Source: an uncultured Marinobacter sp.
GTDB taxonomy: Bacteria; Pseudomonadota; Gammaproteobacteria; Pseudomonadales; Oleiphilaceae
DNA length: 64,000 nt
Assembly (NCBI RefSeq): GCF_947259545.1
Contig: NZ_CAMYMK010000002.1
Span: 186,001-250,000 of the forward strand
Direction: 5' to 3'
Positions 1 through 64,000 of this stretch are shown here, in pieces (the stretch's first letter is position 1; the number at the start of each line of letters is the position of its first letter). The notes beneath the pieces were generated by a model. The model had not been told where the DNA came from, ran no database searches, and saw only the letters and a program-made list of their open reading frames with translations. Made by a program: the position numbers and the translations under genes.

Positions 1-129
1 GTGTGCAGTAAATCCTCTCACCATGACCGAATTCTGGCGGCGAGGAGAGCCGCCGACCACGCCACGGCAGGCATTGATGAGCTGACCTATCGCAATGCGG
101 ATAACTCCAGACTGTTCTTCAGGGGCTGA
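1..129 (+). CDS. pqqE: PqqE C-terminus (partial, 5' end outside window)
   Basis: An open frame enters at base 1 and stops with TGA at 127-129, giving 42 residues that begin VCSKSSHHDRILAARR and end NADNSRLFFRG. A Cys-x-x-Ser-x-x-His stretch just before a short basic tail is what I recall from the end of the SPASM domain of PqqE, the radical-SAM enzyme that crosslinks Glu and Tyr of PqqA in pyrroloquinoline quinone synthesis. The neighbours fit, because in pseudomonads pqqE is followed by an S9 peptidase gene and the erc regulators. The frame overlaps the start of the next gene by 35 bases. The call rests on a short tail plus gene order and is therefore moderate. Confidence 0.6.
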   Translation: MCSKSSHHDRILAARRAADHATAGIDELTYRNADNSRLFFRG

Positions 130-1990
130 TGTTTCCTGCGCCCCTGCCCGTGATTCCGACCCCTGCGGGCAGCCGGTCCTGCTGAGCGCCGAGGACGCCT
201 GTGCCTCCTACATCCAGCGCGGGGCACTGTCGGTCTCGCGGGCCGGCGTGTTCTGGCTTCAAACTGAACCGGCTCTTGGCATAACGGCGCTGTGGCACCT
301 GACAGACCAGGGCCCGGCACGGCTGGGGCCACAAGGCTTGAGTATTCGCAGTCGGGTCAATGGGTATGGCGGGGGAGCGTTGGCCGCTTCGGATCTCGGT
401 GTGTTTGTGGTGAGCGAGGATCAACAGATTCACTTCATTGATCGGATGGATGGCCACTGCCAGCAACTGACCGAGGAACGGGGAGTTGCCTATGGTGGAC
501 TGTTGGCGGATCCGGCGCGACACCGAGTGTTCGCGGTAAGGGAGAGGGACGGTCAGCAGCAGTTGGTGGCTGTGGGTCCGGAGCAGGGCATCCAGATCCT
601 GCACAGCGGCCAGGATTTTTACGGGGCACCGGCACTTTCCGATGACGGATGCCATATTGCCTGGGTCAGTTGGCAGTTGCCGGATATGCCCTGGCTCCGG
701 TCCGAGCTCTGGACGGCTCTGGTGACAGAGAGTGGTTGGCTCCGCGGCTGCGAAACCTGGCCGACCCCTTCGGAAGCGTCGGTGCAGCAACCGGTGTTTG
801 CCGGCGACACCCTTTGGGTACTGTCCGATCATGGTGGCTGGTGGCAGCCGTGGCGCCTGAACCCGGACGGCGATAACGGTGACTGGGTAACGTGTGATGT
901 GCCGAACCTGGATCATGCCAATGCGCCCTGGCAGCTTGGGGAGTCTCACCATGTCTCCCTGGTGGGTGGTGGCTGGGCCAGGGTTCGCTATTGCAACGGG
1001 TCCGGTGAACTCTGGCTGGTTGACCATGATGATCACCAGGGCCGAAGGGTGGCCGCTACATTCAGTGATTTTCGTGATCTGTGTTCAGTGGGGGCGGAGT
1101 TGTATTGTATCGCCCGATCCTCCACGCGGCTGGATGCGGTGTTGGCAATCAACCCCGGCACCGATCAGGTGCGAGTTGTCGCGGGTGGCGAAGAGGCCAT
1201 GAAGGGAAACTCACCGGCCTTGCCGCAGAACTTTGTGGTGCCCACTGGAAGCACCTCCGAGCCGGGTATTCAGGGCTTTTTCTACAGCCCCACCTCAGAG
1301 GAGCCGGAGAATCCGCCGCCCCTGATCCTGGTAGCCCACGGTGGCCCGACCTCGGCAGCCTATCCGGTCTTCAACCCTCACATACAGTTCTGGTGCCAGC
1401 GCGGATTTGCCGTGGCCGAAGTTAATTATCGTGGCAGCTCCGGTTTTGGCAGAGAGTTCCGGTTAGCGCTCGCGGGTCGCTGGGGCGAAGCCGATGTCGA
1501 GGACATGGAGCGGGCGGCCGATTATCTCGCCGAGTGCGGCCTCGTTGACGGCCGTCGCCTGTTTATACAGGGGCGAAGTTCCGGAGGGTACACGGTATTG
1601 ATGACATTGATCGCCAGTCGCCGCTTTGCCGCCGGCGCAAGCATGTATGGTGTGACCGATCCGTTACGCCTGCGGGCGGCAACCCATCGATTTGAATCCG
1701 GATATCTGGATTGGCTGCTGGGCTCTCCACACCAACATCCCGAGCGCTGGGACGCGCGGACGCCGCTACACCAGGCCGACCGCATCCGGACACCCATGAT
1801 TTTCTTCCAGGGGGGCCAGGACCAGGTGGTGGTTCCCGAGCAGACCAGGGCCATGATTGCCATGATGCAAGCCGCCGACCTATCGCCGGAACTGCACTGG
1901 TTTGACGACGAGGGCCATGGTTTTCGGCATCGGTCCAGCCAGGCTGGCATGCTGACCTGGCTCTACAGCTTTTATCGGAAGCACAGTTGA
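95..1990 (+). CDS. S9 family prolyl oligopeptidase-like peptidase (PqqH-like)
   Basis: This 631-residue serine peptidase has an N-terminal seven-bladed-propeller-like region (about residues 35-390) and a C-terminal alpha/beta hydrolase domain. The nucleophile elbow GRSSGG places the catalytic Ser at 495, Asp576 follows in GGQDQ and His608 in DEGHGF, so the triad is intact. There is no signal peptide, so it is probably cytosolic. The start is uncertain: ATG at 95 is the only usual start before the conserved LSAEDA region, its ribosome site is weak, and it overlaps the probable pqqE end, which suggests coupling. A peptidase gene at this position in Pseudomonas aeruginosa is called pqqH; a role in PQQ maturation or turnover is inferred from context only. 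Confidence 0.88.
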   Translation: MRITPDCSSGADVSCAPARDSDPCGQPVLLSAEDACASYIQRGALSVSRAGVFWLQTEPALGITALWHLTDQGPARLGPQGLSIRSRVNGYGGGALAASDLGVFVVSEDQQIHFIDRMDGHCQQLTEERGVAYGGLLADPARHRVFAVRERDGQQQLVAVGPEQGIQILHSGQDFYGAPALSDDGCHIAWVSWQLPDMPWLRSELWTALVTESGWLRGCETWPTPSEASVQQPVFAGDTLWVLSDHGGWWQPWRLNPDGDNGDWVTCDVPNLDHANAPWQLGESHHVSLVGGGWARVRYCNGSGELWLVDHDDHQGRRVAATFSDFRDLCSVGAELYCIARSSTRLDAVLAINPGTDQVRVVAGGEEAMKGNSPALPQNFVVPTGSTSEPGIQGFFYSPTSEEPENPPPLILVAHGGPTSAAYPVFNPHIQFWCQRGFAVAEVNYRGSSGFGREFRLALAGRWGEADVEDMERAADYLAECGLVDGRRLFIQGRSSGGYTVLMTLIASRRFAAGASMYGVTDPLRLRAATHRFESGYLDWLLGSPHQHPERWDARTPLHQADRIRTPMIFFQGGQDQVVVPEQTRAMIAMMQAADLSPELHWFDDEGHGFRHRSSQAGMLTWLYSFYRKHS

Positions 1991-2070
1991 TTTAAAGGCC
2001 ATGAACCTGCGGGGAACTTGAGTTAAACTTTCGACGATTCCTATAATAAAAATGCGTCGAGTACAGCCCA

Positions 2071-3234
2071 ATGAGTCACGACATATCAGCACTTCGAAAA
2101 TTTGTTTCACCAGAGATCGTGTTTGGTGCGGGGGCGCGTAAATCCGTGGCCAATTTCGCCAGTAACTTCGGTGCAAAGCACGTACTGCTGGTCTCCGACC
2201 CGGGCGTGGCAATGGCTGGCTGGGTGAATGAGATTGTAGCGCTGCTGACGGATGCCGGCATTCGCACCACGATATTCACCGGCGTTTCACCCAATCCCAA
2301 GGTGGATGAGGTGATGGCGGGGGCGGAGTTGTACAAATCCAGCGAATGCGATGTCATTGTCGCCATTGGTGGTGGCAGCCCCATGGATTGCGCCAAGGGG
2401 ATTGGCATTGTGGCAACGCACGGGCGCAGCATTCTGGAGTTCGAGGGGGTGGATACCATTACTCATCCGTCGCCCCCGCTGATATTGATACCAACCACAG
2501 CGGGTACATCGGCAGATGTCTCGCAGTTTGCGATCATTTCCGATCCCAAACGGCGCTTCAAGTTTTCCATTATCAGCAAGGCGGTGGTCCCCGACGTCTC
2601 CCTGATTGATCCGGAAGTCACGGAAACCATGGACGCCTATCTGACTGCCTGCACAGGCGTGGATGCCATGGTTCATGCGATCGAGGCATTTGTTTCCACC
2701 GGCAGTGGGCCGTTAACCGATACCCATGCCCTGGAAGCGATTCGTCTCATTAACCGCAATCTTGAGCCGCTGGTGGAGAACACCGCAAACCCGTTCCTGC
2801 GTGAACAAATCATGCTGGCGTCGATGCAGGCCGGGCTGGCTTTTTCCAACGCCATTCTCGGCGCAGTGCACGCCATGTCCCACAGTCTTGGGGGTTACCT
2901 GGATCTGCCACACGGTTTATGTAATGCGTTGTTGCTGGAACATGTCGTTGCCTATAACTACGTCTCGGCGGAAGACCGTTTCCGCCGGGTGGCGGAGGCG
3001 ATGGACATCGATACCCGCGGTATGGGCAAGCCTGAAATCAAGAAGCGGCTGATGAATCGTATTGTCGAGCTCAAGCGCAAGGTCGGGCTGGAGGCGCGGC
3101 TCGCCGAGTTGGGGGTTACCGTGTCCGATATTCCGTACCTGTCAGGGTTCGCCCTGCAGGACCCCTGCATACTCACGAATCCCCGCAAATCCAGTTTGCG
3201 GGATGTCCAGGTCGTTTATGAAGAAGCCCTCTGA
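2071..3234 (+). CDS. ercA: ErcA, iron-containing alcohol dehydrogenase-like regulatory protein
   Basis: This 387-residue type III (iron-dependent) alcohol dehydrogenase family protein has the nucleotide-binding GGGSPMDCAKG motif near residue 100. The four metal ligands of the family are all present: Asp198, His202, His267 and His281 (in GVDAMVHA, VHAMSHSLG and PHG). The homologue next to the PQQ genes in Pseudomonas is ErcA, which is described as part of the regulatory chain for ethanol oxidation rather than as a main catabolic enzyme. The intact ligands mean catalysis cannot be excluded here. The 3' end overlaps the downstream kinase gene by 17 bases, so the two are probably co-translated. 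Confidence 0.88.
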   Translation: MSHDISALRKFVSPEIVFGAGARKSVANFASNFGAKHVLLVSDPGVAMAGWVNEIVALLTDAGIRTTIFTGVSPNPKVDEVMAGAELYKSSECDVIVAIGGGSPMDCAKGIGIVATHGRSILEFEGVDTITHPSPPLILIPTTAGTSADVSQFAIISDPKRRFKFSIISKAVVPDVSLIDPEVTETMDAYLTACTGVDAMVHAIEAFVSTGSGPLTDTHALEAIRLINRNLEPLVENTANPFLREQIMLASMQAGLAFSNAILGAVHAMSHSLGGYLDLPHGLCNALLLEHVVAYNYVSAEDRFRRVAEAMDIDTRGMGKPEIKKRLMNRIVELKRKVGLEARLAELGVTVSDIPYLSGFALQDPCILTNPRKSSLRDVQVVYEEAL

Positions 3235-4975
3235 GGAAAAGGACAGTGGCTATGGAGTGGGCGATCTGCTGGGGCTGGGAAGCCAGTCGGTCCGCAAGAA
3301 CTATTACCCCGCCCTGCAGGAACGCATAGAGGAGCTGGAGAAGGAGCGTAACCGCTATAAGTGGCTGTTTGAAAACGCACTTCATGGCATTTTCCAGGCC
3401 AACATGCGTGGTGGCTTCCTGGCCTGTAACCCGGCGATGGCCCGTATCTGCGGCTACGCCAGCGCCGAGGAGCTGAAGCAACGGGTGATCCGGCTGCGGG
3501 AACAGTTGTTCTGCAGTTCCAATGAGTTTGACAAGATCCGCCAGGAGCTCCTGGACGAGGGCAGTCTGCGTGTGCGGGAGACCCGTCTGCGTCGGGCGGA
3601 CAACACGCCGGTGCATGTTGCGATCTCCATGTTGCGACGCCCGGATCTGGGCCCGGAAGTGGTGGAAGCCTTCGTTGCGGACATTACTGAACGGGTTCAG
3701 GCCCGGCAAAAACTGGAACAGCTCAATGCCGATCTGGAGCGACGGGTGGAAGAGCGCACTGCAGCCTTGCAGAATGCCAACGTCGGGCTGCGCTACCAGA
3801 TTGAGGAGCGGGAAAAGGTTGAGCGCGAACTGGTGGTCGCCATGGAGGCCGCGCGTGAAGCCAACCGCAGCAAGGACAAATATTTGGCCGCTGCCAGCCA
3901 CGACCTGATGCAGCCGCTGAATGCCGCCAGGCTGATGATTTCTGCCCTTCAGGACAGCCAGTTGCCAGATCAGGAACAGCGCATGGTGCACCAGGTTCAC
4001 CGCGCCCTTGAGGGGGCGGAAGACCTGTTGGCGGATCTGCTGGATATCTCCAAGCTGGATCAGCAGGCGATGAGGCCGGATCTGGCATTCACTGACGTGG
4101 CGGCGCTTGCCACCGGGCTCGGAGAAGAGTTTGAAGCGGTGGCCGCCAATGCCGGTTTACAGTTCCGGATTCATACGGTGCCCGCAATGGTCAGAACCGA
4201 TCAGCGTATGCTGACCCGCATCATCCGTAATCTGTTGAGCAATGCCTTTCGCTACACACGCCAAGGAGGAGTTCTGCTGGCTTTGCGCGCCCGTGGTGAC
4301 TGCCTGCGTATCGAAGTCTGGGACACTGGGGTCGGCATCGAAGAGAGTAAGCTCCGGGATATCTTCAGGGAATTTCACCAACTGCTGCCCCAGGGCACTG
4401 GCGGGCGTCAGGGCGTGGGGTTGGGGCTGGCCATTGTGGAACGCATGGTCAGGATTCTGGACTACGATATTGACGTTGCTTCCCGGCCGGGCAAGGGTTC
4501 CCGCTTTGTATTGACCGTTCCCCTGGAGAAAAGTATGACTGGCCAGGCAGCAGTCGGGGAAAGGAATCCGCTCGAAACCTTTACCGAAGGTTTCAACGGT
4601 GCACGGGTACTGGTCATTGATAATGAGCAGGCTGTTCTGGATAGCATGCGGGTATTGCTGGAGCGCTGGGGGTGCACGGTCAGGACGGCCCGCAGTGATA
4701 CTGAAGCCCAGGAATCGCTGGCGGCGGAGGAGCGGCCTCCATCCGTCATCCTGGCGGATTATCATCTGGATAATAATCTGACGGGGTGTGAAGCGATTTA
4801 CGGCGTCCGCCGCAAACTGGATAGGGATATTCCCGCCGCGATCATTACCGCTGACAGTAGTGACAATATTCGAAGACTGGTGCGTGCCCAGTACCTGCCG
4901 ATCCTCAACAAACCCGTGAAACCCAATCGCCTGCGAGCATTGTTGACCAGTCTGCTGGGGCCATCTTCGGAATAA
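3218..4975 (+). CDS. NahK/ErcS-family hybrid sensor histidine kinase
   Basis: This is a 585-residue cytoplasmic kinase with no membrane segment. In order it has a PAS domain (about 45-160), a coiled coil (about 165-215), a HisKA dimerisation helix with phospho-acceptor His228 in ASHDLMQP, a HATPase domain with DTGVGI and GVGLGLAIVERM motifs, and a C-terminal receiver domain with Asp514 in LADYHLD and Lys565 in NKPVKP. I chose ATG 3218, which follows CCAGGT, because the frame upstream of it is only ercA read out of frame. The layout matches the ErcS'/NahK group, and the position beside ercA supports a role in alcohol-oxidation signalling. Its partner regulator is not in the window. Confidence 0.87.
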   Translation: MKKPSEEKDSGYGVGDLLGLGSQSVRKNYYPALQERIEELEKERNRYKWLFENALHGIFQANMRGGFLACNPAMARICGYASAEELKQRVIRLREQLFCSSNEFDKIRQELLDEGSLRVRETRLRRADNTPVHVAISMLRRPDLGPEVVEAFVADITERVQARQKLEQLNADLERRVEERTAALQNANVGLRYQIEEREKVERELVVAMEAAREANRSKDKYLAAASHDLMQPLNAARLMISALQDSQLPDQEQRMVHQVHRALEGAEDLLADLLDISKLDQQAMRPDLAFTDVAALATGLGEEFEAVAANAGLQFRIHTVPAMVRTDQRMLTRIIRNLLSNAFRYTRQGGVLLALRARGDCLRIEVWDTGVGIEESKLRDIFREFHQLLPQGTGGRQGVGLGLAIVERMVRILDYDIDVASRPGKGSRFVLTVPLEKSMTGQAAVGERNPLETFTEGFNGARVLVIDNEQAVLDSMRVLLERWGCTVRTARSDTEAQESLAAEERPPSVILADYHLDNNLTGCEAIYGVRRKLDRDIPAAIITADSSDNIRRLVRAQYLPILNKPVKPNRLRALLTSLLGPSSE

Positions 4976-5046
4976 CGAACTAACCCGTCATGGCCCAAGG
5001 GTCTACACTGATTCCTGAGATCCCATGAATTTCAGGAGAGTGCATC

Positions 5047-5331
5047 ATGGCAATAACCGATAACGCCCTGACCAATCACGAAGTGACCATCTGCCTGGCT
5101 GGCGGTGCTGTCCTTGGCCCGTTCAATGCCACATGGTCCCAGGACAATGGTGGTGATGTCCGCGAACTCGTGAAGGAATACGATGCCTTTTTGCAGGGTG
5201 AGAAGCAGCACCGGTTCAAGTTCCATCTCCACGATACCTACACCAATACCGTCCAGACATTAGTTGTTAACTTTGAACAGGTTACGGGAATTTGTGACCA
5301 TGTCAGACTGAAGTCACACCATGGGGGCTGA
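5047..5331 (+). CDS. Conserved-looking small protein of unknown function
   Basis: A 94-residue open frame starts at ATG 5047 after a clear CAGGAG ribosome site and ends 32 bases before the fumC start. The sequence is soluble, has no signal peptide or membrane segment, and is mixed alpha/beta with a His- and aromatic-rich C-terminal half (KQHRFKFHLHDTYTN). Cysteines occur at about residues 17 and 83 without a metal-binding pattern. I do not recognise the family. Its ribosome site and spacing look like a real gene, possibly sharing a message with fumC. Confidence 0.7.
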   Translation: MAITDNALTNHEVTICLAGGAVLGPFNATWSQDNGGDVRELVKEYDAFLQGEKQHRFKFHLHDTYTNTVQTLVVNFEQVTGICDHVRLKSHHGG

Positions 5332-5363
5332 CGATTCCCTGATACCGATAAGGAGAGGGTGTC

Positions 5364-6740
5364 ATGAGTGAATTCAGAACGGAGAAAGACAGTCTCGGAG
5401 AAGTGAATGTTCCTGCGGACGCTCTCTGGGGCGCGCAGACACAGCGGGCCATTGACAACTTTCCGGTCAGTGGCCAGCCCATGCCGTCGGCATTTATTGC
5501 CGCGGTTGCCCGGATCAAGCAGGCAGCGGCGGAGGCCAATGCCAGTCTTGGGTACCTGGACAATGAAAAGCGGGATGCGATCGTCGAGGCATGCGAACAA
5601 CTGGTGAACGGCGAGTATGCCGACCAGTTTCCGGTGGACCGCTACCAGACCGGGTCTGGTACCAGTACCAATATGAACGTCAACGAAGTGATTGCTGCAG
5701 TGGCGGCGCGTGCCGGAGTGGAGGTGAACGCCAACGATCATGTCAATATGAGCCAGAGCTCCAATGACGTGATTCCAACTGCCATCCATGTCAGTGCCGT
5801 GACTACGGTTCAGACCCGGCTGTTGCCGGCATTGTCTCATCTGTGCGGTATGATCTATGAGCGGGAAGCGCTGTTCTCTGAGCAGGTAAAAACCGGCCGA
5901 ACGCACTTGATGGACGCCATGCCGGTTACCCTGGGGCAGGAGCTTCGCACCTGGCGTGAGCAACTTCTGGCGACGGAAAAGCGTGTGGAAGCGGCGGTTG
6001 ACGATCTGATGTCGCTACCGCAGGGCGGAACGGCCGTTGGCACCGGTGTCAACGCACCCGATGAATTTGCAGGACAGTTCGTCAAGTTCCTGGCTACCGA
6101 CACCGGGTACCATTTCCGCTCCCTGGAACACAAGTTTGTCGGGCAGAGTGCCATTGATTCGCCCGTGGCATTATCTGCCCAGCTACGGGGGGTGGCGATC
6201 GTACTGACCAAGATTGCCAATGACCTGCGCTGGATGAACAGTGGGCCGATTCATGGGCTGGCAGAGATCAGCCTGCCGGCACTGCAACCCGGTAGCAGCA
6301 TCATGCCGGGGAAAGTGAACCCGGTAATTCCGGAATCGGTGGCCATGGCGAGTGCCCAGGTCATGGGGCTGGATACGACGGTTGCGTTGGCCGGTCAGTC
6401 CGGCAATTTCCAGCTCAATGTGATGCTGCCGCTGGTAGGGGCGAACCTGCTGGATATGGTGGACTTGCTGAGTAACGCTTCGTCCATACTGGCCAACAAG
6501 GCGATCAAGGGCTTCAGCGTCAATGAGGATAACCTGAACGCAGGGGTAGGCCGGAATCCGGTGCTGGTCACAGCCCTGAATCCGGAAATTGGCTACGCCC
6601 TGGCCGCGGACATCGCCAAGGAAGCCTACCGCACAGGTCGCCCGGTGATTGATGTGGCAGAGGAGCGAAGTGGGCTGGACAGGCCCCGGTTGGAAGCGCT
6701 GATGGATCCGCTCAAATTGACCCGTGGCGGGGTTTCCTGA
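5364..6740 (+). CDS. fumC: Class II fumarate hydratase FumC
   Basis: This 458-residue iron-independent fumarase interconverts fumarate and L-malate in the TCA cycle. The superfamily signature GSSIMPGKVNP is present with its catalytic serine loop, as are TGRTHLMDAMP (catalytic His region) and the substrate motif GSGTSTNMNVNE. Length is normal for FumC. ATG 5364 follows AAGGAGAG at good spacing. A class II enzyme is oxygen- and iron-insensitive, which suits an organism facing iron limitation; whether Fur or oxidative stress controls it cannot be read here. Mqo, which uses its product, lies 6 kb downstream but is not in the same operon. Confidence 0.97.
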   Translation: MSEFRTEKDSLGEVNVPADALWGAQTQRAIDNFPVSGQPMPSAFIAAVARIKQAAAEANASLGYLDNEKRDAIVEACEQLVNGEYADQFPVDRYQTGSGTSTNMNVNEVIAAVAARAGVEVNANDHVNMSQSSNDVIPTAIHVSAVTTVQTRLLPALSHLCGMIYEREALFSEQVKTGRTHLMDAMPVTLGQELRTWREQLLATEKRVEAAVDDLMSLPQGGTAVGTGVNAPDEFAGQFVKFLATDTGYHFRSLEHKFVGQSAIDSPVALSAQLRGVAIVLTKIANDLRWMNSGPIHGLAEISLPALQPGSSIMPGKVNPVIPESVAMASAQVMGLDTTVALAGQSGNFQLNVMLPLVGANLLDMVDLLSNASSILANKAIKGFSVNEDNLNAGVGRNPVLVTALNPEIGYALAADIAKEAYRTGRPVIDVAEERSGLDRPRLEALMDPLKLTRGGVS

Positions 6741-6757
6741 ACCGGAGGCTGATTGAC

Positions 6758-7240
6758 TTGATCCTGGCACTGGAGCTGTTCGTGATGTTGGTGCTGGCTA
6801 ACGGAGCCCCGGTGGTTGCCAGGAGATTGTTTGGCCATCATTGGTCGGCACCGGTGGACGGTGGCCGACTCTGGCGCGATGGTCGCCCAGTGCTGGGTAA
6901 GAGTAAGACCTGGCGTGGTGTGGTGTCTGGCACAGTGAGCTGTGGCCTGTTTGCCATGGTGGCGGGTCTTGGGTTGTTCTTCGGTTTGCTGTTCGGTTTG
7001 ATGGGGCTGCTCGGGGATATACTCAGCAGCTTCATCAAGCGGCGACGTGGGCTGGAGGCCAGTGCCAAGGCTTTATGGCTGGACCAGGTTCCGGAAGCGC
7101 TACTGCCGATGATCCTGGCGTTTTTATGGTTACCTCTGGGGCTCTGGCAGGCGGTGGCGGTTGTGGTGCTGTTTACCCTGTCCAATATTTTGTTCTCACC
7201 CCTGCTATACCGCCTCGGTATCCGGCGCCAGCCGCACTGA
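6758..7240 (+). CDS. CarS-like (CDP-archaeol synthase family, DUF46) membrane protein
   Basis: This 160-residue integral membrane protein has about four hydrophobic segments. The segment GDILSSFIKRRRG followed by DQ reproduces the GDxxxSFxKRR...DQ pattern of the CDP-archaeol synthase/CdsA-like cytidylyltransferases. In archaea CarS transfers CMP from CTP to a lipid phosphate; bacterial members are poorly characterised, so the substrate here is unknown. A TTG start is chosen because CCGGAGG sits 8-9 bases before it. It begins 17 bases after the fumC stop, so it is likely co-transcribed. It ends 3 bases from the end of the opposing metallophosphoesterase gene. Confidence 0.72.
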   Translation: MILALELFVMLVLANGAPVVARRLFGHHWSAPVDGGRLWRDGRPVLGKSKTWRGVVSGTVSCGLFAMVAGLGLFFGLLFGLMGLLGDILSSFIKRRRGLEASAKALWLDQVPEALLPMILAFLWLPLGLWQAVAVVVLFTLSNILFSPLLYRLGIRRQPH

Positions 7241-7243
7241 TCT

Positions 7244-8218
7244 TTACTCCGGTCCCCGAGTCAGGGTGTGGATCGTCACTTCCGGTGGGCAGTTCAGACG
7301 TACATTGATCACCGAGGTGCCCGATCCTGGCGAGGTGTACCCCTGCATGCCATTCATTTGCCAGTGTCCACGGCCGAGAGCCCTTGGGCAATCGGAATCC
7401 AGGGTGACGGGAATGCCGCCGGGCAGGCAGATCTGGCCGCCGTGGGTATGGCCGCACAGAAAGATGTCGTAGCCGGCGTGCGCGGCTTCCCGATAAATCT
7501 CCGGTGTATGGCTAAGTAAGATACTGATGCCCCCGAGGGGGATGTTATCCCCTGCCCGGTGCAGGTTGTGGACCTTGTAGAAGTGGGCATCATCTACCCC
7601 CGCCAGGTAAAGGACTTCTCCATTACGATGAATCTCTGAGTGTTCGTTCATCAGCAGCCGGTAGCCCATGTCTTCCAGGCCGGGAACCATCCGTATGCTG
7701 TCGTGATTGCCCAGCACCGCGTAGGCATCGCCGCGAATCGCATCCCTGAGTTTTGCCATGCCTTCCAGTGCTTCGTCCACCGGCCCCCAGGTCAGGCGCC
7801 GGTAATCACCGGTCAATACGCACAGGTCGTATTCCAGGGGGGCGATCTGGTCAATCACCGCCTGAAGATTGGCCTCGTCCATATCGACATGCAGGTCAGT
7901 CAGATGAAGGATGCGGAAACCCTCAAAGGATGCTGGCAGATCAGGTATATGAAACGAGCTGTTGGTGGTGGCCAGGCGTCGACTGTTGCTTTGCCCCCGC
8001 CCGAACAGGCCAGACAGTTGCAGGCAAAAACGGATAAACCCGGGGGCTAACGCCCAGTTCTCCAGGTGGAATGTCCTGTGGTTGGGTCCGAATACCCTGG
8101 CTTCAGCCTCCCGCTCGATCCCCAGCCTCTGGCGGGCGTGGACGGGACCAAGCCTCAGGCTTAAGCGGTACTCCAGTAGTTCATCCTCACTTTCTGGTGC
8201 ATGAGCCCTGGCGGTCAT
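7244..8218 (-). CDS. Metallophosphoesterase (calcineurin-like)
   Basis: The protein has about 324 residues and all the metal-binding motifs of calcineurin-like phosphoesterases in order: LTDLHVD (DxH), GDYRR, GNHDS and CGHTHGGQ. This is the YaeI/YkuE-type arrangement, whose members often hydrolyse phosphoesters at the membrane. There is no obvious signal peptide, although a hydrophobic patch lies near residues 60-75. The start is chosen at MTARAH (8218) because the frame upstream runs into the msrA promoter region; another Met four codons earlier (8230) is possible. It is divergent from msrA and convergent with the CarS-like gene. Substrate unknown. Confidence 0.85.
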   Translation of the reverse strand: MTARAHAPESEDELLEYRLSLRLGPVHARQRLGIEREAEARVFGPNHRTFHLENWALAPGFIRFCLQLSGLFGRGQSNSRRLATTNSSFHIPDLPASFEGFRILHLTDLHVDMDEANLQAVIDQIAPLEYDLCVLTGDYRRLTWGPVDEALEGMAKLRDAIRGDAYAVLGNHDSIRMVPGLEDMGYRLLMNEHSEIHRNGEVLYLAGVDDAHFYKVHNLHRAGDNIPLGGISILLSHTPEIYREAAHAGYDIFLCGHTHGGQICLPGGIPVTLDSDCPRALGRGHWQMNGMQGYTSPGSGTSVINVRLNCPPEVTIHTLTRGPE

Positions 8219-8333
8219 GATAATTCCCATGTTGCACGTATTGGCAAACCCTAACTTCATTATGGTTGGCTTGGGGCGTGTTGCAACCGCAGTGATACAA
8301 TGTTCATGTTTCACCAAACGAGTGGAGGCGATT

Positions 8334-8978
8334 ATGGCAACATCATGTAATATTCCGGGGCTGGAAGTGCCACGCAGCCGGTTTCCCGATCCGGAGCAGG
8401 ATCTGGAAGACAGCGCCAGCGCTGCCCATGTGGTTCTGGCTGGCGGTTGTTTCTGGTGCGTTGAAGCTGTGTTTCTGGCGATTAACGGCGTAACCCACGT
8501 GGAGTCTGGTTATGCCGGCGGCAGTGCCGACACGGCACATTACGAAGCCGTATGCGGTGGCCAGACCGGTCATGCCGAAGTGGTGGATGTTCACTACGAT
8601 TCGTCTAAAGTCAGCTTTGGTCAGCTATTGAAAGTCTTCTTTTCCGTAGCCCACGACCCCACTCAGTTGAATCGTCAGGGGCATGATCGGGGCACGCAAT
8701 ACCGGTCCGCGGTGTTCTATGAAACGCCGGAGCAGAAGCGTGTGGTTGAGGCCTACATCCGTCAATTGGATGCTGCTGGGGTCTATCCGGAGCCCATCGT
8801 TACCCGGCTGGAGCCGCTGGAGGCCTTCTATCCGGCCGAAGCCTATCATCAGAACTTCGCCGCCCAGAATCCCTATCAGCCCTACGTCATGGCGGTCGCC
8901 GCGCCCAAGGTGGAGAAGCTGGTGGAGTCCTATGGCGATTATCTGAAACCCGATTACCGCAACGACGACACAGCCTGA
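8334..8978 (+). CDS. msrA: Peptide-methionine (S)-S-oxide reductase MsrA
   Basis: This 214-residue enzyme reduces the S epimer of methionine sulfoxide in oxidised proteins. The active-site motif GGCFWCVEA has the catalytic Cys at 39, and the family blocks GYAGG and [16 protein letters not shown] follow. Length is close to the Escherichia coli enzyme. ATG 8334 is preceded by GTGGAGGCG, and the frame upstream of it is non-coding. It starts a run with msrB (11 bases later) and plsC, so both sulfoxide stereoisomers are handled from one message. Confidence 0.96.
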
Positions 8979-8988
8979 GGAGGTTGCC

Positions 8989-9411
8989 ATGAGTGTTTCT
9001 GCTTCCGGATACGACCTGACACCACTGACTCCAGCACAAATCGAGGAGATGGCCGCAGATCTGTCGGCGGAGGAGCGCCGGGTGCTGCTTGACCATGGTA
9101 CCGAGCATCCCTTCTGCGGGACGTTGCTGGATAACAAGAAAGAAGGTGTTTACCACTGCCGGTTGTGCGACCTTCCGCTGTTCAGTTCCAGCTCCAAGTT
9201 TGATTCCGGTACCGGCTGGCCCAGTTTCTTCCAGCCTTTTGACAAGGAACATATCCGCTACATCGAGGACAACAGCCTGGGCATGACCCGTACCGAGATC
9301 CGGTGTCCGCGGTGTGACTGTCATCTGGGTCACGTATTTCCCGACGGCCCCCCTCCCACCGGACAGCGGTATTGTCTGAACTCTGTTGCCATGGTGTTTC
9401 GGGACCAATAA
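8989..9411 (+). CDS. msrB: Peptide-methionine (R)-S-oxide reductase MsrB
   Basis: This 140-residue enzyme reduces the R epimer of methionine sulfoxide. Two CxxC pairs (CRLC and CPRC) form the structural zinc site. GTGWPSF and HLGHVFPDG are family motifs, and catalytic Cys129 is in RYCLNS. The start follows AGGAGG at 8978-8983, overlapping the end of msrA. plsC begins 10 bases downstream. Pairing with msrA is the usual arrangement for repairing protein methionine oxidation. Confidence 0.97.
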
Positions 9412-9420
9412 GGAACCTGG

Positions 9421-10185
9421 ATGATCAGACTGACGATGAGCCCGCTGACGGAATCGGCCACCTTGCTGAGACGGGCGGGCGTTGTTCTGGGGTCCGCGGG
9501 GCTGACGGCCTTGTACTCCTTGCTGGTCCTGTTGCGGGCGCTGTTTGGCCGGCTGAATCGACCTATTGTCGACAAGTATTGCCGCGAGTGGTCGGCGGCG
9601 TTGTTGCGGCTGGTGCGGGTGAGTCTCACGGTGCGGGGCGCAGTGCCTGATTTTGGCGATGGTCGGCGTTATATCATCATGTGCACCCATGCCAGCCATT
9701 ACGACATCCCGGTGACCTTTGTCTCCATGCCCGGATCGGTGCGGATGCTGGCCAAGAAGGAGCTTTTCAGCATTCCGTTGCTGGGGCAGGCGATGAAGGC
9801 GGCGGAGTTTCCCTCTATTGACAGGGCCCATCGGCAGCGTGCCGTGAGGGATCTGGAAAAGGCCAAGGCAATGATGGAAAGCGGTATCGTGCTCTGGGCT
9901 GCGCCGGAAGGCACGCGATCCCCAGATGGGCGGTTGCTGCCCTTCAAGAAGGGGTGTTTTCACCTGGCGCTGGACACCCAGGCGGTGATCGTGCCGGTGG
10001 CAGTCCGGGGCATTCACAAGGTCTTGCCGGCCAGGACCTGGCGTATCAATCTGGGGCAGCCAGTGGAAGTCAGGGTCGGCGCCCCCATCGATACTTCGGG
10101 TAAAAGCAAGGAGGATCTGGTGGAGGTAATGGCCGAGGTGCGCGGGCGCCTGGAAGGTCTCCTGGGAGATGGTGAAGCCAGCTGA
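9421..10185 (+). CDS. 1-acyl-sn-glycerol-3-phosphate acyltransferase (PlsC family)
   Basis: This 254-residue membrane-associated acyltransferase transfers a fatty acyl group to lysophosphatidate, or to a related lysolipid, during phospholipid synthesis. The HxxxxD catalytic motif is His90-Asp95 (HASHYD), followed by the substrate motif APEGTRSP and a VPVAVRG block. An N-terminal hydrophobic segment lies near residues 20-42. It is the last gene of the msrA-msrB run, and its stop codon lies within the loop of an intrinsic terminator. Several PlsC paralogues are usual in such genomes, so acceptor specificity is uncertain. Confidence 0.9.
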   Translation: MIRLTMSPLTESATLLRRAGVVLGSAGLTALYSLLVLLRALFGRLNRPIVDKYCREWSAALLRLVRVSLTVRGAVPDFGDGRRYIIMCTHASHYDIPVTFVSMPGSVRMLAKKELFSIPLLGQAMKAAEFPSIDRAHRQRAVRDLEKAKAMMESGIVLWAAPEGTRSPDGRLLPFKKGCFHLALDTQAVIVPVAVRGIHKVLPARTWRINLGQPVEVRVGAPIDTSGKSKEDLVEVMAEVRGRLEGLLGDGEAS

Positions 10186-10204
10186 TTCCGTGGCTTCACC
10201 TTTT
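10171..10204 (+). terminator. Intrinsic terminator of msrA-msrB-plsC
   Basis: A perfect 10-bp inverted repeat (GGTGAAGCCA / TGGCTTCACC) with a 10-base loop is followed by TTTT. The plsC stop codon lies in the loop. Confidence 0.85.
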
Positions 10205-10209
10205 CGTGT

Positions 10210-11181
10210 TCAGCGGATGATGGTTGACGCCAGATACCCCGTATAGCTGACGTAAACCAGCAACAGCAGTGCACCATCGAAACGGCTGATCAGCCTGTTT
10301 TTTCCGGTCAACCCCAGGGTCATCAATAACAACCCTGCGGTGAGCGCTGCCATGAGAGTCCAATCGCGGTAGAGGACTTCCGGGTCAACGGTCAGCGGTT
10401 CTATGGCAGCCGCCAGGCCGACGACGGCCAGGGTATTGAAAATGCCGGAACCCACAATGTTGCCGAGAATCAGGTCGTGTTCATTCTTCTTGACCGCGGC
10501 CAACGCCGATGCCAGTTCCGGTAGCGAGGTACCGATGGCAACGATGGTCAGGCCGATAATCAGGTCACTGACGCCCAGGCTCTGGGCGATGGTCACCGCG
10601 CCCCAGACCAGCATCCTGGAGCTGACAATCAGCAGCACCAGACCGACCAGCAGCCATATCAGGGCTACTTTCAGTGGCATCGGATGGGCAATCAGTTCCG
10701 CATCGGTATCGCCTACCAGAGTGTCGCCTTTTCCCTTGATGCCCTGGTAAATGGACCAGCCCATGACCGCGGTGAATACGCCCAGCAACACCCAGCCATC
10801 CAGTCGGGTCAGCTGCCCGTCCAGCAGCTGCACCCCGGCAATAGCGGTCAGTGCCAGCAGCAATGGCAGTTCTTTGCGAATCACCTGGGAATGGACCGCG
10901 ATGGGGGCGATCACCGCTGTCAGCCCCACGATCAGGGCGATGTTGGTGATGTTGGAGCCGTAGCCGTTACCCAGTGCCAGGCCGGGGTTGCCATCGGCGG
11001 CCGCCATGGCGGAAACGGCCAGTTCCGGGGCCGAGGTGCCGAAGCCAATGATCACCATGCCGATCAGCAATGATGGCATGCCCAGATGTTTGGCGGTGGC
11101 GGCAGCGCCTTCGACAAATCGGTCTGCGCTCCAGACCAGTAGAACAAGACCGGCAATAATGGCTCCGATTGCCAACAACAT
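10210..11181 (-). CDS. Calcium/sodium antiporter, CaCA family (YrbG-like)
   Basis: This 323-residue inner-membrane exchanger has about ten hydrophobic segments and the two alpha-repeats of the CaCA family: GTSAPELAVSA with GNGYGSNITN in the first half, and GTSLPELASAL with GNIVGSGIFN in the second. A Gly-Ser-(Gly/Asn)-Ile-x-Asn ion-binding motif appears in each. It probably exchanges Ca2+ for Na+ or H+. It starts 9 bases after the end of nhaD on the same strand, so the two antiporters form an operon suited to a saline habitat. Confidence 0.93.
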   Translation of the reverse strand: MLLAIGAIIAGLVLLVWSADRFVEGAAATAKHLGMPSLLIGMVIIGFGTSAPELAVSAMAAADGNPGLALGNGYGSNITNIALIVGLTAVIAPIAVHSQVIRKELPLLLALTAIAGVQLLDGQLTRLDGWVLLGVFTAVMGWSIYQGIKGKGDTLVGDTDAELIAHPMPLKVALIWLLVGLVLLIVSSRMLVWGAVTIAQSLGVSDLIIGLTIVAIGTSLPELASALAAVKKNEHDLILGNIVGSGIFNTLAVVGLAAAIEPLTVDPEVLYRDWTLMAALTAGLLLMTLGLTGKNRLISRFDGALLLLVYVSYTGYLASTIIR

Positions 11182-11190
11182 AATGAAACC

Positions 11191-12441
11191 TCAGTGAATG
11201 AAACGACCCAACATGAACACCCCTGCATAGCCAAGGGTGTATGCCAGCAAAAGGTGGCCAAGATACCGCATATAGGTAGCGAAGGTCAGCCCGGAAATCT
11301 TGCTCATAGCTACAATGCCCGCGGCCGAACCGATGACCAGCAGAGAGCCGCCAACACCGACGGCGTAGGTCAGCCCCATCCATTCACCGGGGCTCATTTC
11401 AATGCCGGATTTCAGTAGGGCGGCCGTCAGTGGCACGTTGTCGATGATCGCAGAGAAAATACCCATCAGGTAGTTGGCCGCGACCGGGGGCAGGACATCG
11501 TAAATGGCCACCAGTGATTGCAGGGCTTGGATTTCCTTGAGCATGCCCACCAGCAACAGGATGCCGAGGAAGAACAGCAGGGTTTCAAACTCGATCACGC
11601 GGATGTATTCCAGGATCGGGTCCAGGTCACTGTCCGTACTCATGAATCGGGAAACCAGGAACATAATGGACAGGCCAAACAGGAAGGTCAGTACTGGCGG
11701 AATGCTGAACAGGACATTGCCGGAAATGGTGGAAATGATGGTCAACAGGAACAGAATGCTGATTATCGCATCCACCGGACGTACCCGGTGGCTGGATGCG
11801 TTGAGGGTCACCGTGCCGGTCAGTCCCCTGGACAGGAAAACGGCCAGGATGAACACGGTGATGGATGCTGGTATGGCAAGGGTCAACAGGGTCAGGATTT
11901 CCACCTTGTCCGCCAGGAAGATCATCAGCGTGGTGACGTCCCCGGTGATCAGTGACACGCCGCCGGAATTCACGGCAAAGACCACCAGCGTGATGAACTG
12001 AATGCGCTTTTTCAGCTCAAGGTCGAGTGAGAGGATCAGCGAACATGAGACTAAAGTGGCGGTGATATTGTCTGCCAGAGACGAGAAAATAAAGCAGAAA
12101 AGACCAGTCAGAAACAGCAGCTTCCGCTCGCTTACCTGTTTCGGCATGATCAGGTACACCACGTTTTCGATCATACCCTTCTTGTTAAGGTACGCGACAA
12201 ACGTCATGGCCGCGACCAGGAAAAGCCAGAGACCGGCTATCTCAGCGATGCTATCGGCAAGTCCTGCGGAGATGGCAGACGTTTCCGTGGCGTCCTCGCT
12301 GAACACAAACAGCAGCATCCAGCTCAGCGTGCCGAAAAAAAGTGTAACCTTGGCTTTGTTGACGTGAATGACTTCTTCAAAAATAACACCCAGCAAGGCC
12401 AGGAGGGCCAGGAATACAAGAACAGGCTCGAGACTGAGCAT
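11191..12441 (-). CDS. nhaD: Na+/H+ antiporter NhaD
   Basis: This 416-residue polytopic protein of the ion-transporter superfamily exports Na+ (or Li+) in exchange for protons. It has 11-12 predicted membrane segments, with the NhaD-typical blocks SSLADNITATLV, NSGGVSLITGDVTT and DNVPLTAALLKSG carrying the buried polar and acidic residues. Length matches marine NhaD proteins. It leads a two-gene operon with the CaCA antiporter. Its 5' side faces a 296-base gap shared divergently with mqo. Confidence 0.93.
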   Translation of the reverse strand: MLSLEPVLVFLALLALLGVIFEEVIHVNKAKVTLFFGTLSWMLLFVFSEDATETSAISAGLADSIAEIAGLWLFLVAAMTFVAYLNKKGMIENVVYLIMPKQVSERKLLFLTGLFCFIFSSLADNITATLVSCSLILSLDLELKKRIQFITLVVFAVNSGGVSLITGDVTTLMIFLADKVEILTLLTLAIPASITVFILAVFLSRGLTGTVTLNASSHRVRPVDAIISILFLLTIISTISGNVLFSIPPVLTFLFGLSIMFLVSRFMSTDSDLDPILEYIRVIEFETLLFFLGILLLVGMLKEIQALQSLVAIYDVLPPVAANYLMGIFSAIIDNVPLTAALLKSGIEMSPGEWMGLTYAVGVGGSLLVIGSAAGIVAMSKISGLTFATYMRYLGHLLLAYTLGYAGVFMLGRFIH

Positions 12442-12737
12442 AAGGCATCCTGAAAGTGGGTTGTAATTGATAAGCGGCAGGATTTTAGACCTTTGACCCG
12501 CTGGCGGCTACTGCTGCGTGATTAAAGCAATCGTCGGGATGGTCCCTCAATGGGGTGTAAAACGTACCCATTGACTATCGCAATTTATTCTTGGGGCGAA
12601 AACCGGGATAATTGCGCCACATATTCGGACAGGAAGCCGCTGCCGGGCCCTAGACTCCTTGCTCTGCAGGCTTCCCAAAGACCTCTTTGCTGATCGTGAA
12701 GAGGTAACAGGCTCAAAACCAAGCAGGGTGAAGACCA

Positions 12738-14219
12738 ATGGCCGTAAGACAGGCAGATGTAGTGCTGGTCGGCGGGGGCGTCATGAGCGCCACCCTCGGC
12801 ATGATGCTCAGGCAGCTGGACCCATCATTGGACATCATCATGGTGGAACGTCTCGATCACGTTGCCCATGAAAGCACCGATGGGTGGAACAACGCAGGCA
12901 CCGGCCACGCCGGCTACTGCGAATTGAATTACACCCCCGAAACCGAAGATGGCGATGTGGCCATCGAGCGGGCCCTTCAGATCAACGCCTCCTTTGAAGT
13001 GTCGCTGCAATTCTGGTCTTACCTGGTCGAGCAGGGCAAGTTACCGGAACCTACATCGTTTATTAACCGTACGCCTCACCAGAGCTTTGTCTGGGGAGAG
13101 AAGGACGTGGCCTTCCTCAAGCGCCGCTACGAGAAGCTCAGCAATCATCACCTGTTCCGGGAAATGGAATACACCGAATCCCTGGATGATCTGGCCGAGT
13201 GGATGCCGCTGGTGGTCAAGCACCGTGATGCCAAGCAGCCGGTAGCGGCAACTCGGATCAAGCATGGCTCGGACGTCGATTTTGGCTCTCTCACTCGCGG
13301 CATGGTCAAGTACCTGGAAAGTACGCCCAACTTTGAGCTGATGCTCAGCAGCCCGGTTCACTATCTGGCGAAACGGGACAATGGCCGCTGGAAAGTGCGG
13401 GTAAAAGACCAGAAAACCGGTGAAGTCAAGAAACTGGAAGCCGGCTTTGTGTTTCTCGGGGCTGGCGGTGGCGCCCTTCCGATGCTGCAAAAGTCCAATA
13501 TCGACGAGGCTCGTGGTTACGGCGGTTTCCCGGTCAGTGGCCAGTGGCTGGTCTGTCAGGAACCGGAGGTTGTCAAACAGCACCACTCCAAGGTTTACGG
13601 CAAGGCGCCTATCGGCGCACCGCCGATGTCCGTACCACACCTGGACACCCGCATTATAAACGGCGAGCCGGCATTGCTGTTCGGACCGTTTGCCGGGTTT
13701 ACCACCCGTTTCCTGAAGCAGGGGTCGGTGTTTGACCTGTTCGGATCGGTGAAGCCCACCAACCTGCGTCCGATGCTATCCGTGAGCAGGACCAACATGG
13801 ATCTGACCCGCTACCTGATTGGCGAGGTGTTCCAGTCCCACACTGAGCGTGTGGCATCCCTGCGCAACTTCTTCCCGAACGCCCAGGAGCAGAACTGGAA
13901 GCTGCAGAGCGCTGGCCAGCGGGTGCAGATCATCAAGCAGACGCCGGATGGTGGCGGTAAACTCGAGTTCGGTACTGAGATCGTGGCGGCCAAAGATGGC
14001 TCGCTGGCGGCCCTGCTGGGTGCATCCCCCGGTGCTTCCACCGCAGCCCATGCGATGATTGACGTTATCGAACGCTGTTTTGCTGACAGGATCAAAACTG
14101 CCGAGTGGCAGGATCGCATGAAAGAAATGGTTCCGTCCTACGGTCAGTCGCTGGTCGACGATGAGTCCTTGCTCAGGAAAGTGCGTGACAGAACGCTGAC
14201 CACGCTGCAATTGGGCTGA
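12738..14219 (+). CDS. mqo: Malate:quinone oxidoreductase Mqo
   Basis: This 493-residue peripheral membrane FAD enzyme oxidises L-malate to oxaloacetate and passes electrons to quinone. The N-terminal dinucleotide-binding loop VLVGGGVMSATLG and the signature GWNNAGTGHAGYCELNYTP are present, with the C-terminal FAD-contact region GASPGASTAA. ATG 12738 follows GCAGGGTGAAG. A 7-bp hairpin (ACCTCTT/AAGAGGT, 12681-12705) sits just upstream in the leader. The long bipartite terminator after the stop indicates a single-gene transcript. Confidence 0.97.
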   Translation: MAVRQADVVLVGGGVMSATLGMMLRQLDPSLDIIMVERLDHVAHESTDGWNNAGTGHAGYCELNYTPETEDGDVAIERALQINASFEVSLQFWSYLVEQGKLPEPTSFINRTPHQSFVWGEKDVAFLKRRYEKLSNHHLFREMEYTESLDDLAEWMPLVVKHRDAKQPVAATRIKHGSDVDFGSLTRGMVKYLESTPNFELMLSSPVHYLAKRDNGRWKVRVKDQKTGEVKKLEAGFVFLGAGGGALPMLQKSNIDEARGYGGFPVSGQWLVCQEPEVVKQHHSKVYGKAPIGAPPMSVPHLDTRIINGEPALLFGPFAGFTTRFLKQGSVFDLFGSVKPTNLRPMLSVSRTNMDLTRYLIGEVFQSHTERVASLRNFFPNAQEQNWKLQSAGQRVQIIKQTPDGGGKLEFGTEIVAAKDGSLAALLGASPGASTAAHAMIDVIERCFADRIKTAEWQDRMKEMVPSYGQSLVDDESLLRKVRDRTLTTLQLG

Positions 14220-14242
14220 TATAATCAATTGATCTAAAAACA

Positions 14243-14295
14243 GCAAAAGCACCACGGATACTGGTTCAGTGACCGGTGTCTTTGGTGCTTTTTGC
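14243..14295 (+). terminator. Intrinsic terminator of mqo
   Basis: The outer stem is GCAAAAGCACCA with TGGTGCTTTTTGC. The inner stem is GATACTGGT with ACCGGTGTC, closed by a short TTCAGTG loop with G-U pairs. It ends in a CTTTTTG run. Confidence 0.75.
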
Positions 14296-14375
14296 GTGTA
14301 ATCAGCGGGAGAATATTTGCGATTTGTGCTGAAACCTCTAGCTTAATAGGTACATCCCCTGAAAGGAGTACTACT

Positions 14376-15608
14376 GTGAGTGAGCACAAGTTCAATCCGG
14401 AGAAAGGATACATCGCTCTGCTGGGGTGGAGCCTCAACGCCATTGAGGCCGCAGACAAATTTGACCGTCGTTATGTCGTGGTTGCCCCGGACTGGGCCGA
14501 AGCATACTGCACAGAGCACAATATTCCGTACGTGCCCTGGAACTTCGAGCGCCTGAATGATCGTTCTTTCGAAATCGCCCAGACCCTCAAGAAGATGGGG
14601 GTGAATGTGGCAATCCCGCTGTTTGAAGAGACCGTGGAATGGGCTGGTGCCATCAACTCGGTGCTGCTGGATAGCCCCCGTCTCTTTGGTCAGGCCATGT
14701 TGTTGCGTGACAAGGCATTGATGAAGCGCCGTGCCCAGCTAGGTGGGATTCGTGTCGGTATTTTCGAAGAGGCCCATGACAAAGAAGATGTGGTGCGATT
14801 CCTCAAACGGGTCAACCAGACACTGTTGAAACTGGATGGTGACCCCAATGACCCGATCCACCTGAAAGCCTTCGACAAGGCAGGCTGTCTCGGGCACCGG
14901 GTGATTCGTACGCCGGACGAAGTGGATACCATTCCGGACGAGGAGTTCCCGGTGTTGATGGAGTCCCACCTGGACGGCTGGGAGTTCGCGGTGGAAGCCT
15001 GGATCCATAAAGGTAAGGTTGCGTTCCTTAATATTTCGGAATACGTGACCCTTGGGTATTCAGTGTTTGTGCCGGCGACACCTGATCTGGAAAAGTATCG
15101 CGCGCAGATTACCGCCGAGATCGAGAAGCTGATCAAGACCTTCGACATCGAATTCGGATTTATACACCCCGAATACTTTGTCACCAGCGACAGCACCATG
15201 TATTTTGGTGAGGTGGCTTACCGTCCACCGGGCTTCAAGGTCTTTGAGTTGTTGGAGCGGGCCTACGGCTTTAACGCCTACCAGGGGCTGATTCTGACCT
15301 TTGATCCGAAGACCACCGAGGAAGAGGTGAAGGCCTTTTTCCCGAAAGAGGTGGTGGACGCCAAGGGCTACGCCGGTTGTTTCGGTGTGTATCCCCGCCG
15401 TCGGGTGGTCAGCAAGCTGGAAATGCCCGAGGAGACCGAAAACCACGAGTATTTCGAGTCCCACGAGCTGACACCACCGGTCGAGGAAACCGTCACCAAA
15501 CGCACGGCGTTTGGTACCCATTGGGGGTTGATCTACTTCTTCGGTGAAGACCCCTATGTGATGCGGGATCTACTTAAACACCAGGAAGAACTGGATTTCT
15601 ATGTATAA
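14376..15608 (+). CDS. ATP-grasp domain carboxylate-amine ligase-like protein
   Basis: This 410-residue protein has an N-terminal Rossmann-like preATP-grasp region (about 1-100) and an ATP-grasp fold (about 110-330). A probable ATP-contact Lys lies in HLKAFDKAG, and an acidic metal-binding segment is MYFGEVAYRPPG. The usual Glu-x-Asn magnesium pair is not clear, because EVAY stands where ExN is expected. ATP-grasp enzymes join a carboxylate to an amine or thiol through an acyl-phosphate. The GTG start at 14376 follows AAAGGAG. It opens a tight set with the papain-like and ThDP genes. The substrate is unknown; a peptide or amino-acid ligase is the simplest guess. Confidence 0.78.
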   Translation: MSEHKFNPEKGYIALLGWSLNAIEAADKFDRRYVVVAPDWAEAYCTEHNIPYVPWNFERLNDRSFEIAQTLKKMGVNVAIPLFEETVEWAGAINSVLLDSPRLFGQAMLLRDKALMKRRAQLGGIRVGIFEEAHDKEDVVRFLKRVNQTLLKLDGDPNDPIHLKAFDKAGCLGHRVIRTPDEVDTIPDEEFPVLMESHLDGWEFAVEAWIHKGKVAFLNISEYVTLGYSVFVPATPDLEKYRAQITAEIEKLIKTFDIEFGFIHPEYFVTSDSTMYFGEVAYRPPGFKVFELLERAYGFNAYQGLILTFDPKTTEEEVKAFFPKEVVDAKGYAGCFGVYPRRRVVSKLEMPEETENHEYFESHELTPPVEETVTKRTAFGTHWGLIYFFGEDPYVMRDLLKHQEELDFYV

Positions 15609-15661
15609 TTCCGTCAGGAATTACTAACAGTGGGTCTGGTCCAGGCCCTGAGGAAGACAGT

Positions 15662-17692
15662 TTGAGCGACTCCGACGCTGGCAGCTCTGTATCGGCCGTC
15701 AACTTTGAAAAGCTGATACAGAGACTGGATGATGCGATTGAGGCGCTGGAAGACAGCCGCCCCTTTGCCAAGCCTGCAAAGCTTCCCCGGCTGATAGATA
15801 TTGTCCGCCGGGTGCTGCTGCAGCCGGAAGGCTGCGCAGCCGTGGTCGCGCGGGCGGAAAGGCTGGAGAATGCCGGTGTTTTCCTGGGTACTGACTGGGC
15901 TGACCCCGCCATACTCTTGCCGTACCTGACCACCAGCTCCCTGCAAAGCCCCCATGCCGACACCGTTATCATTGAAGCACTCAGTGAATTGCGGTTATTG
16001 GCGGTGGCAACCGGGGAGTACCTGCATCCGTCAGTATCCGCGGAGCAGGCGCATCATTACCTGACTCAGGTTCTGGCCCTTAATCTCAGCTTGCTGTTCG
16101 GTGAGGGCGGCGAGGCTGAGCGTGAACAGGGTAAGTTGGCACTGATCAGCCGGGGCGTGATCGGGCATGTCGCCAGGGAGGTTGGCTACGAGCATGTCAT
16201 CGACCGGCTGATTGAGGAAATCTGGCGCATTCTCCAGCAGCGCCCGATCCAGGTCACCAGTGTTCGGCGGATGATCACCCAGATTGCCCTGTGCCGGACT
16301 GATCCGGCGATTGACCTGGGTGGTGCCGGGCAGGGCGCGGAACGCCTGATCTCCAGCCTTTATGGTCCGACCCAGGCCTGCCGCGAAGACCCAGGCGTCC
16401 CGGTCTACGAGGAGCGACTCCAGTCCATGGACGCCGTGGCACTGCAGAGTGAGGCCACGGGCTTTGCCCGTTCCATGCACGACACCGGACTGGTGTCCCC
16501 ATACCATGCCGCGTTCGTACGATACACCCTGGAAAAACAGGACTCCCTGCTGACCGAAGCGCTTGGGCTCTCCAGTACCGGGCGTGACTGCCTGATGTGC
16601 TACCGGGGGCTGGTCCATGTGTTGGTGACTGAAGGCGTGTTTCCAGAGACGGCTCAAGGATTGTATGGCCTCGCGCTGATGCTGGAGCGGGGCATCCTCT
16701 ACCAGCCACCGGTTGCGCCGGCACTGTGGCGGCAGGCGTTGCTGGCGATCTGTCCCGAGGCACGCGAGCGAATCCAGCTGGCTTACGGATATTCTCCGCA
16801 ACCAAAAGCCTGGCTGATTCAGGGGGTGCTGAATATGCTCGGCCAGCCCCTGGGGGTTGGCCAGGGTAATAATCCCACCTGCCAGTCGGCCCGGGCATTG
16901 TCCATGTGGGCGTACAACGATCCCGACTATCTGTTGCAAATGGTGGCCTGGGCGGCACGGGATAACGAAATCATCATGCATTTCGAGGGGCAGCCGGTTT
17001 CGTCCGCTGAGAGTAGAGGCGGGGTGGCTTCGGAGCTCACCCTGGACCTGGATCCTGTGTCGCTGGTGGTGGTCCCGCATCTGGACCGCATTTACGCGGA
17101 GATGGGACGTCTTTGTATTGGCCGCCCGGGGGATCCCCACCAGTGGGTAAACCCGGAATTCCATGGCTGGTCTGCTGGCCGTGGTTTTGCCATCAATGTG
17201 GATGTGGGGACCGGTAAACTTCAGGATCTCGAAGGCTTCCTGCGCCATTTCTATGCCAGTTACCATCCGTACTACAATGGTAATCAGCCGCTGATCCATC
17301 CGCAGCCGGCCGGTATAGCTGTCACGGACAGCGCCGCGCGGTTTATCGGGTGGCATGCCATTACCATCCTGCGGGTTAACCTGGACCCGGAAGACGTGAT
17401 GCGGGTGTATTTCTTCAACCCCAACAACGACAGTGGTCAGAACTGGGGGGACGGCGTGGTGGTAAGCACGGCCCGCAAGGGTGAGCGGTTTGGCGAAGCC
17501 TCACTGCCGCTCGAGCAGTTTGCATCGCGCCTGTATATCTTCCATTTCGATCCGCTGGAGCGTGGCGAGCCGGCGCGAGTTGACGAAGAAGAGCTGCAAC
17601 GGGTTATCGATCGGGTGCACAACAGCTGGGGGCGCGACCGGGTGCCGGCTGATACGTCATTGCAGGCGGAGCCCCCACAATCCGGAGCGTAA
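15662..17692 (+). CDS. Large protein with papain-like Cys/His/Asn pattern, function unknown
   Basis: This is a 676-residue soluble protein without signal peptide or membrane segment. Residues 1-380 are helical and I cannot assign them. The C-terminal third carries Gln401 six residues before Cys407 (GQGNNPTCQSARALSMW), His565 in GWHAITI, and Asn586/Asn594 in FFNPNN and QNWGDG. The Gln-Cys spacing and the later His and Asn-Trp-Gly match the papain/transglutaminase fold (Gln19, Cys25, His, Asn in papain). A cysteine peptidase or acyl-transferase activity is therefore an inference. TTG 15662 is used because AGGAAG lies just before it. It sits between the ATP-grasp and ThDP genes. Confidence 0.72.
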   Translation: MSDSDAGSSVSAVNFEKLIQRLDDAIEALEDSRPFAKPAKLPRLIDIVRRVLLQPEGCAAVVARAERLENAGVFLGTDWADPAILLPYLTTSSLQSPHADTVIIEALSELRLLAVATGEYLHPSVSAEQAHHYLTQVLALNLSLLFGEGGEAEREQGKLALISRGVIGHVAREVGYEHVIDRLIEEIWRILQQRPIQVTSVRRMITQIALCRTDPAIDLGGAGQGAERLISSLYGPTQACREDPGVPVYEERLQSMDAVALQSEATGFARSMHDTGLVSPYHAAFVRYTLEKQDSLLTEALGLSSTGRDCLMCYRGLVHVLVTEGVFPETAQGLYGLALMLERGILYQPPVAPALWRQALLAICPEARERIQLAYGYSPQPKAWLIQGVLNMLGQPLGVGQGNNPTCQSARALSMWAYNDPDYLLQMVAWAARDNEIIMHFEGQPVSSAESRGGVASELTLDLDPVSLVVVPHLDRIYAEMGRLCIGRPGDPHQWVNPEFHGWSAGRGFAINVDVGTGKLQDLEGFLRHFYASYHPYYNGNQPLIHPQPAGIAVTDSAARFIGWHAITILRVNLDPEDVMRVYFFNPNNDSGQNWGDGVVVSTARKGERFGEASLPLEQFASRLYIFHFDPLERGEPARVDEEELQRVIDRVHNSWGRDRVPADTSLQAEPPQSGA

Positions 17693-17729
17693 GCGGCCCA
17701 CAAGCAGCCCCCTCGGATCAGGAGACTGT

Positions 17730-19400
17730 ATGACCGTAAAGGCCAGAGACAACCTCAATGGTGCGGAAATCTTTGTGCGCGCGCTGGAGAACGAAGGCGT
17801 AAAGTACATATTCGCCGTTCCCGGTGAGGAGAATCTGGACCTGCTGGAGGCGTTGCGGGAGTCCGATATTCAACTGATTCTCAACCGTCATGAGCAGGCC
17901 GCCGGGTTCATGGCGGCGACCTATGGCCGACTGACCGGGCGGGTTGGCGTTTGCCTGTCGACTCTTGGCCCGGGGGCAACCAATCTGGTCACTGCGGCCG
18001 CCTATGCCCAACTGGGTGCCATGCCCATGATGATGATCTCCGGGCAAAAGCCGATCAAATCCTCGAAACAGGGCCTGTTCCAGATCCTTGATGTAGTCGA
18101 CCTGATGCGTCCGTTGACCAAGTACACGCGACAGATCAGCAACGCCAATACGATTCCGGCGAAGATCCGGGAAGCGTTCCGCCTGGCCTCGGAGGAGCGC
18201 CCTGGTGCGGTTCATCTGGAGCTGCCCGAAGACATTGCCGCCGAGATCACAGAACCGGACATTCACATTTTCCAGCCCAGCGATGCGCGCAGGCCGACGG
18301 CCAGCACCAAAAGCCTGGAAATAGCCTGTGAGATGATTCACCGTGCGAAGCACCCACTGATCATGATCGGTGCCGGCGCGAACCGTAAGCGGGTGTCTCA
18401 GGCGCTGATTCATCTGGTCAATACCAGCAACATTCCGTTCTTCACCACTCAGATGGGTAAGGGCGTGGTGGATGAGCGGCATCCCCGATACCTGGGCAAC
18501 GCGGCGCTCTCCTCAGGGGATTTCGTGCACTGCGCCATCGACCACGCCGACCTGGTGATCAACGTGGGCCACGATGTGGTGGAGAAGCCACCGTTCTTTA
18601 TGAAGCCCGGCGGCAAACAGGTTATCCACGTCAATTTCAGCGCGGCGGATGTCGACCCGGTGTACTTCCCTCAGCACGAAGTGGTCGGGGATATTGCTAA
18701 CAGCGTGGAGTACCTTGCGGCACACTGTCCCCCCTGTGACAGCCATGACTTCAGTCGTTTTATGGAAGTAAAGGCAGCCGTGGACGAGCACGTGCACGCA
18801 GGCGAGTCTGACTCCCGTTTTCCGATCATCCCCCAGCGCATTGTCCACGATGTTCGGCAGGTCATGCCTGACGACGGAATCATTGCTCTGGACAACGGCA
18901 TGTACAAGCTCTGGTTCGCGCGCAATTACCCAGCCTATGACAACAATACCGTGCTGCTGGACAACGCCCTGGCGTCCATGGGGGCGGGCCTGCCCAGCGC
19001 CATGATGGCTGCCATGCTATATCCCCACCTGAAAGTGATGGCGGTGTGCGGCGACGGTGGTTTCATGATGAACAGCCAGGAGCTGGAAACCGCCGTTCGC
19101 CTGAAGCTGAACCTGGTGGTGCTGATTGTCAATGACAGCGCTTACGGCATGATCAAGTGGAAACAGTCCCAGGAGGGCTTTCCGGATTATGGTCTGGACT
19201 ACAGCAACCCGGATTTCGTGAAATACGCGGAAGCCTATGGCGCTGTCGGGCACCGGGTAACCCGCACGGAAGACCTCAAGCCGATTCTGAAGGCCGCACA
19301 GTCCGCCGGTGGTGTTCATTTGGTGGATGTGCCGGTGGATTACAGTGAGAACAAGCGGGTATTTGATGAGGAACTGGCGGAGCTGACCTGCAACCTGTAA
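17730..19400 (+). CDS. Acetolactate synthase large-subunit-like ThDP enzyme
   Basis: This 556-residue protein has the three domains of ThDP-dependent decarboxylases. The N-terminal PYR domain contains the catalytic Glu in NRHEQAAGF, a central domain follows, and a C-terminal PP domain carries the ThDP/Mg motif GDGGFMMN...VND. It most resembles catabolic (AlsS-like) acetolactate synthases that condense two pyruvates. No small regulatory subunit (ilvN) or acetolactate decarboxylase lies beside it, so a different 2-oxo acid or acceptor is possible. ATG 17730 follows CAGGAGA; it starts 37 bases after the papain-like gene and is probably co-transcribed with it. Confidence 0.85.
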   Translation: MTVKARDNLNGAEIFVRALENEGVKYIFAVPGEENLDLLEALRESDIQLILNRHEQAAGFMAATYGRLTGRVGVCLSTLGPGATNLVTAAAYAQLGAMPMMMISGQKPIKSSKQGLFQILDVVDLMRPLTKYTRQISNANTIPAKIREAFRLASEERPGAVHLELPEDIAAEITEPDIHIFQPSDARRPTASTKSLEIACEMIHRAKHPLIMIGAGANRKRVSQALIHLVNTSNIPFFTTQMGKGVVDERHPRYLGNAALSSGDFVHCAIDHADLVINVGHDVVEKPPFFMKPGGKQVIHVNFSAADVDPVYFPQHEVVGDIANSVEYLAAHCPPCDSHDFSRFMEVKAAVDEHVHAGESDSRFPIIPQRIVHDVRQVMPDDGIIALDNGMYKLWFARNYPAYDNNTVLLDNALASMGAGLPSAMMAAMLYPHLKVMAVCGDGGFMMNSQELETAVRLKLNLVVLIVNDSAYGMIKWKQSQEGFPDYGLDYSNPDFVKYAEAYGAVGHRVTRTEDLKPILKAAQSAGGVHLVDVPVDYSENKRVFDEELAELTCNL

Positions 19401-19446
19401 GCGGTGTATGATCGGTATTCCGCTCAGTTTTCAGAGGACCTGTTGA

Positions 19447-20337
19447 ATGCTTCGCTCCGTGTTGAGAATCCTTGCCTGGGTGTCCCTGGCAATTCTGGTG
19501 TCTGCCTGCAGTAAACCCAATACCCCGCAAGACGTGGCTGCTGCTTTCTGGCAGGCCATGGCCGACAACGACAGCAGCGACGTGGTCGAGTATTCCACTC
19601 TGAACAGTGACTCTGGTTTCGATGCTTATGAACGTGACTGGGCTGACGTGGTGCCCTCTTATGGTCGCGTGGTGATCAATGGTACCGAGGCCTCCATCGT
19701 TACCCGGTTGCCGGCGGAGAACGCCGGTGGCAACGAACGCCGGGAAGTCATGACGTATCTTGTCGAGCAGCAGGGGCAATGGCTGGTGGATTACGAACGT
19801 ACCGGTGAAGCCATCATGAATCCGTCCCCCTTCAGTAGTCTGATGGGACAGCTCAGTGAGATTAGCGACCGCATCACCGCAAGCTTCTCCTCGTCTTCGG
19901 ATGATATGGAGCGGCGCATGAACGACCTCGCCCGCGAGCTTGAGGCCTACTCCAACGACGTAGCCCGCCGCGCTGACGAGGCCATCAACGAATACGGTCA
20001 GGTACTCCGGGACTACATGGAAGAGTTGGAGGAATCCGTTAATCGGGCATTGGAAGAAAATCGCCAGGCTCCGGAAGCCGACCGGAAAGCCCTGGAACAG
20101 GCCGCGAAGGATCTGGAAAACGGCAGTGAAGAGCTGACCGACCCGACACTGGAAGCCCTGGCCAATGCGACCCGCACTCTGACCGATACTGGCCAGCGGC
20201 TTGCGGAAGTGAGCAGCGAATCCTTTGAGCGCAATCGGGAGGAATGGGCGGAAAAGCTGCAGGAGATCCGCGAGCGTTCTGAAGAGTTTTTTGAGGACCT
20301 GAGGGACAGCCTGAGATCTGAAAGCGAGGCGGGGTAG
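19447..20337 (+). CDS. Putative lipoprotein with NTF2-like and coiled-coil regions
   Basis: This 296-residue protein begins with a lipoprotein signal (lipobox LVSAC, mature Cys near residue 21). Residues about 25-125 look like a small alpha+beta NTF2/DUF4878-type domain (QDVAAAFWQAMADND ... LVEQQGQWLVDYERTGEA). The rest, about 130-290, is highly charged and helical with strong coiled-coil character. The +2 residue is Ser, which in enterobacteria would favour sorting to the outer membrane. The function is unknown. It converges on the barrel gene at 20365 and may belong functionally with the envelope locus that follows. Confidence 0.75.
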   Translation: MLRSVLRILAWVSLAILVSACSKPNTPQDVAAAFWQAMADNDSSDVVEYSTLNSDSGFDAYERDWADVVPSYGRVVINGTEASIVTRLPAENAGGNERREVMTYLVEQQGQWLVDYERTGEAIMNPSPFSSLMGQLSEISDRITASFSSSSDDMERRMNDLARELEAYSNDVARRADEAINEYGQVLRDYMEELEESVNRALEENRQAPEADRKALEQAAKDLENGSEELTDPTLEALANATRTLTDTGQRLAEVSSESFERNREEWAEKLQEIRERSEEFFEDLRDSLRSESEAG

Positions 20338-20364
20338 GCCCGCCTTGGCCGGGTGGCCGCCGGA

Positions 20365-21066
20365 TCAGAAGAACAGGGTTAACCCGGATGACAGTTCGAT
20401 GTTATGAGTCAATTGATCCTCCCGGATCAGGTCACTCTTGAACATATGGTCCCGGAAATCCACATGAACGGTTAGCCAGTCCAGCAGCACCACGCGGAAT
20501 CCTGTGCCGAAGGTTGTGGTGAAGTTGTTTTCGCCGCCGAACTCGGTGTTGCCGACGCCCCCCACCAGATAAAAGGCTGAGTTGAAGGCCAGGGTGTCGC
20601 TGAAAAAGATCTCGCCCGGGAAAATATTGTAGCCCAGCAGGAAATCATAATAGTTAAAGTCTCGGTCCGAACTGCTCAGCAGGCGGACGTTACTGCCACT
20701 GAGCTCTTCGAAAGAGGTCAGGCCGGCTTCCGCCATACCGTAGTTGAACTGGATGAAGAAGTCCTCGGTGGCATGGAAGGCCGCACTGACACCAATCAGG
20801 GGTTCGGTGCTGAAGTTATCGATGGATAACAGCCCGGCGAAGCCGCCAACTTCGAAAAATTCGGCATCTATGTCTGCTTCCTTGATGGTTCGGGGCTGGA
20901 CCTCCGGGGCGATGACCTGAACCGGGGCTGGCTTGTCATCAGCCTCAGTTTCCTCAGCCAGTGCCTTCAGTGGCAGCGCGCTGCCGATACCAGCCAGCAG
21001 CAGGGCAGCGAGCCCGGTGCGAGTGCCCTTCAGGCTCAAAAGAAAGTGTTCAATCCGATTTTCCAT
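20365..21066 (-). CDS. Outer membrane beta-barrel protein
   Basis: This 233-residue protein has an N-terminal signal peptide (hydrophobic core near residues 17-36, cleavage after ALA). The mature part consists of alternating hydrophobic strands typical of a small eight-stranded barrel, ending in LTLFF with the C-terminal Phe expected by the BAM machinery. It starts within the last 31 bases of the upstream SH3/barrel gene, indicating translational coupling. Barrels of this type accompany TPR and TolQR genes in Myxococcus gliding/sporulation machines, which is the reason for linking it to the locus on the opposite strand. Confidence 0.8.
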   Translation of the reverse strand: MENRIEHFLLSLKGTRTGLAALLLAGIGSALPLKALAEETEADDKPAPVQVIAPEVQPRTIKEADIDAEFFEVGGFAGLLSIDNFSTEPLIGVSAAFHATEDFFIQFNYGMAEAGLTSFEELSGSNVRLLSSSDRDFNYYDFLLGYNIFPGEIFFSDTLAFNSAFYLVGGVGNTEFGGENNFTTTFGTGFRVVLLDWLTVHVDFRDHMFKSDLIREDQLTHNIELSSGLTLFF

Positions 21067-21833
21067 TCGCTTAAACCTGTGGTGTCTGAATTGGATGAAA
21101 CCGAGTAGACGCGGTACTCGGCCCGGATAAGGAAATTACGGCCAATGTAATAGCTGGCGCCCCCGCCAAAGTTAATGGCGTCAGCATCACCGATATCGCT
21201 CAACAGGATTTTCTGACGGGCATCGAAGGAGAAGCGGGAGACACCCGCCAGGGCATAGGGAGTGATGTCCCATTGATGGAACGGCTCGATGATGAGATTG
21301 GCGCCGTAGTAATCGCTGGTGACGGACTGGTTATAGATCTTGCCCGCCTCCACTTCCATTCCGGCCCAGCTCAGAGGGCGGTAGCCCAGGGTAAGACTGA
21401 AGGCAGTGGAATCCTCGAACCGTCCGGCGGTAAAACCGACCCTCCAACTGGACTCCAGGTACTCGCCATGGCTCACTTCCGGCAGGTCCGCGGGTATACC
21501 GGTTGGTGCCAGTGTGCGGCCAAGTTGGGCGGCCTTGGTCCAGCCTTCCTCTCCAGCCGGCGTACGGACCTTGTACCAGTTGGTCTTGCGCTTGAGAATC
21601 TCGACCTGTTCGCCTTTCTCGATGACATGGAATATCGGATATCCGCGTCCCGGGGCCGTATGCATCTCAACGAATGGATCGACAACGTACAGCACCACGC
21701 CATCACTGTCCTGATCCGCCGCACTCGAAGAGGCGGCCCAGAACAGGCTCGCAATGGCAAAGGCCATACAGGACAAGTGCCTGCCTCTGGGAATCTTCTG
21801 CCTGCAATGCTGATTGCCGGTACATCCCTTCAT
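21036..21833 (-). CDS. SH3 domain plus outer membrane beta-barrel protein
   Basis: This protein of about 265 residues has a basic N-terminus and signal peptide (MAFAIASLFWAASSSAA). A bacterial SH3-type domain follows (VDPFVEMHTAPGRGYPIFHVIEKGEQVEILKR... pattern up to GWTKAAQLG). After it comes a C-terminal barrel ending in the terminal Phe motif GLNTFF. SH3 domains of this class often bind peptidoglycan, so the protein could tie the cell wall to the outer membrane. The start at 21833 is chosen by the signal-peptide layout; the frame is open further upstream but AT-rich and non-coding in appearance. It is divergent from the 22207 gene and overlaps the next barrel gene. Confidence 0.8.
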   Translation of the reverse strand: MKGCTGNQHCRQKIPRGRHLSCMAFAIASLFWAASSSAADQDSDGVVLYVVDPFVEMHTAPGRGYPIFHVIEKGEQVEILKRKTNWYKVRTPAGEEGWTKAAQLGRTLAPTGIPADLPEVSHGEYLESSWRVGFTAGRFEDSTAFSLTLGYRPLSWAGMEVEAGKIYNQSVTSDYYGANLIIEPFHQWDITPYALAGVSRFSFDARQKILLSDIGDADAINFGGGASYYIGRNFLIRAEYRVYSVSSNSDTTGLSEWKIGLNTFF

Positions 21834-22206
21834 GGTTATCTGTAGCCGCCCAGTCTTTGTTAAAAAATGTAAAATTATGTAAACATTTGTTTTTGTTGAA
21901 GAAAAATTCCACTTGCCGGCGGACTTTGAACCTTCGGTGTGGATCGGGCAACTCTGTTTGTCCGGAAACTTGAGGGAAATCACAGAAATGAAACATGAGC
22001 GAAAAAGCGTAGGGCAGATCGTAGCGAGCCTGTGCTAGGTTATTTTACGTTATTTGACGAATGGCATTTTCAGAACAAGAAATCTGACCATCGGGAACCA
22101 AGGGCCGTTAAAAGAGCTCCCCGGGCAAGAGTCAGAAACCTCAAAAGCCAGTGCCCCGTTTCCAGTCGTAGCCAGCGAATCGAATCAGAGTTGGCGGAGG
22201 AGCACC
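21834..22206. other. AT-rich divergent intergenic region of the envelope locus
   Basis: This 373-base gap lies between divergent gene starts. The half nearer the barrel genes is markedly AT-rich (about 21850-21910, with ATGTAAAATTATGTAAAC) and probably carries the leftward promoter. Toward the right gene, TTGACG at 22054-22059 could be a -35 element but I see no convincing -10. A strong ribosome site GGAGGAG precedes ATG 22207. No RNA gene or repeat is recognisable. Confidence 0.5.
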
Positions 22207-22863
22207 ATGGCTAAGATTACAGTTCAAGAGTTTGCCAATTGGGTCAGGCCGGTACGGCATCGGGCGGTTATTGCCATGATGCTGGCGGTGCTGTGTCCGA
22301 TGACAGGCCAGGCACTGGCGGCGGAAGACGCCAGTAAGCGCGCCCCTGCTGCGGCGCTAGACCAGATCATCGAGACTCCGATGTCTATCCGCAACAGTCG
22401 CCAGCAGGCACAGCAGGCGGTCAATGAATTGTCGCGGGACATCCAGGGTCTAAAGCAATCGGTGGTGGCGCTGAACAAGGACCTCCGGGTACTCGAAGAG
22501 GATCTGTTATTCCCCGCCAATACGCAGCTCAGTGTTTTCCTGTCCCTGGACGTGGGTGAGTTCTTTCGTCTCGAAGGCGTCAAACTTAAAGTCGACAGTG
22601 AAACCGTCACCAGTTATCTGTACAGCGACCAGGAGCGGGAAGCTCTCGCCAAAGGTGGCATGCACCGCCTGCATCTGGGCAATATCAGCCCTGGCGAGCA
22701 TACCGTTTCCGCATTTTTCATTGGTGCCGGCCCCAATGGGCGTGAGTATAAGCGGGGCACCACCCACACGGTCACTAAGTCCAGCGGTCCGAAATACGTC
22801 GAGTTGAGTATCGAAGACTCGGAAGCCCGACAGCAGCCCGAATTCAGCATCCGGGAATGGTGA
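22207..22863 (+). CDS. Periplasmic coiled-coil protein of the envelope machine locus
   Basis: This 218-residue protein has a long n-region followed by a signal-like segment (AVIAMMLAVLCPMTGQALA). A coiled coil covers about residues 58-95 (RQQAQQAVNELSRDIQG...). A beta-rich domain follows (about 98-200) with an HxLxLGxIxPGxH block resembling small periplasmic carbohydrate- or protein-binding folds. ATG 22207 has a strong GGAGGAG site, and a longer frame upstream lacks one. It is the first gene of a rightward run that continues with TPR proteins and the TolQ/TolR genes. Specific function unknown. Confidence 0.75.
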   Translation: MAKITVQEFANWVRPVRHRAVIAMMLAVLCPMTGQALAAEDASKRAPAAALDQIIETPMSIRNSRQQAQQAVNELSRDIQGLKQSVVALNKDLRVLEEDLLFPANTQLSVFLSLDVGEFFRLEGVKLKVDSETVTSYLYSDQEREALAKGGMHRLHLGNISPGEHTVSAFFIGAGPNGREYKRGTTHTVTKSSGPKYVELSIEDSEARQQPEFSIREW

Positions 22864-22867
22864 CCCT

Positions 22868-24658
22868 ATGATGCGGATGTGGGAGATAGGAAAGGAGCGC
22901 TGCACGCGCCGGCTATTGTCGGTCGGCGTCGCCACGGCGGCAATGCTGGGTGGGGCTGGGCACGGCGTGGCAGCCGAGCAGGTCCAGGACCTGAAGTACG
23001 GTGCCATACTCTATGAGTTCTACCAGCAGGACTATTTCGGTGCGCTGGTGGAATACGCTTACGCAGAAGAAAAGGGCGGGATTCATGGTCATGGCACCTA
23101 TCCGGAATTGTTGAAGGGTGGTGTCAGTCTGTCCTATGGGCTGGATGTCCAGGCCGAGGACATTTTTACCCGGGTGGCCGAGGGCAATGTATCGGACCAG
23201 GCCCGTAACCGGGCCTGGTTCTACCTGGGAAAAATGCAATACCAGCGTGGGGACACCGAGCGCGCCGCACACAATTTGTCGAATGTGCGGGGACGGTTGC
23301 CAGAGTCGCTAGACGCCGAATACCGCTACCTGGCCGCCCTGGTGAACGTCAAACTCGGTTACTTCGAGGCCAGTGACAGCGTCACTGCCAGCATCGATAG
23401 CGATAGCCCGTACGCTCCCTATTTTTTCTTCAACCTGGGCATCGCCTACGGCAATCAGCAGCAGTCCGGTCTTGCTTATGAGGCGCTGGAGCGCGTGGTG
23501 TCATACGAAGGCGACAGTGAGGAACTGTCCCGGTTGGCAGACCGTGCCCGCATGGCGCTGTCTTTCCTCCACGCCCGTGAGGGGGAGCACGAACAATCCC
23601 GTCAGCAGTTCTCCCAGATACGCACCCACGGCGCCTACTCCAATCGCGGTCTTCTGGGTGCCAGCTGGCAGTCAGTCAATGACGGCGCCTTCCGGGATGC
23701 GCTGGGGCCGCTGGAGGTCCTGGCCAGTCGTTCCATCGCCCTGCCGGAGGTGCAGGAAGCACTGCTGCTCAAGCCCCACGTTTACGAGCAGATGGGGCTT
23801 GATGGCCGCGCTGCACAAGGATTCATTGACGCCGACAATAAATTCGGCGAGGCATTGGACTGGCTGGATCAGGCCCGTAACGCCCTGGCCGACGCCGACG
23901 TCATGGAGCTGTTTGTTCGCAACCTCGACAAGGTGTTGGGGGAGAGTGACTGGTTCGGGCGGGCACCGTCGGTCTCGGTCAATTACCTGTCGCCGTTCCT
24001 GGTGGAGCTGATGTCCGACCACAGTTTCCAGTCAGTGCTCAAGGATCTGCGCGATCTCTACGCGATTCGTAACAACCTGGAGTCCTGGAAAAGCCGCCAA
24101 AATGACTTCGATGTCATTCTGGCGGCCCGCAGCCAATCCCTGGCGAACGACCATCGAACACAGCAACTCAGTCATCTGGCGGCAACAGCAGGTCAGATCA
24201 AGGCCGACCATGATGCTTTGGCCAGCCGCGTGGCCAGCCTGGAACCCGGGCAGCGGGAGCAGGTGCAATGGTTGCTGGACAGCCTGGCCTTCGAAGTGAA
24301 GAGCAGTCAGGCCGCCCTGGCTGGTCTGCGAAGTGGCGGCTCAGGTAGCAGCGGCGGCGACTACGAAGCCAAAGTCCAGCGCATGATGACCGCGGTTGAC
24401 GAGAACGTGGCGCAGACCGAAGCACTGATTACAAAGCTTGAAGACGTGATGCTCACTCTGGTGTCCACCGAACTCGATATCCACGAACAGCGGCTGACGC
24501 ACTATCAGGTCGAGGCCCAGTTGGCGAAAGTCCGCATTCTTGATCGCTCTCTACTGGAGTTGGACGGCACTGAGACAGATGAGGCGACCGTCAACAGTGC
24601 CGGTGTGCAGTCACAGGAAGAAAGCGGGGAGACTGGGGAGCATAACGATGCGATATAG
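22868..24658 (+). CDS. TPR-repeat periplasmic protein (GltD/AgmU-like role possible)
   Basis: This 596-residue protein has a signal segment (LLSVGVATAAMLGGAGHGVAA). TPR-like helical pairs follow through about residue 330, e.g. NRAWFYLGKMQYQRGDTERAAHNL and APYFFFNLGIAYGNQQQSGLAYEAL. A charged helical C-terminal half ends in an acidic tail. It starts 4 bases after the preceding stop, with a weak ribosome site, so it is probably coupled. Its last 11 bases overlap the next TPR gene. TPR scaffold proteins of this size are core parts of the Myxococcus Glt and Nfs complexes; equivalence is an inference from architecture, not from alignment. Confidence 0.82.
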   Translation: MMRMWEIGKERCTRRLLSVGVATAAMLGGAGHGVAAEQVQDLKYGAILYEFYQQDYFGALVEYAYAEEKGGIHGHGTYPELLKGGVSLSYGLDVQAEDIFTRVAEGNVSDQARNRAWFYLGKMQYQRGDTERAAHNLSNVRGRLPESLDAEYRYLAALVNVKLGYFEASDSVTASIDSDSPYAPYFFFNLGIAYGNQQQSGLAYEALERVVSYEGDSEELSRLADRARMALSFLHAREGEHEQSRQQFSQIRTHGAYSNRGLLGASWQSVNDGAFRDALGPLEVLASRSIALPEVQEALLLKPHVYEQMGLDGRAAQGFIDADNKFGEALDWLDQARNALADADVMELFVRNLDKVLGESDWFGRAPSVSVNYLSPFLVELMSDHSFQSVLKDLRDLYAIRNNLESWKSRQNDFDVILAARSQSLANDHRTQQLSHLAATAGQIKADHDALASRVASLEPGQREQVQWLLDSLAFEVKSSQAALAGLRSGGSGSSGGDYEAKVQRMMTAVDENVAQTEALITKLEDVMLTLVSTELDIHEQRLTHYQVEAQLAKVRILDRSLLELDGTETDEATVNSAGVQSQEESGETGEHNDAI

Positions 24659-27494
24659 CGCAGTAATGCTGGCATTGTTACTGGGTGGCTGCGGCGCCTT
24701 CAATGGCGGTCAAACCATCAGCGGGCTGCAGGACCAGGACCGGGCACTGAACGATATCCCGTTGCCAAGTGTGCGCCATGCCGACGTGCGGGAGGAATAC
24801 CGCCGCTTACTGGAGGTGGTCGAAGAGCGCAAACTCAAAGAACAGATTGAACGCCGGATTGCCAGCGTGTACATGCTGGAGGGGGACTACCACCAGCTGC
24901 TGGGTGTGCTGCCCGGTGACGACGGTTATTTCCCCGAGGCGATCAGCGCCTACCATCAGCTCCTGGAGAAATACCCCGGATCCGACGAGAACGCGGAAGC
25001 CATGTATCAACTGGCCAAGGCCTACGACCTGGACGGTCGTGACCGGGAGGCCCAGCAAATCCTCGATCGTTTTATCGAGGATCATCCGGACTCCGAGCGG
25101 CTATCGGAGGTGTATTTCCGCAAAGGCGATATCCATTTTCGCCACGAGCAATACGAGGAGGCAGAGCAGGCCTACCAGGCAGTAGTGGCCATCGGCGGGG
25201 ACTCTGAGTTCCTCAACAACTCCCATTACCTGCTGGGCTGGGCGCGGTACAAATTGAGCGATTACGACCGCAGCCTGATGTCCTTCTCGCGGGTACTCGA
25301 CCGCCTGGTGCCGGAAGATGGCAAGGTCGAAAAACTGGGCAACGTGGACCGCTCTCTGGTGGACGACACCCTTCGGATCATGAGTGTCGGGCTTGCCCAT
25401 GCCGGTGGCGCAGGCAAGATCGACGCGATGTTTACGGGGCGCCCCGAGGCGGCCAAGTACACCTGGATACTGTACTCCAGTCTGGGTGAGCATTACCTGG
25501 AAAAGGAACGTTACGAAGACTCCGCGTCGTCATTCCGGGCGTTCGTAGAGAGCAATCCGGACTCCGACCGTGCGCCGGAAATGCATTCGGAAATGATCCG
25601 GGCCTACGTGGATGGCGAATTCTCCCAGCAGGTGTTGCCGGAGAAGGAACGCTATGTGCGTAACTACGGTATCCGTTCGGAGTTCTGGCAGACCAAACCG
25701 GCAGACATCAAGGCCAAGGTCACGCCGAATCTGAAAACCTACATCGATGAACTGGCCCGCCATTACCACGCTACCGGTCAACGCCTGAAGCGGGAGCTGG
25801 CGGATGGCAGCGTCAAGGCTTCAAAGGCCGTTGCCATGGCCGGCGAGCAGCGCACCAGCTTCCTCAAAGCGGCGGATTTCTACAGCGAATACGAACAGAC
25901 CTTCCCGAACGACCCGCGTGTGCCGGAAATGGTGTACATGCGCGCCGAAGCCGCTTTTGACGGCGAAGACTACCCCGGGGCCATCGTCGACTACGAGCGC
26001 AGTGCCTACGAGTTCCGCCACCCCGAATACGGTCCGGATGCCGGTTATGCCGCCATTGTGGCCTATCAGAAGCAGGTGGAGCAGGTTATTGCCAGCACCG
26101 GGAAGCAGAGCGAGGAGCTGACCGAATGGCGGAGCAAGGCGGTGGAAAGCCAGTTGCGCTTTGTTCAGGAGTACCGTGCGGACGAGCGCTCCGGTGCCGT
26201 TCTTGCCAAGGCCTCGGAGGAGCTGTTCGAGCTGGGCCGCTACGAGAAGGCGTTGGAAGTGGCTACCAGCGTGGTCAGTGGCGCAGGCACCGTGGATCGT
26301 GACCTCAATCGCACCGCCTATGGCGTAATCGCACACAGCCAATATGAGCTGGGCGATTATGCTGCAGCGGAGCAGGGCTACCGCAAGCAACTGGAATACA
26401 TCCCGGCCGACAGCGAAGAGTCCGGCAAGGTAACCGAGCGTATGGCCATCACCATCTACAAGCAGGGTGAGCAGGCCCTGGCTGCCGAGGACATGGCCGC
26501 TGCCATTGACCAGTTCCTTCGAATCAAGGCCGTTGCCCCCAACACCGATGCGCGGGTGGCTGCCCAGTTTGATGCTGCCACTTACCTGATGAAACTGGAA
26601 ATCTGGGACCGGGCGTTGACCGAAATGCATGAGCTGCGTCGCCTGTTTCCCAATCACAAGCTCGCCGCATCTTTGCCACAGAAGATCGCCTACGCCTACG
26701 AACAGGACGAGCGCTGGGCCAGTGCCGCCAGGGAATACGAAGCCATTTACCACAGCAACGCCAGTGCCGCAGAGCGGCGTGATGCGCTATTCCTGGCGGC
26801 TGAACTCTACGAGCAGGCCGGTGAGGAGCAGCAGGCCCTGGCGTACTTCAAAAAGTGGGCATTTGACTACGAAGAGCCGTTCGATACCCGCATGGAAGCC
26901 CGCTACCACGTGGCCTACCTGTACAAGCGCCACAACGATCTCAATCGCCACCTTTACTGGCTGCGCCGGGTGATCGATGGCCACAACGAGGCCCCCGGCT
27001 CCTGGCAGACCGACCGCTCGGCCTGGCTGGCGGCCTGGGCCAACAACGAGTACGGCGATTACTGGCGCATTGAATTTGACCGGGTGAAGCTGCGGGCACC
27101 GCTCAACAAAAGCATTCCCCGCAAGAACGAGAAGCTGAAGAACGCCCTCGACCGATACCAGCAAGCGGCGGAATACGGTGTGCTCGAACAGACAACCCGT
27201 GCCAGCTACAACATTGCCAACCTCTATGGCCAGTTCGCCCGGGAGCTGATGGACGCGCCCCGGCCGGCGGGCCTGAGCGATCTGGAAAGAATGCAGTACG
27301 AACTGGTGCTGGAAGAACAGGCGATACCGTTTGAGGAGCTCGCAATTGAGCTTCACCAGGCGAATATCGAGCGCTCATGGAACGGCATATTCAACCGCTG
27401 GGTGGAAAAGAGCTTTGCAGACATGGCCAGGCTCAATCCGGCGCGATTCGACAAGCAAGAAGTACAGGTGGCTTATGGCGAAGGTATCCGTTAA
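24648..27494 (+). CDS. Large TPR-repeat outer membrane lipoprotein
   Basis: This 948-residue lipoprotein (lipobox LLGGC, mature Cys near 15) consists almost entirely of TPR-type helical hairpins, e.g. NAEAMYQLAKAYDLDGRDREAQ, SEVYFRKGDIHFRHEQYEEAEQAY and TAYGVIAHSQYELGDYAAAEQGYR. ATG 24648 follows GGGGAG and lies inside the end of the previous gene; the upstream frame is the previous gene out of phase. The protein is long for a single TPR scaffold and is probably anchored to the inner face of the outer membrane, where it could organise the barrels. It overlaps the next gene by 20 bases. Confidence 0.85.
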   Translation: MRYSAVMLALLLGGCGAFNGGQTISGLQDQDRALNDIPLPSVRHADVREEYRRLLEVVEERKLKEQIERRIASVYMLEGDYHQLLGVLPGDDGYFPEAISAYHQLLEKYPGSDENAEAMYQLAKAYDLDGRDREAQQILDRFIEDHPDSERLSEVYFRKGDIHFRHEQYEEAEQAYQAVVAIGGDSEFLNNSHYLLGWARYKLSDYDRSLMSFSRVLDRLVPEDGKVEKLGNVDRSLVDDTLRIMSVGLAHAGGAGKIDAMFTGRPEAAKYTWILYSSLGEHYLEKERYEDSASSFRAFVESNPDSDRAPEMHSEMIRAYVDGEFSQQVLPEKERYVRNYGIRSEFWQTKPADIKAKVTPNLKTYIDELARHYHATGQRLKRELADGSVKASKAVAMAGEQRTSFLKAADFYSEYEQTFPNDPRVPEMVYMRAEAAFDGEDYPGAIVDYERSAYEFRHPEYGPDAGYAAIVAYQKQVEQVIASTGKQSEELTEWRSKAVESQLRFVQEYRADERSGAVLAKASEELFELGRYEKALEVATSVVSGAGTVDRDLNRTAYGVIAHSQYELGDYAAAEQGYRKQLEYIPADSEESGKVTERMAITIYKQGEQALAAEDMAAAIDQFLRIKAVAPNTDARVAAQFDAATYLMKLEIWDRALTEMHELRRLFPNHKLAASLPQKIAYAYEQDERWASAAREYEAIYHSNASAAERRDALFLAAELYEQAGEEQQALAYFKKWAFDYEEPFDTRMEARYHVAYLYKRHNDLNRHLYWLRRVIDGHNEAPGSWQTDRSAWLAAWANNEYGDYWRIEFDRVKLRAPLNKSIPRKNEKLKNALDRYQQAAEYGVLEQTTRASYNIANLYGQFARELMDAPRPAGLSDLERMQYELVLEEQAIPFEELAIELHQANIERSWNGIFNRWVEKSFADMARLNPARFDKQEVQVAYGEGIR

Positions 27495-28320
27495 TTCCGT
27501 ACGTACCGCTGGGATCCTGGGAATATTGCTGGTGTCCGGCTGTGCCGCGCTGCTCCCGCAACCCCAGGACAACAGTACCGTGGATGAGACCAAAGCGTCT
27601 CAGCCAATGGTGGCAGGCAGCCCGGCCACGCAATCCGATGCCCGGGCTCCGCTGCCGCAACAGGCGTATACCGCGGAAGGCGAGAAGATTGAATACAGGG
27701 CTGAGCCGAACCCCTATACCTCCAGCGACTCTGACGTTCCCCAGGAGGCGAGACTTGCTTTTCAGTCTGCCAGCAAGCTGATGGCTGCTGAACAGTATCG
27801 CGAAGCCCGCAAGGCATTCAAAGCAATGACCAGGGACTTTCCGACCCTGTCCGGGCCATGGGTGAAGCTGGGTGAAATTGCCGATAAACGGGATAACGCG
27901 CCACGGGCCGAAGCTGCCTACCGTAAGGCCATTGAGGTGAATCCTGACAACGTCAACGCATACATGGCACTGGCGCTGCACCAGCGTCGCCAGGGTGATT
28001 TTGACGGAGCCAGACAAACCTATGTTGATGCGCTGGAGCTGTGGAAGGATTTCCCGGGTGCCCATCTGAACCTCGCCATCCTCTATGACCTTTACCTGAA
28101 CCAACCGGAACTGGCCCAGCCTCACTACGAGGCCTACGACTTCCTCACCAAGGGTAATGACCCCAAAGTCGGCAACTGGCTGGTCGAGGTGCGCCGTCGC
28201 ACCGGTATTGAAACCAGCTTCATCGATAACCCGCCTCCACCGCCGGAGTTACCTGCGGAATCGTCGGAGCCGGTAGCTGCCGACAAGGGCGCTGAAAACG
28301 GTCAGACAGACAAAGGCTAG
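27475..28320 (+). CDS. TPR-repeat lipoprotein
   Basis: This 281-residue lipoprotein has the lipobox LVSGC (mature Cys near 23). A low-complexity linker to about residue 85 is followed by about three TPR units, e.g. SGPWVKLGEIADKRDNAPRAEAAYRKA and NVNAYMALALHQRRQGDFDGAR, and a Pro/Glu-rich tail. ATG 27475 has AGGTGG upstream and overlaps the end of the large TPR gene. Small TPR lipoproteins of this sort sit next to TolR genes in Glt/Nfs-type loci. It is followed after 9 bases by the 104-residue periplasmic gene. Confidence 0.82.
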   Translation: MAKVSVNSVRTAGILGILLVSGCAALLPQPQDNSTVDETKASQPMVAGSPATQSDARAPLPQQAYTAEGEKIEYRAEPNPYTSSDSDVPQEARLAFQSASKLMAAEQYREARKAFKAMTRDFPTLSGPWVKLGEIADKRDNAPRAEAAYRKAIEVNPDNVNAYMALALHQRRQGDFDGARQTYVDALELWKDFPGAHLNLAILYDLYLNQPELAQPHYEAYDFLTKGNDPKVGNWLVEVRRRTGIETSFIDNPPPPPELPAESSEPVAADKGAENGQTDKG

Positions 28321-28329
28321 GAGTTCACC

Positions 28330-28644
28330 ATGTGGAAAAACATCGCGCGACCCGGCTCGCCGCTGGTCGCTGTCACGGTCCTTTTGACCCTGACATTCGC
28401 CACGGCGGTGAGCGCCCAGGAAGACATTGACCTGGAAAGCACCTTTGTCGGTGACAAGGAACAGCCCTCGGTAAGTTATTTCATTCCCTGGAAGCCGCCG
28501 GAGGGACCGGAAAAGCTGTACCGCTCCATCACCTCCGTCTCAGGACGGGTGTTTGAGGTGGTCGACCGGGATATTCACTCACGAACCATGCAGTTTTACG
28601 ACGAACTTTCTCTGGAAGAACCGTTGGGTTCTTCTCATGAGTGA
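28330..28644 (+). CDS. Small secreted protein of the envelope locus
   Basis: This 104-residue protein has a clear Sec signal (SPLVAVTVLLTLTFATAVSAQ) and an acidic mature part of about 75 residues with PWKPPEGPEKLYRS. AGGAG precedes the ATG. It lies between the TPR lipoprotein and the TolQ homologue with short gaps on both sides, so it is almost certainly part of the same transcript. I do not recognise a family. Its small size and position suggest an accessory periplasmic subunit. Confidence 0.72.
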   Translation: MWKNIARPGSPLVAVTVLLTLTFATAVSAQEDIDLESTFVGDKEQPSVSYFIPWKPPEGPEKLYRSITSVSGRVFEVVDRDIHSRTMQFYDELSLEEPLGSSHE

Positions 28645-28699
28645 GCCAACAAGCAGAAACACACAAACCAATCAAATAGCTAGCTGTGGGGTGTAGACC

Positions 28700-29365
28700 A
28701 TGAACCTTTATTCAACAATCGTTTCTTTTTTCCAGGACGGCGGTGCATTTATGCTTCCGATTGCCTTGATACTGATGGTGGGGCTGGCGATTGCAGTGGA
28801 ACGCTGGTTCTTCCTCAAGCGCGCTTATCAAGCCAACCGGGCAGCCTACTCGGAATTGCTTCCGCTGGTGGATAAAAAGCAATTTGATCAGGCCGAGACA
28901 GCGGCGCAAGGCAACGGTTCCGCTATTGGCCGTTTGCTGTCCGTGGCGCTGGACACCAAGCGTTCGTCTCCTCGTCGTGATGATATACACGCTGCCATGC
29001 AGGAAGGTGTGATGGAGAGCATCCCCCGGCTGTCCAAGCGCACCAACTACCTGTCCACCCTGGCGAACATCGCCACCCTGTTGGGCCTGCTCGGTACCAT
29101 CATCGGCCTGATTGCCGCCTTCACGGCCGTAGCCAATGCCGACCCGGCCGACAAGGCCACCCTGCTATCCCAGTCTATCTCGGTAGCGATGAACACCACC
29201 GCGTTCGGCCTGATGGCTGCCATCCCGCTGCTGTTGATCCACTCGCTGCTGCAGAACAAGACCCTGGAAATTGTCGAAAGCATCGAGATGGCTGGCGTGA
29301 AGTTCCTCAACTCCATCGTTCGCAGCAACCGTGCATCCGTGGCAACACGCGAGTCAGACGCCTGA
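28700..29365 (+). CDS. MotA/TolQ/ExbB proton channel family protein
   Basis: This 221-residue inner-membrane protein has three membrane segments (about 13-35, 113-138 and 155-178). The family blocks GLLGTIIGLIAAF and MNTTAFGLMAAIP form the proton-path helices. Proteins of this family pentamerise around a TolR/ExbD dimer and convert proton flow into movement. The two following genes supply two different TolR/ExbD partners, and a TonB-like transducer comes next. Dedicated TolQ-TolR-TolR sets of this form power AglRQS in Myxococcus. It is distinct from the housekeeping tolQRA and exbBD loci, because pal/tolB and a receptor gene are absent. Confidence 0.93.
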   Translation: MNLYSTIVSFFQDGGAFMLPIALILMVGLAIAVERWFFLKRAYQANRAAYSELLPLVDKKQFDQAETAAQGNGSAIGRLLSVALDTKRSSPRRDDIHAAMQEGVMESIPRLSKRTNYLSTLANIATLLGLLGTIIGLIAAFTAVANADPADKATLLSQSISVAMNTTAFGLMAAIPLLLIHSLLQNKTLEIVESIEMAGVKFLNSIVRSNRASVATRESDA

Positions 29366-29384
29366 ACAACAGTGGTGTGAAACT

Positions 29385-29912
29385 ATGTTTTCCAAGCGAA
29401 GAGAGCTCGAAGAAGCCGACATCGATATCACCGCGTTCATGAACCTGATGATCGTGCTGGTGCCGGTGCTGCTGATGAGCATGGTGTTCAATCACATTGC
29501 CATCCTGGAACTGAACCTGCCGGACCTGACCGGTGCGCAGACCTCCAGCGCGGAGGAAAACCGCCAACTGGAAGTGGTGCTGCGGGAGTCCGCTATTGAG
29601 GTCTACTACCCCAGCGGTCGCCTGGTGAAGACCATCGATAACATCGAGGGTAAGGAGCCTGAAGCCAGTCGTCACGACTTCAAGACCCTCTCCACCGTGC
29701 TGCAGGAAATCAAGCGCAAACTGGCGGCCAGCAACGTCGACAAGCGCGACGCACTGCTGTTGTCCGAAGCTGGCGTCAGCTACCAGTCACTGGTGTCCAC
29801 CATGGACGCCCTGCGTTCAGCGAAGACCGTGGTGGTGGCCGATGAGGTGGATGTTGAGCTGTTCCCGGAAATTTCCCTGGGCGACGCGCCGAAGAAGGGA
29901 GGGAAGTCATGA
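29385..29912 (+). CDS. ExbD/TolR family protein 1 (Asn at proton-path position)
   Basis: This 175-residue protein has one N-terminal membrane helix (about 16-37) and a periplasmic TolR-like domain. Aligned by eye with E. coli TolR, the helix reads DIDITAFMNLMIVLV against EINIVPLLDVLLVLL, so the essential proton-carrying Asp is replaced by Asn20. ATG 29385 is chosen because the frame upstream is the tolQ-like gene out of phase. It overlaps the second TolR gene by 4 bases (ATGA). As a heteromeric stator partner it could be structural while the second paralogue carries the proton. Confidence 0.9.
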   Translation: MFSKRRELEEADIDITAFMNLMIVLVPVLLMSMVFNHIAILELNLPDLTGAQTSSAEENRQLEVVLRESAIEVYYPSGRLVKTIDNIEGKEPEASRHDFKTLSTVLQEIKRKLAASNVDKRDALLLSEAGVSYQSLVSTMDALRSAKTVVVADEVDVELFPEISLGDAPKKGGKS

Positions 29913-30415
29913 TCGACCAGAAACTGACGTCATTCAGCCTTCAGGGGCAGCACAAGCAGTTCATGAAACCGGCCAAGCTGAACCTGGTGTCGCTGATGGA
30001 CATTTTCACCATCCTGGTTTTTTTCCTGCTGCTGAATTCTGGCAGCAACGAAATTCTCAAGGTTAACAAGGATATAACGCTGCCTGATTCCACCGCCCAG
30101 GAGGCAGCCAGGGAGACCATCACGGTGCTGATCACCGACGAAGACATCCTCGTGGATGGCCGGCCGGTGGCGACCATGGAAGATGTGGTGAATGGCAACG
30201 GTTTGATTGCCGGCCTGCAGCAGGAACTGGGTTTCCTGGCCTCGAAGCGCACAGAGCTGACCGAAGAAGAGAAGGTCCTTGGGCGGTCGGCGACCATCCT
30301 GGGCGACCAGGAAGTGCCTTACGAGATTCTCAAACGCGTCATGTTGACCTGCGCCAAGGCCAATTACCGGGATCTCTCTCTGGCCGTTTCACGAGTGGCC
30401 GGAGGCGGCGCCTAG
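29909..30415 (+). CDS. ExbD/TolR family protein 2 (Asp retained)
   Basis: This 168-residue protein has a short cytoplasmic N-terminus, one membrane helix (about 24-45) and a periplasmic domain of about 120 residues. The helix starts KLNLVSLMDIFTILV, and Asp31 aligns with the proton-carrying Asp of TolR/ExbD. It starts inside the stop of the first ExbD gene (ATGA overlap) and is followed after 14 bases by the TonB-like gene. Together with the TolQ homologue it should form a proton-driven stator. Confidence 0.92.
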   Translation: MIDQKLTSFSLQGQHKQFMKPAKLNLVSLMDIFTILVFFLLLNSGSNEILKVNKDITLPDSTAQEAARETITVLITDEDILVDGRPVATMEDVVNGNGLIAGLQQELGFLASKRTELTEEEKVLGRSATILGDQEVPYEILKRVMLTCAKANYRDLSLAVSRVAGGGA

Positions 30416-30429
30416 TCCGGGAGCATTAA

Positions 30430-31383
30430 ATGACGACATTAACAACGACACCCTACGATTTTGCCCTTCCCTGGGACGCCAGTGCGGAAGAAGACAGCCG
30501 GTTTAAGCGCATCCTTAAACGCCTGGGCTTGTTGTTCCTGCTGTTCGCGCTGGTGTTTCCATGGCTGCCTTTGCCGGAAATTGAGCGGGAAGAGCAGGAG
30601 CGCATTCCGCCGGCCCTGGCGAAAGTTCTGGTCGAACAGCGCAAGGTTGCGCCGCCGCCCCCACCACCGGAACCGGTGAAGGAAGAGGTCAGCGAACAGC
30701 CCAAGCCGAAGAAAGAGACGGCGCCGAAACCGGCCCCCAAGAAAGAAGTGCAGGCGGCCCGGAAAAAGGTCTCTACGATGGGCGTCGCGGCCTTCTCCGA
30801 TGAGTTGTCCTCGCTCCGCAGTTCCGTCGATGTGGCGAAGCTGCAGGCCCGCAACACCAACGTCGAGACCGGCGCAGCTGCCAAGGCCGCCCGTTCCGTT
30901 CTCGGGGCAACCTCGGCGACCAAGACCAGTGGCGGTGTGAACAGTTCGGAGATGAACAGCACCGGAACAGGCACCCAGCTTGCCAGCCACGCCTCCAAGG
31001 CGGTGGAAAGCCCTATCGGGGGCGGCACTGGCGGCACTGGAGCCAGTGGCGGCTCGGGGAGTGGGGGCGGTTCCCATCGATCGACGGTGGACAGTGGCCG
31101 GGATATGGAGTCCATCCGTCGGGTCTTCGAGCAGCACAAGGGCGCTATCTATGCCCTGTACAACCGGGCGCTGAGAAGCGACCCGAACGTCAAGGGCAAG
31201 TTTGTGTTCCACATTGTGATCCAGCCTGACGGCAGCATCTCCAGCATCAAGCTGGTGGACAGCCAGCTCGGTGACAAGACGCTGGAGACCAAGTTGCTGG
31301 CACGGATACAGATGATTTCCTTCGGTCCGGAGGACGTTGCCGCCACGCCCGTTAACTACAAGTTCGATTTTATGCCTGGTTGA
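30430..31383 (+). CDS. TonB-like transducer with AgmX/PglI-type C-terminal domain
   Basis: This 317-residue protein has a cytoplasmic N-terminus, one membrane helix (about 34-55) and a Pro/Lys-rich periplasmic spacer (PPPPPPEPVKEE... through about 115). A Gly/Ser-rich linker lies near 195-218. The C-terminal domain (about 225-317) shows the pattern of AgmX/PglI C-terminal domains: IYALYNRALR, GKFVFHIVIQPDGSIS, LLARIQMISFG. Such proteins transmit stator motion across the periplasm. It closes the TolQ-TolR-TolR set. AgmX is a gliding protein of Myxococcus, which is the main reason for proposing an Agl-Glt-like machine. Confidence 0.88.
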   Translation: MTTLTTTPYDFALPWDASAEEDSRFKRILKRLGLLFLLFALVFPWLPLPEIEREEQERIPPALAKVLVEQRKVAPPPPPPEPVKEEVSEQPKPKKETAPKPAPKKEVQAARKKVSTMGVAAFSDELSSLRSSVDVAKLQARNTNVETGAAAKAARSVLGATSATKTSGGVNSSEMNSTGTGTQLASHASKAVESPIGGGTGGTGASGGSGSGGGSHRSTVDSGRDMESIRRVFEQHKGAIYALYNRALRSDPNVKGKFVFHIVIQPDGSISSIKLVDSQLGDKTLETKLLARIQMISFGPEDVAATPVNYKFDFMPG

Positions 31384-31385
31384 CC

Positions 31386-31426
31386 GGCACGTTACGCCAC
31401 CGGAACGACCGGTGGCGTAACGTGCC
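31386..31426 (+). repeat. 18-bp perfect inverted repeat (intercistronic hairpin)
   Basis: The arms GGCACGTTACGCCACCGG (31386-31403) and its exact complement (31409-31426) flank a 5-base AACGA loop. No T-run follows on either strand, so it is not a standard terminator. It could be an RNase III or mRNA-stability element separating the stator genes from the cytochrome-like gene. Confidence 0.8.
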
Positions 31427-31456
31427 CTGGCGGTTCTGATATTGGAGAGGTAGATC

Positions 31457-34375
31457 ATGAATACATTGCGCAAGCGAGTTATCGGCCTGGGACTGGTCGG
31501 TATTGCGTTTCTGGGGCTCGGTGGCTGCTTTGAAGGCGAACTGAGCGACAATGAGCAGAGCATGATGTCTGACCAGCCTTTTGCCTATGTGGTGCGAGGT
31601 TATCCGGACATGGGCGATACCTCCTCCGTTAATGCCAGGCCACCGCTGGACCCCCGCGACCCCTATGCTTTCAATCCCGGTGCCCGGCTGATGGTGCGGG
31701 ACCGTATTGCCCTGAGTTCGTCAGAGAAGGATATCCTGAAGGGCTATTTCGGCAGCAGCAACTATGACGTCAAAGACGTGGACGTGTCACCGGACGGCGA
31801 GCGCATGGTGTTTGCGGCCCATGGACCGGCCAGCAATACCGCCCACAGTACCTGGAACATTTACGAGTATACCTTCGCTTCCGGCCAGGTACGGCGAGTC
31901 TTCGCCGATGACGATATAGCCAATGCCGGTCAGGACACCAACCCCGCGTACACCAACGAGGGGCGCATCATATTCTCCTCGTCGCGACAACATTCCCGGG
32001 GGGACTGGCGTCTGCTGGATCTGCGTGAGTACCTGGAAGATTTCAGCGAACCGGCTTCCCTGTTGCATCTGGTCAGCCGGGATGGCTCCGGACTTGCCCA
32101 GATCACCTTTGGTGAGTTTCATGACATTGAGCCGAATACCATGAACGACGGCCATGTGGTATTCATCCGGTTTGGCCGCCTGTATGAGACCCTGGAAGAC
32201 TGTACGCTGGAAAATATCGACGACCCCAATTTCAATACCCATCCCCACGGCGGCGGGTTCGGTCAGGGCAATGGCAACGGCTTCCCATCCGGTCTGGAAG
32301 AGTCCAAGGAATGGACTGTTGAAGACAAATGCGGTGCCTCGCTAGCAGGTGAAGTCGAAAACGAGCGGGTGTTCGTGGAAGACGTGCTCAGCATGTACCG
32401 CATTACCCCCAGTGGCGGTAACGTGCACCGTTACTTCGGAAGCCTCAGTGAAGAGTTTAACGATGCTTCCTTCATTCACTACATGGACCCGATCCCGCTG
32501 GATGACGGCAACCTGATCACGATCATGCGCCATATCTACAACCCCAACTATGGCGGCGATGTGGTCAAGATCAACAGCAAGAACTTCTTTGCGGTGGGGC
32601 AGCCGGTAGACGAAAGCGTCATCGGTGAAGCAGAGGAATCCATGACTCCGGGTCTGGTCAATTTCTTCCCCAATCAGGTATCGCCGTCCGGTTGGTACAG
32701 TGCCGTCGCCCCCTATGGGGATGGCAGCGGACGACTGCTGGCCAGCTGGGCCCAGTGTCTGGTTGAGGACGAAGAGATCAACGCGGTCTGCGAGGGTGCG
32801 TCCACCGTAGAGAACCTGGGCGAACCCCAATACGGCATCTGGATGGTGGACCCTGCCAGCAATACCCGCCTGCCGGTGGTGCGTGGTCATGAGCGGGCAC
32901 TGTATACCGACATTGTGATAGCCAGCCGGAATGATCTGGCGCGGCCCTACACCGGCAACCGGAATGACCTGAATCTGGAGAACGACACCGCGGTGTTCCA
33001 CATACGCAGTGTGTATGACCGGGACGGCACCGACATGGCGGAACTCTGGGACGGTGGTATCGAGACTCGCCGGGACCTCTCCCTGACCCAGCCCGATGAC
33101 CGCTCCGAGCGCTTTATCCGCGTGCTGGGCAAACGTAGCATCCCGCCGGAACTGGAGCAGGCGATACTCACCAATGAAATCCTCAATCCCAGTGACGGCT
33201 CGCGGCCCCCGCTGGGGCTGACGCCCTTACTGGGCACCGGGGGGCGCGGACTGTATGACGTACTTTCCTACGCCATGGTTGAGCCTGATGGCTCGGCGAT
33301 GGTGAAAGTGCCGGCGGAGACCAGCTTTACCTTTGAAGTGGTGAACAAGTACGGCAAACGTGTCGACCTGATTGCTGCTGATCAGTACAACTACAATTAC
33401 CTGACCCAGCATCCCAGTTCGCTGCTGCTGGAGGACGGAGAGATACTCAAGTGTTACGGCTGCCATGATCCGGAACTCGACATTCCCCATGCCCGTACGG
33501 ATGTGGAGCTGGCGTCTGCCAACCCCGGGGCGCCGGGCGATGCCATGCCGTTCCCCAATGCCAATCCGAGGATCCTGGCGCAGAACTGGAAGGACACCAT
33601 GGCCGAAGCGCTGGCGGACTCCCTGGGTTATCTGCCCACGACCTGGGCGGACAACCTGAGCTACGAGGATTTCTGGAATAACCCGCCGGATGACTCACTG
33701 GCGTTTGAAGTTCCGTACGCCGGCCTGACCACCCCGGTCCCGACTGATGATCCGTCCTGCCTCACGGACTGGACTTCGGACTGCAAGGCGACCATCAACT
33801 ATCAGGAGCACATCCAGCCAATCTGGAATGCCTGCCGGGTTAACCCCAATGACAACAACGCCATCACTTCCTGCCAGAACTGCCACCGTGCAGCCGAGTC
33901 CAAATCCTGCCCGGAAGGGGGAGGGGGCGGAGGTGCCAGCACCAACCTGCTGCTGGGTGATGGCCACGCGTCCTGGGACGGCCGTCAGCTTGAATCCTAT
34001 GTCGAGCTGTTCGAGCCGGATTACTACCTGAAACAGGAGAACGGCGACTGGGTTGAAGTCTCCGATCCGGATGCCGAGGGCGCGTGCCCCAATGGTGTCG
34101 AAGGGGATCTGAGTGTCGACCACGAACCCGGAACCTGCTTCAGCCGCCGCTTGATGAGTGGGCGGGGTGCTATCGCCAGCGCCCGCTTCTTCAGCCTGTT
34201 CGACGATGACACGGACGATGACGAATACGAAGTGGAAGTCGAAGGCACCGCGACCATCAGGGAGAGCCACCAGGGCATGCTGAGCCGGGCCGAATTGCGG
34301 CTGATTGCCGAATGGCTCGACAGTGGCGCACACCTGTTCAACGATCCCGGGAAGTTTGAATTCCCGCAAGAATAA
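31457..34375 (+). CDS. HzsA-like diheme c-type cytochrome domain lipoprotein
   Basis: This 972-residue lipoprotein has the lipobox LGLGGC (mature Cys near 24). Residues about 90-560 contain TolB/propeller-like repeats (DVSPDGERMVFAA, NEGRIIFSSSRQ, NDGHVVFI). Two CxxCH heme sites lie in the C-terminal part: Cys666-Cys669-His670 (CYGCH) and Cys806-Cys809-His810 (CQNCH), with an inserted poly-Gly loop near 822. This layout is that of proteins related to the hydrazine synthase alpha subunit; hydrazine synthesis itself is not expected in a gammaproteobacterium. AGAGGT precedes ATG 31457. It follows the TonB-like gene after a hairpin-containing 73-base gap. Confidence 0.8.
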   Translation: MNTLRKRVIGLGLVGIAFLGLGGCFEGELSDNEQSMMSDQPFAYVVRGYPDMGDTSSVNARPPLDPRDPYAFNPGARLMVRDRIALSSSEKDILKGYFGSSNYDVKDVDVSPDGERMVFAAHGPASNTAHSTWNIYEYTFASGQVRRVFADDDIANAGQDTNPAYTNEGRIIFSSSRQHSRGDWRLLDLREYLEDFSEPASLLHLVSRDGSGLAQITFGEFHDIEPNTMNDGHVVFIRFGRLYETLEDCTLENIDDPNFNTHPHGGGFGQGNGNGFPSGLEESKEWTVEDKCGASLAGEVENERVFVEDVLSMYRITPSGGNVHRYFGSLSEEFNDASFIHYMDPIPLDDGNLITIMRHIYNPNYGGDVVKINSKNFFAVGQPVDESVIGEAEESMTPGLVNFFPNQVSPSGWYSAVAPYGDGSGRLLASWAQCLVEDEEINAVCEGASTVENLGEPQYGIWMVDPASNTRLPVVRGHERALYTDIVIASRNDLARPYTGNRNDLNLENDTAVFHIRSVYDRDGTDMAELWDGGIETRRDLSLTQPDDRSERFIRVLGKRSIPPELEQAILTNEILNPSDGSRPPLGLTPLLGTGGRGLYDVLSYAMVEPDGSAMVKVPAETSFTFEVVNKYGKRVDLIAADQYNYNYLTQHPSSLLLEDGEILKCYGCHDPELDIPHARTDVELASANPGAPGDAMPFPNANPRILAQNWKDTMAEALADSLGYLPTTWADNLSYEDFWNNPPDDSLAFEVPYAGLTTPVPTDDPSCLTDWTSDCKATINYQEHIQPIWNACRVNPNDNNAITSCQNCHRAAESKSCPEGGGGGGASTNLLLGDGHASWDGRQLESYVELFEPDYYLKQENGDWVEVSDPDAEGACPNGVEGDLSVDHEPGTCFSRRLMSGRGAIASARFFSLFDDDTDDDEYEVEVEGTATIRESHQGMLSRAELRLIAEWLDSGAHLFNDPGKFEFPQE

Positions 34376-34391
34376 AAAAGGAAGCCGAACC

Positions 34392-35069
34392 GTGACAGTG
34401 GCTAGCAACCAGACAGAAATTATAAACCTTGACCGCTGGAACCTGCCGGATCTGGAACTTGAGCGGCAGGGATGGGGGGTTCCGCAGCGGGACACCTGGA
34501 AGGCAGATAGCCGGTTTCGCCAAGCCAATGTGCGCCGCAAGACCGGTACTGTGTTCACTCGTTTTAATCGGCACTTTCTGTCGATCCAGGCCTACCATAA
34601 GAAACGACCGCTGCCCGAGGCTGTGATCGACCTGGCCTTCCTGGAGCAGACGCCCAGGGAGGTCAAGGACTACAAGTCGCGGCTATGGCTGGCGGCAGCC
34701 AGCCTGCTGACCATCCCGCTTGCGCTGTTCTCGCTGCTGCCGACAGAACCCTTGTGGCTGATCCCGCCGTTTGCCACCGCACTGATGCTGATCGTGATCG
34801 CACTGCAACTGCGCCAGCACTATTTTGAGTTCCTTGCGCTCAACAGCGATGTGGTCGTGTTCCGGCTGGACGCGGGGCTGCCGGATAAGGTGAGGGCGGA
34901 TGCCTTTATCGAGGAATTGTCGACCAGCATTGCCGACGCCCAACGGGGCTTGCCATCGGGCAGGCAGCGAATTCCGTTAGCGGTTGCCGAAATGCGGAGG
35001 CTGTCGGAGGACGGGGTGATCAGCAAGGAAGAATATGAAACCGTCAAGCTCAACTGGTTCCATGGCTGA
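34392..35069 (+). CDS. Inner membrane protein with two TM helices and SHOCT-like tail
   Basis: This protein of about 225 residues has two adjacent membrane helices (about 98-118 and 122-142). Its C-terminal tail, LAVAEMRRLSEDGVISKEEYETVKLNW, has the L...L...G.I..EEYE..K pattern of SHOCT-type short domains, which often end signalling or envelope proteins. GTG 34392 is used because AAAAAGGAAG lies at the right distance; a second GTG two codons later is possible. It begins 16 bases after the HzsA-like gene and is probably the last gene of the locus. Function unknown. Confidence 0.72.
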   Translation: MTVASNQTEIINLDRWNLPDLELERQGWGVPQRDTWKADSRFRQANVRRKTGTVFTRFNRHFLSIQAYHKKRPLPEAVIDLAFLEQTPREVKDYKSRLWLAAASLLTIPLALFSLLPTEPLWLIPPFATALMLIVIALQLRQHYFEFLALNSDVVVFRLDAGLPDKVRADAFIEELSTSIADAQRGLPSGRQRIPLAVAEMRRLSEDGVISKEEYETVKLNWFHG

Positions 35070-35222
35070 TTGCTGTTAAACCGACTGTTTGCCTTGGCGA
35101 CGCTCAATAGCCCAGGTGGTGTCGGAGTGGTGTCGGGCCAGGCTCTCGCCGGTTGAAATGCAGAATGCAAAATAATGCAAAAAACATGTACAAAAAATGA
35201 CCAGGTTCACGGAGGAGGTGTG

Positions 35223-35258
35223 ATGGAATTAACCGAAACAGTCGCAGAACGCCTTTAG
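35223..35258 (+). other. Possible 11-codon leader ORF
   Basis: ATG 35223 directly follows a strong GGAGGAGG ribosome site and encodes MELTETVAERL before TAG. It lies 82 bases upstream of the secreted-protein gene, in a 271-base gap that also holds three AATGCA repeats (about 35157-35179). It may be a leader peptide or chance; I see no attenuator. Confidence 0.25.
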
Positions 35259-35340
35259 TATGGATCCTACGTTGAAGGAACCAAAACCAACCAAGAAGGA
35301 GAGTGGTAGTTTGACTGGACTAATTAGATAGGTAATTTTT

Positions 35341-36039
35341 ATGAAGTTTTCTCGTATTGTCATTCCCGCCCTGGCCGCATCTCTGGTATCTACTTCCGCA
35401 CTGGCTGTACAAGGTTCGAAGTTTTCCGCCACCCTGAGCAAAACCGCCCTGATGAATGAAACCACCAACGGCTCAGCCGTGGTCATGGATACGATGATCC
35501 ATACTGCCAATAAAAAAGAGCTGTTGATTGGCGTATCTCTCGAAACCGGTCTCTACACCCAGACGCAGGTAAAGGGTAAAAACGGCGAAAAAGATTCTGC
35601 CAGCGCCATGGCCGGTATCGATGTCACAGTATACGTTGATGGGGTACCTGCCGAACCCGGTACCATCACTTTCAATCAACGTGAGCAGGAACTGACCGCA
35701 GTGCTGGGTGGAGTCATTGAATCCTGCACCTTTAGCACGGATCAGGATGGCGATGGTGTGACCGATGACTCGCTGACCGTCACCATTGAAGATGACTGCG
35801 TGGTCACCGATGAAGAAATTGAATTGATTCAAAGCACCATGTCGGCTCATCACTTCAATTTTGTTGCTCCCGACCTGTATGCCGGCGATCACACAATCAC
35901 CGTGGAAGCGGCCATTTCAACCGATAGCAGCAGCGGTAGCGGCAGTGCCAGCGCAACCGGCCTCGTTGGTAAGGGGTCACTGACGGTTGAGTCGGTGCGG
36001 GCTATCAATCAGGATGGTGGCATTACCGTTCTGGAATGA
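35341..36039 (+). CDS. Secreted protein with DxDGDG calcium-loop-like motif
   Basis: This 232-residue protein has a clear signal peptide (IVIPALAASLVSTSALA). The beta-rich mature part has two cysteines about 25 residues apart that could form a disulfide, and between them the acidic loop DQDGDGVTDDS, which resembles calcium-binding thrombospondin-type-3 or dockerin-like loops. A Ser/Gly-rich stretch lies near 200-208. AGGT precedes the ATG. A strong terminator follows, and the upstream gap is 271 bases, so it is a single-gene unit. I do not recognise the family. Confidence 0.75.
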   Translation: MKFSRIVIPALAASLVSTSALAVQGSKFSATLSKTALMNETTNGSAVVMDTMIHTANKKELLIGVSLETGLYTQTQVKGKNGEKDSASAMAGIDVTVYVDGVPAEPGTITFNQREQELTAVLGGVIESCTFSTDQDGDGVTDDSLTVTIEDDCVVTDEEIELIQSTMSAHHFNFVAPDLYAGDHTITVEAAISTDSSSGSGSASATGLVGKGSLTVESVRAINQDGGITVLE

Positions 36040-36053
36040 GGCATTCATAAAGG

Positions 36054-36097
36054 GGCGGCAGCTTGAATCCAGGGGATTCGAGCTGCCGCCTTTTTTT
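36054..36097 (+). terminator. Intrinsic terminator of the secreted-protein gene
   Basis: GGCGGCAGCT pairs with AGCTGCCGCC and GAATCC with GGATTC, giving a 16-17 bp stem with a short loop followed by seven T. Confidence 0.9.
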
Positions 36098-36102
36098 CCT
36101 TC

Positions 36103-36768
36103 CTAGCTCTCCCTGACCCGTTTGATCTCCTCGGCATAGAAGTCGTCGAACTTCTTGAACTCCAGGCTGTCCTGACCGCAGCAGCGAATATCGCCGGATT
36201 TGATGTCGTACACCCAGCCGTGGATCTGGATCTTCTGGGTCGCCAGCTTCGCCGCCACCGCCGGGTGAGTGCGCAGGTGCTGGACCTGCTGCAGCACGTT
36301 CTCCTCGATGGCTTCGTTCAGGTACTGGCTGTCGAGGCAGGCGTCGGTGGCAATGTTGTGGCGCTCCCGGACAATTTCCATGGCGGAGCGGCAGTGCCCC
36401 AGCCATTCCTTGACGTGAGGCAAACCTTTCAGTGCCCCAACATCCAGCGCGCCCTTGATCGCACCGCAGTCGGTATGGCCACAGACGATGATGTGCCGGA
36501 CCTTGAGCACCGCCACCGCGTACTCGATGGAGGCGGTCATGCCTCCGGTCTCATTGCTGTGAGGTGGGATAATATTGCCGGCGTTGCGGCAGATGAACAG
36601 ATCTCCCGGGTTGGACCCTGTCAGCAGGTTGGGGTCGATGCGTGAATCCGAGCAGGTGAAAAACAGCACCTCCGGGCTCTGGCCATCGGCCAGGACGCCG
36701 AACAGGTCCTTGCGCTCGGGGTAGACGTTTTCCCGAAAATCCAGTACGCCACGAATGATGTGTTCCAT
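36103..36768 (-). CDS. Beta-class carbonic anhydrase
   Basis: This 221-residue zinc enzyme hydrates CO2 to bicarbonate. The zinc ligands are seen as Cys and Asp/Arg in CSDSRID and His-x-x-Cys in CGHTDCGA, with the active-site RNAGNIIPP block between them. The length and lack of a signal peptide indicate the cytosolic Can-type enzyme. Bicarbonate supply is needed by biotin carboxylases and by CarAB. A truncated biotinyl-domain remnant lies immediately upstream on the same strand (36783-36956). Confidence 0.95.
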   Translation of the reverse strand: MEHIIRGVLDFRENVYPERKDLFGVLADGQSPEVLFFTCSDSRIDPNLLTGSNPGDLFICRNAGNIIPPHSNETGGMTASIEYAVAVLKVRHIIVCGHTDCGAIKGALDVGALKGLPHVKEWLGHCRSAMEIVRERHNIATDACLDSQYLNEAIEENVLQQVQHLRTHPAVAAKLATQKIQIHGWVYDIKSGDIRCCGQDSLEFKKFDDFYAEEIKRVRES

Positions 36769-36782
36769 ATTGATTCCTTCTA

Positions 36783-36956
36783 TCAGCCTATCTCGATCAA
36801 GATTTCCCCAGGGGTGACGCGTTCACCCCTGGCCACATGGATCGCCTGCACCGTCCCGTCGATGCTGGAATTGATTCCGCTTTTCATCTTCATGGCGTCA
36901 GTGACCAGTATCGCTTCACTCGCAGTGACTGTACCACCTTCCGCCTGACTACAGGA
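36783..36956 (-). pseudogene. Truncated biotinyl (BCCP-like) domain remnant
   Basis: An open frame of 57 residues ends with TGA at 36783-36785. It reads EGGTVTASEAILVTDAMKMK and then continues SGINSSIDGTVQAIHVARGE, ending ILIEIG. This is the central and C-terminal part of a biotin-attachment domain with the AMKM biotinylation motif. The N-terminal strands are missing: the frame is closed by a stop inside the 3' end of the exoD-like gene, and no ATG, GTG or TTG precedes AMKM. The only ATG is the Met of AMKM itself. It therefore looks like a 5'-deleted gene, or one read from a non-standard start. It lies 14 bases upstream of the carbonic anhydrase gene. Confidence 0.7.
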
Positions 36957-37545
36957 TCAACGTGCTGGCAATAAACCAGAGAGTCAGCCCGGTGATTGTC
37001 GTCGCGATTAACGCCACCACTCCGTCCCGGACGACAATCGCCAACCCGAAGGCCATCAACGCTGCCCCACCGCCATTGGCGCTGAAAGGCACCAGTTCCA
37101 TCGCGGGCATGGCCAATGCCACCGCTATGCAGATCAGTGCCATCACATAAAGCCCCGGGCCATTCACCAGATATGTGAGCCGGGGTTTGGTCATACGATC
37201 CAGAAACCGCGCCGGCCTTTGCAGCCAGTCGACACCCTTTACCAATTTCCCTCTGGGTATTTGCCGCCCGGAAATCCAGCTCGGCAGCCAGATTGAATGC
37301 CGACGGAATAGCAGTTGTCCGAGTGTCAGTACGACCACCAGGCCAAGCAGCGTCGGCACCCCGGGGATGTCTCCGATCAGAGGTGCAATCGTAATCAACC
37401 CCGCCAGCAATACCACCGGACCGAATGAGCGCTCTCCGACTGCCTCCAGAATGTTTGCCACCGGCACCTGCTCCAAACCCTCACTGGATGCCCGAATTCG
37501 ATCAAGAAGCTGCTGCATGGTCGTTGGGTCGTTGTCATCCCGCAT
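36949..37545 (-). CDS. Exopolysaccharide synthesis ExoD-family membrane protein
   Basis: This 198-residue membrane protein has about four hydrophobic segments. It contains the ExoD-type opening QLLDRIRASSEGL and the block GERSFGPVVLLAGLITIAPLIGDIPGVPT. ExoD of rhizobia affects exopolysaccharide production and alkali tolerance, but the biochemical role is unknown. The start is uncertain: ATG 37545 has a weak ribosome site and another Met lies nine codons in. The 3' end overlaps the biotinyl remnant by a few bases, which suggests that a deletion fused the two regions. Confidence 0.82.
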   Translation of the reverse strand: MRDDNDPTTMQQLLDRIRASSEGLEQVPVANILEAVGERSFGPVVLLAGLITIAPLIGDIPGVPTLLGLVVVLTLGQLLFRRHSIWLPSWISGRQIPRGKLVKGVDWLQRPARFLDRMTKPRLTYLVNGPGLYVMALICIAVALAMPAMELVPFSANGGGAALMAFGLAIVVRDGVVALIATTITGLTLWFIASTLIL

Positions 37546-37695
37546 AGTGAGAATGTCTCGCTTGCTGTCGCTTCGGATGCTGATGAGCTACAAGAGAAAG
37601 TGAAAACTACCATCCCGGCGCTCCGGAAGACAGTAGCATTCCCCATTGGTCTAACGGGAAGGTGAGAGGCACGGCGCCGGGTGGAGTCCGGGCAT

Positions 37696-37726
37696 AAAAA
37701 AAGCCCCTGAAGTCAGGGGCTTTTTC
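37696..37726 (-). terminator. Terminator of ssrA (symmetrical)
   Basis: AGCCCCTGA pairs with TCAGGGGCT. An A-run on the left (T-run for the minus strand) and TTTTT on the right allow termination in both directions. It lies 10 bases beyond the tmRNA 3' end. Confidence 0.9.
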
Positions 37727-37734
37727 GGAGAGTT

Positions 37735-38099
37735 TGGTGGAGACGGCGGGAATTGAACCCGCGTCCGCCAGTACTCAGCCTTGAGGTCTACATGCTTAGC
37801 GTCTCTCTATTGATTTAAGTTCAAGCGACCCGAGAGCCAGGGTGCAAGAACCGAGTTCTTTAAATCTTAGCCTTTAGCCAGTGAACTCTGGTTAAAGGAG
37901 CATCCCGTAAGCGATGACGTCCTGAGATGTTGCTTCCGGGCTACGGGCGACCCGGTCAGGACGACTAGCAGCTTACGCTGCTAGTGCGTAGTTTTCGTCG
38001 TTTGCGACTATTGCGTTGCAGCTTTGGATTAACGAGATTGGCTGCCATCTCGACATGCACCCAAGGGTTCGCCACCAGCGTCGAAGCCATGTCGTCCCC
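37735..38099 (-). ncRNA. ssrA: Transfer-messenger RNA (tmRNA)
   Basis: Read on the minus strand, the 365-nt RNA starts GGGGACGACATGGCTTCGAC and ends with the tRNA-like T-arm and CTCCACCA. These are the hallmark ends of one-piece tmRNA. The tag reading frame, at 37973-38005, encodes ANDENYALAA followed by TAA. tmRNA with SmpB rescues stalled ribosomes and tags the product for proteolysis. The CCA end is encoded. smpB lies on the same strand 1.7 kb upstream, separated by the WS/DGAT gene. Confidence 0.98.
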
Positions 38100-38107
38100 T
38101 TACACAC

Positions 38108-38137
38108 AGTATATGTGGCCGGTTCCAGCAACTTCAA
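38108..38137 (-). promoter_or_regulatory. Sigma-70 promoter of ssrA
   Basis: On the minus strand, TTGAAG (38132-38137) and TATACT (38108-38113) are separated by 18 bases and sit 8 bases before the tmRNA 5' end. Confidence 0.65.
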
Positions 38138-38187
38138 GGGCTTCCTTGTTAAGTTTTATGTTTCCGGCCAGTGGACTTGTACCTACC

Positions 38188-39609
38188 TCAACTGGCGGTC
38201 TGGGCAGTTGTCGGCTCATTGCGCTGCAGGGCCGCGTCTCTCAGTTCAGCAAAGCTGTCACGGAAATAGCCCATGACCGCATTCGGGTCCGCGTTGATGG
38301 CCCGGTCGATGGTGATACCGAACTGCACCGTGCCGGCGTAGCTGAAGATGCTCATACCAATGCCAATATTGCCGCTCTGTGGCACCCAGAACATGGGTTG
38401 GACCAGTTTGGCGCCGGCAAGGTAGACCGCTTCCCGGGGTCCGGGCACGTTGGTCAGCACGGCAGAGGCCTTGTTGCTTAGCAGCGCCAATGCACGACGC
38501 TCCAGGATATCGGGGCCGCGACCAAACAGATCCAGCAGGCTATAGGTCACCTGAGCCTGGTAGGAGCGTTTGAGGCGATTCATGTTCTCCTGCACCTGAC
38601 GGAAACGCATGAGCGGGCAGGTCACCTCGACCGGCAGGCATACCAGGACCAGTCCGAACTGGTTTCCCAGCGTCTCGATGGGTTGATTCAGCGGACGCAG
38701 GTTAAAGGGCACGGCCACGCGGATGCCGCATTCCGGAATGTGTTCCCCGGCTTCCCGAAAATGGCGTTGTAGTGCACCTGCCGCCGCAGACAGCAAGACG
38801 TCGTTGGCGGTGCCTTTCAATGCCCGGGCGCAGAGTTTCACTTCCGCCAGGCTCAGGGGCTCGGCCCAGGCTACCTGTTTGCGACCAGAGAGGGGCGAGC
38901 GCAGTCCGGTTTTGGGTTCAAAGCGTGCGGCACCGAGCTTGATCAGGTCCATGGCGATATTACCCGCCGCCGTCGCCATCTTGATGGGGTAATCCGGCTC
39001 CTTGCGTAACGAGCTGAGGAACAGTCGGCCTTGCTCCACGGCGGTTTGGCCGCTGTCCAGCACGCGGTTGGTAAAACGGCGAAGACTGCCGCCCACCTGT
39101 TGTTCCGTTGGCGATGTGGTGCTGGCGATGCGGCTGAGTTTGGTTTCCGGTGTCTTGTCGGTCAGAGACAACAACACTCGTACCAGCGAAATGCCATCGG
39201 CAATACAGTGGTGAATGCGAACCAGCAGGGCGCAGCCACCGTCGTAATTATCAATGTAATGGATGTCCCAGAGAGGGCGGCGGGAATCGAGTGCCGTGCT
39301 TCCCAGATCGCTGGTTAGCGCCTGAAGTTCGCTCTTGTCACCGTTACCGGGCAGGGCGACGCGATGAATGTGGTTGTCGATATCGAACAATGGGTCATCC
39401 TGCCAGTACACACGCTCGCCTTCCCGAACCACGCGTTGGCGAAAGCGGCGAAAACACAGAAAGCGTTCCTGCAGGATTCGTTTCAGGCGTTTGATGGAGA
39501 TTGGCTGGTCAAAGATCAGGACCCCTGCAATCATCATCGGGTTCGTGGGACTGTCCATGCGCAGCCAGGACCGGTCCACGGCTGACATGGCGGTTTTGCT
39601 TTGAGACAT
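38188..39609 (-). CDS. Wax ester synthase/diacylglycerol acyltransferase (WS/DGAT)
   Basis: This 473-residue bifunctional acyltransferase transfers acyl-CoA to fatty alcohols (wax esters) or to diacylglycerol. The catalytic HHxxxDG motif is His133-His134...Asp138-Gly139 (HHCIADG). The PLW motif lies near 112-114 and the ND motif in GTANDVLLSAAAG. No signal peptide is present; such enzymes sit at the inner membrane or lipid-body surface. ATG 39609 is chosen because GGAGG precedes it; earlier Met codons lack a site. The gene separates smpB from ssrA, and carbon-storage wax esters are characteristic of Marinobacter and relatives. Confidence 0.95.
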   Translation of the reverse strand: MSQSKTAMSAVDRSWLRMDSPTNPMMIAGVLIFDQPISIKRLKRILQERFLCFRRFRQRVVREGERVYWQDDPLFDIDNHIHRVALPGNGDKSELQALTSDLGSTALDSRRPLWDIHYIDNYDGGCALLVRIHHCIADGISLVRVLLSLTDKTPETKLSRIASTTSPTEQQVGGSLRRFTNRVLDSGQTAVEQGRLFLSSLRKEPDYPIKMATAAGNIAMDLIKLGAARFEPKTGLRSPLSGRKQVAWAEPLSLAEVKLCARALKGTANDVLLSAAAGALQRHFREAGEHIPECGIRVAVPFNLRPLNQPIETLGNQFGLVLVCLPVEVTCPLMRFRQVQENMNRLKRSYQAQVTYSLLDLFGRGPDILERRALALLSNKASAVLTNVPGPREAVYLAGAKLVQPMFWVPQSGNIGIGMSIFSYAGTVQFGITIDRAINADPNAVMGYFRDSFAELRDAALQRNEPTTAQTAS

Positions 39610-39759
39610 GGGGCCTCCGTTCTGTGAGCAATCCATTTGCCGAACGGACATCACTGCCACGGAATCGTGGCATATCGGCGATCAGACCATAGAGTATAGG
39701 CCCATCATGGGGAGAGTAAAAGTGATTGCAGATGCGACATAGATCTGTCGCATCAAGGG

Positions 39760-40239
39760 TCAGGCATTGGCGTCGCGGAGGATGCGCTGTTTCTGGCGGT
39801 TCCAGTCCCGCTCTTTCTCGGTAGCCCGTTTGTCGAACAGCTTTTTACCTTTCACCAGGGCAATCTCGCATTTGACCTTGTTCTGTTTCCAGTACAGGGC
39901 CAGGGGAATGCAGGTGTAGCCGCTCTGGTTGACCTTGCCGACGATCTTGGCGATTTCCTTGGCATGCAGCAGTAGCTTGCGGGTGCGCGTCGGGTCCGCA
40001 ATGACGTGGGTGGACGCAGTGATCAGCGGAGTAAAGTGCGAGCCCAGCAGCCACGCTTCGCCATCCTTGAGCAGCACATAAGCATCCGTCAGCTGCGCCT
40101 TGCCGGCACGGAGGGATTTAACTTCCCAGCCGAGAAGGGCGAGGCCGGCTTCGAAACGCTCCTCAATGTGGTATTCGTGTTTTGCCTTCTTGTTCAGGGC
40201 AATAGTGTTGCTCTGGGGTCCGGGTTTCTTTTTGCTCAT
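39760..40239 (-). CDS. smpB: SsrA-binding protein SmpB
   Basis: This 159-residue OB-fold RNA-binding protein delivers tmRNA to stalled ribosomes. Typical blocks are [31 protein letters not shown] N-terminal region, TRTRKLLLH, and a basic C-terminal tail ([19 protein letters not shown]) that enters the mRNA channel. ATG 40239 (MSKKKPGP) is the family start; the longer frame upstream is not conserved in character. Its RNA partner ssrA lies downstream on the same strand. Confidence 0.97.
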
Positions 40240-40418
40240 GAATCCATAATCCGGGTTCGGATAAAAAATTTGCCGGGCATGGTACACGCCGGGAAAGCGC
40301 GCATTGTAGCCCAGGAGTGCCAGACCGGTCACGAAATCAGCGTGACAGAGCTATCGGTGGTCGTAGCAAGGGAGATTCATCCGCTACAATGGTCAGTTCA
40401 GCTCTGTCGGAATGTTGA

Positions 40419-42038
40419 ATGCCTGCACCATATCAAACACATATCGGGTCCTGGACCCGAAAGTCGACCTTTTTCTGGGCCGCCGTCGGTGCCACGGTGG
40501 GCCTTGCCAACCTGTGGCAGTTCCCTTACCTGGCCGGGCAGCACGGTGGTGGGTGGTTTATCCTGCTGTACCTGGCGTGCCTGTTGCTGGTGACGCTGCC
40601 GCTGATGGTGACGGAATCCGCAATGGGCCGGTATTCGCGTCACGGAATTGTATTGGCGATGGACGGCTATATTCGCAGTGCCCGCTGCTCCCGATGGTGG
40701 ATGTTTGCAGGGCGCCTCAGCATTATCGCGGCTTTTCTGGTGCTGTCCTACACTGCGGTCTTTGGCTCGATTGCGCTGGCTTATGTGTTCTATGGCGCCC
40801 TGGGCGTATTCAACAATGCCGGAGAGCGGGAAGCCACCGCCATATTGGCGGATCTGGTGTCGGATACCCGTGACTACCGGATGTTCATGGCATGGCACCT
40901 GTTTTTCATCGTGCTGGTGGTCTGGGTGTCCATTCAGGGGGTGGTCAGGGGGTTGGAGCGTGTGTTCCGGTCGCTGGTGCCGGCTTCCCTGTTGCTGCTG
41001 CTGGGGTTGTTTGCCCTGGCAGGCTGGCATGGTCGCCTGGAGGGGGCTATGGCTGCGATTCTGCAATTCCGGCCGGAGGACGTCAGTCTCGGCAGTCTCA
41101 AGGCTGCGCTTTTCCATGCCTTTTTCACTCTTGGGTTGGGGATGGGTGTGTGGGCCATTTTTGGTGCCTACACTCCGGTCGGGGTGAAGTTGAAGCGCTC
41201 GGTGCTTGCGGTGGTGTTGATGGATACCCTGGTCGCCATTCTCGCGGGGGTGCTTATTTTTGCCACGGCAACCATCGATGGTAGTTTTGATGATGCGCGT
41301 GGTTTCAGCCTGTTGTTCGTTTCACTGCCGGTGGCCCTGGCCCCTTTGCCGGGCAGTCAGTTCATTATTGCCGCGGCGTTCCTGCTGGTGGTCCTGGTGG
41401 TGTGGACCACTTCGCTGTCCCTGCTGGAACCGGTGGTCGGCTGGTTCCGTGAGTGGACCGGGTCGCCCCGGGGCTGGTCGGCCTTCATTATGGGGGTGCT
41501 GGTTTGGTTTGCCGGACTGGGCACCCTGTTGTCATTTAACGTCTGGGCTGATGTCCAACTGGCGGGTGGGACGTTATTCCGCTGGCTGGAGCTGATCACC
41601 GGTGGTTTACTGATTCCGCTGGTTGCCATCCTGATCGCTCTGTTTACCGGCTGGTGTCTGACCCGCTCGCTGTCATTCAGTATTCTGGGTAAGACGCCCT
41701 GGCTGTTCGGTCGTATCTGGTATTGGGTAATGCGTCTGGTTTTACCGGTGGTGGTGGCGGTGATCGGGGTTTCCTACACGCTGGCCTCGCTCGATAACCT
41801 GTGTGATGGCGGTGAACCGTCGAAGTGGTGTCGTCAAATCAGTCCGGTGGTTGCTTCACCCAAAGAGTCCCCTGCTGTTAATAGTCAGCAAAGTGAGGGG
41901 GGGCAGGTGAATGAGTCTCCGTCATCGGCCCCGGTTGACGGGGAGGCTCGTCCCGCGAGGCACGATGATGATCCGGGTAACGATCCGATCCCCGAAAAAG
42001 CCCCAAAGCGGGACGATATCCTTTATCATAGCGTCTGA
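40419..42038 (+). CDS. Sodium-dependent transporter, SNF (NSS) family
   Basis: This 539-residue inner-membrane protein has about 11-12 hydrophobic segments. The first helix carries the signature GATVGLANLWQFPYLAGQHG, equivalent to the GxxxGLGNxWRFPYL sodium and substrate site of neurotransmitter:sodium symporters. The last 60 residues are a polar, Pro/Glu-rich cytoplasmic tail. The substrate (amino acid or similar solute) cannot be told from sequence. The ribosome site before ATG 40419 is weak. It is divergent from smpB, and ratA follows 72 bases later. Confidence 0.92.
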   Translation: MPAPYQTHIGSWTRKSTFFWAAVGATVGLANLWQFPYLAGQHGGGWFILLYLACLLLVTLPLMVTESAMGRYSRHGIVLAMDGYIRSARCSRWWMFAGRLSIIAAFLVLSYTAVFGSIALAYVFYGALGVFNNAGEREATAILADLVSDTRDYRMFMAWHLFFIVLVVWVSIQGVVRGLERVFRSLVPASLLLLLGLFALAGWHGRLEGAMAAILQFRPEDVSLGSLKAALFHAFFTLGLGMGVWAIFGAYTPVGVKLKRSVLAVVLMDTLVAILAGVLIFATATIDGSFDDARGFSLLFVSLPVALAPLPGSQFIIAAAFLLVVLVVWTTSLSLLEPVVGWFREWTGSPRGWSAFIMGVLVWFAGLGTLLSFNVWADVQLAGGTLFRWLELITGGLLIPLVAILIALFTGWCLTRSLSFSILGKTPWLFGRIWYWVMRLVLPVVVAVIGVSYTLASLDNLCDGGEPSKWCRQISPVVASPKESPAVNSQQSEGGQVNESPSSAPVDGEARPARHDDDPGNDPIPEKAPKRDDILYHSV

Positions 42039-42110
42039 ACAAAGACGGCCACGGAGTAAAGTCTGTGGTTCGCTTTCAATGTGCATTTGTGAGCAGGACA
42101 TCCGGTTTCA

Positions 42111-42557
42111 ATGCCTCATCAGATCGACAAGACAGCCTTGGTCATGCACTCCGCCGAGCGCATGTTCCATCTGGTAAACGATATCGCCCGATACCCTGAA
42201 TTTCTGCCCTGGTGCGCGGGTGCAGAAATTCATGACAGGGATGAGGGGCAGATTACTGCCTCACTCGATGTGGCGAAGGGTGGAATTCGCCATCGTCTTA
42301 CCACTCGCAATCAGCTGTATCATCCCGAAACCATCGAAATGAGCCTGGTGGATGGGCCGTTTCGTGATCTCACCGGGCGCTGGCACTTTCGGCCGCTGGA
42401 TGACAATGCCTGCAAGGTTATCCTGACTCTGGAGTTCGAATTCTCCGGGTCGCTCTCCCGTATGACCTTTGGTCCGGTGTTCAGTCAGGCCGCCAACACC
42501 ATGGTGGATGCGTTTTGTCGGCGTGCGGATATGGTATATGCAGGAGTTGTGGAATGA
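42111..42557 (+). CDS. ratA: RatA-like START/coenzyme Q-binding family protein
   Basis: This 148-residue protein of the START-like polyketide cyclase/COQ10 family contains the conserved VNDIARYPEFLPWC segment and TFGPVFSQAANTMVDAFCRRA near the C-terminus. E. coli RatA is reported to hinder 70S ribosome assembly, while the eukaryotic relative COQ10 binds coenzyme Q; which role applies here is open. It overlaps rnfH by the ATGA at 42554-42557, the usual ratA-rnfH pairing. Confidence 0.92.
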   Translation: MPHQIDKTALVMHSAERMFHLVNDIARYPEFLPWCAGAEIHDRDEGQITASLDVAKGGIRHRLTTRNQLYHPETIEMSLVDGPFRDLTGRWHFRPLDDNACKVILTLEFEFSGSLSRMTFGPVFSQAANTMVDAFCRRADMVYAGVVE

Positions 42558-42835
42558 TTCGAGTGGAAGTGGCTTATGCCCGCCCGGACAAGCAGGAGAT
42601 CATCAGCCTGCAGGTGCCGGCCGGAACTACCGCCCTTGACGCTGTCAAACTGTCTGGCATTGTCGCAGTCTTTCCTGAAATTGATCCCGAAAATACTGAC
42701 ATGGGGATTTTTGGCAAGGCCATCAAATCGCCTGCCGGGCACGAGCTGAGGGAGGGCGACCGCGTAGAGCTTTACCGGCCGCTGAAGATTGATCCGAAGC
42801 AGGCGAGACTCAACCGGGCTAAAAAGAAATCCTGA
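42554..42835 (+). CDS. rnfH: RnfH family ubiquitin-like protein
   Basis: This 93-residue beta-grasp (ubiquitin-like) protein of the UPF0125 family starts MIRVEVAYA. It has the conserved GIFGKAIKSPAGHELREGDRVELYRPL segment and a basic tail ending RAKKKS. The function is not established; it is nearly always encoded after ratA, and the ATGA overlap indicates translational coupling. It converges on bamE, 7 bases away. Confidence 0.93.
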   Translation: MIRVEVAYARPDKQEIISLQVPAGTTALDAVKLSGIVAVFPEIDPENTDMGIFGKAIKSPAGHELREGDRVELYRPLKIDPKQARLNRAKKKS

Positions 42836-42842
42836 CCCGGCC

Positions 42843-43169
42843 TTAATAGGCCGGTGTTTCTTCCAGTAGTTGCGCCTCGTAGTGGCTGTACTGGTCGTTG
42901 TCGTAATAGACGATGACCCGCTGTTCTTCGATATCACCACCCCGACGCTGGAAAGTGTAGATGTAGTATTCCCGGGAAGGGTCAACCGGGTTGATCATCA
43001 GGGGGTTGCCGAGGACGGAATGCACCTGGCTGCGGGACATACCCTCGGTGAGTGACGTCAGCTCCTCGTCGGTCAGGATGTTGCCTTGCTGGACGTTGAT
43101 CTTGTAAACGCCGGGGAAGACACAACCAGACAGGATGAGAGTGAGAATGAGAGCTGTGAGCTTTTGCAT
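42843..43169 (-). CDS. bamE: Outer membrane assembly lipoprotein BamE
   Basis: This 108-residue lipoprotein (lipobox LILSGC, mature Cys at about 16) is a small subunit of the BAM complex, which folds beta-barrels into the outer membrane. The SmpA/OmlA fold is recognised by VYKINVQQGN and GMSRSQVHSVLGNPLM. ATG 43169 (MQKLTALIL) is chosen because it places the signal at the N-terminus; the longer frame reads into the fur side. It is divergent from fur, a pairing common in Gammaproteobacteria. Confidence 0.95.
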   Translation of the reverse strand: MQKLTALILTLILSGCVFPGVYKINVQQGNILTDEELTSLTEGMSRSQVHSVLGNPLMINPVDPSREYYIYTFQRRGGDIEEQRVIVYYDNDQYSHYEAQLLEETPAY

Positions 43170-43291
43170 CGCCGGGGGAAATCCTCTATCTTGAAATCGC
43201 CTGCCAAGGGCAGGTGTGACACGGTCTAACCGTATAAATGCGGCTTCATCATACCGGAAGCCGTGGGGCACACCAACGAGTGAATAGTAAC

Positions 43292-43702
43292 ATGTCATCT
43301 GAAAACGCCGAATTACGAAAAGTCGGTCTGAAAGTTACTCTGCCGAGAGTAAAGATTTTCAACATTCTGGAAAACTCCGAGGAACACCACCTCAGCGCAG
43401 AGGATGTGTACAAGAAGCTTCTGGAGCAAGGGGATGACGTGGGCTTGGCGACCGTTTACCGGGTTCTGACCCAGTTTGAGGCCGCCGGACTGGTGCTTCG
43501 TCACAACTTTGAAGGCGGGCACGCAGTATTCGAAATGGCCGGTGACGATCACCACGACCACATGGTTTGTACGCAAACCGGTGAGGTCATTGAGTTCTGC
43601 GATCCGATTATCGAAGAGCGCCAGAAGAAAATTGCCGAAGAGCGTGGCTATGAGATCATTGATCACAGCCTGATTCTCTACGTTAAACCTGTTGGCAAGT
43701 AA
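43292..43702 (+). CDS. fur: Ferric uptake regulator Fur
   Basis: This 136-residue metal-dependent repressor controls iron uptake genes. The winged-helix DNA-binding region includes LKVTLPRVKIF and LATVYRVLTQFEAAGLV. The metal-binding segment is GDDHHDHMVCTQTG and the second site lies in VIEFCDP and the helix after it. Length is typical. ATG 43292 gives the standard MSSENAELRKVGLK start. It is divergent from bamE and convergent with recN. I did not find a clear Fur box in front of it. Confidence 0.97.
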   Translation: MSSENAELRKVGLKVTLPRVKIFNILENSEEHHLSAEDVYKKLLEQGDDVGLATVYRVLTQFEAAGLVLRHNFEGGHAVFEMAGDDHHDHMVCTQTGEVIEFCDPIIEERQKKIAEERGYEIIDHSLILYVKPVGK

Positions 43703-43731
43703 CTTTCTTTCCGTAAGAGTAATGATCGAAT

Positions 43732-43760
43732 AAAAAAAGGGGCGGGTATTAACCCGCCCT
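43732..43760 (-). terminator. Intrinsic terminator of recN
   Basis: Minus-strand stem GGGCGGGT/ACCCGCCC (43740-43759) with an ATTA-type loop is followed on that strand by seven T (43732-43738 read as A on the plus strand). Confidence 0.85.
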
Positions 43761-43799
43761 AACAGCTCTCGGGATCGAGAGGGGAATGTGCGCTGTCAC

Positions 43800-45476
43800 T
43801 CAGTGATGGGTTGCCTGCCCCTTGGAAAACATTTCCCGGGCATGGGCAATGGTGTGCTCGGTCATGTCGACACCACCAAGCATTCTCGCCACTTCGCTGA
43901 TCCGTCCATGGTCGTCCAGTGTTTCAATTTTCGAGAAGGTTGCGTCCTGTTCGGTAAACTTGCTGACGAACAGGTGCTGATGACATTGGGCTGCAACCTG
44001 CGGCAAGTGGGTTACGCACAGTACCTGACCGTCGTTGCCCAGGGTTCTCAGCAGCCGTCCGACCACTTCTGCCGTGCCGCCGCCGATACCGACATCCACT
44101 TCATCAAAGACCAGGGTGGGTGTGGTTGAGGTTTGCGCGACGACTACCTGGATGGCCAGGCTGATGCGTGAGAGTTCGCCGCCGGAGGCAACTTTGGCCA
44201 GTGGTCTTGCCGGCTGACCCGGGTTGGCGCTGACCAGGAACTCCACTTCTTCGAATCCATGGGGCGCCGGTTCACCGCCGGAGCGATTCAGATGGGTGAC
44301 AAACTGCACTGACGGCATGCTGAGTTGGGCAAGTTCCTCTGCGATCCTCTGGTCGAGGTTGGCAGCCGCCTGCTGGCGGGCCTCCGACAACTGACCGGCC
44401 AGTTCATCGAAGCGGTGCCGCTGGGCTTCCAGCTGGGCTTCCAGTTGCTCAACACTGCCTTCGCCGTCATCCAGAGACGCCAGCTCGGCGCTGAGGCGCT
44501 GGTGCAGTTCGGGCAGCTCTTCCGGGGCAATGCGGTGTTTGCGTGCCATCTGGTAGATCGCACTCAGGCGTTCTTCGACCTCGGTCAGTCGTGCCGGATC
44601 GGCCTCGTAATCCTCCACAAACCGGCGCAGGTTGTCCCCGGCTTCGCTGATCTGGATTTGTGCCTCATTCAGCATCTGGATGGTGTCCGCCAGTGCGGGC
44701 ACCTCAGTTGGCAGATGTTCCAGTTGCTGTAGTGCCTGACGAACCAGATCGGCGGCGCTGTTGTCTTCCTCTGTGCAGAGCAGAGTGGCTTGCTGGCTGT
44801 TCTGCAGTACGGTGTCGGCGTGGCTCAGTTGTTCCTGTTCCTGTTCCAGGCTTTCCTGCTCGCCGTCTTCCAGTGCCATACGGTCCAGTTCTTCCACCTG
44901 ATAACGGAGAAGCTGTAGCCGGGCTTCTGCCTCGTCGGCGTTTTGCTGGCGCTCGGTCAGATGCTGACGGGTCTTGCTCCATACCTTCCAGGCATCGCGG
45001 GTGTCGGTGGCGAGGGATTCCACGCCAGCGTATTCGTCCAGCAGTTTGCGATGGGTTTCCTTGCGAAGCAGGGATTGGTGCTGATGCTGGCTGTGAATGT
45101 CCATCAACAGGCTGCCCAGATCCTTGAGGTGTGCAAGCGGGCAGGGCTGGCCGTTGATATAGGCGCGTGAGCGACCGTCCTTGCTGATTACCCGGCGCAG
45201 TATGCAGTCATGTTCGTCATCCAGCTCGTGTTGCTCGAGCCAGGTCCGGGCTTCGGTGATACGGGATACATCGAAAGAGGCCGTGATATCGGCACGCTTG
45301 GCGCCGTGGCGCACAGCGCCTGCATCGGCCCGCCCGCCCATGGCCAGTCCCAGGGCGTCCAGTACAATGGACTTGCCGGCGCCGGTTTCCCCGGTCAGGG
45401 CGGTCATGCCCTTGCTGAACTGAAGTTCGACTCTTTCAGCAATGGCGTAGTTGGAAACGGTGAGCTGTGTGAGCAT
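43800..45476 (-). CDS. recN: DNA repair protein RecN
   Basis: This 558-residue SMC-like ATPase acts in double-strand-break repair. Walker A GETGAGKS lies at about 30-37, long coiled-coil arms fill the middle, and the C-terminal half has the signature LSRISLAIQVV and Walker B TLVFDEVDVGIGG. ATG 45476 (MLTQLTVSNYAIAE) is the family start and is preceded by CGGAGGT; the frame stays open far upstream but that part is antisense to grpE. Two LexA boxes lie over the promoter, so it is SOS-controlled. Confidence 0.96.
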   Translation of the reverse strand: MLTQLTVSNYAIAERVELQFSKGMTALTGETGAGKSIVLDALGLAMGGRADAGAVRHGAKRADITASFDVSRITEARTWLEQHELDDEHDCILRRVISKDGRSRAYINGQPCPLAHLKDLGSLLMDIHSQHQHQSLLRKETHRKLLDEYAGVESLATDTRDAWKVWSKTRQHLTERQQNADEAEARLQLLRYQVEELDRMALEDGEQESLEQEQEQLSHADTVLQNSQQATLLCTEEDNSAADLVRQALQQLEHLPTEVPALADTIQMLNEAQIQISEAGDNLRRFVEDYEADPARLTEVEERLSAIYQMARKHRIAPEELPELHQRLSAELASLDDGEGSVEQLEAQLEAQRHRFDELAGQLSEARQQAAANLDQRIAEELAQLSMPSVQFVTHLNRSGGEPAPHGFEEVEFLVSANPGQPARPLAKVASGGELSRISLAIQVVVAQTSTTPTLVFDEVDVGIGGGTAEVVGRLLRTLGNDGQVLCVTHLPQVAAQCHQHLFVSKFTEQDATFSKIETLDDHGRISEVARMLGGVDMTEHTIAHAREMFSKGQATHH

Positions 45477-45501
45477 GCTGGTGACCTCCGCTCTGGAAAT
45501 A

Positions 45502-45517
45502 CTGTGGTTACATACAG
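45502..45517 (-). promoter_or_regulatory. LexA box (recN, start-proximal)
   Basis: CTGTGGTTACATACAG fits the CTGT-N8-ACAG SOS operator exactly. It lies 26 bases upstream of the recN start codon. Confidence 0.85.
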
Positions 45518-45520
45518 TGA

Positions 45521-45536
45521 CTGTGAATATATACAG
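45521..45536 (-). promoter_or_regulatory. LexA box (recN, overlapping the -10)
   Basis: CTGTGAATATATACAG fits CTGT-N8-ACAG exactly. It covers the -10 hexamer of the recN promoter, so LexA would block polymerase. Confidence 0.88.
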
Positions 45537-45554
45537 GGTTTTACCTGTTTGCAA
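45526..45554 (-). promoter_or_regulatory. Sigma-70 promoter of recN
   Basis: On the minus strand, TTGCAA (45549-45554) and TATATT (45526-45531) are separated by exactly 17 bases. Confidence 0.7.
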
Positions 45555-45594
45555 ATTCGCAGACATGAATTTGCGTATAAATGCATTCATTAAG

Positions 45595-45623
45595 GTTGAA
45601 ACCGGAACAACGGGCCCCATATT
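45595..45623 (+). promoter_or_regulatory. Sigma-32 heat-shock promoter of grpE
   Basis: GTTGAAAC (45595-45602) and CCCCATATT (45615-45623), with 13 bases after TTGAAA, match the sigma-32 consensus CTTGAAA-N11-16-CCCCATNT almost perfectly. Confidence 0.8.
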
Positions 45624-45716
45624 CGTTCGCAACCCTCTTTGATCTGGCCTTGACCGGCTGGATGACATGTATAACCGGCCGTGCTTGCGGTCGCGGATGA
45701 TTGACCAGGAGTAGCC

Positions 45717-46310
45717 ATGAGTGCTGACGAGAATCGTAACGAGCAGGTTGAGGAAGAGCTGAAAGCCGCCGAGGCTGAAGCGGAGGAAAGCCCTGAAGGT
45801 GATTCCGCCGGTGAGCCCTCTGAAACTGAAGCCCTCCAGGCTCAGGTTCAGGAGTATCAGGAGCAGATGCTGCGGGCCCAGGCTGAAATGCAGAATGTTC
45901 GTCGTCGTGCCGAGTTGGACGTGGAGAAGGCCCACAAGTTTGCGCTGGAAAAGTTCGTGAAGGAACTGCTCCCGGTCGCTGACAGCCTTGAAAAGGCGGT
46001 TGAAAGTACCGAAGGCCAGGAAGCTTCCGGTGAGCTGGTGGCGTCTATTCGTGAAGGTGTGGAGATGACTCTGAACCTGTTCATGAATAGCCTCAAGAAG
46101 TTCAACGTCGAGCAGCTCAACCCGGTTGGCGAACCCTTCGACCCGCAACTGCATGAGGCCATGTCCATGGTGCCGGCGCCGGACGCTGAGCCGAACAGTG
46201 TCGTGGCGGTTGTGCAAAAGGGCTACACCCTGAACGAGCGCCTGGTTCGGCCCGCAATGGTGGTGGTGGCCAAAGCCGCGGATGCACCAAATATCGATGA
46301 GCAGGCTTGA
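45717..46310 (+). CDS. grpE: Nucleotide exchange factor GrpE
   Basis: This 197-residue co-chaperone releases ADP from DnaK. An acidic N-terminus and a long dimerising helix (about 25-110) precede the beta-wing domain with the signature [13 protein letters not shown]...[28 protein letters not shown] 45717 follows CAGGAG. It heads grpE-dnaK-dnaJ behind a heat-shock promoter. A second possible sigma-32 site begins at its stop codon. Confidence 0.97.
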
Positions 46311-46333
46311 AAAGTGAATTAAGGCGCCAATAT
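46306..46333 (+). promoter_or_regulatory. Possible sigma-32 promoter of dnaK
   Basis: CTTGAAA (46306-46312) followed after 13 bases by GCCAATAT matches six of eight positions of the -10 consensus. It begins at the grpE stop codon. Confidence 0.45.
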
Positions 46334-46451
46334 AGGCAATAAACAGGCGGCGCCGGAATGAAATGCCGGGGCTGAGAGCCCGAAACAGTTTTGTCAGGCA
46401 TCGGATGGACGATGTCGCAACCGGATCGAACAAACGAATTGGAGTGAATCA

Positions 46452-48377
46452 ATGAGCAAGATTATTGGTATCGACCTGGGAACCACGAACTCCTGCGTTG
46501 CCATCATGGATGGCGACAAGGTCAAGGTTATCGAGAACGCCGAGGGTGATCGCACCACCCCGTCGATCATCGCGTACACCGAAGACGGTGAAACTCTGGT
46601 AGGCCAGTCTGCCAAGCGTCAGGCGGTCACCAACCCGAACAACACCCTGTACGCCATCAAGCGTCTGATCGGTCGTCGTTTTGAAGACGACGTGGTCCAG
46701 AAAGATATCAAGATGGTGCCCTACAAGATCACCAAGGCAGACAACGGTGATGCCTGGGTGGAAGTGAAGGGTGAAAAGATGGCTCCGCCGCAGGTGTCTG
46801 CGGAAGTCATCAAGAAGATGAAGAAGACCGCCGAGGACTACCTGGGTGAGAAAGTGACCGAAGCGGTGATCACCGTGCCGGCCTACTTCAATGACAGTCA
46901 GCGTCAGGCCACCAAGGACGCCGGCAAGATCGCCGGTCTGGATGTGAAGCGGATTATCAACGAGCCGACTGCCGCTGCCCTGGCCTATGGCCTGGACAAG
47001 AAGAGCGGTGACCGTACCGTGGCTGTGTACGACCTGGGTGGTGGTACCTTCGACATCTCCATCATCGAGATTGCTGATGTGGATGGTGAGCACCAGTTCG
47101 AAGTGCTGGCCACCAACGGCGACACCTTCCTCGGTGGTGAAGACTTTGACATGAAGCTGATCGAATATCTTGCCGATCAGTTCAAGAAAGACAGCGGCAT
47201 TGACCTGCGCGGTGACTCACTGGCCATGCAGCGTCTGAAAGAAGCTGCCGAGAAAGCCAAGATCGAGCTGTCCAGCAGTCAGCAGACCGACGTTAATCTG
47301 CCGTACGTAACAGCGGATGCCAGCGGTCCCAAGCACATGAACGTGAAGGTGACCCGCGCCAAGCTGGAATCTCTGGTGGAAGAGCTGATCGAGCAAAGTC
47401 TCGCCCCATGTCGCACGGCACTGGAAGATTCCGGCGTTAAGGTCGGCGAAATCGACGAGGTGATCCTGGTTGGTGGTCAGACCCGTATGCCGCTGGTTCA
47501 GGAAAAGGTGAAGAACTTCTTCGGCAAGGAAGCCCGTAAGGACGTTAACCCGGATGAAGCCGTTGCCATGGGTGCTGCTATCCAGGCTGCCGTGCTGTCC
47601 GGTGATGTGAAAGATGTTCTGCTTCTGGACGTGACGCCGCTGACCCTGGGTATCGAAACCATGGGTGGTGTGGCCACGCCGCTGATCGACAAGAACACCA
47701 CCATCCCGACCAAGAAGTCGCAGACGTTCTCCACCGCGGATGACAATCAGACTGCTGTGACCATCCACGTGGTTCAGGGTGAGCGTAAGCAGGCGCAGCA
47801 GAACAAGTCCCTGGGTCGTTTCGACCTGGCAGACATTCCGCCGGCGCCGCGCGGTGTGCCGCAGATCGAAGTTACCTTCGATATCGATGCCAACGGTATT
47901 CTGAACGTGTCCGCTAAGGACAAGGCGACTGGTAAGGAACAGTCCATCGTCATCAAGGCCTCTTCCGGCCTGAACGATGATGAAATCGAGAAGATGGTGC
48001 GTGACGCCGAGGCCAACGCCGAGGAAGATCGCAAGTTCGAAGAGCTGGTACAGGTTCGTAACCAGGGTGACGCGATGGTACACGCTGTACGCAAGACCCT
48101 GACCGATGCCGGTGACAAGGTCAGCGACAGTGAGAAGGAGTCCATCGAGGCCTCCATCAAGGAGCTGGAAGAAGCGTTGACCGGTTCTGATAAAGAGGAC
48201 ATCGAGGCCAAGACTCAGAAGCTGACCGAAGTATCCTCGGAGCTGGCTCAGAAAATGTACGCAGATCAGGCTGATCAGACGCAGCAGGCTGGCGGGGAAG
48301 AAGGTGCCCAGGCCCAGTCTTCTGACGACGCTGTCGACGCCGAGTTCGAAGAAGTCAAAGACGACGATAAGCGGTAA
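46452..48377 (+). CDS. dnaK: Molecular chaperone DnaK (Hsp70)
   Basis: This 641-residue ATP-driven chaperone has the phosphate-1 motif [12 protein letters not shown] at the N-terminus, [12 protein letters not shown] near 195-206, the connect/phosphate-2 region [11 protein letters not shown], and a substrate-binding domain from about 390. The C-terminus ends [11 protein letters not shown], containing the EEVKD-like tail. Length is normal. GGAGTGA precedes ATG. It works with GrpE upstream and DnaJ downstream. Confidence 0.99.
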
Positions 48378-48404
48378 TTTCTGACGTACATCAGGCAGTT
48401 GGAG

Positions 48405-48428
48405 AACGCGGGGGAGTCCCCGCGTTTT
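48405..48428 (+). terminator. Hairpin/terminator between dnaK and dnaJ
   Basis: AACGCGGGG pairs with CCCCGCGTT around a GAGT loop and is followed by TT, a short T-run that suggests partial termination tuning dnaJ levels. Confidence 0.6.
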
Positions 48429-48456
48429 CCGCGTTTTAAAAACAGGGTTTTAAAGC

Positions 48457-50393
<1,937 letters not shown>

Positions 50394-50406
50394 GCTGTGC
50401 TTCTCG

Positions 50407-50435
50407 TGGACATAAAGCGCCATATTTTTTACAAT
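50407..50435 (+). promoter_or_regulatory. Sigma-70 promoter of carA(B)
   Basis: TGGACA (50407-50412) and TACAAT (50430-50435) are separated by exactly 17 bases, giving a predicted start near 50442 and a leader of about 160-170 bases before carA. Confidence 0.6.
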
Positions 50436-50470
50436 AAGGCGGTTTAACTGCACCAAGCGTAGCTTTGATC

Positions 50471-50602
50471 ATGTCAGGGAACCAAAATTGTTCCCGGGGG
50501 AAACAAAAAAGCGGGACGGAGTTGAGACTCCCTCTCGCTTTTTTGCGACCTGAATTTGCGCTTGCGTTCCTGTTCGTGACGAACTTATACGCCACTCGAT
50601 GA
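50471..50602 (+). CDS. Possible carA leader ORF (43 codons)
   Basis: ATG 50471 opens a 43-residue frame ([15 protein letters not shown]...) that runs through an intrinsic terminator at 50505-50544 and ends [10 protein letters not shown]. Its stop TGA (50600-50602) overlaps the first possible carA ATG (50599) as ATGA. The ribosome site is weak. Translation across the terminator would melt it, which is the geometry of an attenuator or of translational coupling to carA. Against this, the C-terminal half is just hydrophobic and may be chance. Confidence 0.35.
50505..50544 (+). terminator. Intrinsic terminator/attenuator in the carA leader
   Basis: The stem AAAAAAGCG..GGAG pairs with CTCC..CGCTTTTTT, with a central mismatch and G-U pair, and is followed by the T-run. 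A smaller GGGAAC/GTTCCC hairpin precedes it at 50477-50495. It could end dapB transcripts or attenuate carAB. Confidence 0.75.
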
Positions 50603-50613
50603 GGATACAAGCC

Positions 50614-51738
50614 TTGAGCACACCTGCAATCCTTGCACTCGCAGACGGAAGCCTGTTTTACGGCACCGCCATTGGCGCTGAGGGAGAGACCAGCGGCGAA
50701 GTGGTGTTCAACACCGCGATGACCGGTTATCAGGAGATCCTGACCGATCCGTCCTACTCCCGCCAGATTGTCACTCTGACCTACCCGCACATCGGCAACA
50801 CCGGTGTGAACGAAGAGGACGTAGAGTCGGACCGTGTCCAGGCCGCTGGCCTGATCATCCGCGACCTGCCTCTGGTTGCCAGCAACTGGCGCAGCAGTAG
50901 CAGCCTGGATGAGTACCTGCGGGAAAATAATATCGTAGGCATTGCAGACATTGATACCCGTCGCCTGACCCGCATCCTTCGTGACAAAGGCTCCCAGAAC
51001 GGTGCCGTGGTTGCGGGCGAGGGTGCGACCGCTGAGCGGGCGCTGGAACTGGCCAATGCCTTCCCGGGCCTGAAAGGCATGGACCTGGCGAAAGAAGTTA
51101 CCTCCGACAAGACCTGGACCTGGAGTCAGAGTGAGTGGACTCTGGGAGAAGGTTACGGCGAGCGCACCGAATCCCGCTTTAAGGTAGTGGCGTGGGATTA
51201 CGGCGTTAAGTTGAATATCCTGCGCATGCTGGCGGCCCGCGGCTGCGACATCACCGTGGTACCGGCGCAGACCCCGGCCTCCGAAGTGCTGGCCATGAAT
51301 CCGGACGGCATTTTCCTGTCCAATGGCCCGGGTGATCCCGAGCCTTGCGATTACGCCATAAACGCCATTCGCGAAGTGCTGGACACCGAGATTCCGGTCT
51401 TTGGTATTTGTCTGGGTCACCAGCTGCTGGCGCTGGCCAGCGGTGCGAAGTCGATCAAGATGGGGCATGGCCACCACGGTGCCAACCACCCGGTCCAGAA
51501 TCTGAGAGACGGTACGGTGATGATCACCAGTCAGAATCACGGGTTCGCGGTGGATGAGGCCAGCCTGCCGGATAATCTGGAGGCGACCCATAAATCCCTG
51601 TTTGATGGTTCCCTGCAGGGCATTCGACGTACTGACAAGCCGGCCTTCAGCTTCCAGGGGCACCCGGAAGCGAGCCCGGGTCCCCACGATGTGGCGCCGC
51701 TGTTTGATGAGTTTATCCGGTTGATGGAAGCCCGATAA
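50614..51738 (+). CDS. carA: Carbamoyl-phosphate synthase small subunit CarA
   Basis: This glutaminase subunit of about 374 residues feeds ammonia to CarB for arginine and pyrimidine synthesis. The class I amidotransferase triad has Cys266 in FGICLGHQ and His/Glu in [12 protein letters not shown]. The N-terminal domain begins [15 protein letters not shown] 50614 is preferred because GAGGA lies 8-9 bases upstream; an in-frame ATG at 50599 would add five residues and overlaps the leader-ORF stop. carB follows after 85 bases. Confidence 0.97.
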
Positions 51739-51823
51739 GTTCCCGTTTGACGCTTCCCCAGTGAAACAGGCGCCGCAAATTGCGATGCAAGAATTTTTAA
51801 GTTGCTGACAGGTTTACCAAGAG

Positions 51824-54800
51824 ATGCCAAAACGTACCGACATTAAAAGCATTCTGATCCTGGGCGCCGGTCCCATTGTGATCGGTCAGGCGTGCGAGTT
51901 TGACTACTCCGGAGCCCAGGCCTGCAAGGCCCTTCGCGAAGAGGGTTACCGGGTCATCCTGGTTAACTCCAACCCGGCAACCATCATGACCGATCCGGTG
52001 ATGGCCGATGCCACCTACATCGAGCCGATTACCTGGAGGACCGTCGAGAAGATCATCGAGAAAGAAAATCCGGATGCGCTGCTGCCCACCATGGGTGGCC
52101 AGACGGCGTTGAACTGCGCACTGGATCTGGAGAAGCACGGCGTGCTGGAAAAGCACGGCGTCGAAATGATCGGTGCCAACGCCGACACCATCGACAAGGC
52201 CGAGGATCGCGATCGCTTCGACAAGGCCATGAAGAAGATCGGTCTGGAATGCCCGCGCGCCACGATCGCTCATTCCATGGCGGAAGCCTGGGAAGTGGCC
52301 GACGATATCGGTTTTCCGTGCATTATCCGCCCGTCCTTCACCATGGGTGGCTCCGGCGGTGGTATTGCCTATAACCGCGATGAGTTCGAGGAAATCTGTA
52401 CCCGTGGTCTGGATCTGTCCCCGACCAACGAACTGCTGATCGATGAGTCTCTGATCGGCTGGAAAGAATACGAGATGGAAGTTGTCCGCGACAAGAACGA
52501 CAACTGCATCATCGTCTGCGCTATCGAGAACTTTGATGCCATGGGTGTGCATACCGGTGACTCGATCACCGTGGCGCCGGCCCAGACGCTGACCGACAAG
52601 GAATACCAGATCATGCGGAACGCCTCGCTGGCGGTGCTGCGTGAGATTGGTGTGGAAACCGGCGGTTCCAACGTGCAGTTCGGTATCAACCCGGATACCG
52701 GCCGCATGGTGGTGATTGAGATGAACCCGCGGGTCTCCCGTTCGTCCGCGCTGGCATCGAAGGCCACCGGCTTCCCGATTGCCAAAGTCGCGGCCAAGCT
52801 GGCCATTGGTTATACCCTGGACGAGCTGCGCAACGAAATCACCGGTGGCGTGACCCCGGCGTCCTTCGAGCCCAGCATCGACTATGTCGTTACCAAGATT
52901 CCACGGTTCACCTTCGAGAAGTTCCCCCAGGCCGATGCCCGCCTGACCACCCAGATGAAGTCCGTGGGCGAGGTCATGGCCATCGGTCGCACCTTCCAGG
53001 AGTCCCTGCAGAAGGCCATGCGTGGCCTGGAAGTGGGTTCTGAAGGTTTCGAGGAGAAGGTGGATCTCACCACGACCGACGGGCAGGAGACCCTGACCCA
53101 GGAGTTGAACGTGCCCGGGGCCGAGCGTCTCTGGTACATCGGCGACGCCTTCCGGGCCGGTATGACGGTCGACGACGTATTCAATAACACCCACGTCGAT
53201 CCCTGGTATCTGGTGCAGGTGGAGGATCTGATTCGTGAAGAGCAAGCGCTGAAATCTGCCGGCAAAGCGGATATTGATCGCGATACCCTGTTCCGGCTCA
53301 AGCGTAAAGGCTTCTCCGATGCCCGTCTGGCCAAGTTGCTGGGCATCTCCGAGGTGAGCCTTCGCAAGCTGCGTCATGACCTGGATATCCGTCCGGTCTA
53401 CAAGCGGGTTGATACCTGTGCGGCCGAGTTCGCCTCGGACACGGCCTATATGTACTCCACCTATGAAGAAGAGTGCGAAGCGGACGCCTCTGATCGTGAT
53501 AAAATCGTGGTCATTGGTGGTGGTCCGAACCGGATTGGTCAGGGTATCGAGTTTGATTACTGTTGTGTTCACGCGGCCCTGGCCATGCGTGAAGATGGCT
53601 ATGAAACCATCATGATCAACTGTAACCCGGAGACGGTCTCCACGGATTACGATACCTCTGATCGACTGTACTTCGAGCCGATCACCCTGGAAGACGTGCT
53701 GGAAATCATCAACGTCGAGAAGCCCAAGGGTGTGATCGTCCAGTACGGTGGCCAGACGCCGCTCAAACTGGCCCGTGGTCTGGAAGCGGCGGGTGTGCCG
53801 ATCATTGGTACCAGCCCGGATGCCATCGACCGCGCCGAAGACCGTGAGCGCTTCCAGCAAATGATTGGTCGCCTTGGGCTGTTGCAGCCCGAGAACGCTA
53901 CGGTGCGCAGCCACGAGGAAGGTATTCTGGCGGCCCGCGAAATCGGCTATCCGCTGGTGGTGCGCCCATCCTACGTACTGGGTGGCCGGGCGATGGAAAT
54001 CGTCTACGACGAGGACGAACTGGTTCGCTACATGCGCAATGCGGTTCTGGTTTCCAATGACAGCCCGGTACTGCTGGATCACTTCCTGAATGCTGCCATT
54101 GAGGTGGATATTGATGCCATCTCCGACGGCAAGGACGTGGTGATTGGCGGTATTATGCAGCACATTGAACAGGCTGGCGTTCACTCCGGTGATTCCGCGT
54201 GTTCACTGCCGCCATACACGTTGCCCAAAGACGTGCAGGATGAAATGCGCGAAGCCGTTCGCAAGATGGCGATCGAGCTGGATGTGGTGGGCCTGATGAA
54301 TGTTCAACTGGCCTGGCAGGATGGCAAGATCTATGTCATTGAAGTTAACCCTCGGGCATCCCGTACCGTCCCGTTTGTATCCAAGGCTATCGGGGTCTCG
54401 TTGGCGAAAGTGGCAGCGCGGGTCATGGCCGGCAAATCCCTGGCGGAGCTTGGCTTCACTCAGGAGATCGTGCCGACCTATTACTCGGTGAAGGAGTCTG
54501 TGTTCCCGTTCAATAAATTCCCGGCGGTGGACCCGATTCTCGGCCCGGAAATGAAGTCGACCGGTGAGGTGATGGGTATCGGCGACAGCTTTGACGAAGC
54601 GTTCGCCAAGGCTGCGCTGGCCATTGGCGAGCGCCTGCCGGATCAGGGTACCGCGTTCATGTCCGTGCGTGATGTGGACAAGCCCGGGGCTGCCGAGGTT
54701 GCACAGGATCTGGTGGATGCCGGCTTCAAGCTCATTGCTACCACGGGTACCGCGAAAGCCCTGAAAGAGGCGGGTATCGAGGTCGAGCGGGTGAACAAGG

Positions 54801-55039
54801 TTCGTGAAGGGCGCCCGCATATTGTGGATGCCATCAAGAACGGCCAGGTTCAACTGATTATTAATACCACCGAAGGGCGCAAGGCCATTTCCGACTCGGC
54901 GCAGATTCGCCAGTCCGCCTTGCAGGCCAAGGTGACCTATACAACGACCCTGGCGGGTGGCGAAGCTTTCTGTCGGGCCATCAAGTTCGGCCCCGAGCGC
55001 ACCGTTCGTCGCCTCCAGGATCTACACGCAGGAAAGTAA
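51824..55039 (+). CDS. carB: Carbamoyl-phosphate synthase large subunit CarB
   Basis: This 1071-residue enzyme makes carbamoyl phosphate from bicarbonate, ammonia and two ATP. Two homologous ATP-grasp halves are visible: the N-terminal carboxyphosphate half starts [21 protein letters not shown], and the carbamoyl-phosphate half starts [21 protein letters not shown]-terminal allosteric MGS-like domain (about 935-1071, [13 protein letters not shown]...) is where UMP and ornithine bind. Length equals the E. coli protein within two residues. Confidence 0.99.
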
Positions 55040-55043
55040 GACT

Positions 55044-55523
55044 ATGTCTGCCAGAGTACCGATGACAAAAGCGGGCGAAGCCCGCCTCCGCGAGGAGCTC
55101 CAGAAGCTGAAGTCCGAAGATCGCCCTCGGGTGATTGCTGCGATTGCCGATGCCCGTGAGCATGGCGATCTGAAAGAGAATGCGGAATACCATGCCGCCC
55201 GCGAACAGCAGAGCTTTATCGAGGGCCGTATTCAGGAAATCGAAGGCAAGCTGTCTTCGGCGCAAGTGATTGATATCAACACCATCGAGAACACCGGCAA
55301 GGTGATTTTCGGGGTCACGGCGCACTTGCTGAATGTCGACACCGATGAGCAGGTGGTATACCAGATCTGTGGCGAGGACGAGGCTGACATCAAGGCCGGC
55401 AAGATTTCGATCTCCTCACCGATTGCGCGGGCGCTGATCGGCAAGAGCGAAGGCGATATTGTTGCCATCCGTGTGCCGTCCGGCACCGTGGAGTATGAAA
55501 TCGAGGCGGTGGAGCACCTCTGA
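55044..55523 (+). CDS. greA: Transcription elongation factor GreA
   Basis: This 159-residue factor enters the secondary channel of RNA polymerase and stimulates transcript cleavage in backtracked complexes. The N-terminal coiled coil has the acidic tip [21 protein letters not shown], and the C-terminal domain includes [18 protein letters not shown] 55044 is 4 bases after the carB stop with AGGAAAG upstream; a Met six codons later matches the start of many GreA proteins. A strong terminator follows. Confidence 0.98.
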
Positions 55524-55540
55524 GGTTTCGTCCATTAAAA

Positions 55541-55575
55541 AAGCCGGCAGCGAGTGTTCGTTGCCGGCTTTTTTG
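55541..55575. terminator. Bidirectional terminator between greA and yhbY
   Basis: AAGCCGGCA..CGA pairs with TCG..TGCCGGCTT, with A-run and T-run flanks on both sides, so it serves both convergent genes. Confidence 0.9.
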
Positions 55576-55589
55576 TTGCTTCCGTGTGC

Positions 55590-55901
55590 TCAGCTTTTAT
55601 TGCGGAGCAGGTTGGACAGCTTGGGATTGGGCTTTTTCGCGCGGCGCATGATGACCGCAATCTTGCCAATGGTCTGCACCAGTTCGGCACCGGCGGACTG
55701 GCACAGCTCGGCAATGGCCTCCTGGCGTACTTCCCGGTCGGGGCTGGCGATCTTGACCTTGATCAGTTCGTGGTCGTTCAGGGCTCGCTCAAGTTCTTCC
55801 TGCAGTCCTTCGGAAAGGCCCTTGTCGCCAACAATGATGACGGGCTTCAGGTTGTGGGCGATGCCCCGGTATTCCCGGCGCTGTTCCGGTGAAAGACTCA
55901 T
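55590..55901 (-). CDS. yhbY: Ribosome assembly RNA-binding protein YhbY
   Basis: This 103-residue CRS1-YhbY (CRM) domain protein associates with pre-50S particles. The opening LSPEQRREYRGIAHNLKPVIIVGDKGLSEG and the helix with ELIKVKIA are typical, and the lysine-rich tail fits RNA binding. ATG 55901 (MSLSPEQ) is used because AAGAG lies upstream; an in-frame ATG eight codons earlier has no site. It is divergent from rlmE, as in pseudomonads and enterobacteria. Confidence 0.95.
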   Translation of the reverse strand: MSLSPEQRREYRGIAHNLKPVIIVGDKGLSEGLQEELERALNDHELIKVKIASPDREVRQEAIAELCQSAGAELVQTIGKIAVIMRRAKKPNPKLSNLLRNKS

Positions 55902-56069
55902 GATGTAATCTCTTAATGGATGCAATTAACAAAACGTCAGCGGCGAAATGGCCGCCAAAACCGTATAATTGGCGGATTGTAACAGATCACAACGGTTGAG
56001 AAATGGCCATTACCACGTATCAAGGCGTTCCGTTGCGCGTCTGTTCCTGTTTTATTTCGGAGGTTTGTT

Positions 56070-56690
56070 TTGGCCCGTTCAAAAACCAGTGATCGCTGGC
56101 TCAAGGAACATTTCGATGATGTCTGGGTCAAAAAGTCCCAGGAAGATGGCTACCGTTCCCGTGCCAGCTATAAGCTGATTGAGCTCGACGACAAGGACCG
56201 GCTGTTTCGTCCCGGTCAGGTTGTGGTGGATCTGGGCGCAGCTCCGGGGGGCTGGTCCCAGGTGGCGATGGAGCGTGTCGGGGACAAGGGTATTGTGGTG
56301 GCCAGCGATATTTTGCCGATGAATCCGATTGCCGGTGTGGACTTCGTTCAGGGCGATTTTACCGAGGACTCGGTGCTGGAAGAATTGTTGGGAATTCTGG
56401 GGGATCGAAAGGCAGACGTTGTAATTTCCGATATGGCGCCCAATATGAGTGGTATGGCTGCCGTGGATATTCCCAGGGCGATGGGCTTGGTGGAGTTGGC
56501 GCTTGATATGGCCCAGCAGGTGCTTCGCCCCGGAGGGGTGTTCGTGGCCAAGGTGTTTCAGGGCGAGGGTTTTGATGCGCTGTTGGCTGATATGCGGAAA
56601 AGCTTTAATACGGTTGTAAGTCGCAAGCCTGATTCCTCCCGGGCAAGATCGCGGGAGATCTATCAGGTCTGCAAGGGCTTCAGGGGCTGA
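56070..56690 (+). CDS. rlmE: 23S rRNA 2'-O-ribose U2552 methyltransferase RlmE (FtsJ/RrmJ)
   Basis: This 206-residue SAM-dependent enzyme methylates U2552 of 23S rRNA late in 50S assembly. The SAM-binding motif [13 protein letters not shown] and the catalytic K-D-K-E residues, in [26 protein letters not shown] and the following Arg/Glu-rich tail, are present. The start is TTG 56070, preceded by CGGAGG. ftsH follows after 149 bases; the ftsJ-ftsH pair is heat-shock controlled in E. coli. Confidence 0.96.
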
Positions 56691-56839
56691 CTCGTGATCT
56701 CTGGTTGGTCCGGAAATCCAATGGCCTCTGTGGCTGATACGGATGGGCCGATTGTGGTGGAGCGGCGTACAATTGGTGTAAGGTGTTCAAAAAGGTTTCC
56801 CTGAAGACGGTCAACCTTTCAATTCACAGGTGACGATCC

Positions 56840-58783
56840 TTGAACGATATGGCAAAAAATCTGGTTCTCTGGCTAATCATAGCCGCCGTACTGCTGATGG
56901 TGTTTCAGAACTTTACTCCCACCACCAGCGGACAACAGGTCAATTATTCGCAGTTTGTCGAAATGGTACAGGACGGACAGGTCCGTCAGGTCACCATTGA
57001 TGGTCTGCAGATTCAGGGTACCCGTGGGGATGGCTCTCAGTTTCAGACTATCCGCCCGCAGGTGGCCGACAACAAGCTGATGGACGATCTGTTAGCAAAT
57101 CAAGTTGAAGTCATCGGCAAGGAGCCGGAGCGCCAGAGCCTCTGGACCCAGCTGCTGGTCGCGGCCTTCCCCATTCTGATCATCATCGCACTGTTCGTAT
57201 TTTTCATGCGACAGATGCAGGGCGGTGGCGGTGGCAAAGGCCCCATGTCGTTCGGCAAGAGCAAGGCTCGGCTGATGAGCGAGGATCAGATCAAGACCAC
57301 CTTCGGTGACGTGGCTGGTGTTGATGAGGCCAAGGAAGACGTCAAGGAATTGGTGGACTTCCTGCGGGATCCGAGCAAGTTCCAGCGCCTGGGCGGCAGC
57401 ATTCCCAAGGGTGTGCTGATGGTCGGGCAGCCGGGTACTGGTAAGACGCTGCTGGCCAAGGCCATTGCCGGCGAAGCCAAAGTGCCGTTCTTCTCCATCT
57501 CTGGTTCTGACTTCGTGGAAATGTTCGTGGGTGTGGGTGCTTCCCGCGTCCGTGACATGTTCGAGCAGGCGAAGAAGCAGAGCCCCTGCATCATCTTCAT
57601 CGACGAGATCGATGCGGTAGGTCGCCATCGTGGTGCCGGCATGGGTGGCGGTCACGATGAGCGTGAACAGACCCTGAACCAGTTGCTGGTCGAAATGGAC
57701 GGCTTTGAAGGCAACGAAGGCGTTATCGTCATTGCCGCCACCAACCGTCCGGATGTGCTTGACCCGGCGCTGCTGCGTCCGGGGCGTTTTGACCGTCAGG
57801 TCGTGGTTGGCCTGCCGGACATTATCGGCCGTGAGCAGATCCTCAAGGTGCACATGAAGAAGGTGCCCCTGGCGGACGGCGTGGAGCCCATCCTGATTGC
57901 CCGGGGTACCCCCGGATTCTCCGGTGCCGATCTGGCCAATCTGGTGAACGAGGCTGCCCTGTTTGCCGCGCGCCGTAACCAGCGCCTGGTATCCATGGAG
58001 GAGTTTGAACTCGCCAAGGACAAGATCATGATGGGCGCGGAACGCAAGTCCATGGTGATGAGTGAAAAGGAAAAGCGGAATACTGCTTACCATGAGTCGG
58101 GCCACGCCATTGTCGGGCGCCTGATGCCGGAGCACGACCCGGTCTACAAGGTGAGTATCATTCCCCGCGGTCGGGCCCTGGGTGTCACCATGTTCCTGCC
58201 GGAGGAAGACAAGTACAGCCACAGCAAGCGCTTCCTGATCAGCTCTATCTGCAGCCTGTTCGGTGGTCGTATTGCCGAAGAGCTGACCCTTGGCTTTGAT
58301 GGGGTGACTACTGGTGCGTCCAACGACATTGAGCGGGCAACCAGTCTGGCCCGTAACATGGTGACCCGCTGGGGTCTGTCCGAGAAGCTGGGACCCCTGC
58401 AGTATGATACTGACAGTGAAGAGCCGTTCCTCGGTCGCTCTGCTGGCCAGGCCCAGACGGTTTATTCGCCTGAAACCGCCCAGCGTATCGATGAAGAAGT
58501 CCGCAACATCATTGATGAATGCTATGAGAAGGCGAAGCAGCTGTTGGTTGATAACCGCGACAAGCTGGATCTGATGGCCGATGCACTGATGAAGTACGAA
58601 ACCATCGATCGCTACCAGATTGACGACATCATGGAAGGTCGTGAGCCTCGTCCGCCGAAAGGGTGGGGGGATAGCGGCCCGACCGGTGGTGTGTCATCCG
58701 ACGAGCCGGAGTCGGCGCCCGCGTCGCGCGATTCGGATGACGGGAAGCAGCCGGGTGTCGGTCGCCCTGCCGGCGAACACTGA
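56840..58783 (+). CDS. ftsH: ATP-dependent zinc metalloprotease FtsH
   Basis: This 647-residue membrane-anchored AAA+ protease has two membrane helices (about 5-24 and 100-123) around a small periplasmic domain. Walker A GQPGTGKT is at 196-203 and Walker B is CIIFIDEID. The second region of homology follows, and the zinc site is HESGH at 418-422. It degrades unassembled membrane proteins and regulators. TTG 56840 follows AGGTGA; an in-frame ATG lies three codons later. The C-terminal 40 residues are Pro/Gly/Asp-rich and probably disordered. Confidence 0.98.
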
Positions 58784-58820
58784 CGGCGCTAACCCGATAA
58801 CAGTTTGTTTTATCATACGG

Positions 58821-58850
58821 CGCCGCCCCTTTCGGGCGGCGTTTGTTTTT
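58821..58850 (+). terminator. Intrinsic terminator after ftsH
   Basis: The perfect 8-bp stem CGCCGCCC/GGGCGGCG with a CTTTC loop is followed by TTTGTTTTT. folP lies 27 bases downstream, so some read-through is likely. Confidence 0.85.
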
Positions 58851-58876
58851 GTGTACTGCCTGAAAAAGGATTGCCT

Positions 58877-59710
58877 ATGGAAATGAATTTTGCCGGTCGG
58901 GTGTTGGACATGTCCCGCTGCCACGTCATGGGTATTCTTAACGTAACACCGGACTCCTTTTCCGATGGCGGACGTTTTAATCGGCCGGATGCCGCGCTTG
59001 CCCGCGCCCGCCAGATGGTTGCCGATGGCGCCGCTTTTATTGACGTTGGTGGGGAGTCGACGCGGCCCGGGGCCACTGAAGTGTCGGTTGCAGAGGAACT
59101 GGACCGGGTCTGTCCCGTAGTGGAGGCGATTGCCCGGGAACTGGACGTCGTCATATCGGTGGACACCTCCGCGCCGGAAGTTATGGCGGAAGCCGCCAAG
59201 CTGGGGGCGGGGCTGATCAACGATGTCAGGGCGCTGCAGCGCGATGGCGCGCCGGAAGTAGCCGCCGCAGCGGGTATTCCGGTCTGTATCATGCACATAC
59301 AGGGTGAGCCTGATTCCATGCAGGACAATCCCGAGTATCGCAATGTGCGGCGGGAGGTCAGTTCGTTCCTGACCGAACGTATGCGCGTTGCCGAGGCGGC
59401 GGGCGTAAGGCCGGCGAACATCATTCTTGATCCCGGCTTCGGGTTTGGGAAAACGCTGGAGCACAATCTGCAGTTACTGGCTTCCCTGGAGCAGTTTCAT
59501 ATTCTCGGTCACCCCTTGCTGGTGGGAGTGTCCCGCAAAAGCATGCTGGGCCATATTACCGGCCGCGAAGTCAATGAACGGTTGCCGGCGAGCCTTGCTG
59601 CCGCGACAATATCCGCCATGAAGGGTGCATCCATTATTCGCGCCCACGATGTCCGGGAAACCGTAGATGCCGTCAGCGTTGTGGCGGCCATGAAGGAGGC
59701 TGGTCAATGA
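58877..59710 (+). CDS. folP: Dihydropteroate synthase FolP
   Basis: This 277-residue TIM-barrel enzyme joins p-aminobenzoate to dihydropterin pyrophosphate in folate synthesis and is the sulfonamide target. Signatures are [15 protein letters not shown] and [11 protein letters not shown], with the pterin-site [13 protein letters not shown] and the C-terminal IIRAHDV. ATG 58877 follows AAAAGGA. The stop overlaps the glmM start as ATGA, so the two are translationally coupled. Confidence 0.97.
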
Positions 59711-61050
59711 CCGAGAGAAAATATTTTGGCACGGATGGGATTCGTGGGTGTGTCGGGGAGCCTCCGATTACCCCGGAGTTTATGCTCCACCTGGGGTGGG
59801 CTGCCGGGCAGGCATTCAAGCGGGCAGGTCAGCGCAACAGCGTGTTGATCGGTAAGGATACCCGGCTTTCCGGGTATATGTTTGAGTCCGCGCTTGAGGC
59901 GGGGTTGTCCGCTGCCGGCGTTGACGTCAAGTTGCTGGGGCCGATGCCGACGCCCGCCATAGCCTATCTGACCCGGACTTTCAGGGCGTCTGCCGGGATC
60001 GTCATAAGTGCCTCCCATAACCCTCATCAGGACAATGGCATCAAGTTTTTCTCTGCCAACGGCACCAAGCTCGATGATGCCCTGGAAGCGGAAATTGAGC
60101 GCTGGCTGGACGAGCCCATCAAGGTGTGCGATGCCGTGGATCTGGGCAAGGCGTTCCGGGTGGATGATGCGCCCGGTCGCTACGTGGAATTTTGCAAAAG
60201 TACGGTGCCGAATGATTTCACGCTGGAAGGCCTGAACGTGGTGCTGGATTGCGCCCACGGTGCTACCTACCATGTGGCCCCCAAAGTGTTCCGTGAGCTG
60301 GGTGCCAGGGTGTCGGTGATCGGTGCGGCTCCTGATGGCCTCAATATCAACAAAGAGGTCGGATCCACCCATCTGGACGCCCTGAAACGGGCGGTTCTGG
60401 AACAGGAGGCGGACCTGGGGGTTGCCTTTGACGGCGATGGGGACCGGGTGTTGATGGTGGATCGTGACGGTTCTGAGGTGGACGGCGATGAACTGCTCTA
60501 TATTATCGCCTCCCAGCGGCACGCGGCGGGAACCCTTCGTGGCGGGGTCGTTGGCACCCTGATGACCAACCTGGGTGTTGAGTTGGCACTGAAGGAGTTG
60601 GGCATTGAGTTTGAGCGTGCCAAGGTCGGGGATCGTTATGTCATGGAGCGTCTTCTTCAGCACGATTGGCTGCTGGGCGGTGAAGGCTCTGGCCACATGG
60701 TGATAAGGGATTGCACGTCCACCGGTGATGGTATCGTGTCGGCGCTGCAGGTCCTGTTGGCGGTTCGCCGTTCCGGCAAGAGTCTTGCCGAATTGCGCCG
60801 GGGTATGACCAAGCTCCCGCAGAAGATGATCAATGTCCGGGTGGATCAGCGTTTTGATCCGCTGGGGCGTGAAGACATCGCGGTTGCTGTGCGCAAGGCG
60901 GAGGCGGATCTGGGTGACACCGGGCGCGTACTGCTGCGGGCATCGGGAACCGAGCCGTTGATCCGGGTCATGACCGAAGGGCAGAATGCCTCTGAAATCA
61001 CCCGCATAGCCGAAGAGCTTGCGGTCGTTGTTGAGAGCTCCCGTGCCTGA
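59707..61050 (+). CDS. glmM: Phosphoglucosamine mutase GlmM
   Basis: This 447-residue alpha-D-phosphohexomutase converts glucosamine-6-phosphate to glucosamine-1-phosphate for peptidoglycan and lipopolysaccharide. The phospho-serine Ser103 is in [11 protein letters not shown], the magnesium loop is [11 protein letters not shown], and the C-terminal phosphate-binding loop is [12 protein letters not shown]. It overlaps folP by four bases, the usual folP-glmM arrangement. Confidence 0.98.
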
Positions 61051-61067
61051 GTTTGTGTGTGGGAGAG

Positions 61068-61096
61068 TTGTCTGGTCGGGTGGACTGCTGTATAGT
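61068..61096 (+). promoter_or_regulatory. Sigma-70 promoter of tpiA
   Basis: TTGTCT (61068-61073) and TATAGT (61091-61096) are separated by 17 bases. The predicted start near 61103 is about 22 bases before ATG. Confidence 0.55.
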
Positions 61097-61124
61097 TCGC
61101 CCTCCCTTGAATTCGGGGGCTGTT

Positions 61125-61883
61125 ATGCGCCGTAAGATCGTAGCCGGAAACTGGAAAATGAACGGGTCGACAGACCTGGTGGAAAAGTTGGTTGGCTATG
61201 TCCGGTCAGGGGTGTCGTCCCTTGATAATGGTGTGGAGGCTGTTATTATTCCTCCCGCTCTGTATGTCCGGGATGTTAAAGCTCTTGCCGGTGATCAGCT
61301 TTCGGTAGGCGTGCAGAACATTGCATGCTGGGACTCCGGAGCTTATACCGGTGAAGTGTCCGCTGGCATGGCAAAAGATTGCGGTTGCCGCTACGCACTG
61401 GTTGGTCATTCCGAGCGCAGACAATTGTTTGCGGAGACCGATGCAACAGTTGCGGAAAAAGTTGCTCAGGTGCTATCTCAGGGTTTGGTTGCCATTGTGT
61501 GTGTTGGCGAAACCCTTGCAGAGCGCGAAGCCGGGCAAGCGGAAGAGGTTGTGTCTGCCCAGGTTCGTAAAGGGCTGGCAGGTGTAAGCGGGGATAGTTG
61601 GCGAAATGTTGTGGTTGCCTACGAGCCGGTTTGGGCCATAGGTACCGGAAAGACGGCCACTTCCGATGATGCGCAGGCAATGCATCAGTCAATCCGCTTT
61701 GTTTTGAAAGATCTGGGCGCGCCGGCGGAAGATGTTTCCCTGCTTTACGGCGGCAGTGTAAAAGCGGATAATGCAGCCGCACTTTTTGCCCAGCCAGATA
61801 TAGACGGTGGTTTGATCGGCGGGGCATCGTTGGTCGAAAAAGATTTTGTGAGTATCTGCCAGGCTATGCCGGCGGGTACTTAA
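61125..61883 (+). CDS. tpiA: Triose-phosphate isomerase TpiA
   Basis: This 252-residue TIM-barrel enzyme interconverts dihydroxyacetone phosphate and glyceraldehyde-3-phosphate. Catalytic Lys is in AGNWKMNG, His95 in GHSERR and Glu167 in AYEPVWAIGTG, and the phosphate loop YGGSVK follows. ATG 61125 with GGGGGC upstream gives the family start MRRKIVAGNWK; the longer frame is promoter sequence. secG follows after 24 bases. Confidence 0.98.
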   Translation: MRRKIVAGNWKMNGSTDLVEKLVGYVRSGVSSLDNGVEAVIIPPALYVRDVKALAGDQLSVGVQNIACWDSGAYTGEVSAGMAKDCGCRYALVGHSERRQLFAETDATVAEKVAQVLSQGLVAIVCVGETLAEREAGQAEEVVSAQVRKGLAGVSGDSWRNVVVAYEPVWAIGTGKTATSDDAQAMHQSIRFVLKDLGAPAEDVSLLYGGSVKADNAAALFAQPDIDGGLIGGASLVEKDFVSICQAMPAGT

Positions 61884-61907
61884 AGTTAAAGGTTCGCGAG
61901 AGTCGTT

Positions 61908-62282
61908 ATGGATTGGTTAGAAACACTGGTAGTCGTTGTGCACGTGGTTATCGCGGTGGCGCTGGTGGGTCTGGTGCTGATCCAGCAGGGCAAGGGTGCG
62001 GATGCTGGTGCGGCATTTGGTGGCGGTGCGTCACAGACCGTATTCGGCAGTCAGGGTAGCGGTAGCTTCCTGACCCGTCTGACCACCCTCCTGGCGGTCG
62101 TGTTCTTTGTGACTAGTTTTTCGCTGGCAATCTTTGCCAAAGAGCGTGCTGAAGTCGCTGGTGAGGCCGGTATCCCGGTTGTCCAGGAGTCTTCCGAGGC
62201 ATCTGCTCCGGTAGAGATGGAAGAAGGCGAAACCGAGAGCGGGAAGTCCTCAAGTGAAGACGAACTTCCCGAACTCGAGTAA
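61908..62282 (+). CDS. secG: Preprotein translocase subunit SecG
   Basis: This 124-residue inner-membrane protein of the SecYEG channel has two membrane helices (about 5-24 and 58-77) linked by a Gly-rich loop containing GKGADAGAAFGGGASQTVFGS, the family signature. The C-terminal tail is acidic (Glu/Ser-rich) and longer than in E. coli. It lies between tpiA and tRNA-Leu, as in pseudomonads. Confidence 0.96.
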   Translation: MDWLETLVVVVHVVIAVALVGLVLIQQGKGADAGAAFGGGASQTVFGSQGSGSFLTRLTTLLAVVFFVTSFSLAIFAKERAEVAGEAGIPVVQESSEASAPVEMEEGETESGKSSSEDELPELE

Positions 62283-62289
62283 AGGTGTT

Positions 62290-62374
62290 GCCCAGGTGGT
62301 GGAACTGGTAGACACGCTATCTTGAGGGGGTAGTGGCGAAAGCCGTGCCGGTTCGAGTCCGGCCCTGGGCACCA
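62290..62374 (+). tRNA. tRNA-Leu (anticodon GAG)
   Basis: The 85-base class II tRNA has acceptor arms GCCCAGG/CCTGGGC, anticodon stem CTATC/GGTAG with loop TTGAGGG (anticodon GAG, decoding CUC/CUU), a short variable arm, T-arm GCCGG-TTCGAGT-CCGGC, and an encoded CCA. It begins 7 bases after secG and is followed by its own terminator. Confidence 0.97.
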
Positions 62375-62383
62375 TATAGAAGA

Positions 62384-62416
62384 AAAACGGCTTGGAATTT
62401 CCAGGCCGTTTTTTTT
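62384..62416 (+). terminator. Intrinsic terminator after tRNA-Leu
   Basis: ACGGCTTGG pairs with CCAGGCCGT (one G-U) around an AATTT loop and is followed by a run of eight T. Confidence 0.88.
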
Positions 62417-62425
62417 GGTCAGTCC

Positions 62426-62454
62426 TTGACCAGTCTTGCCGGCATCTCTATACT
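62426..62454 (+). promoter_or_regulatory. Strong sigma-70 promoter upstream of rimP
   Basis: TTGACC (62426-62431) and TATACT (62449-62454) are separated by exactly 17 bases. The predicted start near 62461 gives a 275-base structured leader before rimP, or a separate small RNA ending at 62594 or 62658. Confidence 0.7.
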
Positions 62455-62566
62455 CCGGCGGATATTGGAGCGGGCTCTGGACGATGTTCGGCCGGCTCCT
62501 GGCAGGCCAGGTGTCTGTCAGCAGGAAACGGTTTGAATGGGTTTGTTTCCTGTGAGTTCTTGCAAC

Positions 62567-62594
62567 AAAAGGCCCCACTCGTTCGGGGCTTTTT
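62567..62594 (+). terminator. Terminator-like hairpin 1 in the rimP leader
   Basis: AAAAGGCCCC pairs with GGGGCTTTTT around an 8-base loop and ends in a T-run. Confidence 0.7.
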
Positions 62595-62629
62595 GATTAA
62601 GGGGCCTGGCGCATCAGGCCCTGGTGCAT

Positions 62630-62658
62630 AAAAAGGGCTGATCAACAGCCCTTTTTTT
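62630..62658 (+). terminator. Terminator-like hairpin 2 in the rimP leader
   Basis: AAAAAGGGCTG and CAGCCCTTTTT pair perfectly around ATCAA, followed by more T. The symmetry allows action on either strand. Confidence 0.85.
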
Positions 62659-62735
62659 GTTTCCGGGGTCCGGAAAATCCCGGGATTCAGGAAAATCCGG
62701 GATTCTGGAAACTAAGAGATGGAGACAGCAAAACC

Positions 62736-63197
62736 TTGTCAGCCAAGCTAAAGCAACTGGAAGACATATTACGGCCGGTCGTTGAGGGTCTGGGGTACGA
62801 GTTCTGGGGCATCGAATTTCGCTCCCAGGGCCATCATTCCCTGTTGAGAATTTTTATTGACGATGCCGAGAACGGCATCGGCGTAGATGACTGTGAAAAA
62901 GTCAGCCGGCAGGCCAGCGGTGTCATGGATGTGGAAGACCCTATCCAGACCGAATATACCCTGGAGGTGTCATCCCCGGGTATGGATCGACCGCTGTTTC
63001 GTCCCGAACAGTACGAGGCATTTGTCGGCCACCAGGTTCAGCTGAAGTTGCGAATGGCTTTTGAGGGGCGTCGCAAGTTTCAGGGCCTGATCAAAGGAGT
63101 GGAAGGCGATGACGTCGTGATCGTAGTCGACGATCACGAGTACCTGTTGCCGTTCGACAGTATCGAGAAAGCCAACATCGTTCCGGTTTTTGAATAA
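62736..63197 (+). CDS. rimP: Ribosome maturation factor RimP
   Basis: This 153-residue protein is needed for 30S subunit maturation. Family blocks are [25 protein letters not shown], the [37 protein letters not shown] region and the C-terminal Sm-like domain ending with NIVPVFE. The start is TTG 62736 (MSAKLKQLE), with GGAG about 11 bases upstream. It is the first gene of the rimP-nusA-infB operon. Confidence 0.96.
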
Positions 63198-63239
63198 GTC
63201 GGTGGACGCAAAGTTTATTTTTAAGGGCAGGGCAATCCA

Positions 63240-64000
63240 ATGAGTAAAGAGATCTTGCTGGTGGTTGAATCCGTCTCGAACGAAAAGGGTGTCGAGAAGG
63301 ATGTCATTTTTGAAGCAATTGAGCTGGCGCTCGCCACCGCTGCCAAAAAACGTTACGAAGATGAAGAGGCCGATATCCGGGTCTCCATCGATCGTCGCAC
63401 CGGCGAATACGAAACCTTCCGCCGCTGGCTGGTTGTTGATAACGATGCCGTCCCGGCACTGGGTACCGAACTGACCCTGCAGGAAGCGGAAGAGATTGAT
63501 ACCGCACTGAAGCCGGGTGATATTCATGAAGAGAAAATCGAATCGGTCGCCTTTGGCCGGATTGGCGCTCAGGCGGCCAAGCAGATCATCTTCCAGAAGG
63601 TTCGCGAAGCTGAGCGTTCCAAGATTGTCGACAGTTACCGTGACCGTGTCCACGAGCTGGTGTCCGGTACCGTAAAGAAAGTGACCCGTGACAATGTCAT
63701 CGTCGATCTGGGCTCGAATGCGGAAGCATTGTTGCCGCGTGAACACCTGATTCCGCGGGAAACCTTCCGCATGGGCGATCGCGTTCGCTCTCTGTTGCAG
63801 GAGATTCGCACAGATCATCGTGGCCCCCAGCTGATCCTCAGTCGCACCGATCCGCAGATGCTGATCGAACTGTTCCGTATCGAGGTTCCGGAGATCGCTG
63901 AGGATCTGATTGAGATTCGTGGCGCGGCCCGTGATCCCGGTTCCCGTGCCAAGATTGCGGTGAAGACCAATGATCGCCGCATCGACCCGGTCGGCGCCTG
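63240..64000 (+). CDS. nusA: Transcription termination/antitermination factor NusA (partial)
   Basis: The first 253 codons are present and the gene runs off the window. The RNA-polymerase-binding N-terminal domain ([30 protein letters not shown] opening) is followed by the S1 RNA-binding domain (about 130-200, [26 protein letters not shown]) and the start of the KH region ([14 protein letters not shown]). NusA modulates pausing and intrinsic termination and is known to regulate its own operon in E. coli. It follows rimP by 42 bases. Confidence 0.97.

Follow-up and report, generated by a model that had tools for sequence, protein, structure and literature searches.

Gene content of the locus

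The locus lies in a window of 64,000 nucleotides (the whole stretch of DNA that was analysed, from an uncultured Marinobacter sp.), in which two outer-membrane barrel genes occupy the strand opposite to the core genes, and a diheme lipoprotein gene and a small membrane protein gene follow the core.

20365..21066, minus strand: OMPa, outer-membrane beta-barrel; TIGR04565 (OMP_myx_plus) at 160 bits, cut-off 60; a GltA/B- or NfsA/B-like candidate
21036..21833, minus strand: OMPb, SH3 domain plus outer-membrane barrel; SH3_3 41.5 bits, OMP_b-brl 29.7 bits
22207..22863, plus strand: CC, secreted coiled-coil protein, long helix plus Ig-like beta-sandwich (AlphaFold2 model)
22868..24658, plus strand: TPR1, periplasmic TPR protein, GltC/NfsC-position homologue (profile searches both ways)
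24648..27494, plus strand: TPR2, TPR lipoprotein (lipobox LGGC), GltD homologue (profile searches both ways)
27475..28320, plus strand: TPR3, TPR lipoprotein (lipobox VSGC), GltE-like by position and sequence
28330..28644, plus strand: small secreted protein; its position and a weak profile similarity make it GltF-like
28700..29365, plus strand: TolQ/MotA, TolQ/AglR-type proton-channel subunit; PF01618 96 bits
29385..29912, plus strand: TolRa, AglQ-position TolR; PF02472 37 bits
29909..30415, plus strand: TolRb, AglS-position TolR; PF02472 57 bits
30430..31383, plus strand: GltG-like TonB/TolA-type arm with AgmX/PglI C-terminal domain; NF033768 64 bits, cut-off 40
31457..34375, plus strand: HZS, 972-aa diheme lipoprotein, hydrazine synthase alpha fold plus TolB-like beta-propeller
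34392..35069, plus strand: 225-aa membrane protein with two hydrophobic stretches

All of the parts that an initial annotation had proposed here were found in place, with the gene overlaps it described and with profile and lipobox evidence behind them. HZS (31457-34375) and the 225-aa membrane protein fall inside the span it covered and went unmentioned there. The OMPb reading frame opens at 21983 with the likely start at 21833, and that of the 225-aa protein opens at 34305 with a likely GTG start at 34392. OMPb scored 21 bits against TIGR04565, under the cut-off of 60, and the GltG-like (AgmX-like) arm has one membrane helix and a Pro-rich stretch with conserved prolines. Pfam at E 0.01 returned no match for the small secreted protein, the AgmX-like protein or OMPa, and the PDB, searched by sequence with the AgmX-like protein, yielded, judging by titles, only chance or low-complexity matches. 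A promoter scan of the locus was uninformative (3 found, 5.9 expected), and the best terminator-like site falls beyond the operon.

The CC protein carries the database name 'AraC family transcriptional regulator', a role not supported by its signal-peptide-like start and its model of a helix and beta-sandwich (mean pLDDT 78.9); a fold search of this model against the PDB found no match at E<=0.001, a result that excludes nothing.

Comparing 99 annotated core loci, some of which end at contig ends, revealed all nine core genes (CC to AgmX) in 56, and the order was identical in 55 of those 56, so that the arrangement is not a product of chance. CC was recognised in 83 and the small secreted protein in 91 of the 99 loci, OMPa and OMPb in 35 and 34. 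Stator and TPR genes are conserved together, in a subset of loci along with the barrels, and the loss of this association that the initial annotation had named as refuting was thus not observed; a complete adjacent motor was missing from 22 of the 99, partly owing to contig ends. For these comparisons 80 stretches were fetched for TPR2 matches, leaving out three fragments (G133:C301, G242:C69 and G188:C218), and from the annotated loci L041 was dropped for having no TPR2 and L048 was unused. On the locus tree, for which FastTree warned of long branches meeting, the label 'core-only' means not seen within the ~20 kb fetched (in G240, HZS lies ~19 kb from the GltD-like gene). The 225-aa membrane protein occurs in 6 of the 99 core loci, only in the close Marinobacter form, and in all six close loci (the window and L029-L033) HZS and this protein follow the core in the same direction.

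Kinship with the Agl-Glt and Nfs machines

Luciano et al. (2011, PMC3169522) described from Gammaproteobacteria, two Marinobacter among them, an Agl-Glt 'core complex' whose function was unknown, with several copies per genome, and made up of clustered AglRQS, GltC, D, E and G homologues with one additional gene. Sequence comparisons support the view that window positions 22207-31383 encode this Agl-Glt/Nfs core complex, its genes likewise clustered with one additional gene. In Myxococcaceae, window-type profiles pick up the gltD-E-G cluster, Nfs-like clusters and those next to mglA. For the TPR2 profile (A1), the top four loci per genome in three Myxococcaceae genomes are of GltD type, one being the gltD-E-G cluster, and in reverse a Myxococcaceae GltD profile ranked TPR2 first in the window's own genome (E 7.7e-43). 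The TPR1 profile matches the GltC/NfsC position of Myxococcaceae clusters (E 1e-15 to 2e-12; the proteins compared are paralogues at that position, gltC proper sitting in another cluster outside the set), and a Myxococcota profile of GltC/NfsC-position proteins returned TPR1 at rank 1 in the own genome (E 7.7e-14). TPR3 matches the GltE position at 105-182 bits, ranked second in the reverse search (57 bits against 73 for another TPR protein), and missed the GltE equivalog NF033758 (32 bits, cut-off 225). The GltG-like arm finds GltG-type proteins of Myxococcaceae (E 1e-13 to 1e-22) and missed the GltG equivalog NF033760 (36 bits, cut-off 650). Of the profile searches that the initial annotation had suggested, those for the AgmX-like domain and two TPR proteins came out in its favour, so that the refuting outcome it had named, assignment to unrelated families, was not observed, and those with the GltE and GltG equivalogs stayed under cut-off.

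Gene order tells a similar story, with the succession CC-C-D-E-small-G common to the window and two mglA-adjacent Myxococcaceae clusters (a contig end cuts the order in the third). In two mglA-adjacent clusters the small secreted protein resembles the one encoded between the genes of GltE and GltG type (E 6e-4 and 1e-3), and in Nfs-like clusters weak barrel-like matches (E 1e-4 to 2e-3) lie directly upstream of the GltC-type gene. A weak CC homologue adjoins mglA in three Myxococcaceae genomes; CC is probably the 'additional gene' of Luciano et al., for which their paper reports no Myxococcales homologue, and if so a weak one is found here.

The motor was examined on four AglRQS-type loci from two Myxococcaceae genomes, and the scores place its TolQ-like gene and both of its TolR-like genes with the AglRQS type. 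The TolQ profile gave 155-181 bits on AglR-type proteins and 95-105 bits on other TolQ there, the TolRb profile 88-113 bits on AglRQS-type loci against 16-23 bits on other TolR, and the TolRa profile 74-80 bits on AglRQS-type loci. Window TolQ missed the equivalogs for tolQ (TIGR02796, 60 bits against 221) and exbB (TIGR02797, 52 against 206), and the motor matches AglRQS-type loci of Myxococcaceae better than other TolQ/TolR loci there, in agreement with the earlier proposal of a machine distinct from TolQRA and ExbBD-TonB. Together with the two-way GltD and GltC/NfsC-position homology, this AglRQS-type motor upholds the proposal of an Agl-Glt/Nfs-type machine. Gliding, secretion or assembly as its role is conjectural: the GltJ equivalog (NCBIfam) was missed at 16 bits against a cut-off of 450, and HZS had no match in the Myxococcota clusters examined.

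The two TolR proteins differ at the membrane aspartate. With the alignment register anchored on AglQ Asp28, window TolRa carries Asn20 at the site (76 of the 77 sequences compared have Asn), whereas TolRb keeps its aspartate (window Asp31) in 77 of 77. The D28N change in Myxococcus AglQ stops proton conductance and leaves the machine paralysed (PMC3858216). According to a 2022 review (PMC9389320), it is not known if AglQ and AglS dimerise with themselves or with each other. Because the Asn of TolRa equals the paralysing change, these motors are expected to use one aspartate of two, and they thereby offer a natural test of the number of proton sites needed.

The Myxococcus Nfs spore-coat machine (nfsA-H plus AglRQS, PMC3858216) shows the same Barrel-C-D-E-(F)-G order as the window; Nfs, however, borrows the AglRQS motor of gliding, whereas the window motor lies inside the operon, and AglQ there retains Asp28 with no HZS in the Myxococcota loci examined, whereas the window has Asn and HZS. 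The vWA force transducers of PMC12204202 likewise have one TolQ, two TolRs that differ from each other and a TPR protein, and are set apart by description in that their arm is a vWA protein and the window's is AgmX/PglI-tailed. The core is not new. To the account in PMC3169522, whose main text contains the words 'cytochrome' and 'redox' 0 times, we add the barrels, the GltF-like protein, HZS and the TolRa Asn; HZS, that Asn and the weak CC homologue beside mglA appear to go beyond the earlier description.

The heme lipoprotein, the barrels and redox neighbours in relatives

HZS combines the HZS_alpha middle domain with a propeller and two c-type heme motifs, the features by which we assign it to an HzsA-like family. 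It shares the fold of hydrazine synthase alpha (HzsA, 5c2v) at 18% identity over the aligned part and is, unlike HzsA, a lipoprotein; the partners HzsB and HzsC were not noticed at the window locus, and the likeness seen is one of fold. Distant HZS relatives bear PA14, fibro-slime and PKD domains (by Pfam accessions and names), which look surface-exposed.

Of the 274 gammaproteobacterial genomes sampled, 39 contain the family, and all but one of these (38) encode a GltD-like protein as well (Fisher p 1.5e-28, a test that ignores shared ancestry); 28 of 42 HZS matches lie <=25 kb from a GltD-like gene; these counts drop 3 second pieces among 45 HZS matches and 5 short TPR2 matches. In 23 of 35 HZS loci the gene sits upstream of GltD on the same strand; 7 have it downstream, as in the window, and 5 have it on the opposite strand. 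OMPa and OMPb each occur in 30 of these 35, and an identical run HZS-OMPb-OMPa-thioredoxin-DUF3570-CC recurs in 21, scattered over the tree. The DNA fetched for the 99 core loci shows no HZS in 64 (and none of HZS, OMPa and DUF3570 in 59), so HZS is not required by every core complex. The shared inheritance of HZS and the envelope machine hints at what the machine may work on.

Redox-related genes accompany the core in many relatives. A coupled DUF3570 subfamily co-occurs with a GltD-like gene in 40 of 41 genomes, with 31 of 45 matches <=25 kb away against 0 of 47 for other DUF3570s in the same comparison (20 weaker matches, E 1.1e-14 or weaker and several of them second gene pieces, are omitted). 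DUF4266 is present in 25 of 28 DUF3570 loci and ends in CxC in 25 of 26 matches; ApbE is present in 19 of 99 core loci and 7 of 28 DUF3570 loci. Flavinylation clusters of DUF3570, DUF4266, thioredoxin and ApbE, in which the Chlorobium DUF3570 is an ApbE substrate, have been described (PMC8238504), and many relatives have three or four such genes next to their core complex. The core-linked DUF3570, in contrast, forms a separate low-scoring subfamily in which the [ST]GA[ST] motif is mostly missing; with the motif in 8 of 28 proteins and motif plus ApbE together in 1 of 28 in the fetched DNA, canonical flavinylation is not supported for most relatives. A flavin story for the window itself was rejected, as its genome (G000) gave 0 matches to DUF3570 (PF12094) and the relatives' motif is mostly absent. 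Among titles and abstract openings we recognised no paper linking DUF3570 or HzsA-like proteins with TolQ, TolR or gliding genes, and a search on Marinobacter biofilm found no relevant paper. A further literature search turned up the two Myxococcus papers alone, and PMC11334425 contributed nothing more.

Proposed mechanism and rival explanations

Building on the observed parts, homologies, gene order, co-inheritance and Asp/Asn asymmetry, we consider it probable (roughly 60%) that the locus encodes a dedicated trans-envelope force transducer of Agl-Glt/Nfs type, driven by the proton motive force and directed at the barrels and the heme lipoprotein as a complex in the outer membrane. We infer its assembly, the paths of protons and force, and its effect on that target as follows. 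TolQ and the TolRa/TolRb pair would form the stator, and protons would pass via the TolRb aspartate alone, because TolRa carries Asn at the AglQ Asp28 equivalent. The motor would drive the GltG-like arm (AglR binds both GltG and NfsG, PMC3858216), whose Pro-rich stretch and TonB/TolA-like tail may span the periplasm and reach a scaffold in which CC joins the three TPR proteins (GltC-, GltD- and GltE-like). This scaffold, in turn, may act on an outer-membrane complex of OMPa, OMPb and HZS by assembling, presenting or cycling it.

Part of this picture could be inverted, such that an extracellular redox apparatus comes first, HZS with thioredoxin, DUF4266, DUF3570 and ApbE (at other loci) forming an outer-membrane electron path that the motor builds or maintains. 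We regard this as possible, though not as the favoured account: the two heme motifs of HZS, the DUF3570 subfamily tracking the GltD-like gene, the frequent DUF4266 and occasional ApbE, and the Chlorobium substrate precedent (PMC8238504) all point that way, set against a window genome with no DUF3570 match, a flavinylation motif rarely joined by ApbE, and no periplasmic electron donor identified. That HZS and the barrels adjoin an ordinary core complex by chance would accommodate the varying position and strand of HZS and the 64 core loci lacking it; it is hardly plausible given the GltD-like gene in 38 of 39 HZS genomes, the 28 of 42 nearby matches, and the same six-gene run in 21 of 35 HZS loci across the tree.

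A surface-motility machine, in which the complex would travel along the envelope and propel the cell by way of barrels and an adhesin, would suit the presumably surface-exposed domains of distant HZS relatives. The AglRQS, GltC, D, E, F, G and candidate A/B barrel set also approaches that speculated for potential gliders by Luciano et al. (PMC3169522), who nonetheless judged the core complex alone unlikely to power motility; as the GltJ equivalog was missed and the natural TolRa Asn equals the paralysed AglQ D28N state, we deem gliding improbable. Still less likely is TonB-like import or an accessory Tol-Pal envelope-integrity system, even though likenesses exist between the AgmX-like arm and TonB/TolA, between the HZS propeller and TolB, and between the TPR proteins and CpoB. 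The tolQ and exbB equivalog scores fall far under cut-off, no TonB-dependent receptor or Pal appeared among the region's 20 ORFs scanned against Pfam, and profile scores and gene order favour AglRQS/Glt; canonical Tol/Exb systems moreover have other candidates, because nine of the genome's ten MotA/TolQ/ExbB matches lie outside the locus.

Within the favoured force-transducer reading, a narrower and rather conjectural version would make this Glt-like complex a mechanically driven outer-membrane redox machine, with a half-active single-Asp stator and an HzsA-fold diheme lipoprotein as its working part. The stator would pull on, assemble or cycle the surface complex, which in relatives would include thiol and at times flavin partners. 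In 2011 the core complex of Gammaproteobacteria had no known function (PMC3169522), and in 2013 it was described as possibly a basal transport machinery (PMC3858216); the HZS family, so regularly found with a GltD-like gene, now supplies a concrete candidate target in the form of a heme lipoprotein that bears a TolB-like propeller. If the redox version is true, a proton-powered force transducer would serve outer-membrane electron transfer or surface chemistry.

The locus and its published core

The locus lies on contig C2 of a 4.08-Mb genome and forms a divergent unit opened by two minus-strand barrels, with the remaining genes on the plus strand (start sites were picked from signal sequences and relatives):

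20365-21066, minus: outer-membrane barrel (TIGR04565, 160 bits)
21036-21833, minus: SH3 + barrel protein
22207-31383, plus: coiled-coil secreted protein (CC), three TPR proteins (TPR1 to TPR3), small secreted protein, TolQ, TolRa, TolRb and AgmX-like protein, in that order
31457-34375, plus: 972-aa lipoprotein (HZS)
34392-35069, plus: 225-aa membrane protein

The GltD-like protein is 71-96% identical to Marinobacter-named proteins and 72-73% identical to two Hahella proteins, in keeping with the genus Marinobacter assigned to the window. Farther downstream lie a terminator-like hairpin (36051-36094; 20 pairs and a T run), between a carbonic anhydrase gene and one for a 232-aa protein that looks secreted, and a wax ester synthase/diacylglycerol acyltransferase gene (38188-39660).

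The initial annotation proposed a proton-driven trans-envelope machine of the Agl-Glt/Nfs type, an idea already known because the core, from CC to the AgmX-like gene, has been published. Luciano et al. (2011; PMC3169522) describe it in Gammaproteobacteria, name two Marinobacter and leave its function open, and a 2013 paper (PMC3858216) terms it a standalone machinery, maybe a basal transport system.

Homology to myxobacterial Glt and Nfs clusters

Three Myxococcaceae genomes were found via their MglA gene: Myxococcus sp. CA023 (G330), G331 and Hyalangium versicolor (G332). The record of G331 (locus L050) is titled Comamonas sp. KCTC 72670, probably wrongly; its MglA shares 99% identity with the Myxococcus query, and its glt clusters are myxobacterial. 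Among the four strongest loci per genome for a window-type GltD profile, a GltG-like protein shared the contig in 4/4 (G331), 4/4 (G332) and 2/4 (G330, where contigs are short). One of the four is the gltD-E-G cluster (GltG 1072-1095 bits), and another sits on mglA's contig, 3 to 4 kb from mglA. In G331 and G332 the genes of this mglA-adjacent cluster follow the same order as in the window (CC-C-D-E-small-G), and the G330 contig stops after D. The gammaproteobacterial GltD profile scores all three copies (L147, L151, L155) above the gliding cluster itself. A further locus, C-D-E-G with barrel-like matches upstream, was labelled Nfs-like because of its gene order, judged against the nfs order given in PMC3858216. 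"GltC" here denotes paralogues at the GltC position, the separate gltABC cluster being outside the loci fetched.

In reverse searches of the whole window genome, Myxococcota GltD-type and GltC-type profiles ranked the window proteins first (E 7.7e-43 and 7.7e-14). The GltE-type profile placed another TPR protein first and TPR3 second, so the GltE assignment is based on position and forward matches. In two Myxococcaceae genomes, the AglRQS-type loci matched the window motor with a clear margin over other TolQ/TolR loci. In the GltD tree, a branch with support 100 sets the Myxococcaceae copies apart, and the root was placed there by choice. The reciprocal GltD and GltC ranks, the motor match and the shared gene order bear out the proposed machine type; the locus is real, complete and conserved, and belongs to the Agl-Glt/Nfs kind, which has been known since 2011.

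The mglA-adjacent cluster also holds a distant CC homologue in 3/3 Myxococcaceae genomes (E 5e-7, 7e-6, 1e-7), placed before the GltC-type gene as in the window. Luciano et al. report an additional core gene that has no Myxococcales homologue (PMC3169522). We infer that CC is this gene; if so, Myxococcaceae do hold a distant homologue, contrary to that report. Several CC relatives carry the database name "AraC family transcriptional regulator", apparently a misannotation.

An asymmetric motor

At the membrane position aligned to AglQ Asp28, TolRa (AglQ-position TolR) has Asn, both in the window and in 76/77 of the set, whereas TolRb (AglS-position) has its membrane Asp in 77/77. This register is secure because the G331 protein at the same place as TolRa has 162 aa and Asp at position 28, and 162 aa is also the AglQ length stated in PMC3169522. 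In G331 and G332, the two TolRs of both examined AglRQS-type loci each carry Asp. According to a 2022 review, the Asp is conserved in both AglQ and AglS, with the dimer type stated as unknown (PMC9389320), and D28N in Myxococcus AglQ abolishes proton conductance (PMC3858216). Given that effect and the TolRa Asn beside the TolRb Asp, the gammaproteobacterial motor is likely to have a single functional Asp in each TolR pair, provided that TolRa and TolRb pair together, as we infer.

HZS and the range of core loci

The placement of HZS, a diheme lipoprotein with the hydrazine synthase alpha (HzsA) fold, is predicted from its lipobox. It was not seen in the fetched DNA of 64 of 99 core loci, which are non-independent (the window, 18 hand-picked, including the second core cluster of its genome, and 80 from a class sample); the core must therefore also serve purposes that do not involve HZS. 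Distant relatives (P0197, P0200, P0203, P0212, P0216; some named from Teredinibacter, Pleionea or Aliikangiella) carry additional PKD- or fibro-slime-named domains, suggestive of a role at the surface or in adhesion.

ApbE and DUF3570 in relatives hinted at flavinylation, which the motif does not support in 20 of 28 DUF3570 proteins of relatives; for the window flavinylation does not apply. ApbE flavin transferase genes lie directly upstream of CC, with no DUF3570 seen in the fetched DNA, in L163, L166, L167, L168, L169, L175, L178, L186 and L211.

The other Glt-like core cluster of the window's genome (L045; G000:C7:232000-250000) is divergent; it is preceded by a CoxE-like VWA protein and shows no barrels or HZS in the fetched stretch; a similar locus occurs in G013 (L046), and second NF033768 matches in many genomes of the genus. 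Six cores (L228, L229, L232, L233, L236, L237) have no adjacent motor or AgmX-like gene on contigs that continue beyond, as if sharing a motor encoded elsewhere, by analogy with Glt and Nfs. PDZ-domain proteins stand at the AgmX end of L164, L181 and L208, one weakly resembling the type II secretion protein GspC. The cluster of G056 (C10; L041, L042) seems to be in two pieces, with HZS, barrels, CC and TPR1 ~40 kb from TPR2, motor and AgmX-like gene.

A diheme HzsA-fold lipoprotein and motor asymmetry mark the window locus as a variant, which is of interest chiefly because it makes the function of the core complex testable.
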